Origin: a virus
Reading direction: 5' to 3' (one strand)
DNA: 32,463 bases
Virus record (IMG/VR): IMGVR_UViG_3300021960_009052
Location: 1 to 32,463 of that record
Shown: positions 1 through 32,463 of the stretch, piece by piece
How the letters are laid out: every line of letters starts with the position of its first letter
How positions within the stretch are numbered: position 1 is the stretch's first letter
Program-made: the position numbers and the translations under genes
Notes under the pieces: model-generated
The model's input: the letters and a program-made list of their open reading frames with translations, nothing else
Database searches by the model: none
What the model was told of the DNA's origin: nothing

Positions 1-1671
1 AACGGTGAGGAGTTCTCAATGAGAAGAAACTTCTACAACAAACCATTGGCTACTTTGAACTGGGATTGGGAAATCAATTCTAACTTGAAGTTAAACACAT
101 CATTGTACGGTTCTGCTGGACGTGGTGGTGGTACAGGTCCTCGTGGTAATAACTACCGTAATGGTGATATGGATATTCTTCCATTCAGAAAAGACCTTAC
201 TGAACATTACTTAGAAAATGGTAGAGGTACCAGAGATGCGAATGGTTTCATCGATTTCGATGCTATCGTTGCAGCTAACCAATCAACAACTGATGGTTAC
301 ACTGGTGATATCTCAGGTTTTGAAGGATTATTAATCGGTTCTAACGGATTTAGAGATTCAAATGTAAACCGTTCAGTATTGGTAAGAAGAGCATCTATGA
401 ACTCACACAACTGGGTTGGTGGTATCTCTAACTTAGAGTATGAAAAAGGTAATTGGAAGACATCTGTAGGTGTTGACTTACGTTCTTACACAGGTTACCA
501 CTACAGAACATTAAACCACTTGATGGGATTAGATGGTTACTACTCAACAGGTAACGATAACTCTGCAGGTCAGATTATTGAAACTACAGTTGAAGCGTCA
601 CCATTTAACAACACAGGATTGGCTGGACCAAAGATTGATTACTACAATATTGGTAAAGTTGGATGGCAAGGTTTGAACGGTTTGGTTGAATACGGTGGTG
701 ATAGATTGACTGCTGTTGTTCAAGCGGGTGTATCTAATCAAGCTTTCCAAAGAATCGATTACTTCGACCAAGTTGGAAATCCTGAGTCTGATGTACAAAA
801 CCAATTAGGTGGTTATGTTAAGGGTGGTGCAAACTTCAACATTGATGAGAATCAAAACGTATTCTTCAATACGGGTATCATCTCTCGTCAACCATTGTTC
901 GACGCAGTTTTCCCTAACTACGCTAATGAAATCAACCCTGACCTTCAGAACGAAGAAATCCGTTCATTAGAATTGGGTTATGGTTATACTGACCGTAACT
1001 TATCTGTGAATGTAAACGCTTACACTACAACGTGGGGTAACCGTTTTGTTACTCGTTCATTGACTAACCAACAAGGTGTAGATGGATTTGCTCAGTTTAG
1101 AGATATTGATGTGGTACACAATGGTATTGAGGTTGAAGGTAAGTATCGTTTATCTAACAACACTAAGTTCAGAGGTATGTTATCTATGGGTGACTGGAGA
1201 TACACTAAAGACTTCGAGGCTGAGTTGTTTGACGAAAACCAACAATCAATTGGTACTGGTGTTCTTTACTTGAAAGATGCTAAGGTAGGTGATGCGGCTC
1301 AGTTCGTAGCTGCTGTAGGTTTAGACCAAAGATTTGGAAACAAATTGAGTATGGACGTAAACTATCGTTTTGTTGACGGTTTATATGCTGACTATTCAAT
1401 CACTGATTCAGACTTTACTCAACCTGATAACCAAGGAGCGTTGAAATTACCATCTTACGGATTGGTAGACTTAGGTCTTACTGCAAGATTTGGTAAGTTC
1501 ACTTTGAGAGGTAACGTAAACAACTTGTTGAACACAACATACATTGCTGAGTCTAACTCAAACATTCACGCTGATGAAAATTCAGTAACATGGAATGGTG
1601 TTGATGTTAGAAACTCTGTATGGTTCGGTTTCGGTCGTACATGGAATGCAAGTTTGAAATACAACTTCTAA
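1..1671 (+). CDS. TonB-dependent receptor, C-terminal part (5' end outside window)
   Basis: The reading frame is open from base 1, so the ATG at 19 is probably internal and the signal peptide, Ton box and plug domain lie upstream of the window. What is visible is a long series of alternating aromatic and polar strands rich in Gly, Asn and Tyr, typical of a 22-strand outer-membrane barrel. It ends in strands reading VDLGLTARFGKFTLRGNVNN, then LLNTTYI, and a final ASLKYNF. The terminal Phe is the outer-membrane sorting signal recognised by the BAM machinery. Family knowledge: such receptors import siderophores, vitamins or glycans using TonB energy. The substrate cannot be read from this part. 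A strong terminator follows directly. A receptor gene is unexpected in a phage. It could be a captured host gene with a role in uptake or superinfection exclusion, or it could mark a host-phage boundary or a chimeric assembly. Confidence 0.85.
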   Translation, partial: NGEEFSMRRNFYNKPLATLNWDWEINSNLKLNTSLYGSAGRGGGTGPRGNNYRNGDMDILPFRKDLTEHYLENGRGTRDANGFIDFDAIVAANQSTTDGYTGDISGFEGLLIGSNGFRDSNVNRSVLVRRASMNSHNWVGGISNLEYEKGNWKTSVGVDLRSYTGYHYRTLNHLMGLDGYYSTGNDNSAGQIIETTVEASPFNNTGLAGPKIDYYNIGKVGWQGLNGLVEYGGDRLTAVVQAGVSNQAFQRIDYFDQVGNPESDVQNQLGGYVKGGANFNIDENQNVFFNTGIISRQPLFDAVFPNYANEINPDLQNEEIRSLELGYGYTDRNLSVNVNAYTTTWGNRFVTRSLTNQQGVDGFAQFRDIDVVHNGIEVEGKYRLSNNTKFRGMLSMGDWRYTKDFEAELFDENQQSIGTGVLYLKDAKVGDAAQFVAAVGLDQRFGNKLSMDVNYRFVDGLYADYSITDSDFTQPDNQGALKLPSYGLVDLGLTARFGKFTLRGNVNNLLNTTYIAESNSNIHADENSVTWNGVDVRNSVWFGFGRTWNASLKYNF

Positions 1672-1690
1672 AAAAAAATATAATTATTTT

Positions 1691-1721
1691 CAGGAGGGGG
1701 TTTGACTCCCTCCTTTTTTTT
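1691..1721 (+). terminator. Intrinsic terminator after TonB-dependent receptor
   Basis: A 7-bp stem AGGAGGG/CCCTCCT with a 9-nt loop is followed by eight T residues. It lies 20 nt after the receptor stop codon. Confidence 0.85.
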
Positions 1722-1755
1722 GCCTAATTTTATCTCAAACATTAATTTAACTGCA

Positions 1756-1932
1756 ATGGCAAAACTACAAAAGATTGAAACTGATTACCGTTATTACGAG
1801 TATGAACTAACTGATGAAGAATATCAGTTGTACCAAGAAGATGAAGATACTTTTTGGGATGAGGTAGACCCTGAATGGGAATTTACGTGGGATAAACAAC
1901 CTGGTGATGAAATCACTATAATCGAAGAATAA
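1756..1932 (+). CDS. Small acidic hypothetical protein (58 aa)
   Basis: The frame is open from 1702, but that start would lie inside the preceding terminator. The ATG at 1756 (MAKLQKIETD) is preferred because it leaves an AT-rich leader after the terminator. The protein is strongly acidic and aromatic, with Tyr-rich (RYYEYEL) and Asp/Glu/Trp-rich stretches in the second half. There is no recognisable domain, signal peptide or membrane segment. It lies 13 nt before the next gene and is probably cotranscribed with it. A weak Bacteroidota-like promoter (TTTG at 1719, TAATTTAA at 1743, 20-nt gap) could drive both. A DNA-mimic or a small regulatory binding protein would fit the composition, but that is a guess. 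Confidence 0.6.
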   Translation: MAKLQKIETDYRYYEYELTDEEYQLYQEDEDTFWDEVDPEWEFTWDKQPGDEITIIEE

Positions 1933-1945
1933 ATTAATATATAAA

Positions 1946-2527
1946 ATGGCAAACTATCTAAAAAGTATGATTGAGGTCCACGGCAACGAAGATGTTGTTA
2001 AGAAAGTGGACGAACTATTGGAAGGTGTTGAATACAGTGATGTGAACACCTTTGCAAAGGCATTCTACGACAACGTAGAAGAAGGTGAGTCTGGTGGTGT
2101 ATTGAACACATGGTCAATAGACAACTTAGGTCCAAAGTGGACTTATCTATATGACATTCAAGGTGACGGAGCGTTCAGTGTTGAATCAGCATGGTACCCA
2201 CCGATTAAATTCTTTATCCACCTTTATAATATCTTAGTGGAACTTGACCCTGAGGTCTTTATTGAGGTGATGTATGAAGATGAAGGTTACGACCCAATTG
2301 GTGCTGTGGTTATCAAAAAGGATAAAGACGGAACTCCATGTATTTGGCAAGAGGAAGATGACGAAATGGAAGACCCAACGGTAGATATGGATTGGGATGA
2401 TGAGGAGTATGAACAAACTCAGATGGATTTCATGGAATCACTATACGAACGTCAACGAGAAATGGTTCTTTATTGTCACGATTTGATTGAAACTGACGGT
2501 GAACCTATTGAGGATTACGAAGGTTAA
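1946..2527 (+). CDS. YubB ferredoxin-like (DUF1281-type) protein
   Basis: 193 aa, very acidic. The centre carries the pattern known from the YubB/DUF1281 ferredoxin-like family of plasmids and phages: TWSIDNLGPKWTY at about residues 55-67, then ESAWYPPIKFF at about 80-90, and VMYEDEGYDPIGAVVI at about 108-123. In that family a small alpha/beta fold is preceded by a segment meaning roughly 'Trp, Gly-x-Lys-Trp' and then a 'W-x-PP' turn. Function in the family is unknown. The N-terminal 50 residues are helical and the C-terminal 60 are an Asp/Glu/Met-rich tail. The gene follows the 58-aa acidic gene and ends at a strong terminator, so the two form one short unit. The assignment rests on motif memory only. 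Confidence 0.6.
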   Translation: MANYLKSMIEVHGNEDVVKKVDELLEGVEYSDVNTFAKAFYDNVEEGESGGVLNTWSIDNLGPKWTYLYDIQGDGAFSVESAWYPPIKFFIHLYNILVELDPEVFIEVMYEDEGYDPIGAVVIKKDKDGTPCIWQEEDDEMEDPTVDMDWDDEEYEQTQMDFMESLYERQREMVLYCHDLIETDGEPIEDYEG

Positions 2528-2535
2528 TAAAAAAT

Positions 2536-2559
2536 AAGGGGGTATAACCCCCTTTTTTT
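2536..2559 (+). terminator. Intrinsic terminator
   Basis: The stem AAGGGGG/CCCCCTT has a TATAA loop and runs into a T tract. It lies just after the stop codon at 2527 and separates the acidic-protein unit from the glutamine synthetase operon. Confidence 0.85.
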
Positions 2560-2568
2560 ATGTATTTT

Positions 2569-2583
2569 ATGGGTAAGACCCAT
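2569..2583. promoter_or_regulatory. Small perfect inverted repeat upstream of glutamine synthetase
   Basis: ATGGGT-AAG-ACCCAT forms a 6-bp inverted repeat in the 52-nt gap between the terminator and the glutamine synthetase start at 2612. It could be an operator or an RNA hairpin in the leader. No host-type TAnnTTTG box is visible here. The role is a guess. Confidence 0.25.
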
Positions 2584-2611
2584 ATAATTATAGGGTATAA
2601 AACAATATTTT

Positions 2612-3745
2612 ATGAAAATTAAGTTAGAGTACATTTGGTTAGACGGTTACTACCCCGAACCAAATCTACGTAGTAAGGTAAAGGTAGTGAATGCACCAGT
2701 GCATGAAGTCAATGGAAAGAGAGTTCATGGTGTAGGATTGGAAGATTGTCCTGAGTGGGGATTTGACGGTTCATCAACGATGCAAGCTGAGGGTCACTTC
2801 TCGGATTGTATTTTGAAACCAGTGAGGTTGTATCCAAACCCGATGAATAAGGGTATGATGGATTCTTACTTGGTAATGTGTGAGGTGATGAATGCTGATG
2901 GTACACCTCATGAGACAAACACTCGTCACTTAATTGGTGAGGAAGAAGAAGGGTTGTGGTTTGGTTTTGAACAAGAATACACAATTATGAAAGATGGAAA
3001 ACCATTAGGTTTCCCTGCGAATGGTTTCCCTGAACCACAAGGTAAGTATTATTGTGGTGTTGGTAATGGACAGGTTCACGGTCGTGAGTTTGTGGAGCAA
3101 CACATGGAGAACTGTATCATGGCGGGTATCGATATTACTGGTACCAATGCTGAGGTTATGCTAGGACAATGGGAATATCAGGTTTTTTCAAAAGGTAAAA
3201 TTAAGGCGGGTGATGACCTATGGGTCTCTCGTTATATGTTAAACCAAATGTCTGAGGACTATGGATTTAAGATTGAGTTCCACCCTAAACCTGTGACTGG
3301 TGATTGGAACGGTTCGGGTCTACACTGTAACTTCTCCAACGATAGAATGAGAGGTGAAGGTGGTAAGAGTTATTTCGATGCTATCTTTAAGACATTTGAA
3401 TCACGTCATTTGGACCACATCAAATGTTATGGTTCATCTAATGAGATGAGGTTGACAGGTTTACATGAGACACAGAGTATTGATAAGTTCAGTTGGGGTG
3501 TTTCTGACAGAGGTGCGTCTATTCGTGTACCGTTGTCTACATCAAAGGATTGGGTTGGATATGTTGAAGACAGAAGACCAGCATCTAACGCTGACCCTTA
3601 TCGTATTACCTTCATCATTGCTGAGTCTATTACACAAGCTGAAGAGTTGGAAAAAACTTTACACAATATGTATAGTGAAGTAGAGGTTAGTGACCAAGTT
3701 CGTGAGATTATGGTTAACGAACCTTTGGAAAGAGAAAGTGAATAA
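2612..3745 (+). CDS. glnA: Glutamine synthetase, type II (eukaryote-like) form
   Basis: 377 aa, full length for a type II enzyme, which makes glutamine from glutamate, ammonia and ATP. The N-terminal beta-grasp domain begins LEYIWLDGYYPEPNLRSK. The substrate-binding segment CPEWGFDGSST is at residues 46-56. The metal-binding core is WFGFEQEYT around 116-124 (Glu120 and Glu122), followed by PLGFP and GKYYCGVG (131-151). NAEVMLGQWEYQ is at 179-190 and NGSGLHCNFS at 233-242. RLTGLHETQSIDKFSWGVSD begins at 280, and EDRRPASNADPYR is at 319-331. All key segments are intact, so it should be active. The C-terminal tail of about 35 residues is extra and acidic. It is the first gene of an operon whose next start overlaps its stop (TAATG). 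In a phage this would be an auxiliary metabolic gene supplying glutamine for purine and CTP synthesis. Confidence 0.95.
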   Translation: MKIKLEYIWLDGYYPEPNLRSKVKVVNAPVHEVNGKRVHGVGLEDCPEWGFDGSSTMQAEGHFSDCILKPVRLYPNPMNKGMMDSYLVMCEVMNADGTPHETNTRHLIGEEEEGLWFGFEQEYTIMKDGKPLGFPANGFPEPQGKYYCGVGNGQVHGREFVEQHMENCIMAGIDITGTNAEVMLGQWEYQVFSKGKIKAGDDLWVSRYMLNQMSEDYGFKIEFHPKPVTGDWNGSGLHCNFSNDRMRGEGGKSYFDAIFKTFESRHLDHIKCYGSSNEMRLTGLHETQSIDKFSWGVSDRGASIRVPLSTSKDWVGYVEDRRPASNADPYRITFIIAESITQAEELEKTLHNMYSEVEVSDQVREIMVNEPLERESE

Positions 3746-4086
3746 TGGAAACAAAGTTATCAGATAAAATTATTGAATTGGTTGAGAAGAGAGTGGGTGA
3801 ATATCCCTCTCTTATTCAATCTGGTTGGTATCCACCTGATGTTGTTATGTCTTTATTGGATAAGGGTAACAAAGAAATTTGGGGGAATAGTATTATCGAT
3901 GAGAAGATAGATAGATATGAAGGAGTTATTGAGTTTAGCCCAGGTTCTTCGTATATTTACTATAAGAGGAATAGTGAAGATACCACCTATTGGTTTGTCT
4001 GTTTGACAGATGAGAAAGGAAGGGATGGTATCTTATTCTTTATTAACGGTATTAAAAAACAAAAAATTAGATTACCATGGAATTAA
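3745..4086 (+). CDS. Hypothetical protein (113 aa) in the glutamine synthetase operon
   Basis: Its ATG overlaps the glutamine synthetase stop in a TAATG junction, which suggests translational coupling. Its end overlaps the thioredoxin start by 10 nt. I do not recognise the family. The N-terminal 35 residues look helical (LSDKIIELVEKRVGEYPSLI). The remainder alternates hydrophobic and polar residues with many aromatics (SSYIYYKRN, TTYWFVCLTDEKGRDGILFF), as in a small beta-sheet domain. There is no signal peptide or membrane helix and only one Cys. Its position suggests expression together with the redox genes but does not reveal its role. Confidence 0.75.
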   Translation: METKLSDKIIELVEKRVGEYPSLIQSGWYPPDVVMSLLDKGNKEIWGNSIIDEKIDRYEGVIEFSPGSSYIYYKRNSEDTTYWFVCLTDEKGRDGILFFINGIKKQKIRLPWN

Positions 4087-4394
4087 CATCAACACAGTTG
4101 AGAGAAAAAATGGATAGCGGTGAGAAGTTCATCGTTGATATGTATGCTGAATGGTGTGGACCGTGTAGAGTTATGGGTCCAATCATTGAGAAGTATGCTG
4201 AGAAACTAAGGTCAGAAGGTTCTGAAGTAGGAGTATATAAATTTGACATTGAGAGTGATAAGGAATTGGCTGTTGAGATGGGTGTACGTTCTATCCCAAC
4301 GGTTAAGGTTGTGTCTGAGGGTGAGGTATTGGCTACGAAGACGGGTATCTTGCAAGAAGCTCAATTGGAAGAATTAAAAGGAATGTTGTTGTAA
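4077..4394 (+). CDS. trxA: Thioredoxin
   Basis: 105 aa, the usual thioredoxin length. The active site AEWCGPCR is at residues 24-31 (Cys27 and Cys30), and the conserved cis-proline is in SIPTV (Pro74). The classical thioredoxin fold order is kept: an N-terminal strand, the active-site helix, KFDIESDKELAVEMGV, then cis-Pro. Family knowledge: it is a cytoplasmic dithiol reductant for ribonucleotide reductase and other enzymes. Phage T7 also uses host thioredoxin as a polymerase processivity factor. The start overlaps the previous gene by 10 nt, and the stop overlaps the glutaredoxin start (TAATG). The pairing with glutaredoxin suggests support for deoxynucleotide synthesis, although no reductase gene lies in this window. 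Confidence 0.95.
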   Translation: MELTSTQLREKMDSGEKFIVDMYAEWCGPCRVMGPIIEKYAEKLRSEGSEVGVYKFDIESDKELAVEMGVRSIPTVKVVSEGEVLATKTGILQEAQLEELKGMLL

Positions 4395-4672
4395 TGAAGC
4401 AGGTTGTATTATATTCTATGAAGGGATGTCCTTTTTGTGACCAGATGAAGGACTTATTAAAGGAATCCAATGTGGATTACATTGAAAGAGATATCGACGA
4501 GTACGAGAGAGAGTATGATACATTTGTTGAGGCAACAGGTAACGACTATATTCCTGCGTTCATGTTGATTGACCATGAGGGTGAGCAGGTTAACGATGTG
4601 AAGTTGATGGCACCCGACAGGGATTTTGATGACATCCACGAAGCGTTGGAAAAAATAAAACAATTCTTATAA
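4394..4672 (+). CDS. Glutaredoxin
   Basis: 92 aa. YSMKGCPFCDQMK at residues 7-19 contains the dithiol CPFC active site (Cys12, Cys15). It is followed by a helix, the strand YIERDIDEYE, and a cis-proline region in YIPAFMLIDHEGE, in the place of the usual TVP motif. Phe replaces the common Tyr in CPYC. The product is a small cytoplasmic redox carrier, comparable with T4 NrdC, that can reduce ribonucleotide reductase or glutathionylated proteins. It is the last gene of the operon and starts inside the thioredoxin stop (TAATG). A strong bidirectional terminator follows at once. The family call is firm; the partner is inferred. Confidence 0.92.
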   Translation: MKQVVLYSMKGCPFCDQMKDLLKESNVDYIERDIDEYEREYDTFVEATGNDYIPAFMLIDHEGEQVNDVKLMAPDRDFDDIHEALEKIKQFL

Positions 4673-4674
4673 AA

Positions 4675-4702
4675 AAAGGGGACTTCGGTCCCCTTTCTTT
4701 TT
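4675..4702. terminator. Bidirectional intrinsic terminator between convergent genes
   Basis: The 9-bp stem AAAGGGGAC/GTCCCCTTT is capped by a TTCG tetraloop. It is followed by CTTTTTAT on the plus strand and preceded by a run of A, so it can stop both the glutaredoxin operon and the minus-strand gene that ends at 4701. Confidence 0.9.
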
Positions 4703-5417
4703 ATATCATCATAAAATCTTTCATGTGGTCTTTCACTTGCCATGGGTAAGGTTCATCATTATATCCCAATACCTTTTGAAAGTCAAAGTTTAATAAATCC
4801 ATCTTTTGAATTTCTTCATCAATCCTTCCACCAAAACAAGCGTCCACAACATTGTTGATGAAATCTTCGCTGACGGTACTATTTTCTGTCCTCACATAAA
4901 CGGTATCATCACGGAACGATATTAATCTTATGTTGTCGGTATAATTTGCTGAGAAGATATGGTTGGCAATTTTCATTGCCAAAAATTTATATTTTCTTAA
5001 TTCAAATGATTGACCGTAATGGTCTTCAGATATCCAAGGTTTTTGAAATGGTATTGACTCGGCTGTTCTTACGGGTGAATCCATGTCATTAAAGAAATAG
5101 TGGTGTTTTGATATGTTATCGATGAATTTGATACTATACGGTAATAGATTTTCATCAAACTCACCATATCTAATTAAATCCACAAAGTTTATTGGTGTCC
5201 AATCCTCGTCTGATTTACCAATCTTTTCGTTAATCAATGCAGATACATCGAAGACATTTGTTAATGTGGTAAATCCGTTGAGTACAAAAAATCTATCCAC
5301 CCAAGTTACCCAAATAGATGTTTTTACTTTAGGGTCTAACTTTTGATGTTCGTTTATTATAATGTTGGCGATTCGATTACAAATGTCATAATCAAACTTC
5401 AATTTATTTTCTTTCAT
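4701..5417 (-). CDS. Divergent, shortened S-adenosylmethionine synthetase-like protein
   Basis: 238 aa against about 385 for MetK. Near the N terminus the pattern DYDICNRIANIIINEHQKLD followed by PK matches the MetK helix (D-K-I-x-D-Q-I-S-D-A-x-L-D-x-x-L-x-x-D-P). It is followed by a strand and GFTTLTNVFDV, in the place of the MetK G-E-x-T-T-x-x-x-V-D segment. EDHYGQSF recalls GDQGLMFG. At the C terminus KMDLLNFDFQKVLGYNDEPY and then PW line up with the MetK ending L-D-L-L-x-P-x-Y...GHFG...F-P-W-E. The GHPDK catalytic segment is absent and the middle of the protein is missing, so normal catalysis is doubtful. It could be an inactive regulator, a subunit, or an enzyme with another substrate. 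It is transcribed alone on the minus strand, divergent from the fibre genes. The homology is my own alignment by eye. Confidence 0.5.
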   Translation of the reverse strand: MKENKLKFDYDICNRIANIIINEHQKLDPKVKTSIWVTWVDRFFVLNGFTTLTNVFDVSALINEKIGKSDEDWTPINFVDLIRYGEFDENLLPYSIKFIDNISKHHYFFNDMDSPVRTAESIPFQKPWISEDHYGQSFELRKYKFLAMKIANHIFSANYTDNIRLISFRDDTVYVRTENSTVSEDFINNVVDACFGGRIDEEIQKMDLLNFDFQKVLGYNDEPYPWQVKDHMKDFMMI

Positions 5418-5481
5418 ATGTTGTTAAACTTATTTGATGAAATTATATGAAATTCTTTCTATACCTTAAAGAGTTGTTGTG

Positions 5482-5528
5482 TATTTATTGTATAGAATTG
5501 GAATACGTAATATTTATTACTATAAACC
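5482..5528 (+). promoter_or_regulatory. Two TATTTATT elements, candidate phage promoter for fibre gene 1
   Basis: TATTTATTGTATAGAA (5482-5497) and TATTTATTACTATAAACC (5511-5528) lie 50 and 19 nt before the ATG at 5548. They match a motif that recurs before several other genes (10194, 22335 minus, 23245, 27946, 30362). The promoter role is inferred. Confidence 0.45.
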
Positions 5529-5547
5529 TTGATACCTTTATAATTGA

Positions 5548-8500
5548 ATGGCTAAAAATATTAAAATAGTTCCTAATCCAACAGGTTCTACACCATATAT
5601 TCTTTTTACTAATGATAGTGGCGATGAAATAGTCATGAACGTCGCTGATGATGGTTCACTTATTTTTTCAGGAAAGACACAAGGAGATGAACTTGTAAAG
5701 ATGGATGCCGACACTCTTAACTTTCATGTTAAGGGTGATATTGACTTTGATAATGACATTAACTTCAAAGGAAATTTAGGTACTGATTCCAGTGGTGATT
5801 GGGTTGGTAGTGATGAAAGAATCAAAGGTCAGAAAGGTGAAGTTGGTCAAAAAGGTCAAAAAGGTCTTAAGGGTGACAAAGGTTTCAAGGGTTCAAAAGG
5901 TACCAAAGGTATTTTAGGTCCTGTAGGTGAAAATGTTAAAGGTCAAAAAGGTGATAAGGGTGACGATGGTTTCGGAGGTTCATGTCCACCACCACCAACA
6001 ACTTTTACATGGTTTTATGAGGATTGTATTCCAGGTTGGGACCCTACCGCATCAGATAATGTGATAGAAATTTGGTACTCAGGGTTTATGAGTGTTCCTG
6101 CCTATGACGGTGATTATTTCTGTGAAATAAATTCAAGGGTATCACAAAGACATGCCTTACAACAGACCGTGACGGTAGAGTCGGGACAAGAATACGAACT
6201 TTCTTTTGCTCATAGAGGTAGGTCTTCAGGAGGTCCCTTCCCTAACATCATGAATGTTAAGATTCAAGGAGGTTCTACAAATATCGATGTGGGTACATTT
6301 ACTGGTATTACTTCGGCTTGGACAGTAAACACACATACATTCACACCTACAGATTCAAGTCTAGTGTTGACATTTAGTTCTACCACTGCGAGTGATGGTG
6401 GTAACTTTTTGGATGCTGTAGAATTGACCAAAACATCTGATGGTACTGATGTGATGGTAAACGGTAGTTTTGAGGAATTTCAAACGGGTAATGTTGGTCA
6501 GAAAGGTACTAAAGGTGATAAAGGTCAAAAGGGTGATACACAAAAAGGACAGAAAGGTACTAAGGGTGATAATCCTAAAGGTCAAAAAGGTCAACAGGGT
6601 GCATCGCCACGAGGTAATCAGGGTGCTAAAGGTACTAAGGGTCCTCAAGGTGGTTTAGGTACTGTTGGGGACAACTTCCAAGGTTCAACAGGTCCTACAG
6701 GTGATAGTAGTCCAGGTGATAAGGGTCAAAAGGGTGAAGCATCTAAAGGGGATAGAGGTCCTGTTGGTGATAATAACCCAGGTCCTAAAGGTCCTACAGG
6801 TCAGAAGGGTGAAAAAGGTATTAAAGGTATTAAAGGATTCACCGCACCTGCTGGTGGGACTGGTGATAAAGGACAAAAAGGTGTTAAAGGAGCCAAAGGT
6901 ACAAAAGGAGTTGATGGACCGAAAGGGGTCAAAGGTTTCAAAGGTGATAAGGGAGTAAAAGGTAATAAGGGTGGTACAGGTGCATCACCACAAGGTAATA
7001 AAGGTAATAGAGGGGCATCACCTCAAGGTCCCCAAGGTTCTACAGGTACTTCACCAATTGGTTCTCAAGGTAATCAAGGTGGTCAGGGTGCTCAAGGTGG
7101 TGTTGGTGATTCAACAAAAGGTAACAGAGGTTCTCAAGGTGATGCCAATCAAGGTGCTAAAGGACCAAAAGGTTATGATAATCCAGGTCCAAAAGGACCG
7201 ACGGGTGATACAAATCAAGGACCGGGTGGTTCAACAGGACCAACGGGGCCTGGTGGTGACAAAGGGCCAACAGCACCTGCAGGTGGTGTGGGTGACAAAG
7301 GGCCGACAGGTAATGATGGACCAAAAGGTAATAAGGGTATCAAAGGTGGTACGGGAGCCAAAGGTAATAAAGGTCAAAAAGGTGCTCAAGGTCCAAAAGG
7401 TAATAAAGGTAATAAGGGTTTAAAAGGATTCAAAGGGGTCCAAGGTAATTCACCTAAAGGTCCTAAAGGGTTTATTGGTGACTCACCACAGGGACCACGA
7501 GGAGCTACAGGTGCATCACCGCAAGGGCCACAAGGTGTACAAGGAAATCAAGGTGGACAAGGTGGTGTAGGTGCATCGACACAAGGACCTCAAGGTACAA
7601 CAGGTGATTCTAATCCTGGTGCTAAAGGACCTAAAGGTTATGCTAATCCAGGTCCAAAAGGTGGATTAGGTTCAACAGGTCCGATAGGTGATAAAGGTTA
7701 TACTGCTCCGGCAGGTCCTAAAGGTATTAAAGGGCCAACAGGAAATGACGGACCGAAAGGTAACAGAGGTGCTGCAGGTGCTGATGGACCAAAAGGTAAT
7801 AAGGGTACTAAAGGTAACAAAGGTTTCAAAGGTGTTCAGGGTAATTCACCAAAAGGTCCTAAAGGGTTTATAGGTACATCTCCTCAGGGTGCTGGCGGTT
7901 CAACAGGTGATTCGCCACAAGGTCCGAGAGGTAATACTGGAGGACAAGGAGGGCAAGGTGGAGTTGGTGACTCAGTAAAAGGATATAGAGGTCCTCAAGG
8001 TGATGCAAATCCTGGTGGTAAAGGGCCTAAAGGTTATGCTAATCCAGGTCCACAAGGACCAGGTGGTTCTACAGGTCCAACAGGGGACAAGGGTTACACT
8101 GCTCCGGCAGGTCCTAAAGGTATCAAAGGACCTACAGGAAATGATGGGCCAAAGGGTAATAGAGGTGCCGCGGGTGCTGACGGACCAAAAGGACTTAAAG
8201 GATTTAAGGGTACTAAAGGTAATAAGGGACCACAGGGTAACTCACCACAAGGAGCCAAAGGTCCACAAGGTAATTCACCGAAAGGTAATAGAGGAACTAC
8301 AGGTGCATCACCAAAGGGTAATAGAGGTGGTGCTGGTGGTCAAGGTCCACAGGGTCCTACAGGTGGTAATAACCCAGGACCAAAAGGACCTAAAGGTTAT
8401 GCAAATGTGGGTCCAAAAGGTCCAAAAGGTTATGCTAATCCAGGTCCTAAAGGATATACTTCAACTGATAAGGGACCAAAAGGATATAAAGGTCCAACTG

Positions 8501-10023
8501 CACCAGATGGTCCTAAAGGTACTAAAGGACAGAAAGGTGCTACAGGTGGTAGAGGTAATACGGGTGGTGTTGGTGATAAAGGAGCCAAAGGTCCTAAAGG
8601 TTATGTTGGTGAAAAAGGTTTCCGAGGTGCTAAAGGACCTCAGGGTAACTCACCACAAGGACCACAAGGTGGACAAGGTGCTTCACCACAAGGACCAGGA
8701 GGTGATAAGGGACCAAAAGTACAAGGTTACAGAGGTGTTCAAGGTGACCGTGGACCTGGTGGTTCAACGGGGCCTGTAGGTGCAAATAATACGGGACCTG
8801 GTGGTTCAACAGGTGACCCAGGTACTAAAGGTGTTAAAGGTTATAAAGGACCGATTGACAGAGGAGACCAAGGTTCCGCAGGTGCCAATTCAACGGACAA
8901 GGGACCGAAAGGTTATAAAGGGCCAACTGCTCCTGATGGTGTGAAAGGACCTAAGGGTTATAAAGGTGCTACAGGTGGTAGAGGTACCACTGGTGGTGTT
9001 GGTGATAAAGGAGCCAAAGGTCCTAAGGGTTATTTAGGTAATAAAGGTAATAGAGGTGCACAAGGTGCTGACGGACCTAAAGGTGATAGAGGAAACACAG
9101 GTAATAGAGGACCAGGTGGTTCAACAGGTCCAACATCAAATGATAAGGGACCTAAAGGATTTGCAAATCCTGGACCAAAAGGTACTAAAGGTAATAAAGG
9201 TCCAAGAGGACCTGTTGGATACACAGGACCACAGGGTTCTACAGGTGAAGCTGGTGCTAAAGGTGGTGCTGGTTCACCAGGGGCCAAAGGACCTAAAGGG
9301 TATAAAGGTTATCCATCTTATCAAGGACCAAGAGGTCCCCAAGGTGGAGGTGGACCTAAGGGTTTTAGAGGACCTATAGGTGACACAGGACCTCCAGGGC
9401 CAGGTAGTTGTAATGCTATTCAATCGTATTATCATTGTGATGACTCAGTTGCGTTATGTTTTGAATTAAATTTAGCTACTTTTTATTCTGACACCTGTAC
9501 CTCGTGGGCACCGGGTTGTCCATTCAAAACCACACCAGGATGTGAGGCTTGTGATTCGGGGAATCCATGTTCTGGTGGACCTCCAATAATGTATATCAAC
9601 ACTCCAGGTACCGTTGAAGTATATGATGTTGATTTAGGTCTATGTAGTGTTTTGGGAGTGGCGGCTAACTGTCCTGGTGGGCCAACACCAATACCAAGGT
9701 CGGATAGAAGGTTGAAAAAAGAAATTCAGACATTGACTAATGTTACAGAAAAACTGTTACAAATAGAATTGAAAGAATACGATTGGAACATGTCATTACC
9801 TGCTTATGAATACTTGAAAGAGAGAGATAAGTTACACTCGATTGGTATCATTGCACAACAGTTGGAACCAATCATTCCTGAGGTTATTTTTAAAAATAAA
9901 GATGGTTATTTAGGTATCCACTACTCAATGTTAAATGCCTACTTAGTTCAATCGGTTAAAGAGCAACAGAAACTCATAGAAGAGATTGATAATGATATCC
10001 AAGAATTAAATAGTAAATTATAA
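5548..10023 (+). CDS. Collagen-like tail fibre 1 with carbohydrate-binding-like insert and S74 chaperone
   Basis: 1491 aa. Residues 1 to about 90 are a non-collagen head (MAKNIKIVPNPTG..., then TDSSGDWVGS), probably the virion anchor. Collagen Gly-X-Y triplets, mostly ending in Lys, run to about 142. An insert at about 145-312 has the look of a DUF642 or galactose-binding-like beta sandwich: PGWDPTASDN, QQTVTVESGQEYELSFAHRG, LTFSSTT, and FLDAVEL with VNGSFEE. A long collagen-like region covers about 317-1284, with regular GX4 interruptions. A Cys-rich knob with ten cysteines (about 1287-1381) follows. The end (about 1384-1491) is a peptidase S74 intramolecular chaperone (SDRRLKKEI, then GIIAQQLEPIIPEV). 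S74 domains help trimerise fibres and in several phages cut themselves off before the Asp of SD. The protein likely forms a trimeric adhesive fibre on the phage tail. Confidence 0.9.
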   Translation: MAKNIKIVPNPTGSTPYILFTNDSGDEIVMNVADDGSLIFSGKTQGDELVKMDADTLNFHVKGDIDFDNDINFKGNLGTDSSGDWVGSDERIKGQKGEVGQKGQKGLKGDKGFKGSKGTKGILGPVGENVKGQKGDKGDDGFGGSCPPPPTTFTWFYEDCIPGWDPTASDNVIEIWYSGFMSVPAYDGDYFCEINSRVSQRHALQQTVTVESGQEYELSFAHRGRSSGGPFPNIMNVKIQGGSTNIDVGTFTGITSAWTVNTHTFTPTDSSLVLTFSSTTASDGGNFLDAVELTKTSDGTDVMVNGSFEEFQTGNVGQKGTKGDKGQKGDTQKGQKGTKGDNPKGQKGQQGASPRGNQGAKGTKGPQGGLGTVGDNFQGSTGPTGDSSPGDKGQKGEASKGDRGPVGDNNPGPKGPTGQKGEKGIKGIKGFTAPAGGTGDKGQKGVKGAKGTKGVDGPKGVKGFKGDKGVKGNKGGTGASPQGNKGNRGASPQGPQGSTGTSPIGSQGNQGGQGAQGGVGDSTKGNRGSQGDANQGAKGPKGYDNPGPKGPTGDTNQGPGGSTGPTGPGGDKGPTAPAGGVGDKGPTGNDGPKGNKGIKGGTGAKGNKGQKGAQGPKGNKGNKGLKGFKGVQGNSPKGPKGFIGDSPQGPRGATGASPQGPQGVQGNQGGQGGVGASTQGPQGTTGDSNPGAKGPKGYANPGPKGGLGSTGPIGDKGYTAPAGPKGIKGPTGNDGPKGNRGAAGADGPKGNKGTKGNKGFKGVQGNSPKGPKGFIGTSPQGAGGSTGDSPQGPRGNTGGQGGQGGVGDSVKGYRGPQGDANPGGKGPKGYANPGPQGPGGSTGPTGDKGYTAPAGPKGIKGPTGNDGPKGNRGAAGADGPKGLKGFKGTKGNKGPQGNSPQGAKGPQGNSPKGNRGTTGASPKGNRGGAGGQGPQGPTGGNNPGPKGPKGYANVGPKGPKGYANPGPKGYTSTDKGPKGYKGPTAPDGPKGTKGQKGATGGRGNTGGVGDKGAKGPKGYVGEKGFRGAKGPQGNSPQGPQGGQGASPQGPGGDKGPKVQGYRGVQGDRGPGGSTGPVGANNTGPGGSTGDPGTKGVKGYKGPIDRGDQGSAGANSTDKGPKGYKGPTAPDGVKGPKGYKGATGGRGTTGGVGDKGAKGPKGYLGNKGNRGAQGADGPKGDRGNTGNRGPGGSTGPTSNDKGPKGFANPGPKGTKGNKGPRGPVGYTGPQGSTGEAGAKGGAGSPGAKGPKGYKGYPSYQGPRGPQGGGGPKGFRGPIGDTGPPGPGSCNAIQSYYHCDDSVALCFELNLATFYSDTCTSWAPGCPFKTTPGCEACDSGNPCSGGPPIMYINTPGTVEVYDVDLGLCSVLGVAANCPGGPTPIPRSDRRLKKEIQTLTNVTEKLLQIELKEYDWNMSLPAYEYLKERDKLHSIGIIAQQLEPIIPEVIFKNKDGYLGIHYSMLNAYLVQSVKEQQKLIEEIDNDIQELNSKL

Positions 10024-10163
10024 TGGCGACTACAGTAATTGTTTATCCATCAGGAACAACAGAAAATACTAACCCTCACGTTTTATTTTCGGGAGGTACA
10101 GGTACTACATATACTATTGAGATGACGACAACGGGTGAGTTGTTGTTTAGTCAAGATGTATAA
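10023..10163 (+). CDS. 46-aa stand-alone fibre N-terminal module
   Basis: Its ATG overlaps the stop of fibre 1 (TAATG). The product starts MATTVIVYPSGTTENTN and continues HVLFSGGTGTTYTIEM and GELLFSQDV. This follows the head of fibre 1 position by position (I-V-P-N-P-T-G..., then YILFTNDSG, EIVMNVADDGSLIFSG), so it is a copy of the first half of that head without any collagen. Fibre gene 2, next downstream, lacks this half but keeps the second half (DDGVWSGS). The two are in the same reading frame, separated by 45 nt containing further stops. It may be a separate anchor subunit for fibre 2, a cut-off remnant, or the product of gene splitting. Confidence 0.7.
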   Translation: MATTVIVYPSGTTENTNPHVLFSGGTGTTYTIEMTTTGELLFSQDV

Positions 10164-10193
10164 TATTTTAAACCGTAAACTACTAAATTGAAC

Positions 10194-10207
10194 TATTTAT
10201 AAAAGTA
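10194..10207 (+). promoter_or_regulatory. TATTTATAAAAGTA element before fibre gene 2
   Basis: The motif ends 1 nt before the ATG at 10209. If it works like a -10 box, the transcript would start at or after this ATG, so either translation begins further in (for example at the ATG at 10251, MKIYSPTK) or the element has another role. Confidence 0.35.
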
Positions 10208-10208
10208 T

Positions 10209-13200
10209 ATGAAACAGAACTTATTTCACATAGCGGACGCATCAACAAGAATGAAGATTTATTCACCAACAAAGATGAATAAAGGTCTTCGTGTTGGTAA
10301 CACTGACGTTGTTGGTGATGATGGTGTATGGTCTGGTTCTACAACCAATATTAAAGGTAATAAAGGTATTCAAGGTGATAAAGGTTATACGTCACCTAAG
10401 GGTATTAAAGGTAATATTGGAGGTGGTGGTGGACAAGGTCCTATTGGTTCTAAAGGTTCTAAAGGTGATGGTGTAACTCCGGGTTCTAAAGGTTCCACGG
10501 GTGAGAAAGGTATAAAAGGTCAAAAAGGTACTACAGGACCTAAGGGTTCTAAAGGTGAACTATTTAAAGGTCAAAAAGGTTCTGACGGTGAAGATAATAT
10601 CGGTTCTAAAGGTTCTACAGGTGAGACATTCCAAGGGTCTACAGGTGATGCAGGTACCGGAGGTAGTACGGGTGAAGTAGGTCAAAAAGGTCAGAAAGGT
10701 ACTAAAGGTAATAAAGGGATTAAAGGTCCGACAGCCCCAAAAGGAGAAAAAGGTACTAAGGGTACTACGGGTAGTGCAGGTAATAAAGGTGATAAAGGAC
10801 CTATTGCACCTGATGGTCCTAAAGGAACAAAGGGAACAAAGGGAACTAAAGGTGGACAAGGTAGTAAAGGTACACAAGGTGCTTCAATTAAAGGTAGTAA
10901 AGGACCACAAGGTAATTCAATCGTGGGTCCTCAAGGTTCAACAGGAGATTCCCCAAGAGGTAACACAGGTGGTGTAGGTCCAACAGGTGGTGGAGGTTCT
11001 ACTGGTGAAAGTAATCAAGGACCACAAGGTTCGACAGGTGATGCCAATCCAGGTCCAAAGGGACCTAAGGGTGATACTAATCAAGGTCCTCAGGGTTCCA
11101 CAGGTTCCACAGGTCCTGGTGGTGACAAAGGTCCAACGGCACCGGCAGGTGCGACGGGTCAGAAGGGACAAAAAGGTGACTTGGGTGCTAAGGGTAACAG
11201 AGGAGCTACTGGTGCTGATGGACCTAAAGGTAATAAAGGTCAGAAAGGTGTACAAGGACCTAAGGGGACTAAAGGGACTAAGGGTAATAAAGGACAGAAA
11301 GGTACTCAAGGTAGTTCACCTAAGGGACCTAAAGGTTTCATCGGTACATCACCACAAGGTCCTCAGGGAGCTCAAGGAAATTCTCCACAAGGACCTCAAG
11401 GTCCAACTGGTGCGTCTCCACAGGGACCACAGGGTGGTCAAGGACCGAGAGGTGGTCAAGGTGGGGTCGGTGATTCTACAAAAGGAAATCGAGGTGCTCA
11501 GGGTGATGCCAATCCAGGTCCAAAGGGACCTACGGGTGATACAAATCAGGGTCCTGGTGGTTCTACAGGTTCTACAGGACCTGGTGGTGACAAAGGACCA
11601 ACTGCACCTGCGGGTCAAAAAGGTCCAAAAGGTCAAAAAGGTAATTTGGGTGCTAAGGGTAACAGAGGTGCCACAGGTGGTGCCGGTCAAATAGGTAATA
11701 AAGGTGTTAAAGGTTTCAAAGGTAATAAAGGTGCCACAGGTAACTCACCACAAGGACCTAAAGGTTTCATTGGTCCATCACCACAGGGTCCAGGAGGTTC
11801 AACAGGTGCTTCACCACAAGGACCACAAGGTGGACAAGGAAATCAAGGTGGACAAGGTGGTGTGGGTGACTCTACAAAAGGTAATAGAGGTGCTCAGGGT
11901 GATGCCAATCCAGGTGGTAAAGGACCTAAAGGTTATGCTAATCCAGGTCCACAAGGACCAGGTGGTTCTACAGGACCGGGTGGTGATAAAGGACCAACAG
12001 CACCACGAGGAGCCACGGGTCAGAAAGGACAGACAGGTAATACAGGTGCTAAAGGTAACAGAGGTGCTACAGGTGCTGATGGACCAAAAGGTCCTAAAGG
12101 TTTTAAAGGTACTAAAGGTAATAAAGGTGTTACAGGTAACTCACCACAAGGACCAAAAGGTTATATAGGTTCATCTCCACAAGGACCGGGTGGTTCAACA
12201 GGTGCATCTCCTCAGGGACCACGAGGTGGTACGGGAGGTCAAGGTGGACCGGGTATTCCTGGTGATTCAACTCAAGGACCACAAGGTTCAACAGGTTCAT
12301 CAACTCAAGGGCCAGGAGGTTCTACAGGTGATAGTAATCAAGGACCTGGAGGTTCAACAGGTGATAAAGGTCCTAAAGGTATTAAGGGTTATACTGCTCC
12401 TGATGGTCCAAAAGGTAATAGAGGTGCTGCAGGTGCTGATGGACCTAAAGGTAACAGAGGTGCTACAGGTCCTGATGGTGCTAAAGGTTATGTTGGTGTT
12501 AAGGGTTATCGTGGTGCTAAGGGACCACAGGGTAACTCACCACAAGGACCACAAGGTGGACAAGGTGCTTCACCACAAGGGCCAGGAGGTGATAAGGGAC
12601 CAAAAGTACAAGGTTACAGAGGTAACCAAGGTGCTCGTGGACCTAATGGTTCAACGGGACCTGTAGGTGCAAATAATACGGGACCAGGTGGGTCAACAGG
12701 TGACCCAGGTACTAAAGGTGTTAAGGGGTATAAAGGGCCTATTGACAGAGGAGACCAGGGTGATAAAGGTCCTGCAAGTAATACTAAAGGACCAAAAGGA
12801 TATAAAGGTTTTACCGCACCAGATGGTCCGAAAGGACCTAAGGGTTATAAAGGTGCCACAGGTGGTAGAGGTAACACTGGTGGTGTTGGTGATAAAGGAG
12901 CTAAAGGTCCTAAAGGTTATTTAGGTGATAAAGGTTATCGTGGAGCTAAAGGTCCTCAAGGTAACTCACCTAAAGGGCCAAGAGGTGGTCAAGGTGCATC
13001 TCCACAAGGTTCTGGAGGTGACAAAGGTCCAAAAGTACAAGGTTACAGAGGTCCTATAGGTGGGCAAGGACAACAAGGTTCAACAGGTACATCTCCACAA
13101 GGACCTGGAGGTGATGCAGGTTTCAATTCAAATGATAAGGGACCAAAGGGTTTCAAAGGTGCTAAAGGTTTCCGTGGTGCGACAGGTAATGATGGTCCTA

Positions 13201-13748
13201 ACGGTAATCAAGGGGCACAAGGTGCTAAAGGTAATAGAGGACCTGCTAATAACACTAAAGGACCTAAAGGTTACAAAGGATATCAACCTGGAGGTTCAGG
13301 AGGTGATAAAGGATATAGAGGTGCTACAGGTGCGTTCGCTACTGGTCCTCAAGGTTCGTCAGGTGCACAGGGTAATAGAGGAGGACAGGGTTCTAAAGGA
13401 CCTGCAGGACCACAAGGTCCGGCTTCGGATATTCGTTACAAAGATAATTTAAAAGGTTTAAAGGGTAACATAGAAAAACTTTTAATGTTGAAAGGTCTTT
13501 ATTTTGAATGGAATGATGACGACTTTACTAAAACATACAGACCACAATTAAAGGGTGAATCTATTGGATTTATTGCACAAGAAGTTGAAGAAATCCTCCC
13601 TGAAGTTGTATTTAAAGATGACAGGGGTATTCATTCACTTAAGTATGATTTGATAACTGCCTTAGGTATTGGTACCGTTCAAGAACATATGGAGATAATT
13701 ACTGATATCAGAGAAAGAATAAATAAACTCAAAGAAGTTTTAGTATAA
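10209..13748 (+). CDS. Collagen-like tail fibre 2 with S74 chaperone
   Basis: 1179 aa. The head is short: about 45 residues, including VGNTDVVGDDGVWSGSTTN, the same pre-collagen element seen in fibres 1 and 3. It lacks the I-V-P anchor module, which the 46-aa gene just upstream encodes separately. Residues from about 46 to 1070 are Gly-X-Y repeats rich in Lys, Pro, Gln and Thr, with repeated five-residue breaks such as GNSPQ and GDANP. A peptidase S74 domain (about 1073-1179) starts ASDIRYKDNLKG and contains GFIAQEVEEILPEVVF; the SD pair is the expected self-cleavage site. There is no knob or lectin-like insert, unlike fibre 1. Its stop overlaps the start of fibre 3 (TAATG). Long stretches are nearly identical to fibres 1 and 3. 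Confidence 0.9.
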   Translation: MKQNLFHIADASTRMKIYSPTKMNKGLRVGNTDVVGDDGVWSGSTTNIKGNKGIQGDKGYTSPKGIKGNIGGGGGQGPIGSKGSKGDGVTPGSKGSTGEKGIKGQKGTTGPKGSKGELFKGQKGSDGEDNIGSKGSTGETFQGSTGDAGTGGSTGEVGQKGQKGTKGNKGIKGPTAPKGEKGTKGTTGSAGNKGDKGPIAPDGPKGTKGTKGTKGGQGSKGTQGASIKGSKGPQGNSIVGPQGSTGDSPRGNTGGVGPTGGGGSTGESNQGPQGSTGDANPGPKGPKGDTNQGPQGSTGSTGPGGDKGPTAPAGATGQKGQKGDLGAKGNRGATGADGPKGNKGQKGVQGPKGTKGTKGNKGQKGTQGSSPKGPKGFIGTSPQGPQGAQGNSPQGPQGPTGASPQGPQGGQGPRGGQGGVGDSTKGNRGAQGDANPGPKGPTGDTNQGPGGSTGSTGPGGDKGPTAPAGQKGPKGQKGNLGAKGNRGATGGAGQIGNKGVKGFKGNKGATGNSPQGPKGFIGPSPQGPGGSTGASPQGPQGGQGNQGGQGGVGDSTKGNRGAQGDANPGGKGPKGYANPGPQGPGGSTGPGGDKGPTAPRGATGQKGQTGNTGAKGNRGATGADGPKGPKGFKGTKGNKGVTGNSPQGPKGYIGSSPQGPGGSTGASPQGPRGGTGGQGGPGIPGDSTQGPQGSTGSSTQGPGGSTGDSNQGPGGSTGDKGPKGIKGYTAPDGPKGNRGAAGADGPKGNRGATGPDGAKGYVGVKGYRGAKGPQGNSPQGPQGGQGASPQGPGGDKGPKVQGYRGNQGARGPNGSTGPVGANNTGPGGSTGDPGTKGVKGYKGPIDRGDQGDKGPASNTKGPKGYKGFTAPDGPKGPKGYKGATGGRGNTGGVGDKGAKGPKGYLGDKGYRGAKGPQGNSPKGPRGGQGASPQGSGGDKGPKVQGYRGPIGGQGQQGSTGTSPQGPGGDAGFNSNDKGPKGFKGAKGFRGATGNDGPNGNQGAQGAKGNRGPANNTKGPKGYKGYQPGGSGGDKGYRGATGAFATGPQGSSGAQGNRGGQGSKGPAGPQGPASDIRYKDNLKGLKGNIEKLLMLKGLYFEWNDDDFTKTYRPQLKGESIGFIAQEVEEILPEVVFKDDRGIHSLKYDLITALGIGTVQEHMEIITDIRERINKLKEVLV

Positions 13749-16700
13749 TGGGTAAGAATATTAGAATAGTTCCAGGTGATGGGGTGTTTCAGTTTTCAGG
13801 AGCAACCGCTTCGACAATCAACTTGACATATAGTTCAAATGATGAAACACTAAAATTTGCTGGTACAGATAATTCCATTATACTTAGGAATAATCCACTA
13901 TACGAAACAGACGCTCGATTCAACGTTGAAGGTGGAGGTAATGTAAAAATCGGTGGTATCGATAGAATAGATTCTTCAGGTGTATGGCAAGGTCCTGCCG
14001 CGGTAAATGCCACAGGTCAAAAAGGTGTTAAAGGTATTGTTGGACCTACTGCATCAACCGCAGACCAGGGTGATAAAGGTCCTACTGGTGATATAGGAAC
14101 TAAAGGAACTAAAGGTGCATCTATTAGTGCAGAAAAAGGTCAGAAAGGACCTAAAGGTGGTCCTGGTACTACAGGTTCACAAGGTTCTGTCGGTGAAAAA
14201 GGTCAAAAGGGTCTTAAAGGTGCTACAGGTGATAAAGGACAGAAAGGTGAAATACCTTTAGATGGTGAAAAAGGACAGAAAGGTACCAAAGGACCTAAAG
14301 GTTTCAAAGGTGATGGAGGTCAAAAAGGTCAAAAAGGTATTAAAGGTAGTCAAGGTAATTCTCCTCAAGGTGCAAAAGGACCTCAAGGTTCTTCACCAAA
14401 AGGTGGTACTGGTGATGGTGGTGATTCACCAAAGGGTGATAAAGGTTTCCAAGGTAACTCTCCACAAGGAGGGGTAGGTGATAATGGTGCTGGTGGTTCA
14501 ACGGGACCTACAGGACCTACAGGTGCATCGACACAAGGACCACAAGGTGGTGCTGGTGATAATCATACAGGTGATAAAGGTCAAAAAGGTGAACCAGTTG
14601 TTGGTTCAGGTGGTGATAAAGGACCTACTGGTGAAAAGGGTCAAAAAGGTCAGAAAGGTGCACAAGGAGCCAAAGGTATTAAAGGGCCAACAGGTAATGA
14701 TGGTCCAAAAGGTACTAAAGGTATTAAAGGTGGTACTGGTGCTAAGGGTGTCAAAGGTACCAAAGGTAATAAAGGACAGAAAGGTACTCAGGGTTCTTCA
14801 CCTAAGGGTCCTAAAGGTTTTATTGGTACATCTCCACAGGGTGGAGGAGGTTCTACAGGTGATTCACCACAAGGTCCACAGGGTGCTACAGGTGCATCGC
14901 CTCAAGGTCCACAAGGTAATCAAGGTGCTCAAGGAGCACAAGGGGCTGTTGGTGATTCAACAAAAGGTAACAGAGGTGGTACGGGAGATGCTAATCCAGG
15001 ACCAAAAGGTCCTCAAGGTGACGCCAATCCAGGAGCTAAAGGACCTGTCGGTGATACAAATCAAGGACCAGTTGGTTCAACAGGTCCAACAGGGCCAGGA
15101 GGTGATAAAGGACCAACCGCACCAGCTGGAACTGCGGGAGACAAAGGACCGACAGGTAATGATGGACCAAAAGGTTTGAAAGGTTTCAAAGGAGGAGTTG
15201 GTTCCAAAGGTAATAAGGGTACAAAAGGTAATAAAGGACAAAAAGGTGTTCAAGGTAACTCACCAAAAGGTAATAAAGGTTCTCAAGGTACATCTCCACA
15301 AGGTGGAGGAGGCTCAACAGGTGATTCACCACAAGGACCACAAGGACCTCGTGGTAATCAAGGGCCACAAGGTATTTTGGGTGATTCGACTCAAGGTGAC
15401 AGAGGACCTGTAGGAGCACCAAATCCAGGACCTAAAGGTCCAAAAGGATATGCCAATGTAGGTCCAAAAGGTCCACAAGGTTCTACAGGGCCTGGTGGTG
15501 ACAAAGGACCTACTGCACCTGCAGGTGGTGTAGGTGATAAAGGACCGACAGGTAATACAGGTGCCAAAGGTAACAGAGGTGCTACAGGTGCTGATGGACC
15601 AAAAGGACCTAAAGGTTTTAAGGGTAACAAAGGAACTAAAGGTACTCAAGGTAGTTCACCTAAGGGACCTCAGGGTTATATAGGTAATTCTCCACAAGGT
15701 GCAGGAGGTTCAACAGGTGCATCGCCACAAGGTCCTAGAGGAAATACAGGGGGTCAAGGACCACAAGGTGGTGTAGGTGATTCTACTCAAGGTGACAGAG
15801 GACCTGTAGGAGCACCAAATCCAGGACCTAAAGGTCCAAAAGGATACGCAAACGTCGGACCAAAAGGACCAACGGGTTCAACAGGACCTGGTGGTGACAA
15901 AGGACCAACTGCACCTCCAGGACCAAAAGGTATTAAAGGACCAGTTGCACCAGCAGGTGCTAAAGGACCTAAAGGATATAAAGGTAATACAGGTGCTAAA
16001 GGACCTAAAGGATATAAAGGTGCTGTCGGTGTTAAAGGGGCTACAGGTTCATCACCACAAGGACCTGGTGGGTCAACAGGAGAATCACCACAAGGGCCAG
16101 GAGGTTCAACAGGGGATTCACCAAGAGGACCTCAAGGTGACCGTGGACCTGGTGGTTCAACAGGTCCCGTAGGTGCTAACAATACAGGACCAGGTGGGTC
16201 AACAGGTGACCCAGGTACTAAGGGTGTTAAAGGTTATAAAGGACCGATTGACCGAGGAGACCAAGGGTCTACAGGTCCAACATCTACAGATAAAGGACCG
16301 AAAGGTTTTAAAGGTTTTACTGCACCGGATGGTCCTAAAGGACCTAAAGGACAGAAAGGTGTTACAGGTGCCAGAGGTAACACTGGTGGAGTTGGTGATA
16401 AGGGTATTAAAGGACCTAAAGGTTTTTTAGGTGAAAAAGGTTATCGTGGTGCTAAGGGACCACAGGGTAGCTCACCTAAAGGGCCAAGAGGTGGTCAAGG
16501 TGCATCTCCACAAGGACCAGGTGGTGACAAAGGTCCAAAAGTACAAGGTTACAGAGGGGCACAAGGTGCTAGAGGAGGACAAGGTTCAACAGGACCAACA
16601 GGAGCTAATAATGTAGGACCAGGTGGTTCAACAGGACCGACAGGTACTAAGGGTGTTAAAGGTTATAAGGGACCGATTACCATAGGTTCAACAGGTGACC

Positions 16701-17404
16701 CAGGTACAAATTCAAATGATAAAGGACCTAAAGGTTATGCGAATCCAGGACCTAAGGGGCCTAAAGGATATGATGGACCGAAAGGTTATCGAGGAACACA
16801 AGGGACTCGTGGACCTCAGGGTTCGACAGGTGCGTCTCCAATAGGACCTCAAGGTTCGACAGGTGACCAAGGACCTACAGGATATAAAGGTGTAAATGGT
16901 AACCGTGGAACACTTGGAAGTATTGGTCCAAAAGGACCTAAGGGTCCAAGAGGTAATAATGGTAGTACTGGTTCAACTGCAGACCCAGGACCAAAAGGAC
17001 CTAAGGGTTATATTGGGCCACAAGGTAATAAAGGACCTAAAGGTTATGCAGGTCCTGTAGGGCCACCTTCAGATAGAAGATTAAAGAAAAACTACAGACA
17101 GATTGAGGACGCATTAGAACGAGTATTGAAGTTGAGAGGTGTTAGTTTCCAATGGAAAGAAATTATTAATGGTATTCCTCAGAACACTGAGGATATTCCA
17201 ACGGTAGGTTTCATTGCACAGGAGGTTGAGGAATATTTCCCACAGGCAATTTCAGAATCACCTGATGGAACTAAGTTAGTTAATTACCCAATCATGATTG
17301 CTGTTGTAACAGAAGCTCTTCAACAACAAAACAAATTACTCAGAACAAAAGAGTTACAAGTAGTTGATTTAGAAAGTAAGGCAAGAGAGAAGGGTTTACT
17401 TTAA
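13748..17404 (+). CDS. Collagen-like tail fibre 3 with S74 chaperone
   Basis: 1218 aa. The head (about 1-88) begins MGKNIRIVPGDGVFQFSG, related to fibre 1. It contains an extra beta-rich stretch (DARFNVEGGGNVKIGG) and ends in the shared element IDSSGVWQG. The collagen region (about 88-1105) has the same mixture of Lys-rich Gly-X-Y triplets and GX4 breaks, and shares the block GPGGSTGDPGTKGVKGYKGP with fibres 1 and 2. The S74 domain (about 1107-1218) reads PSDRRLKKNYRQIEDALERV, then GVSFQWKE and GFIAQEVEEYFPQAI, and ends in a coiled-coil-like helix (LQQQNKLLRTKELQVVDLES), as expected for a trimerising chaperone. The gene ends 9 nt into the convergent glycosyltransferase gene. Confidence 0.9.
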   Translation: MGKNIRIVPGDGVFQFSGATASTINLTYSSNDETLKFAGTDNSIILRNNPLYETDARFNVEGGGNVKIGGIDRIDSSGVWQGPAAVNATGQKGVKGIVGPTASTADQGDKGPTGDIGTKGTKGASISAEKGQKGPKGGPGTTGSQGSVGEKGQKGLKGATGDKGQKGEIPLDGEKGQKGTKGPKGFKGDGGQKGQKGIKGSQGNSPQGAKGPQGSSPKGGTGDGGDSPKGDKGFQGNSPQGGVGDNGAGGSTGPTGPTGASTQGPQGGAGDNHTGDKGQKGEPVVGSGGDKGPTGEKGQKGQKGAQGAKGIKGPTGNDGPKGTKGIKGGTGAKGVKGTKGNKGQKGTQGSSPKGPKGFIGTSPQGGGGSTGDSPQGPQGATGASPQGPQGNQGAQGAQGAVGDSTKGNRGGTGDANPGPKGPQGDANPGAKGPVGDTNQGPVGSTGPTGPGGDKGPTAPAGTAGDKGPTGNDGPKGLKGFKGGVGSKGNKGTKGNKGQKGVQGNSPKGNKGSQGTSPQGGGGSTGDSPQGPQGPRGNQGPQGILGDSTQGDRGPVGAPNPGPKGPKGYANVGPKGPQGSTGPGGDKGPTAPAGGVGDKGPTGNTGAKGNRGATGADGPKGPKGFKGNKGTKGTQGSSPKGPQGYIGNSPQGAGGSTGASPQGPRGNTGGQGPQGGVGDSTQGDRGPVGAPNPGPKGPKGYANVGPKGPTGSTGPGGDKGPTAPPGPKGIKGPVAPAGAKGPKGYKGNTGAKGPKGYKGAVGVKGATGSSPQGPGGSTGESPQGPGGSTGDSPRGPQGDRGPGGSTGPVGANNTGPGGSTGDPGTKGVKGYKGPIDRGDQGSTGPTSTDKGPKGFKGFTAPDGPKGPKGQKGVTGARGNTGGVGDKGIKGPKGFLGEKGYRGAKGPQGSSPKGPRGGQGASPQGPGGDKGPKVQGYRGAQGARGGQGSTGPTGANNVGPGGSTGPTGTKGVKGYKGPITIGSTGDPGTNSNDKGPKGYANPGPKGPKGYDGPKGYRGTQGTRGPQGSTGASPIGPQGSTGDQGPTGYKGVNGNRGTLGSIGPKGPKGPRGNNGSTGSTADPGPKGPKGYIGPQGNKGPKGYAGPVGPPSDRRLKKNYRQIEDALERVLKLRGVSFQWKEIINGIPQNTEDIPTVGFIAQEVEEYFPQAISESPDGTKLVNYPIMIAVVTEALQQQNKLLRTKELQVVDLESKAREKGLL

Positions 17405-18880
17405 TTGTAAAGATTCATGTAATTTAGGGAAGTAATTCCACTCATTAGTTGGGACTATACTATCACTTTCAAATAAATCATATTGATGTTTGAAGAAGTT
17501 ACATAGGTACCAACCTCTGTATTGGATGATTGAGTGGACGGGTTCGTCTCTTAACTTAAAAAATTCATGTAAAGACGAGTTTTTCAGATTTTTCCAATTT
17601 GTTAGTATTGTTCCATAATAATTGTCATTAATCTCTGTTTCAAAACTTTCGTAGAACCATCTCATTTGTAATGTTACAAACTCTAATTCAAATCTATCAA
17701 AGTCAAAATAATTTACCTCCAAAGTATCGTATGATGGTATAGATTCGATTTGTGAATAGTAAATAAAATCATTATCTTTTAGATTGAGAAACTCAAGAGC
17801 TTTCTGTAACATTTTTATTTCATGTTGAAGTATTGTGGTTTCTACATTATTATAATCCTCTAACTGAATATAAATAATTTTATCTTCATATACTGAAAGT
17901 TCATTTTCTAATTCTAAAAACTTAAAGTTGGAATTGTAATTCCCTTCGAGGATGACAAAGTAATCGACCGCATCTTTAAGTTCAAATAATCTTATCATTA
18001 ATGCATCTTTTTCACCGTTGTATATAAATGTATCATAAACCAAAGGTTCTTTTTCGGGTTCAAAGAAAGGTAGTTTATCAATATTTTCAGGTAACTCACT
18101 TGGTGAGGTTGATTCTAATCTTTCAATGTGTGATGTGTTGATGCTTGGATATCTTTTATCTAATGCCAAATCTCTAAAACTTTTCTTTCTGAAATAAAAA
18201 TCTTGGTTTCTATCACTAAGTGAAGTTGTATATATTTTGGTCATACAAGAATCCACACCACCAAACCAATTAAAATACCATCCCGATTCTAATGAAAAAT
18301 ACTCATTAGGAAATTCAACAATATCTATTAATCTCATAGAGTTAATTTCATCTGGATTTTGAATTAGATGAGTATATTGAAAGGCACAAGTTCCTTGATA
18401 CTTTTTATTTCTTTTCATTGTATGATTCCATACTAACCATTTATGTTTGTATCTCAGAGGTGATATTGAAAGGAATGAAGGTAGTTTTTTAAAAGATTGA
18501 ATATTTGGTAATTCATCAATATTTGACACCAATACAATATCCTCATAATCTAACTCTAATTCTCGAAGACCATCAATGATACTAAGTCTTTGAAGTTGTT
18601 CTCTATGTACATAATGGTCACCATTACATAGTGGGTTGTTTGAGAGTTCAGACGTGTTAACATTTTTTGGTATGTTAGTTGTGATTACGTGAGTAATCTT
18701 ATCTTTATATTTTTCAAACCTGTCATTATATAGTGCATAGAACAAAGTCTTAGGAACTCCTCTATGGGTAACATTAGATTCTACAATAACAAAGTGGTCC
18801 ACGTGGTCATATAAGTAATCTAATCTGAACTCTAATAAGTCGAGTTCTCCATTTAACATAAACGTATCTACAATTTTCAT
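17396..18880 (-). CDS. GT17-family glycosyltransferase, tandem two-domain
   Basis: 494 aa from the ATG at 18880, which has AGAAGG upstream. The frame is open to 18946, but that start would overlap the divergent oxygenase gene. Residues 1-275 carry the GT17 pattern (the family of MGAT3-type N-acetylglucosaminyltransferases): VDTFMLNGELDLLEFRLDYL, VDHFVIVESN, KDKITHV, and the acidic metal-site segment VSNIDELP (118-125). A second copy starts at about residue 281 (YDTFIYNGEKDALMIRLFEL, VDYFVILEGN, EDKIIYI). In its acidic segment SQIESIP replaces the DxDE-like motif, so it is probably not catalytic. There is no signal peptide. It lies convergently against fibre 3 (9-nt overlap) and next to the oxygenases, so the collagen fibres are a plausible acceptor. 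This is inference; lipopolysaccharide or another phage protein is possible. Confidence 0.8.
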   Translation of the reverse strand: MKIVDTFMLNGELDLLEFRLDYLYDHVDHFVIVESNVTHRGVPKTLFYALYNDRFEKYKDKITHVITTNIPKNVNTSELSNNPLCNGDHYVHREQLQRLSIIDGLRELELDYEDIVLVSNIDELPNIQSFKKLPSFLSISPLRYKHKWLVWNHTMKRNKKYQGTCAFQYTHLIQNPDEINSMRLIDIVEFPNEYFSLESGWYFNWFGGVDSCMTKIYTTSLSDRNQDFYFRKKSFRDLALDKRYPSINTSHIERLESTSPSELPENIDKLPFFEPEKEPLVYDTFIYNGEKDALMIRLFELKDAVDYFVILEGNYNSNFKFLELENELSVYEDKIIYIQLEDYNNVETTILQHEIKMLQKALEFLNLKDNDFIYYSQIESIPSYDTLEVNYFDFDRFELEFVTLQMRWFYESFETEINDNYYGTILTNWKNLKNSSLHEFFKLRDEPVHSIIQYRGWYLCNFFKHQYDLFESDSIVPTNEWNYFPKLHESLQLK

Positions 18881-18935
18881 AACCTTCTGCTTTATTTTAG
18901 GTAAAAAATAGTTTATAATTCTAAAAATTAAAGTT

Positions 18936-19553
18936 ATGGAATACATTTACTCAGACCCATTTGTAGATTACTACAGAGATAGAATGGTCGAACATTTACA
19001 CTATTATTATTTTGAGAATTTATTTACCGAAGAAGAGTTGGATTACATTATCCAGTGGGGAGAATTAACAGACCAATCTGAAGGTGAAGTTGGTGGAGGT
19101 GAAGATGGACTTCACATCGTTCCTGAAATTAGAAAGAGTACCGTTGGTTGGATTGATATTACTGACAACACTAAATGGATTTTTGACCGATTAGCTTTGG
19201 CCACATTGGAAGCAAATGATGAGATGAGATGGTACTTTGACCTTATCGGTTTTGGTGATACCCTTCAATATACTCAATATTTTGGTGAACAAGAAGGTCA
19301 TTACTCATGGCATGCGGATATTGGACCTGGAGTTTCACAGAGAAAACTTTCAATTATTGTACAACTAAGTGACGAAGAAGATTATGTTGGTGGTGAGGTT
19401 GAGCTTAAAGTTGGTTCAAGAGATTTAGAATTACCAAAGAAAAAAGGTGGTGTGATAATATTCCCATCATTTATATTACATAGAGTCCTACCTGTGACTG
19501 AAGGTAATAGAAAGTCATTAGTCGCTTGGATTTCGGGACCAAACTTTAAGTAA
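18936..19553 (+). CDS. 2-oxoglutarate/Fe(II) dioxygenase, prolyl-hydroxylase (PKHD)-like
   Basis: 205 aa. The iron triad of the prolyl 4-hydroxylase-type jelly roll is complete: HADIG (His126, Asp128) and His182 in FPSFILHRV. NRKSLVAWISG supplies the 2-oxoglutarate-binding basic residue (Arg192). QRKLSIIVQLS and VGGEVELKV are the usual strands between the metal ligands. Such enzymes hydroxylate Pro, Lys or other side chains using oxygen and 2-oxoglutarate. The gene is divergent from the glycosyltransferase (55 nt between starts) and 1 nt from the next gene. It lies 1.5 kb from a collagen gene cluster whose triplets are full of X-Lys-Gly, the classical lysyl hydroxylase context. The substrate is inferred; it could instead act on nucleotides or host proteins. 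Confidence 0.88.
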   Translation: MEYIYSDPFVDYYRDRMVEHLHYYYFENLFTEEELDYIIQWGELTDQSEGEVGGGEDGLHIVPEIRKSTVGWIDITDNTKWIFDRLALATLEANDEMRWYFDLIGFGDTLQYTQYFGEQEGHYSWHADIGPGVSQRKLSIIVQLSDEEDYVGGEVELKVGSRDLELPKKKGGVIIFPSFILHRVLPVTEGNRKSLVAWISGPNFK

Positions 19554-19554
19554 T

Positions 19555-20016
19555 ATGTTTATTCGATACGACAAAGAAGATTATAACGAGCTTTTTGACG
19601 ATGGTACGCCTTTTATACTTATGGTGTACTTTATGAAACAAGGGGAATATGATAATGAGAGCGAAAGGTTTTATGATATGCTTGCCTTATATCCGTCCTA
19701 TCATAAAAAACATGATGAACTAAAAGACGTTCACTTACCCAATCAATTAGTGTTTTTTGAACAAATGTATCCCGATATAAAAATTGTAGAAGCTTACCAT
19801 CACGAAGTTTACGATTTGGTAATGGAATGTGGTATAGATTATACTACCCTATGGAAAGATTTTGATAAATTATTCCAACCTTTGATTTTTGCTTTCAAGA
19901 ATAAAGAAGATTACAAACACTCGTATTCAGAGTGTTACTGTATTGAAACATTAACAGATTTATCAATTTTTATCCGACCTGATTTATTTATACCACCCAG
20001 CGTAAGTGAGTCTTAA
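19555..20016 (+). CDS. Hypothetical protein (153 aa) coupled to the oxygenase
   Basis: It starts 1 nt after the stop of the PKHD-like oxygenase, so the two are probably translated together. I do not recognise it. The start MFIRYDKEDYNELFDDGTPF followed by ILMVYFM could be the first strand of a thioredoxin-like alpha/beta fold, but no CxxC is present. The middle has many Tyr, His and acidic residues (SYHKKHDELKDVHLP, EQMYPDIKIVEAYHHEVYD). Two cysteines lie close together near the C terminus (SECYCIE). Its last 33 nt overlap the convergent oxygenase gene on the minus strand. A partner or accessory protein of the oxygenase is the simplest guess. Confidence 0.7.
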   Translation: MFIRYDKEDYNELFDDGTPFILMVYFMKQGEYDNESERFYDMLALYPSYHKKHDELKDVHLPNQLVFFEQMYPDIKIVEAYHHEVYDLVMECGIDYTTLWKDFDKLFQPLIFAFKNKEDYKHSYSECYCIETLTDLSIFIRPDLFIPPSVSES

Positions 20017-20715
20017 CTCTTCAACACCTGGTGATACTGTAGAAACATAGTGCCACTTTCCAACACCTTTAGGTAAATCAAAAATTGTTAGTGTGTTAAA
20101 TGTAGGTACAATAACTCTTTCAACATCACCATCAGGACCGTCCATGAAATGTAAGTTACCACCAAATTGAGGTTTCCAATTTTTTGTTAATTGTAATGTA
20201 AAACCCAAAGTTCCGTTGGGTGAATCTTGATGTGGAGATAAGAAGTCACCGGGTAAATAAACGGCTCCGAATACTTCATCTGTATCTGTAAGACCTTGAC
20301 CTGTAATCTCATTTAAGAAATTTAATATTTCGTCACTAATGATAGATTCTCTAAAACCACATTCATAACAATCACAGTCATTAGAATGGTCATTAATAGT
20401 TCTATGAAAGTTGTATGAAAACTTATTATCTTTAAAATTACTAATTGAATGGGTATACATTTTTCTAATTTCTTCAGTAAAATTATCACTGAAAGGTACT
20501 AAATCAAATCCATCGCCACCGTCAATTTTAGGGTATGAAGAAATTCTCCACCAGTCTTTAGGCATTTCTTCAGTAAACCATGTGTGTAATCTCTCAGCAA
20601 CTACAGGATTTAAGAAATCTTTTATTACTGCTACTCTATTTTTTTCAAACTCTTCTTTTATTGATTGAGTATTATGGTTAGGGTTCAATAAAGGTTGATT
20701 AAAAAAACTTTTCAT
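19984..20715 (-). CDS. 2-oxoglutarate/Fe(II) dioxygenase
   Basis: 243 aa. The C-terminal half is a jelly-roll dioxygenase: LPGDFLSPHQDSPNG holds the H-x-D pair (His162, Asp164), FGGNLHFM follows, and FDLPKGVGKWHYVSTV holds the distal His222. EELRLTYAGWY gives Arg235 for 2-oxoglutarate. The arrangement resembles the prolyl-hydroxylase-like family that acts on proteins. The N-terminal half (KDFLNPVVAERLHTWF) is the common helical lead-in of this superfamily. A small Cys cluster (DCDCYEC, residues 113-119) is unusual and could bind a metal. The gene starts 2 nt after the stop of the upstream DUF6445-like gene, so the two enzymes are translated as a pair. Confidence 0.85.
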   Translation of the reverse strand: MKSFFNQPLLNPNHNTQSIKEEFEKNRVAVIKDFLNPVVAERLHTWFTEEMPKDWWRISSYPKIDGGDGFDLVPFSDNFTEEIRKMYTHSISNFKDNKFSYNFHRTINDHSNDCDCYECGFRESIISDEILNFLNEITGQGLTDTDEVFGAVYLPGDFLSPHQDSPNGTLGFTLQLTKNWKPQFGGNLHFMDGPDGDVERVIVPTFNTLTIFDLPKGVGKWHYVSTVSPGVEELRLTYAGWYK

Positions 20716-20717
20716 AA

Positions 20718-21296
20718 TTAATTTTCTGTGTTAAAGAAGAATACCTGAAATAATCTTCCGTCGTTTAAGTCTTTACCGAAATAGTCTAATGATACGTGAA
20801 AGTTATCGGCTCTATAAAGTATAAGTCTATTAAATAAATTACCAAATCTATCAACCATGTCCCATTTAGTGACATCTTGTGCAGTTTCACTTGGTGATTG
20901 AGGGTCAAATGGGTCATTCTTATGGTCCTCAAACTTCCAATGCATTAATCCTGTTTTTTTATGTTTGAAAATACCTGTTCCAGCTGTGATTGGTGCGTCA
21001 GGTGTTAAGTATAATACTCCTGCCCAATCAGTATAAGAGTCCGAGTGTATCCATGAGCGGTTTTCTGCGGTTGTGTATTGAAAGGCACCTGTATATTCTC
21101 CACCCCACCATGTTATTTCGCCTGCAAATGGTCTAATAACATCACCAATGGTTTCTTTGATTGAATCATTTGCGAATGGTAATGTCCTAAACCCCGGAAA
21201 GTTACCTTCCACATTAAAGTCTTGCTCTAATGCAAAATCTCTAACTTCGTAAGGGTTTGTATAAAAATCGTCTATAACTAATGAATTGACTCTCAT
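20718..21296 (-). CDS. DUF6445-like 2-oxoglutarate/Fe(II) dioxygenase-type protein
   Basis: 192 aa. WIHSDSYTDWAGVLYLTPDA (from residue 82) holds the H-x-D pair (His84, Asp86), then TAGTGIFKHKKTG. NRLILYRADNFHVSLDYFG holds His167, and GRLFQVFFF gives Arg181. The start VIDDFYTNPYEVRDFALEQD is the usual beginning of this family, which is frequent in marine phages and bacteria. No reaction is firmly known for the family, but all iron and co-substrate positions are present. It is the first gene of a two-gene unit with the dioxygenase at 19984-20715. It is the third oxygenase-like gene within 2.4 kb. Confidence 0.8.
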   Translation of the reverse strand: MRVNSLVIDDFYTNPYEVRDFALEQDFNVEGNFPGFRTLPFANDSIKETIGDVIRPFAGEITWWGGEYTGAFQYTTAENRSWIHSDSYTDWAGVLYLTPDAPITAGTGIFKHKKTGLMHWKFEDHKNDPFDPQSPSETAQDVTKWDMVDRFGNLFNRLILYRADNFHVSLDYFGKDLNDGRLFQVFFFNTEN

Positions 21297-21348
21297 ATAT
21301 TAATTTTTATAGAAAGATAAAAAGGAATGTTATAAAGAAAATAAGATG

Positions 21349-22323
21349 TTATAGATAATCTTGGAAGTTGTCATTGATATATTCTCTGACTATTTCATCA
21401 TCAGCCCACTCAGGCCAAGAAACTCGGATTAGTTCACCTTCTTCATCTAAGTAATATTCTAAAAGTGATTCCAAGCTACCGTAGTATTCAAAGTCGTTAT
21501 CACTACTGTAACCTCCCCAACTTAAGACTGTCTTAACAACTTGTGGTAAGAGTTTTGTTACGTCAACCTGATAGTGAAAATCTTGAACTTCAATAGGTTC
21601 ATTGGTTCCGGCTTTGTACGTCTTCCTTTTATATGGAATCTCACGTGAGAAGAAATGTTCGTCAAATAAGTATCTTAACCCATTCATTACATCATTGTAT
21701 AACTCATCATAGATTGCTGATTCTTCAGCGTTTCTATGAATATTTTCTAATTCTGACAGTACATCAGGTGAATTTTCTTTGATGAATTTTGATAATTTAT
21801 CGTCGTCCATATTGTTGATGACATCTACAGTTACGATATCTTTTACACCATCAATTTCAACTTCTTGACTTTCAACTTCATTGTAAACTAAAGATTTTAG
21901 GTAACTTACATTCTCAGGTGTAAGGTCACCAATAAAATCAGTGAGGTCATAAATGTTAGAGTCTATATCTAAAAAAGGTGTATCTTCCTGTAAAATTAAT
22001 TTGGCTAGTGCTTTGGAATCTTCTCTATCATTAGCGAAGAACTTAGACATATCTTCACGGTCAATGGTCATCCAATATTTACCACCTTCCATAGTGACAT
22101 CATCAAGGTAACCCAATAAGAATTCAACAACGAATTTAGGATTCTCTTCGTAGTATATACTCATAACATCAGTTAGGTAACCTTCTTCAATTAAGTGGTC
22201 CATCATTTCTTCAATAAGATTTTTGGATTGAAGAAATTTCATAAAAGATTGGGTATCACCATTGAAATATTTCTTGATGAAATCTCCGAGGTCGTTATCT
22301 TCTAAAAACTGAATTAAGTCCAT
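21349..22323 (-). CDS. Large acidic hypothetical protein (324 aa)
   Basis: I do not recognise a family. The protein is strongly acidic and mostly helical by composition, with repeated short units in the first 90 residues (FLEDNDLGDFIKKYF, FLQSKNLIEEMMDHLIEEGY). The centre has TAT-like Asp/Glu clusters. The last third is aromatic and beta-like (VQDFHYQVDVTKLLPQVVKT, VLSWGGYSSDNDFEYYGSL). The style is like other hypothetical proteins of large marine T4-type phages. It starts 11 nt after a TATTTATA element that itself follows a terminator, so it is the first gene of a minus-strand transcript that may continue into the two oxygenases. Confidence 0.7.
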   Translation of the reverse strand: MDLIQFLEDNDLGDFIKKYFNGDTQSFMKFLQSKNLIEEMMDHLIEEGYLTDVMSIYYEENPKFVVEFLLGYLDDVTMEGGKYWMTIDREDMSKFFANDREDSKALAKLILQEDTPFLDIDSNIYDLTDFIGDLTPENVSYLKSLVYNEVESQEVEIDGVKDIVTVDVINNMDDDKLSKFIKENSPDVLSELENIHRNAEESAIYDELYNDVMNGLRYLFDEHFFSREIPYKRKTYKAGTNEPIEVQDFHYQVDVTKLLPQVVKTVLSWGGYSSDNDFEYYGSLESLLEYYLDEEGELIRVSWPEWADDEIVREYINDNFQDYL

Positions 22324-22334
22324 TGTGATGTTAT

Positions 22335-22347
22335 TTTACTATAAATA
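22335..22347 (-). promoter_or_regulatory. TATTTATAGTAAA candidate phage promoter
   Basis: On the minus strand the element lies 11 nt before the ATG at 22323 and directly after an intrinsic terminator, so a new transcript must start about here. This is one of the best contexts supporting a promoter role for the motif. Confidence 0.55.
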
Positions 22348-22348
22348 C

Positions 22349-22374
22349 AAAAAAAGGGAGAAATAATTTCTCCC
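22349..22374 (-). terminator. Intrinsic terminator for the MGCGC mini-gene
   Basis: Read on the minus strand, GGGAGAAAT/ATTTCTCCC forms a near-perfect hairpin followed by seven T. It lies 30 nt after the stop of the gene at 22404-22529. Confidence 0.8.
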
Positions 22375-22403
22375 CTATTTGTTTTTAATTCTTTGATTAC
22401 TAG

Positions 22404-22529
22404 TTACTTTTTTTCGTAATACTTCTCAACCGTTTTTTGAATGGCTTTTTGAACCTGATTTTGAGTAGTTTGAGACTGAGTTTGAGACTGAGTCTGTGCA
22501 CTTTGTTTGTTTTTACATCCGCATCCCAT
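22404..22529 (-). CDS. MGCGC mini-protein (41 aa)
   Basis: The product is MGCGCKNKQSAQTQSQTQSQ, then TTQNQVQKAIQKTVEKYYEKK. Two cysteines sit at residues 3 and 5, followed by a Gln/Thr/Ser repeat and a charged helix. Short proteins opening MGCGC are common in large marine phages, and their role is unknown to me. The gene has its own TATTTATAAAT element upstream (minus strand, 22567-22577) and its own terminator, so it is a complete one-gene unit. It fills the gap between two longer genes. Confidence 0.75.
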   Translation of the reverse strand: MGCGCKNKQSAQTQSQTQSQTTQNQVQKAIQKTVEKYYEKK

Positions 22530-22566
22530 GATAATGTTTCTTTACAATAGTTTAAGTTTATTATTC

Positions 22567-22577
22567 ATTTATAAATA
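22567..22577. promoter_or_regulatory. Shared TATTTATAAAT element between divergent genes
   Basis: ATTTATAAAT is self-complementary. It lies 37 nt before the minus-strand mini-gene start (22529) and 25 nt before the plus-strand sulfotransferase start (22603), so it could serve both directions. Confidence 0.4.
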
Positions 22578-22602
22578 TATGTAAAATATAATATCTGTAA
22601 AT

Positions 22603-23241
22603 ATGAATGCAAGTGAGAAATATAAATTTATATGGTGGGCCACTGCTGGTTGTGGTTCAAGAGCGACCAATATGTGTTTTGGTATATTAGGTGTGGATGA
22701 TATGTTTAATTATCATGAAAATATAATCAATGGAGAAGATGGTTCTTATACTCACCTTCATGGTTTTCCTGAAGGTAAAGAAGATTGGTCTGTGGTCTGT
22801 AATGTAAGGAATCCTTACTCTTTAGTTGTTTCAGGTTATTTAGATATCCTTGCGGAACATACTAAACGAGGTGAGAAATTAGAGTATAAGGATTACTTAG
22901 TGGATTACTATTTTCAAGATAGTCATATGGAAAGGGAAGAACCGTTCTTTTTAAATGAGTGGAAAAACTATCATAAAGAACCTGAGTATATTATTCATAT
23001 GGAGACTATGGACGAAGATTTAAGAAGGTTACCGTTCTTTAATGATGAAGAAAAAATGGTGGAGGCAATTAACACTTTTGTTAAGACCAATAAATTTAAA
23101 AATGAATCACCTCACGATGAATATATTGGTGAGTTTCAAAAGTTCCAACGATTCTATAATCAGGAAATTGCTGATTTAGTATATTATAATATGAAAGAAT
23201 ACTTTATTAAGTTTGGTTATGATAAAGATTCTTGGAAGTAA
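22603..23241 (+). CDS. Sulfotransferase-like protein
   Basis: 212 aa. IWWATAGCGSRATN (residues 10-23) stands where sulfotransferases have the 5'-phosphosulfate loop. VVCNVRNPYSLVVSGYL (64-80) matches the 3'-phosphate-binding R-N-P-x-x-x-x-x-S motif (Arg69, Ser77). The C-terminal pattern QEIADLVYYNMKEYFIKFGY is the usual end of Sulfotransfer_2-type proteins. Such enzymes move sulfate from PAPS to sugars, tyrosines or other hydroxyl groups. There is no membrane anchor, so it is cytoplasmic. It is divergent from the mini-gene and flanked by phage-type elements on both sides. Sulfation of a fibre glycan, fibre tyrosine or host surface sugar would fit the neighbourhood, but the acceptor is unknown. 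Confidence 0.72.
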   Translation: MNASEKYKFIWWATAGCGSRATNMCFGILGVDDMFNYHENIINGEDGSYTHLHGFPEGKEDWSVVCNVRNPYSLVVSGYLDILAEHTKRGEKLEYKDYLVDYYFQDSHMEREEPFFLNEWKNYHKEPEYIIHMETMDEDLRRLPFFNDEEKMVEAINTFVKTNKFKNESPHDEYIGEFQKFQRFYNQEIADLVYYNMKEYFIKFGYDKDSWK

Positions 23242-23244
23242 GAG

Positions 23245-23258
23245 TATTTATAAGTAAA
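23245..23258 (+). promoter_or_regulatory. TATTTATAAGTAAA candidate phage promoter
   Basis: This copy is close to the consensus. It lies 4 nt after the sulfotransferase stop and 8 nt before the ATG at 23267. Confidence 0.5.
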
Positions 23259-23266
23259 CATTTATT

Positions 23267-24862
23267 ATGAGTTTGACACAGGTTTTATTGGAGGGTAGAA
23301 AAGACGATTTCCTGAATAAGTTCAGGGAGAAATTCACCAACCAAGAATTGAAAGATATCTTCATGCTTTCAAGAGACCTTGCGTCTAACCATAAGTTTTT
23401 AATGTTCTTAGGTAAGGTGTTGGAGACAGGTAAGGTAGACATCAACAAGACCAGAGAACTCATTCAGAACTTTGTAAAATATCAAAAAGTATTACCAACA
23501 AAAGATATCTATCTATTTGACAGTCTTCAATCCATTCAAGATGAGATTGACCAACACGAGAACAAAGTCAGAAGACAAGTTAAAGAGTTGGAAGGTGCTG
23601 ACCAAGTGTATGAGGATAATAGGTTCGTTATTGTAACCCCAAAGAATCACAAAACAAGTTGTTATTATGGTGCAGGTACTAAATGGTGTACGGCATCTAT
23701 GAACGGTTCTTCACACTTTGACCGTTACAATCAGGATGGTAAGTTATTTTATATTATTGATAAGAAAGCTAAATCACAAGACCAATTCTATAAAGTTGCA
23801 TTACTAAACAAATACGATGGTGACCAAACATTCTATGATGCACCTGACAATGCATTTAGAGAAGGTTGGATTTTAGGTTCAGAACAATGGAACAAAATGA
23901 ATGGTGCAATCCAAGATTATATTCAAAGTAATTTCAAAAGAGAGATAGGCATCTTCAAAGATAAGGAAGCGGCACGTCTCGAGATGGAAAGAATCCGTAG
24001 AGAACAACAGGCTGAAAGAACCAGACAAAAACTACAAACTCAAAGGGAGCGTAAAGAAAACGACGAATGGAATCTTAATAACAATCCTGACGAAATGGGT
24101 ATTCATGCCAATGCTATCTTCGAAATAATTGAAGATTTAGGTATTAATGTTCAAGAAGGTGAGAGTATCTATAATTTAGTTCCTGCAGACCATGGTCATA
24201 TGGGTCTATCAACTTTTGAATGGTTGGGTGAATACGAACAAGGAAGAGAGTTAGCTGTTGGAGATTGGGACCAAGCTTGGGAAGCAGCCAAAGATTACTA
24301 TCAAAATATTTGGGATGAAATGGGTGTCGAAGGTTGGAGTAGAGATTTTGTTGAACAACATATGGATATGGGCAAGATTGAAGAATACTTCGAGGAAATG
24401 TATGAGTCAATGATAGAAGATGACCCTCAGTCTTACTTTAATGAAGATGAATTACCATTGTCTGAAGAACAACAACAGAAGGTTGAAAAATACAGAGAAG
24501 AGATTGAGGAGTTGAATGACGTTATTAATCACTCTGAAGATGATGATGAGGTTGGTGCTGCTGAGGAAAGAATTGAAGAGATTGAATCTGAGATAGACTA
24601 CGAACAAAGTAGTCCTGAAGGTGAGCCGACTATAGGTCAGGTTGAAGATATGGTAGCAAATATGATGTATGATGTTAAACAAGACCCTCTATCATATTTG
24701 AATGATTATGGTTTTGAAGTTGATGGTTTTGTTGATGTTGATGAACTTATTGAGGATTCACTTAATTACGACGGTGTTGGACCGGCATTATCATCTTATG
24801 ATGGTGAGGTATACGAATCATTAGTAAATGGTGATTGGTATCACATAGTTATTGTTGAATAA
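23267..24862 (+). CDS. Phage hypothetical protein with TKWCTA motif
   Basis: 531 aa. The N-terminal 110 residues are helical. The core at about 117-200 reads NRFVIVTPKNHKTSCYYGAG, then TKWCTAS (Cys132, Trp140, Cys141) and GKLFYIIDKKAK. I recall this G-[AS]-x-T-x-W-C-[IT]-A arrangement from hypothetical proteins of T4-like marine phages, but I know no tested function. A highly charged coiled-coil-like stretch (about 209-260, KEAARLEMERIRREQQAERT) follows, then a long acidic C terminus with LSEEQQQKVEKYREEIEELN. Asp/Glu-rich tails of this kind resemble those of the acidic protein at 21349-22323. It may be an internal virion or scaffold-associated protein; this is a guess. Expression is probably from the element at 23245. 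Confidence 0.75.
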   Translation: MSLTQVLLEGRKDDFLNKFREKFTNQELKDIFMLSRDLASNHKFLMFLGKVLETGKVDINKTRELIQNFVKYQKVLPTKDIYLFDSLQSIQDEIDQHENKVRRQVKELEGADQVYEDNRFVIVTPKNHKTSCYYGAGTKWCTASMNGSSHFDRYNQDGKLFYIIDKKAKSQDQFYKVALLNKYDGDQTFYDAPDNAFREGWILGSEQWNKMNGAIQDYIQSNFKREIGIFKDKEAARLEMERIRREQQAERTRQKLQTQRERKENDEWNLNNNPDEMGIHANAIFEIIEDLGINVQEGESIYNLVPADHGHMGLSTFEWLGEYEQGRELAVGDWDQAWEAAKDYYQNIWDEMGVEGWSRDFVEQHMDMGKIEEYFEEMYESMIEDDPQSYFNEDELPLSEEQQQKVEKYREEIEELNDVINHSEDDDEVGAAEERIEEIESEIDYEQSSPEGEPTIGQVEDMVANMMYDVKQDPLSYLNDYGFEVDGFVDVDELIEDSLNYDGVGPALSSYDGEVYESLVNGDWYHIVIVE

Positions 24863-24898
24863 TTCCTCCAATAACTTATATTACTAAAAACTTTACGG

Positions 24899-25642
24899 AT
24901 GGAATTAGACTGGATTATACAACAACCCATAGACTTTGAGTACAAACAATATCTTATTTTAGATTATGTTAAGAAGGCTGAAGAGAAGTTAGAGAGATTT
25001 GAACTCTATCCAACTTTTCAAGAATTGTCTTTGCTGTATAGTAGTGCTCAGAGGGTTGTAGACCACGGACAGTTTATTACTCTCAAGAGAGAACCTGAGG
25101 AAATTGATGATGAAATATTAATAATTGATTTGATTTATAACACCATCAGAGTTAAAGATGATGAAGAAGGTAAAGAGATAGTCAAGTGTGCTGAGTATGC
25201 TTCTGAAAAATTCAAAGACTTATTCATGATAGCGAAGTCTCTTTGGTCAATAGTTAATGAGAGTATTAGTCTTAGGTTGATAAATCATATGAATAACGCG
25301 ATTGGAGGTACAGGATATTTTTATTTTGAGTATGGAGATAAATTTTATGTATATGAATATAAGATAAAATTAATTGTACCAAACTCAGACCAAAATAAAT
25401 GTGAATCTAAATTAATATATAACGGGGAACCAAAAGATATTCATGAAATAATTAAAAATGAAGGTAGTTACGGTGTGGTTCAATTAGAAGGGTCTGAAGA
25501 ATTTGATATTATATATCCAATCTTTGAAATTTCTTTCGACCAAACTTTTCCATTAGATGGTTCTTTACTATCATTAGGTAAAAGAAAAGTTATGAATTAC
25601 GTATTTCAAACTATTAAAATTAAAGATTTAAAAGACAATTAA
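24899..25642 (+). CDS. Conserved phage hypothetical protein (247 aa)
   Basis: The start LDWIIQQPIDFEYKQYLILD followed by YVKKAEEKL has the form of a protein I associate with large marine phage genomes, where it stands near DUF2452 and DUF3310 genes as here. The first 130 residues are helical (LYPTFQELSLLYSSAQRVVD). The second half looks like a beta domain (GYFYFEYGDKFYVYEYKIKL, FDIIYPIFEISFDQTFP). No catalytic motif is visible. It heads a dense run of small genes, with the next ATG 1 nt after its stop codon. Confidence 0.75.
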   Translation: MELDWIIQQPIDFEYKQYLILDYVKKAEEKLERFELYPTFQELSLLYSSAQRVVDHGQFITLKREPEEIDDEILIIDLIYNTIRVKDDEEGKEIVKCAEYASEKFKDLFMIAKSLWSIVNESISLRLINHMNNAIGGTGYFYFEYGDKFYVYEYKIKLIVPNSDQNKCESKLIYNGEPKDIHEIIKNEGSYGVVQLEGSEEFDIIYPIFEISFDQTFPLDGSLLSLGKRKVMNYVFQTIKIKDLKDN

Positions 25643-25643
25643 A

Positions 25644-25763
25644 ATGAACGTACCTACAAAAATTGACACAAATCACATCTATCAATTAGTAAAAGAAACA
25701 CCGAATGATTTAGAGTTGGGTGGAAAAATCAGAGCCTACATTTATGAAGTCGAAGAAGCCTGA
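25644..25763 (+). CDS. Small conserved phage protein (39 aa)
   Basis: The product starts MNVPTKIDTNHIYQLVKETP and continues NDLELGGKIRAYIYEVEEA. It starts 1 nt after the previous stop, and its end overlaps the DUF2452 gene by 20 nt in another frame. The T-P-N-D-x-E-L-G-G-x-I-R pattern is familiar from mini-proteins in large marine phages. It is too short for a domain call; a small helical adaptor is likely. Confidence 0.65.
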   Translation: MNVPTKIDTNHIYQLVKETPNDLELGGKIRAYIYEVEEA

Positions 25764-26151
25764 TAATATAGTTTGGGACGAAGACAATCAAAAGTATAAC
25801 GCATCACTATTACCTTATGCCACCAGTTTAAGTGGACCTGTTATCAAATTAGATGACGTGGGAGCATTCAAAGAAAGAGGAGTTAATAGGGTACAGAAGA
25901 CTTTCAATGCAAAATACCAAGAGTTGGTTGATGAATACAATCACTTAGTAGATGAAGTCACTCTAAATGATATGATATACAATTCAAATTATTCTTTCGA
26001 GCCTGTTATTGGTGAAATTTATCACCTATATATTAGAAATAATGGTAAATATTTCTTATCTTTGATTGGTCCACAAGAGTGGAACATGGAACATATAACT
26101 TCAGTAAGACTTAATTCAGAACATAAATGGGTTTCAACAAAAGATTTGTAA
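25744..26151 (+). CDS. DUF2452 family protein
   Basis: 135 aa from the ATG at 25744 (MKSKKPDNIVWDEDNQKYNA). A GTG at 25720 is in frame, but it lies deep in the previous gene and is less likely. The pattern NIVWDEDNQKYNASLLPYAT, then GPVIKLDD, FEPVIGEIYHLY and FLSLIGPQEWN with LNSEHKW is that of the DUF2452 family, found in Bacteroidota and large phages. Function is unknown. It overlaps its neighbours on both sides (20 nt upstream, 25 nt downstream), as part of a dense operon of small genes. Confidence 0.8.
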   Translation: MKSKKPDNIVWDEDNQKYNASLLPYATSLSGPVIKLDDVGAFKERGVNRVQKTFNAKYQELVDEYNHLVDEVTLNDMIYNSNYSFEPVIGEIYHLYIRNNGKYFLSLIGPQEWNMEHITSVRLNSEHKWVSTKDL

Positions 26152-26306
26152 CAAAAGAAAGTATCTTAAGAACATCTAACGAAAGATTAGAACAACTATT
26201 CAGTGCGGATGGGTTGATTACAGATATGTGGTCTTCAAAGTTTATTGAGTTATATCAACAGGGTAAAACTAAAGACGAAATTATTAAACAACTGAACAAT
26301 GCGTAG
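26127..26306 (+). CDS. Small hypothetical protein (59 aa)
   Basis: The product is MGFNKRFVTKESILRTSNER, then LEQLFSADGLITDMWSSKFI and ELYQQGKTKDEIIKQLNNA. It overlaps the end of the DUF2452 gene by 25 nt and the next gene by 8 nt, and otherwise fills the space between them. It is basic and helical, with a helix-turn-helix-like ending (KTKDEIIKQLN), but there is no firm family. Confidence 0.65.
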   Translation: MGFNKRFVTKESILRTSNERLEQLFSADGLITDMWSSKFIELYQQGKTKDEIIKQLNNA

Positions 26307-26493
26307 AAACAAAACTGACTTAGAACTATTAGAAGGTAAATTAAGACAACCAATCCATATTAGTTATTTAGCTAAATATGTCCTCAAAAAGAGTATTGAG
26401 GAAACTCAGGAAGTTATCGATAGAGGTATTGAACAAGGGTTATTCGAAGAAGTAAAATTCGATGGCTATTACAAACTAAAAAACCAAGATTAA
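26299..26493 (+). CDS. Small winged-helix-like protein (64 aa)
   Basis: The product reads MRRNKTDLELLEGKLRQPIH, then ISYLAKYVLKKSIEETQEVI and DRGIEQGLFEEVKFDGYYKL. The order of helices followed by a short two-strand hairpin (LFEEVKFDGYYKL) looks like a winged helix, so it may bind DNA or RNA. Its ATG lies within the previous gene (8-nt overlap), and the next ATG is 1 nt after its stop. Confidence 0.6.
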   Translation: MRRNKTDLELLEGKLRQPIHISYLAKYVLKKSIEETQEVIDRGIEQGLFEEVKFDGYYKLKNQD

Positions 26494-26494
26494 G

Positions 26495-26716
26495 ATGAAT
26501 AAGGAGATGGTAAATCACCCCGACCATTACGGTGGGGAAGAGAACCCTTATGAGGTTGTTAAGATTGCTGAGGCAACAGGATTGGATAAAGATGCCTATC
26601 TGTTCAACGTACTAAAATATATCGTTAGAAGTGGTAAGAAAGATGGTAATCCACCTTTACAAGACATGAAAAAAGCGTTATGGTATTTGGAGAGAAGAAT
26701 TAAAACGATGGAATAA
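26495..26716 (+). CDS. DUF3310 family (SaV-like) protein
   Basis: 73 aa. VNHPDHYGG at the start, YEVVKIAEATGLDKDAYLFN, VLKYIVRSGKKDG and DMKKALWYLERRI are the signature of DUF3310, a small helical family found almost only in phages and often described as nucleotide-kinase-like or nucleotide-metabolism associated. The reaction has not been established to my knowledge. The stop overlaps the next start (TAATG). Confidence 0.9.
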   Translation: MNKEMVNHPDHYGGEENPYEVVKIAEATGLDKDAYLFNVLKYIVRSGKKDGNPPLQDMKKALWYLERRIKTME

Positions 26717-26895
26717 TGTTGTCGTTTTTAATGAAATATCTTTTAATAGGTGCAGTCACTGGACTTGTGTTAGAGACATTGGTTGATAAGGTGACGGACC
26801 AAAGATTTACTGGTGGTGAACGATTGTTTGTCATTGTATTATGGCCTTTATCATTGGTAGTATTTTTGATTGGGTTTTTTAACAAAGGAGAATGA
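26716..26895 (+). CDS. Small two-helix membrane protein (59 aa)
   Basis: MLSFLMKYLLIGAVTGLVLE (about 1-22) and LFVIVLWPLSLVVFLIGFF (about 37-55) are two hydrophobic helices joined by a charged loop (KVTDQRFTGGER). The product should sit in the inner membrane. Candidates are a holin-like, superinfection-exclusion or signalling protein, and nothing in the sequence decides between them. The lysozyme gene lies 1.1 kb downstream. The start overlaps the DUF3310 stop, and the stop overlaps the methyltransferase start (ATGA). Confidence 0.75.
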   Translation: MLSFLMKYLLIGAVTGLVLETLVDKVTDQRFTGGERLFVIVLWPLSLVVFLIGFFNKGE

Positions 26896-27776
26896 AAGAA
26901 ATGAAAGAATTAATTGGGGATATTCACTGTTCAGATACGGTGAAGTTTATGAATGAAATGCCGGAGAAGTCGGTTGACTTGATTGTTACCTCACCACCTT
27001 ATGGTGTTGGTATCGACTATGACAGTTGGGACGATGATAAATACTTTGATGAGTATATGAGATTTACTCGTGAGTGGTTGAGTGCTGCGTACAGAGTCCT
27101 AAGAGATGATGGTCGTATTGCGGTGAACATTCCTTATGAAATTAACCGTCAGAAGAAAGGTGGTCGTATTTATTTCTCTTCAGAGGTTTGGCAGGTGATG
27201 AAACAGCTGGGTTTTGGGTTCTTTGGAATCGTAGATTTGGAGGAGAGTTCACCACATAGAAGTAAGACTACAGCGTGGGGAAGCTGGATGAGTCCATCTG
27301 CACCATACATCTACAATCCAAAGGAGTGTGTTATCTTAGCGTATAAGAACGTTTCTAAGAAACAGGTTAAGGGAACACCTCAATGGGAAGGTGAGTATCA
27401 GATGGTACCCAACGAAAAGATTGAAGGGGAGTTCAGAAAAAAGTTGGTCTACGATGAGAAGGATAAGAAAGACTTTATGTCATTGGTATTTGGACAATGG
27501 AATTATTTTGCAGATACACAACAAAAGACTAAGGCGACATTCTCATTAGACATTCCTTATCGAGCAATTAAGATATTATCATACAAAGAGGATGTGGTCT
27601 TTGACCCATTCAACGGTTCTGGTACTACATGTTTAGCTGCCGAGATGTTGGGAAGACCGTGGTTGGGTTGTGACATCTCATCAAACTATGTAAAGGTTGC
27701 TAAGGAAAGACTCAAAGAGTATAAACTAAACCAACAGCAATTAGAAATCGTAGTAGATGAGCATTCAAAACATTAA
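26892..27776 (+). CDS. DNA methyltransferase, N4-cytosine/N6-adenine, beta class
   Basis: 294 aa. VTSPPYGVGIDY (residues 32-43) is the catalytic S/D-P-P-Y motif IV. VFDPFNGSGTTCLAAEMLG near 236-254 is the SAM-binding motif I, followed by RPWLGCDIS. Motif IV before motif I is the beta-class order. S-P-P-Y rather than D-P-P-Y favours N4-cytosine transfer, but adenine cannot be excluded. No restriction endonuclease gene is next to it, so it is an orphan methyltransferase, likely protecting phage DNA from host restriction or marking it. The ATG at 26892 couples to the previous stop. The ATG at 26901 has a better distance from the AAAGGAG at 26884. Confidence 0.9.
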   Translation: MKEMKELIGDIHCSDTVKFMNEMPEKSVDLIVTSPPYGVGIDYDSWDDDKYFDEYMRFTREWLSAAYRVLRDDGRIAVNIPYEINRQKKGGRIYFSSEVWQVMKQLGFGFFGIVDLEESSPHRSKTTAWGSWMSPSAPYIYNPKECVILAYKNVSKKQVKGTPQWEGEYQMVPNEKIEGEFRKKLVYDEKDKKDFMSLVFGQWNYFADTQQKTKATFSLDIPYRAIKILSYKEDVVFDPFNGSGTTCLAAEMLGRPWLGCDISSNYVKVAKERLKEYKLNQQQLEIVVDEHSKH

Positions 27777-27924
27777 GGTAATAGATAAAGAAACATTAAT
27801 TATTACCACCACAGACAATGAAGTTGTGTGGTTCGAGAAAGACAAATTAGAAGGACCTGAAAGGGCTTGGTTTGATAATATTTTGGCCTGTTCCATATCA
27901 CTTTTAAGTAAAACCCCTAAATAA
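27757..27924 (+). CDS. Small hypothetical protein (55 aa)
   Basis: The product is MSIQNIKVIDKETLIITTTD, then NEVVWFEKDKLEGPERAWFD and NILACSISLLSKTPK. It overlaps the end of the methyltransferase by 20 nt, and its stop codon lies inside the loop of the following terminator. Two short strands and a helix are likely. No family is recognised. Confidence 0.6.
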   Translation: MSIQNIKVIDKETLIITTTDNEVVWFEKDKLEGPERAWFDNILACSISLLSKTPK

Positions 27925-27935
27925 GGGGTTTTTTC
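27911..27935 (+). terminator. Intrinsic terminator overlapping a stop codon
   Basis: The stem AAACCCC/GGGGTTT has a 7-nt loop that contains the TAA of the gene ending at 27924. A T-rich tail follows. It ends the small-gene and methyltransferase run. Confidence 0.8.
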
Positions 27936-27945
27936 TTTATATGGA

Positions 27946-27959
27946 TATTTATTAGTAAA
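27946..27959 (+). promoter_or_regulatory. TATTTATTAGTAAA candidate phage promoter before lysozyme
   Basis: The element lies 15 nt after a terminator and 10 nt before the lysozyme ATG at 27970, so a new transcript probably begins here. This supports the motif as a late-type promoter. Confidence 0.55.
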
Positions 27960-27969
27960 GAATTTGAAT

Positions 27970-28587
27970 ATGAGACCATATAGGATTAATGAGTCAGAGA
28001 AGAGAAGAATATTAAATCTTCATGAAACTGCCACAAAAAATGTGTATTTGAGTGAGCAGAGTAGTGAAGTTGATTTCGGGTATGGGTATGAAGGTAAACC
28101 TGCGGGTCAAGAAGTATTTGACCATGTTAGGGGATTGGAAGAATTTGTACCATTTGTATATGATGACAAAGCCGGATATCCTCCAAAACCTTATGACCCA
28201 AATTCAGGTTCACCAAAGGGTAAATTAACTATTGGTTATGGTACTACCAATCCTGAAATTATTAAAAAATATCTTAACAAAATTAGTCAGGAAGAAGCAG
28301 ATAGATTATCTGCTGAAGACATTAATGGGGCTGCTGAAACTGTTAGAGAGTGGCAAAGTGAGGACCCTGAAAATAGAAAACTCACTAAGGGTATGTATAT
28401 TGCTTTGATTGATATGGCTTATAATAGAGGTGAGGGTAACTTCAGACAAAGTGGGGTATTGAAACAAATCACAAATGGAAATTATAAACAAGCCGCACAG
28501 GAAATATTGAATGGTAAAGGTATTTGGGGTCACCCAGATAGATTGAAAAAAGACTATGAGATGTTCTGTAGAGACGGAGGATGTTAA
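27970..28587 (+). CDS. T4-type lysozyme (GH24) with short N-terminal tag
   Basis: 205 aa from the ATG at 27970; the TTG at 27964 is also in frame. The lysozyme domain starts near residue 40. HVRGLEEFVPFVYDDKAGY carries the catalytic Glu and the Asp, and KLTIGYGTT carries the Thr of the E-D-T triad. Later helices read ISQEEADRLSAEDIN and LTKGMYIALIDMAYNRG. It cuts peptidoglycan between MurNAc and GlcNAc. The loop between Asp and Thr is longer than in T4 lysozyme. The first 30 residues (MRPYRINESEKRRILNLHET) are not lysozyme. They look like the short E-S-E-x-x-R-I-L-x-L-H leader I have seen on other large marine phage proteins, perhaps a virion-targeting tag. The stop overlaps the next gene by 7 nt. 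Confidence 0.88.
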   Translation: MRPYRINESEKRRILNLHETATKNVYLSEQSSEVDFGYGYEGKPAGQEVFDHVRGLEEFVPFVYDDKAGYPPKPYDPNSGSPKGKLTIGYGTTNPEIIKKYLNKISQEEADRLSAEDINGAAETVREWQSEDPENRKLTKGMYIALIDMAYNRGEGNFRQSGVLKQITNGNYKQAAQEILNGKGIWGHPDRLKKDYEMFCRDGGC

Positions 28588-30014
28588 AAGATAGACAGAT
28601 GAAACAATTAATTAAAGAATCGGGTTTACGTAATATTGGTGAGTTAGCCAAGAGATACCCAAAGGCAAAAATTTACTTCCACCAAGATTTAGATGGTGTG
28701 ACTACAGCCTTAGCGATGAAGAACTATTTGGAAGATAACGGTATCAAAGTGGTTGATGCTGAGATTATTCAATACGGTGATAAGGAGTTTGCAGTTAAGA
28801 AGCAAGATGCTACAGGTGATACGATGCCTGTGTTGGTTGACTTTGCTCACGGTAAACCGATGTTCGTTATTCATACTGACCACCATGATTCTCAAAGTGG
28901 TGTTGAGGGTGATACAGCAACTTCATTCAGACCGTCACGTTCTAATGTTGCAACTATATCAGATGTTATGTCACCAAAGGATATCTTCCCTTCTGAGGAT
29001 ATCACATTGATTTCTACTGTGGATTCTGCTGACTTTGCTAAGTATGGTTTAGAACCACAAGATATTATGAATTTCATCTTCCGTTTGGATAAGGATAAGT
29101 CTTTACAGAAAAACAGAATGGCTTTGGGATTGGCGACAAACAAATTGATGTTGGCGTATAAGAACAAACCAGGTTTCATGGAAGAGTTGGTGATGACATC
29201 AAAACCATCATTATTGAATATCTTCCAAAACATTAGAAGAATTGCTGACAGAGAAAATTATGCATCTGCTGCGATGATGGCGGGTAATCAAGAAGATTAC
29301 GTACAACAAAGAAGTGAGGACCCGAATCTAAACTACCAAGATGGTATCATTTATCAATACGGTGGTGGTAGAATGTTCAAACCAGGTTCATACGATAGAT
29401 ACACACCATTTAAGTTACATCCTGACGCTGACTTCTTAATTACTGTTTGGCCGATGGGATTGGTTCAAGCATCGTGTAACCCATTTAAGAAAGAGAGAGA
29501 ACTCAAAGGTGTAAACTTGGGTGAGATTGCTCAGGAAGTATTGGGTAAGTGGGAAGCGAGTTTAAGAGAAAAAATCATTCCTTTATCAACTATTAAATGG
29601 ATTTCAGAATCGGCTAAAGACTTTGGTTCAGAATCCGTAGGTTTTACAAATGCAGATTTGGAAGCGTTCTATGGTGATAAGATTAGAAGTATGGAAGGTG
29701 GTGATGCATATATGGAAAACCTAAAACAGGTTATGGATAAGTCTTTCAGTGAATTGAGTGAAGATGAAATGGCGTTGTTGGATAAGTTGGGTGTACCTGC
29801 TTGGGAGATGATTCAAGCAAACTCAGGTGGACACAAATGTATCACAAACATTTCAGCGTTGAATTATTTTGGTAGAAGTAAGAGACCACCTCAAGGAAAA
29901 TACAAATACAATAAAGACAGTGGTGATGCACCATATGTTAAGTTCTCAAAGATGATAGGACAGGAGTTCTACAGAAAGTTGAGAGAAAAGATTGACGGAA
30001 GTAAATCAGAATAA
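28581..30014 (+). CDS. DHH-family phosphoesterase
   Basis: 477 aa. AKIYFHQDLDGVTTALAMKN (from residue 29) is DHH motif I (His34, Asp36, Asp38). Asp87 in VLVDFAH and IHTDHHD (Asp100, His101, His102) are motifs II and III. Near the C terminus NSGGHKCI (His418) stands in the place of the DHHA1 G-G-G-H motif. All metal ligands are present, so it should be active. DHH proteins include RecJ exonuclease, oligoribonucleases and cyclic dinucleotide phosphodiesterases. This protein is longer in the middle than nanoRNases, so the substrate is open. The ATG at 28581 sits right after CGGAGG, and the ATG at 28599 is another possible start. The gene overlaps lysozyme by 7 nt and is followed by a terminator. 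Confidence 0.88.
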   Translation: MLKDRQMKQLIKESGLRNIGELAKRYPKAKIYFHQDLDGVTTALAMKNYLEDNGIKVVDAEIIQYGDKEFAVKKQDATGDTMPVLVDFAHGKPMFVIHTDHHDSQSGVEGDTATSFRPSRSNVATISDVMSPKDIFPSEDITLISTVDSADFAKYGLEPQDIMNFIFRLDKDKSLQKNRMALGLATNKLMLAYKNKPGFMEELVMTSKPSLLNIFQNIRRIADRENYASAAMMAGNQEDYVQQRSEDPNLNYQDGIIYQYGGGRMFKPGSYDRYTPFKLHPDADFLITVWPMGLVQASCNPFKKERELKGVNLGEIAQEVLGKWEASLREKIIPLSTIKWISESAKDFGSESVGFTNADLEAFYGDKIRSMEGGDAYMENLKQVMDKSFSELSEDEMALLDKLGVPAWEMIQANSGGHKCITNISALNYFGRSKRPPQGKYKYNKDSGDAPYVKFSKMIGQEFYRKLREKIDGSKSE

Positions 30015-30362
30015 AGAGAAGGAGACGATGTCTCCTTTTTTTATGTCCAACTGTTTCGACATGCCAGCTGGTAGTTCCAATACTTTGTCACCATAACCTT
30101 TATAGGATTCACATTCCAATTCATCTATACAAATAGGACAGTTTTCGTGGATGGTATCAACCTCATCATTATTGATAAAAATAATGTCTAACGGAATGAT
30201 ACAGTCGTACATCCAAAACGATTGCTCACCTTTGGTTGGCATAAGGAAATACATACCTTGGAAGTCCTCGTTGAAACGTTGACCTTGCATTCCTTTAGTA
30301 ATTGCTTCCTTTGTTACACAAAGTTTGACACTTATTTTATTTTCACCTATAGTTATAGTCAT
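30006..30362 (-). CDS. DUF192 family protein
   Basis: 118 aa. The DUF192 pattern is clear: TKGMQGQRF near residue 22, YFLMPTKGEQSFWMYDCIIP, then LDIIFINNDEVD, and at the end VLELPAGMSKQLDIKKGDIV. Typical members are about 110-150 aa, often secreted, with an S-F-W-M-x-N motif; here Tyr-Asp replaces Lys-Asn. There is no signal peptide, so this copy is cytoplasmic. The family function is unknown. Its 3' end overlaps the convergent DHH gene by 9 nt and contains that gene's terminator. Its start touches the palindromic TATTTATAAATA element shared with the divergent Nudix gene. Confidence 0.9.
   Translation of the reverse strand: MTITIGENKISVKLCVTKEAITKGMQGQRFNEDFQGMYFLMPTKGEQSFWMYDCIIPLDIIFINNDEVDTIHENCPICIDELECESYKGYGDKVLELPAGMSKQLDIKKGDIVSFSLF
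30019..30042 (+). terminator. Intrinsic terminator embedded in the convergent gene's 3' end
   Basis: AAGGAGAC-GAT-GTCTCCTT is followed by T residues. It ends the DHH gene transcript and at the same time encodes the last residues of the minus-strand DUF192 gene. Confidence 0.8.
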
Positions 30363-30373
30363 ATTTATAAATA
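30362..30373. promoter_or_regulatory. Palindromic TATTTATAAATA element between divergent genes
   Basis: This 12-bp perfect palindrome begins at the first base of the minus-strand DUF192 start codon and lies 16 nt before the Nudix ATG at 30390. For the minus-strand gene it is too close to act as an ordinary -10 box at this start, so it probably serves the Nudix gene. Confidence 0.4.
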
Positions 30374-30389
30374 TCTAAAAGAGTATAAT

Positions 30390-30797
30390 ATGAACAAATA
30401 CGGAGGAGTAATTGTTAGATGTAACAATAAGGTTTTACTTTGTAAAAGAAATGCTGAGGGGTCATTACCTGGTCATTGGTCGTGTCCTGCTGGTAGTGTA
30501 GAAGAGGGTGAAGACCCATTAAGAGGTGCGATGAGAGAGTTTTATGAAGAAACTGACATCCAACTGTTGAATGTACCAGAATTTTGTGGTATAATTAAAC
30601 GAACAAATAGAGACGGTAGTAAGATTAAAGGTGAGATGTATTGTTTCCTTTATGATTGTGACGAAGAGATTTATCCTGACTTAGATAGTGCTAAGGATGG
30701 TGATGAACACACAGAGTGTGGATATTTCGGTAAAAATGAGTTACCTTCTCCAATGACAGAACAATTTAATAAATTACTAAATATTATACTAAAATGA
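30390..30797 (+). CDS. Nudix hydrolase
   Basis: 135 aa from the ATG at 30390. The frame is open upstream into the minus-strand gene, but MNKYGGVIVRCNNKVLLCKR is a normal Nudix start. The Nudix box GSVEEGEDPLRGAMREFYEE followed by TDI (residues 35-57) matches G-x5-E-x7-R-E-U-x-E-E-x-G-U, with Asp in place of the last Gly. It hydrolyses a nucleoside diphosphate linked to another group, such as oxidised NTPs, ADP-ribose, NADH or a capped RNA end. The substrate cannot be read from the sequence. T4 carries a comparable enzyme, NudE. The stop overlaps the next start (ATGA). Confidence 0.93.
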   Translation: MNKYGGVIVRCNNKVLLCKRNAEGSLPGHWSCPAGSVEEGEDPLRGAMREFYEETDIQLLNVPEFCGIIKRTNRDGSKIKGEMYCFLYDCDEEIYPDLDSAKDGDEHTECGYFGKNELPSPMTEQFNKLLNIILK

Positions 30798-31009
30798 GTT
30801 TAATGTACAAAGCCCTCGTAGCGAAATACGAAGCAGAACTGTTGGAAGCAAAAGCAACATTGGAAGTTTACTTTAATAATTCCGTTGGAATTGGTGAACA
30901 CCCTCAACACTTAGAAGAGATGGATGGATTAGTTGATAAGATGGCTTCAGCGAGTGATAAATTGGAAGCACTTAAATCTAACTTTGATGAAAAGGGTATG
31001 GCCCGTTGA
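30794..31009 (+). CDS. Small helical phage protein (71 aa)
   Basis: The sequence opens MSLMYKALVAKYEAELLEAK and continues ATLEVYFNNSVGIGEHPQHL, then EEMDGLVDKMASASDKLEAL. Two amphipathic helices flank a conserved-looking turn, NSVGIGEHPQHLEEMD, that I recognise from small proteins in large marine phages. No function is known to me. The start overlaps the Nudix stop, and its end overlaps the next small gene by 23 nt. Confidence 0.7.
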   Translation: MSLMYKALVAKYEAELLEAKATLEVYFNNSVGIGEHPQHLEEMDGLVDKMASASDKLEALKSNFDEKGMAR

Positions 31010-31109
31010 TGGACCAAAAGACAGATACAGTGGATACTTTAAGTTATCCTACAACCCAATGTCCTTACTTTTTAAGGAAATAACTAAAAAAAATAAGAAA
31101 ACTACTTGA
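30987..31109 (+). CDS. Small basic hypothetical protein (40 aa)
   Basis: Starting at an ATG inside the previous gene, the +1 frame reads MKRVWPVDGPKDRYSGYFKL, then SYNPMSLLFKEITKKNKKTT. The composition (GPKDRYSGYFKLSYNP, basic tail) is protein-like. The rival 24-aa frame from the ATG at 31009 (MDQKTDTVDTLSYPTTQC) is much less so. The product is basic and could bind nucleic acid. It is the last gene before the long non-coding region. Confidence 0.55.
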   Translation: MKRVWPVDGPKDRYSGYFKLSYNPMSLLFKEITKKNKKTT

Positions 31110-31135
31110 CCGAAAGGTTTTTTTTCTTATCTTCG
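31106..31135 (+). promoter_or_regulatory. Weak host-type promoter, or terminator, before the non-coding region
   Basis: TTG (31106) and TATCTTCG (31128) are 19 nt apart, a one-mismatch version of the Bacteroidota form. The same bases can also fold (ATAAGAAAA...ACC-GAAA-GGT...TTTTCTTAT, 31092-31130) with a T-run, which would act as a weak terminator for the upstream genes. The sequence does not settle which. Confidence 0.3.
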
Positions 31136-31159
31136 TATAACTTTTGACAGATAAGGTAA

Positions 31160-31170
31160 TATTTATACTT
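31160..31170 (+). promoter_or_regulatory. TATTTATACTT element upstream of the structured RNA
   Basis: This partial copy of the phage element lies about 50 nt before the host-type promoter at 31207. It could give the RNA a second transcript start late in infection. It may be chance in AT-rich DNA. Confidence 0.25.
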
Positions 31171-31206
31171 TACCCTACTGAGAAATCAGAAATTTTGTTA
31201 AAAGTG

Positions 31207-31238
31207 TTTGACTAATTGAAATATTTGTTTTAATTTTG
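31207..31238 (+). promoter_or_regulatory. Bacteroidota-type promoter for the structured RNA
   Basis: TTTG (31207-31210), a 20-nt gap and TAATTTTG (31231-31238) fit the known Bacteroidota primary sigma form, -33 TTTG and -7 TAnnTTTG, in both sequence and spacing. Transcription should begin a few bases after 31238. No reading frame follows, so the product is RNA. Confidence 0.75.
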
Positions 31239-31240
31239 TC

Positions 31241-31260
31241 AGAGTTCTTTGAAATATTGG
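31241..31260 (+). promoter_or_regulatory. boxA-like leader at the RNA 5' end
   Basis: GTTCTTTGAAA (within 31243-31254) fits the boxA consensus GYTCTTTRANA that recruits NusB/NusE for antitermination on rRNA and on Bacteroidota CRISPR transcripts. It lies at the predicted transcript start, where a leader boxA belongs. Confidence 0.5.
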
Positions 31261-32143
31261 TCGTGTTTATATGTCGACTTTGAATTACATCTTCGGGTGT
31301 AATCCTTTCCAAAAGGAGATTATAAACAGACACGGCGGTTTAGCGTCGTTAGATAACCCCAGCAATGGGACTATAGGGATTGAAACGGGATTAGTACACC
31401 GTGAATATTCGCAATCGTGAGGTTGACAACTAAACAAAGTGGCTACGGCCGATTCCCCGAGGGCAACTGCTGGGGGGAAGAGGTCACTCTGAGTCCGTGG
31501 AATATCAGAGTTGAGATGGAGACATCAAGAGGAAAAGCTACAGGTGACGGTTCGACACACCCTGCAAGGTGTCGTAGGGCTGGGTACCAGTCTGAAGGGT
31601 TTCCGAGACGTAGAAGTCTACGAAGTCCTGACTGACCGTAAGTTTGCAGACTTACAGAGAGGTGTGAAGCATTCTGTTCTCCAAAGGAACGGACCTTCTC
31701 CCGAAGCACATCTTTCCTTCTTCCACAATTGCTAGTTTAATAACAATCCCGTAATCAGGGTAATACAATTAAATTAAAAGCAAGAGTCTTCGGGCGTTGA
31801 TAACGAAAGGTGTCTAATACTCCGAGTAAACACTAACGGAGTCGTTGATAAGACCGCAAGTCTTTCGATGTCAATAACAAAAGACCTGTTGGGACGGCCA
31901 TCCCTTCATGAACTCGCAAGGTTCAACAGAGTTAAGTAGTTGTTGAGTAGTTATTAACGAATACGATTGGTTAACGTAAGTAACCGACACTGACTTGATA
32001 CGATGGGCAACTATCGTGGACAATGTGAGCAACCGACTATTAGGGTAATCTCACGAAAGACAGGTCACATAAACGTGTAGTCTCAGCGTTCTATACCTCA
32101 TATACCTTCCTTGACCTCGGTGTTAACCCACCGAGGTTTTTTT
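31244..32143 (+). ncRNA. Giant structured non-coding RNA (about 900 nt), GOLLD/ROOL-like in style
   Basis: From its own promoter to its own terminator this stretch has no convincing protein frame and many stable hairpins. Examples are TGTTTATA/TATAAACA enclosing a UUCG hairpin (31284-31303), TTCCCC/GGGGAA (31453-31479), ACTCTGA/TCAGAGT (31486-31511), CGACAC/GTGTCG (31553-31574), CGTAG/CTACG (31609-31622), GTAAGT/ACTTAC (31638-31655), ACTCCG/CGGAGT (31819-31842) and GTGAG/CTCAC (32025-32054). The 3' half holds hairpins capped by GAAA, GCAA, GCAA and GTAA tetraloops. The base composition is visibly richer in G+C than the flanks. It is not rRNA, tRNA, tmRNA or RNase P by their known core motifs, and I see no intron core. 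Very large ornate RNAs of this kind (GOLLD, ROOL, OLE) occur in phages and bacteria. Whether it belongs to one of them or is new needs a covariance search. Confidence 0.8.
32114..32143 (+). terminator. Strong intrinsic terminator of the structured RNA
   Basis: A 9-bp stem ACCTCGGTG/CACCGAGGT with a TTAACC loop runs straight into seven T. Confidence 0.92.
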
Positions 32144-32153
32144 ATGCCCATAG

Positions 32154-32184
32154 TTGTCGTTTTCAGATATATTTCTTATCTTTG
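32154..32184 (+). promoter_or_regulatory. Bacteroidota-type promoter for the last gene
   Basis: TTG (32154-32156), a 20-nt gap and TATCTTTG (32177-32184) match TTTG/TAnnTTTG, with the last gene's ATG 20 nt downstream. Confidence 0.65.
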
Positions 32185-32204
32185 TATCAACAAAAGAAAT
32201 AAAC

Positions 32205-32463
32205 ATGGTAGTAGACAGAAACATCAAAATCATTCACCCACAGTTCGGAAACCTTCTTAATGATAACTACGCTGACGAAGTTCAGTTTAAGTTATTCTTG
32301 CAGATGGTTCATTCATGTGTGGAGTTAAAGCAGGACTTATCGTTCTTCAATGGTCGTGATTTCTTGGTTCACATTCCTTATGAGTTGCTTCGTCAATCAA
32401 TCATTTTGGGTAATGCGAAACCTCAGGAGGAGTTGACGTTGGGTGAGTACGCTATCCGTAAAT
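32205..32463 (+). CDS. Hypothetical protein, 5' part (continues past window)
   Basis: Only the first 86 codons are in the window. The product begins MVVDRNIKIIHPQFGNLLND and continues NYADEVQFKLFLQMVHSCVE, then FFNGRDFLVHIPYELLRQSI and LTLGEYAIRK. It appears soluble with mixed helices and strands, without a signal peptide. I do not recognise it. The leader (ACAAAAGAAATAAACATG) is A-rich without a Shine-Dalgarno sequence, as expected for Bacteroidota translation. It is the only gene here with a clear host-type promoter close to its start, which suggests early or middle expression. Confidence 0.75.
   Translation, partial: MVVDRNIKIIHPQFGNLLNDNYADEVQFKLFLQMVHSCVELKQDLSFFNGRDFLVHIPYELLRQSIILGNAKPQEELTLGEYAIRK

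Follow-up and report, generated by a model that had tools for sequence, protein, structure and literature searches.

Near the end of the window, by which we mean the whole stretch of DNA analysed (32,463 bases, an entire viral record), lies a gene for a member of the known GOLLD RNA family (Rfam RF02032) that turned out to stand on its own: a promoter, a 5' domain of about 325 nt, the conserved 3' domain, and a covarying terminator make up one transcription unit of about 900 nt. Its leader opens with an element that is most likely boxA, as in the rRNA operons of the probable hosts, and an rRNA-like leader of this kind appears to be a new part of a GOLLD gene. The features of the unit are listed here in order.

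31207–31238, + strand: predicted Bacteroidota-type promoter, with TTTGAC at 31207–31212 and the -7 element TAATTTTG at 31231–31238
31244–31259, + strand: boxA-like leader element GTTCTTTGAAATATTG, recognised by its recurrence at GOLLD, tmRNA, tRNA arrays, and rrn operons
31333–31437, + strand: 5'A, first module of the GOLLD 5' domain (covariation; model R1)
31436–31545, + strand: 5'B, second module of the GOLLD 5' domain (covariation; model R2)
31541–31661, + strand: 5'C, third module of the GOLLD 5' domain (covariation; seen only in the clade of the window)
31657–32089, + strand: GOLLD 3' domain, RF02032 at full length (cmscan, 297 bits, E = 3e-84)
31700–31706, + strand: CCCGAAG, pairing with CUUCGGG at 31788–31794 and forming a pseudoknot with the first Rfam helix
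31738–31773, + strand: variable linker that joins the first hairpin of the 3' domain to the conserved core (length-variable alignment columns)
31788–31794, + strand: CUUCGGG, partner of 31700–31706
31891–31904, + strand: hairpin GGGA-cGGCCa-UCCC, equated by position with L21a (bridge B8)
32113–32143, + strand: intrinsic terminator, a 10-bp stem plus a T-run

The identity of the RNA rests on the cmscan match, which runs through model positions 1 to 416 of 416 and is well above the curated RF02032 cut-off of 150 bits. The model spans the conserved 3' domain only, and the roughly 400 bases that precede it form the 5' portion of this RNA. With the 5' domain upstream of the 3' domain, the total length comes to about 850 to 900 nt (31250–32143 is about 890), above the 800-nt mark or so of GOLLD, and the phage origin follows from the viral record and from terminase genes in the sister contigs G001 and G002. 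The sequence-only reading had described a large, ornate non-coding RNA in the style of GOLLD, ROOL, and OLE, and had allowed for a new member of a class as well as for a class of its own. The full-length match shows GOLLD proper, so that the first option stood and the second was excluded. The RNA itself is a strong, ordinary member of the family; what makes it a variant is that its leader is of the rRNA type, that it lies apart from tRNA genes, and that one 5' module is specific to the clade.

The Rfam search suggested at that stage returned RF02032 only. No covariance model of ROOL, OLE, HEARO, group I/II introns, or RNase P matched anywhere in the window at E ≤ 1, which bears out the earlier impression that RNase P and intron cores were missing, and no second Rfam family appeared near the GOLLD region at the same threshold. 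ROOL and OLE, alike in size and ornate style, were dropped along with other RNA families for that reason. Elsewhere in the window four weaker Rfam matches fell below the cut-off and look like chance; below-cut-off matches at 22315–22384 and 2525–2598 (DapZ, STnc50) resemble terminator hairpins after genes. GOLLD ranks among the largest structured bacterial RNAs, and we know of no established function for it.

With the cage-forming GOLLD env-38 and with RF02032 the window RNA shares the full-length 3'-domain match, the two-domain layout, the length of more than 800 nt, the phage origin, and the covarying helices, as well as an L21a-type self-complementary loop and the modules 5'A and 5'B, which occur in other GOLLDs. 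It differs in having its own promoter and terminator, a clade-specific 5'C module, an rRNA-type boxA leader, a loop palindrome of 4 rather than 2 nt, and no evident L21b palindrome, and in the distance to tRNA genes, which is at least 33 kb in the longer contigs. Neighbouring tRNA genes are usual for GOLLD, though not obligatory. None was found in the window or in the flanks of the GOLLD loci examined; in G001, G003, and G004 tRNA genes lie about 33 to 55 kb from GOLLD, and the GOLLDs of Papyrus-type mycobacteriophages are likewise without adjacent tRNAs.

The region proved to be free of genes over about 1.1 kb, as had been claimed: the ORF list holds no credible gene between an ORF ending at 31009 and one starting at 32205. 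Three chance ORFs (72 to 88 aa) overlap the RNA, and all of them are disrupted in the homologues by frameshifts and stops, so the ORFs are not conserved. The proposed check for conserved codon structure thus uncovered no conserved coding, and a protein-coding reading, having been tried on the three ORFs, was dropped. The G+C content does exceed that of the surroundings, as reported, although the rise is modest (0.438 at 31501–32000 versus 0.356 to 0.378 in the two preceding 500-nt windows).

A search with a core pattern recovered 19 viral contigs with the same RNA, all confirmed with Rfam and 69 to 99% identical to the window RNA. In a set of bacterial genomes, to which the pattern test only was applied, no GOLLD with the core motif was found, and the two pattern matches (L015 and L016) were not GOLLD. 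The alignment of 18 homologous phage sequences gave a consensus of 204 pairs, 81 of which showed two-sided compensatory changes, that is, at least one sequence had both sides changed and the pair kept. The minimum free energy was -278 kcal/mol (z = -3.6 versus 20 shuffles), a value not taken as proof by itself, the covariation being the stronger proof. In three sub-alignments of the 5' domain 98.0, 99.7, and 99.5% of the cells were paired, figures favoured by the fact that the structures were derived from the same sequences, so that the compensatory changes are the independent part. Not one shuffle in 500 attained the covariation score of these sub-alignments, and when the partner was slid by 1 to 3 columns the pairing fell to 28 to 50%. 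Since covariation is present and the ORFs are broken in homologues, the RNA is real, structured, and non-coding; the stable hairpins named in the sequence-only reading are there, and the covariation it had asked for was found.

Among the helices so supported is the pseudoknot formed by 31700–31706 with 31788–31794 (columns 497–503 with 588–594), where four of seven pairs carry two-sided changes. The linker at 31738–31773 contains a small hairpin, and no tRNA was found in it. In published GOLLD structures the linker sits inside the cage.

Models R1, R2, and R3 of the successive 5' pieces were then searched in the GOLLD loci of other phages. R1 was found at the matching place in the GOLLDs of two huge phages (634 kb, L040, E = 1e-5; 642 kb, L041, E = 1e-4) and of Acinetobacter phages (L038/L043, E = 0.008; L042, E = 0.03). 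R2 matched L040 only, in the 634-kb phage (E = 8.5e-8), R3 matched none of the other-lineage loci tested, and none of the three was found in the GOLLDs of Mycobacterium phages. Since 5'A and 5'B occur in other lineages and 5'C does not, sequence comparison marks this as a GOLLD-type 5' domain with a clade-specific end, in agreement with the lesser conservation described for the GOLLD 5' region (PMC12286853).

The best-studied relative, env-38, forms a hollow, RNA-only 14-mer cage as seen by cryo-EM and is a 14-mer down to 12.5 nM; its half-shells are joined partly by L21a, a self-pairing kissing loop with switching GC/CG centres (PMC12286853). The hairpin at 31891–31904 probably corresponds to L21a, an equation made by position and behaviour, not by structural alignment. 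Most of the clade has GGCC as the core of this loop (31896–31899 in the window), L012 has AGCU, and L040/L041 have UCGA, all three cores being self-complementary, and many other GOLLD lineages have a shorter GC centre in a CGCAA loop. Such self-complementarity across three different cores would be hard to explain other than by loop-loop pairing between copies, which AGCU, as a new loop palindrome, supports. The L21b-type loop (bridge B9) is of CGCAAG type, GCAA-like, without a 4-nt palindrome. Hence only part of the published cage contacts can be recognised in the window RNA, and for the published bridge B7 (L20 with J13/15) no confident place was found in it. By analogy with env-38, the window RNA most likely assembles into a symmetric cage. 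The GOLLDs of Acinetobacter phages (L038, L042, and L043) show no L21a-type hairpin in the Rfam alignment, and their assembly, if any, may differ.

The promoter has a gap of 20 nt from TTTG to TAATTTTG, which agrees with the perfect-spacing Bacteroidota promoter announced earlier, and nearly all members of the clade retain it as TTTGA(C) plus TANNTTTG-type elements followed by AGTTCTTTGA. Its function is predicted from the known Bacteroides consensus, and the spacing places the putative transcription start at about 31242 to 31245. In L018/L019 the promoter is located further upstream of the RNA and the boxA-like element stays with the RNA; in L006 the sequence upstream of the -7 element of GOLLD differs and may be rearranged. 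A match to window positions 30945–31073 stands in its place, which looks like a deletion of about 150 bases and takes away the -33 element. At the other end, the strong terminator noticed before keeps its stem via compensatory changes (columns 934–949). The span first proposed for the RNA, 31244–32143, is therefore a close fit to the predicted start and to the end of the terminator; 31244 is also the first base of the boxA-like element, of which no mention had been made. Having independent promoters, the GOLLDs of this clade form a set that is useful for expression and structure work.

The promoter-proximal GTTCTTTGAAA of the window leader matches the boxA-like element of Bacteroidota rrn operons. 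We searched 25 GOLLD clusters (90% identity), a set collected with patterns that may over-represent one phage group, for GTTCTTTGA within 800 bases upstream of the 3' domain and found it in 14, compared with a mean of 0.15 and a maximum of 2 in 300 trials with dinucleotide shuffles. It was always located 354 to 510 bases before the 3' domain, and in 12 of these 14 clusters, as in most members of the window clade, TANNTTTG stood 13 to 37 nt upstream of it. About eight clusters have a short hairpin directly before the element, its stem sequence differing between clusters; the clade of the window has no boxB-like hairpin there, and its element begins only a few nt from where transcription is predicted to start, which sets it apart from rrn leaders. 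A boxB-like hairpin is not needed for the function of rrn boxA. The element is absent from the remaining 11 clusters and hence dispensable for GOLLD as a whole; these clusters include all those of Acinetobacter and Mycobacterium phages, where a boxA search upstream of GOLLD found nothing.

The element is shared with other stable RNA genes of the same phages. The four long sister-phage contigs G001 to G004 (270, 297, 152, and 113 kb, 832 kb in total) contain AGTTCTTTGANA 10 times, at three GOLLD leaders, one tmRNA (4 nt before the gene), four tRNA arrays, and two places elsewhere, and the reversed-pattern control occurred once. A second phage tmRNA and the start of one tRNA array carry GTTCTTTGAA right after TANNTTTG. 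Both phage tmRNA genes (G001:135635–136024 and G002:234463–234852; L048, L034) are preceded by a Bacteroidota promoter, with the boxA-like element immediately ahead of the RNA. At the tRNA arrays (G002:268460, G003:146597, G004:108649, and G001:165527) the element follows a tRNA by about 8 to 10 bases; at two or more of these sites it is soon followed by the start of an ORF, and it may also serve downstream genes there. In the open-access papers searched we found none that joins GOLLD with boxA, or with Bacteroidetes and phage.

For comparison with the host, eight plasmid-borne Bacteroidota rrn operons of about 6 kb each were used. G[TC]TC[ATC]TTGA occurred exactly twice on the sense strand in six of them, once 121 to 299 bases before 16S and once 74 to 151 bases before 23S; in the Chryseobacterium and Flammeovirga operons the exact motif was not found. 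This is the layout of boxA in the rrn operons of E. coli, with one set at the operon start and one before 23S (PMC10250234), and we counted it in favour of a boxA identity. The phage GTTCTTTGAAA differs at one position from the gammaproteobacterial boxA consensus GYTCTTTAANA (PMC5725501). The scanned viral contigs contained no Bacteroidota 16S starts. With rrn boxA the GOLLD element shares a core identical to that before 16S and 23S in Bacteroidota, a leader position after the promoter, and, in the roughly eight clusters above, a hairpin just upstream as in several rrn leaders. It differs in driving a phage non-coding RNA, in the missing hairpin of the window clade, and in that Nus binding is putative.

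We consider it fairly probable that the window carries a stand-alone GOLLD gene that is read from a host-type promoter by a Nus/boxA-modified RNA polymerase and whose product assembles into a cage. Host RNA polymerase would start at about 31242 to 31245, and the nascent boxA would recruit NusB and ribosomal protein S10, converting the polymerase to a processive complex of the rRNA type. Such a complex would finish the long untranslated RNA without early Rho termination and may aid its folding. The finished RNA of about 900 nt would be released at the terminator, fold into its 5' and 3' domains, and then form a symmetric cage as for env-38, its halves held together partly by GGCC loops that pair with one another. 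The first and the last of these steps are read from the sequence, the Nus step from the recurrence of the motif, and the cage from another, published member of the family. Counted against this view were the position of the element so near the start and without a hairpin in the window clade, the 11 GOLLD clusters and two rrn operons in which it is missing, and the L21b-type loop, where no palindrome is evident.

Three other readings of the leader or of the RNA were weighed. It is quite unlikely that the boxA serves mainly as a decoy, in which abundant phage RNAs would titrate NusB and S10 away from the host rRNA operons and so help to shut off ribosome synthesis, support of GOLLD expression being secondary. 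The presence of the element on GOLLD, tmRNA, and tRNA-array transcripts of the same phages and its match to the host rrn element fit a decoy, but such a role does not need the precise leader position at each stable-RNA gene, boxA acts in cis on its own elongation complex (PMC10250234), and phages that stockpile tRNAs and tmRNA would seem to need translation rather than its stop. Alternatively, GTTCTTTGA could belong to the promoter or act as an initially transcribed sequence, modulating promoter strength or the choice of start site in otherwise ordinary transcription. The distance of about 6 nt from the -7 box, in the window as well as at the tmRNA of G001, speaks for this; yet the element lies 24 to 29 nt beyond the -7 box in L018/L019 and in hairpin-type leaders, and just after a tRNA, far from a promoter, in tRNA arrays, L040, and rrn spacers, which makes that reading unlikely.

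A comparably low chance is given to the reading that this GOLLD relative forms no cage and acts as a monomer or while bound to ribosomes. According to reports cited in PMC12286853, GOLLD levels rise during lysis, and the RNA binds ribosomes in pull-down experiments. This binding, the L21b-type palindrome that is not evident, and the clade-specific 5'C module would all suit such a mode of action; against it stand the L21a-type self-complementarity kept through GGCC, AGCU, and UCGA and the persistence of the env-38 14-mer at 12.5 nM (PMC12286853). Next to nothing speaks for a long untranslated leader or a coding region of the neighbouring genes: the chance ORFs do overlap the region, but their frames are broken in the homologues, a conserved terminator precedes the next gene, and a separate TATCTTTG at 32177–32184 stands before the ORF that follows at 32205. 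The leader of the downstream gene was dropped as a candidate on the grounds of that terminator and separate promoter.

Extending the preferred reading, that of a stand-alone GOLLD gene transcribed by a boxA-modified polymerase, to the wider group, we find it somewhat more probable than its opposite that in a large group of phages with probable Bacteroidota hosts GOLLD, tmRNA, and tRNA arrays have come under the host rRNA antitermination signal, GOLLD being transcribed, folded, and perhaps assembled by an rRNA-type Nus complex. If true, GOLLD would be linked with the machinery of ribosome biogenesis, and there would be an explanation of how phages produce long untranslated RNA cages in quantity. 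The boxA-like signal supplies the first concrete trans-acting candidates (NusB, S10, NusA, NusG, and SuhB) and makes a point mutation a possible switch of GOLLD production. It also suggests that the phages handle GOLLD as an rRNA-like product alongside tmRNA and tRNAs, which points to translation or ribosomes as the context in which it functions. Since the leader is common to tmRNA and tRNA arrays and ribosome binding has been reported, we would guess that the setting of GOLLD is translation, and our best guess for the cargo of the cage during infection is something related to ribosomes or tRNA.

The virus had at first been taken for a Bacteroidota phage. Promoter type, boxA type, a TonB receptor gene, and likeness to moraphages support this indirectly, and a large phage with a Bacteroidota host is most likely, the host being predicted from these features rather than observed. 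Moraphages are described, in the searched text of PMC12619734, as jumbo phages that are predicted to infect Bacteroidota and carry glutamine synthetase. They have in common with the present group that they are large aquatic phages with a glutamine synthetase gene and predicted Bacteroidota hosts; different is that the same searched text has no report of GOLLD, a TonB receptor, or tmRNA. Window positions 1–1671 encode the C-terminal part of a TonB-dependent outer-membrane receptor (PF00593), whose homologues in the sister contigs G001, G002, and G004 have intact frames of 844 to 923 aa at 71 to 75% identity. Since intact homologues exist in three sister phage contigs, the receptor gene belongs to the phage and is no stray piece of host DNA. 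To our knowledge, such a receptor is unusual in a phage.

Other genes of the window were noted as well. The glutamine synthetase gene (2612–3745; PF00120, PF03951) is kept in G001 to G005 and G008 at 72 to 91% identity, with internal stop codons reported for the frame in G005 and G008, and it directly precedes GOLLD in L017 and L020 to L022. Three successive giant tail-fibre genes with collagen-like G-x-x repeats (1,179 to 1,491 aa) fill about 12 kb at 5548–17404, and their products have similar C-terminal ends. A DHH-family-like protein is encoded at 28581–30014, beside GOLLD in most of the clade, and shows 38 to 47% identity to proteins of the two huge GOLLD-bearing phages (634 and 642 kb).
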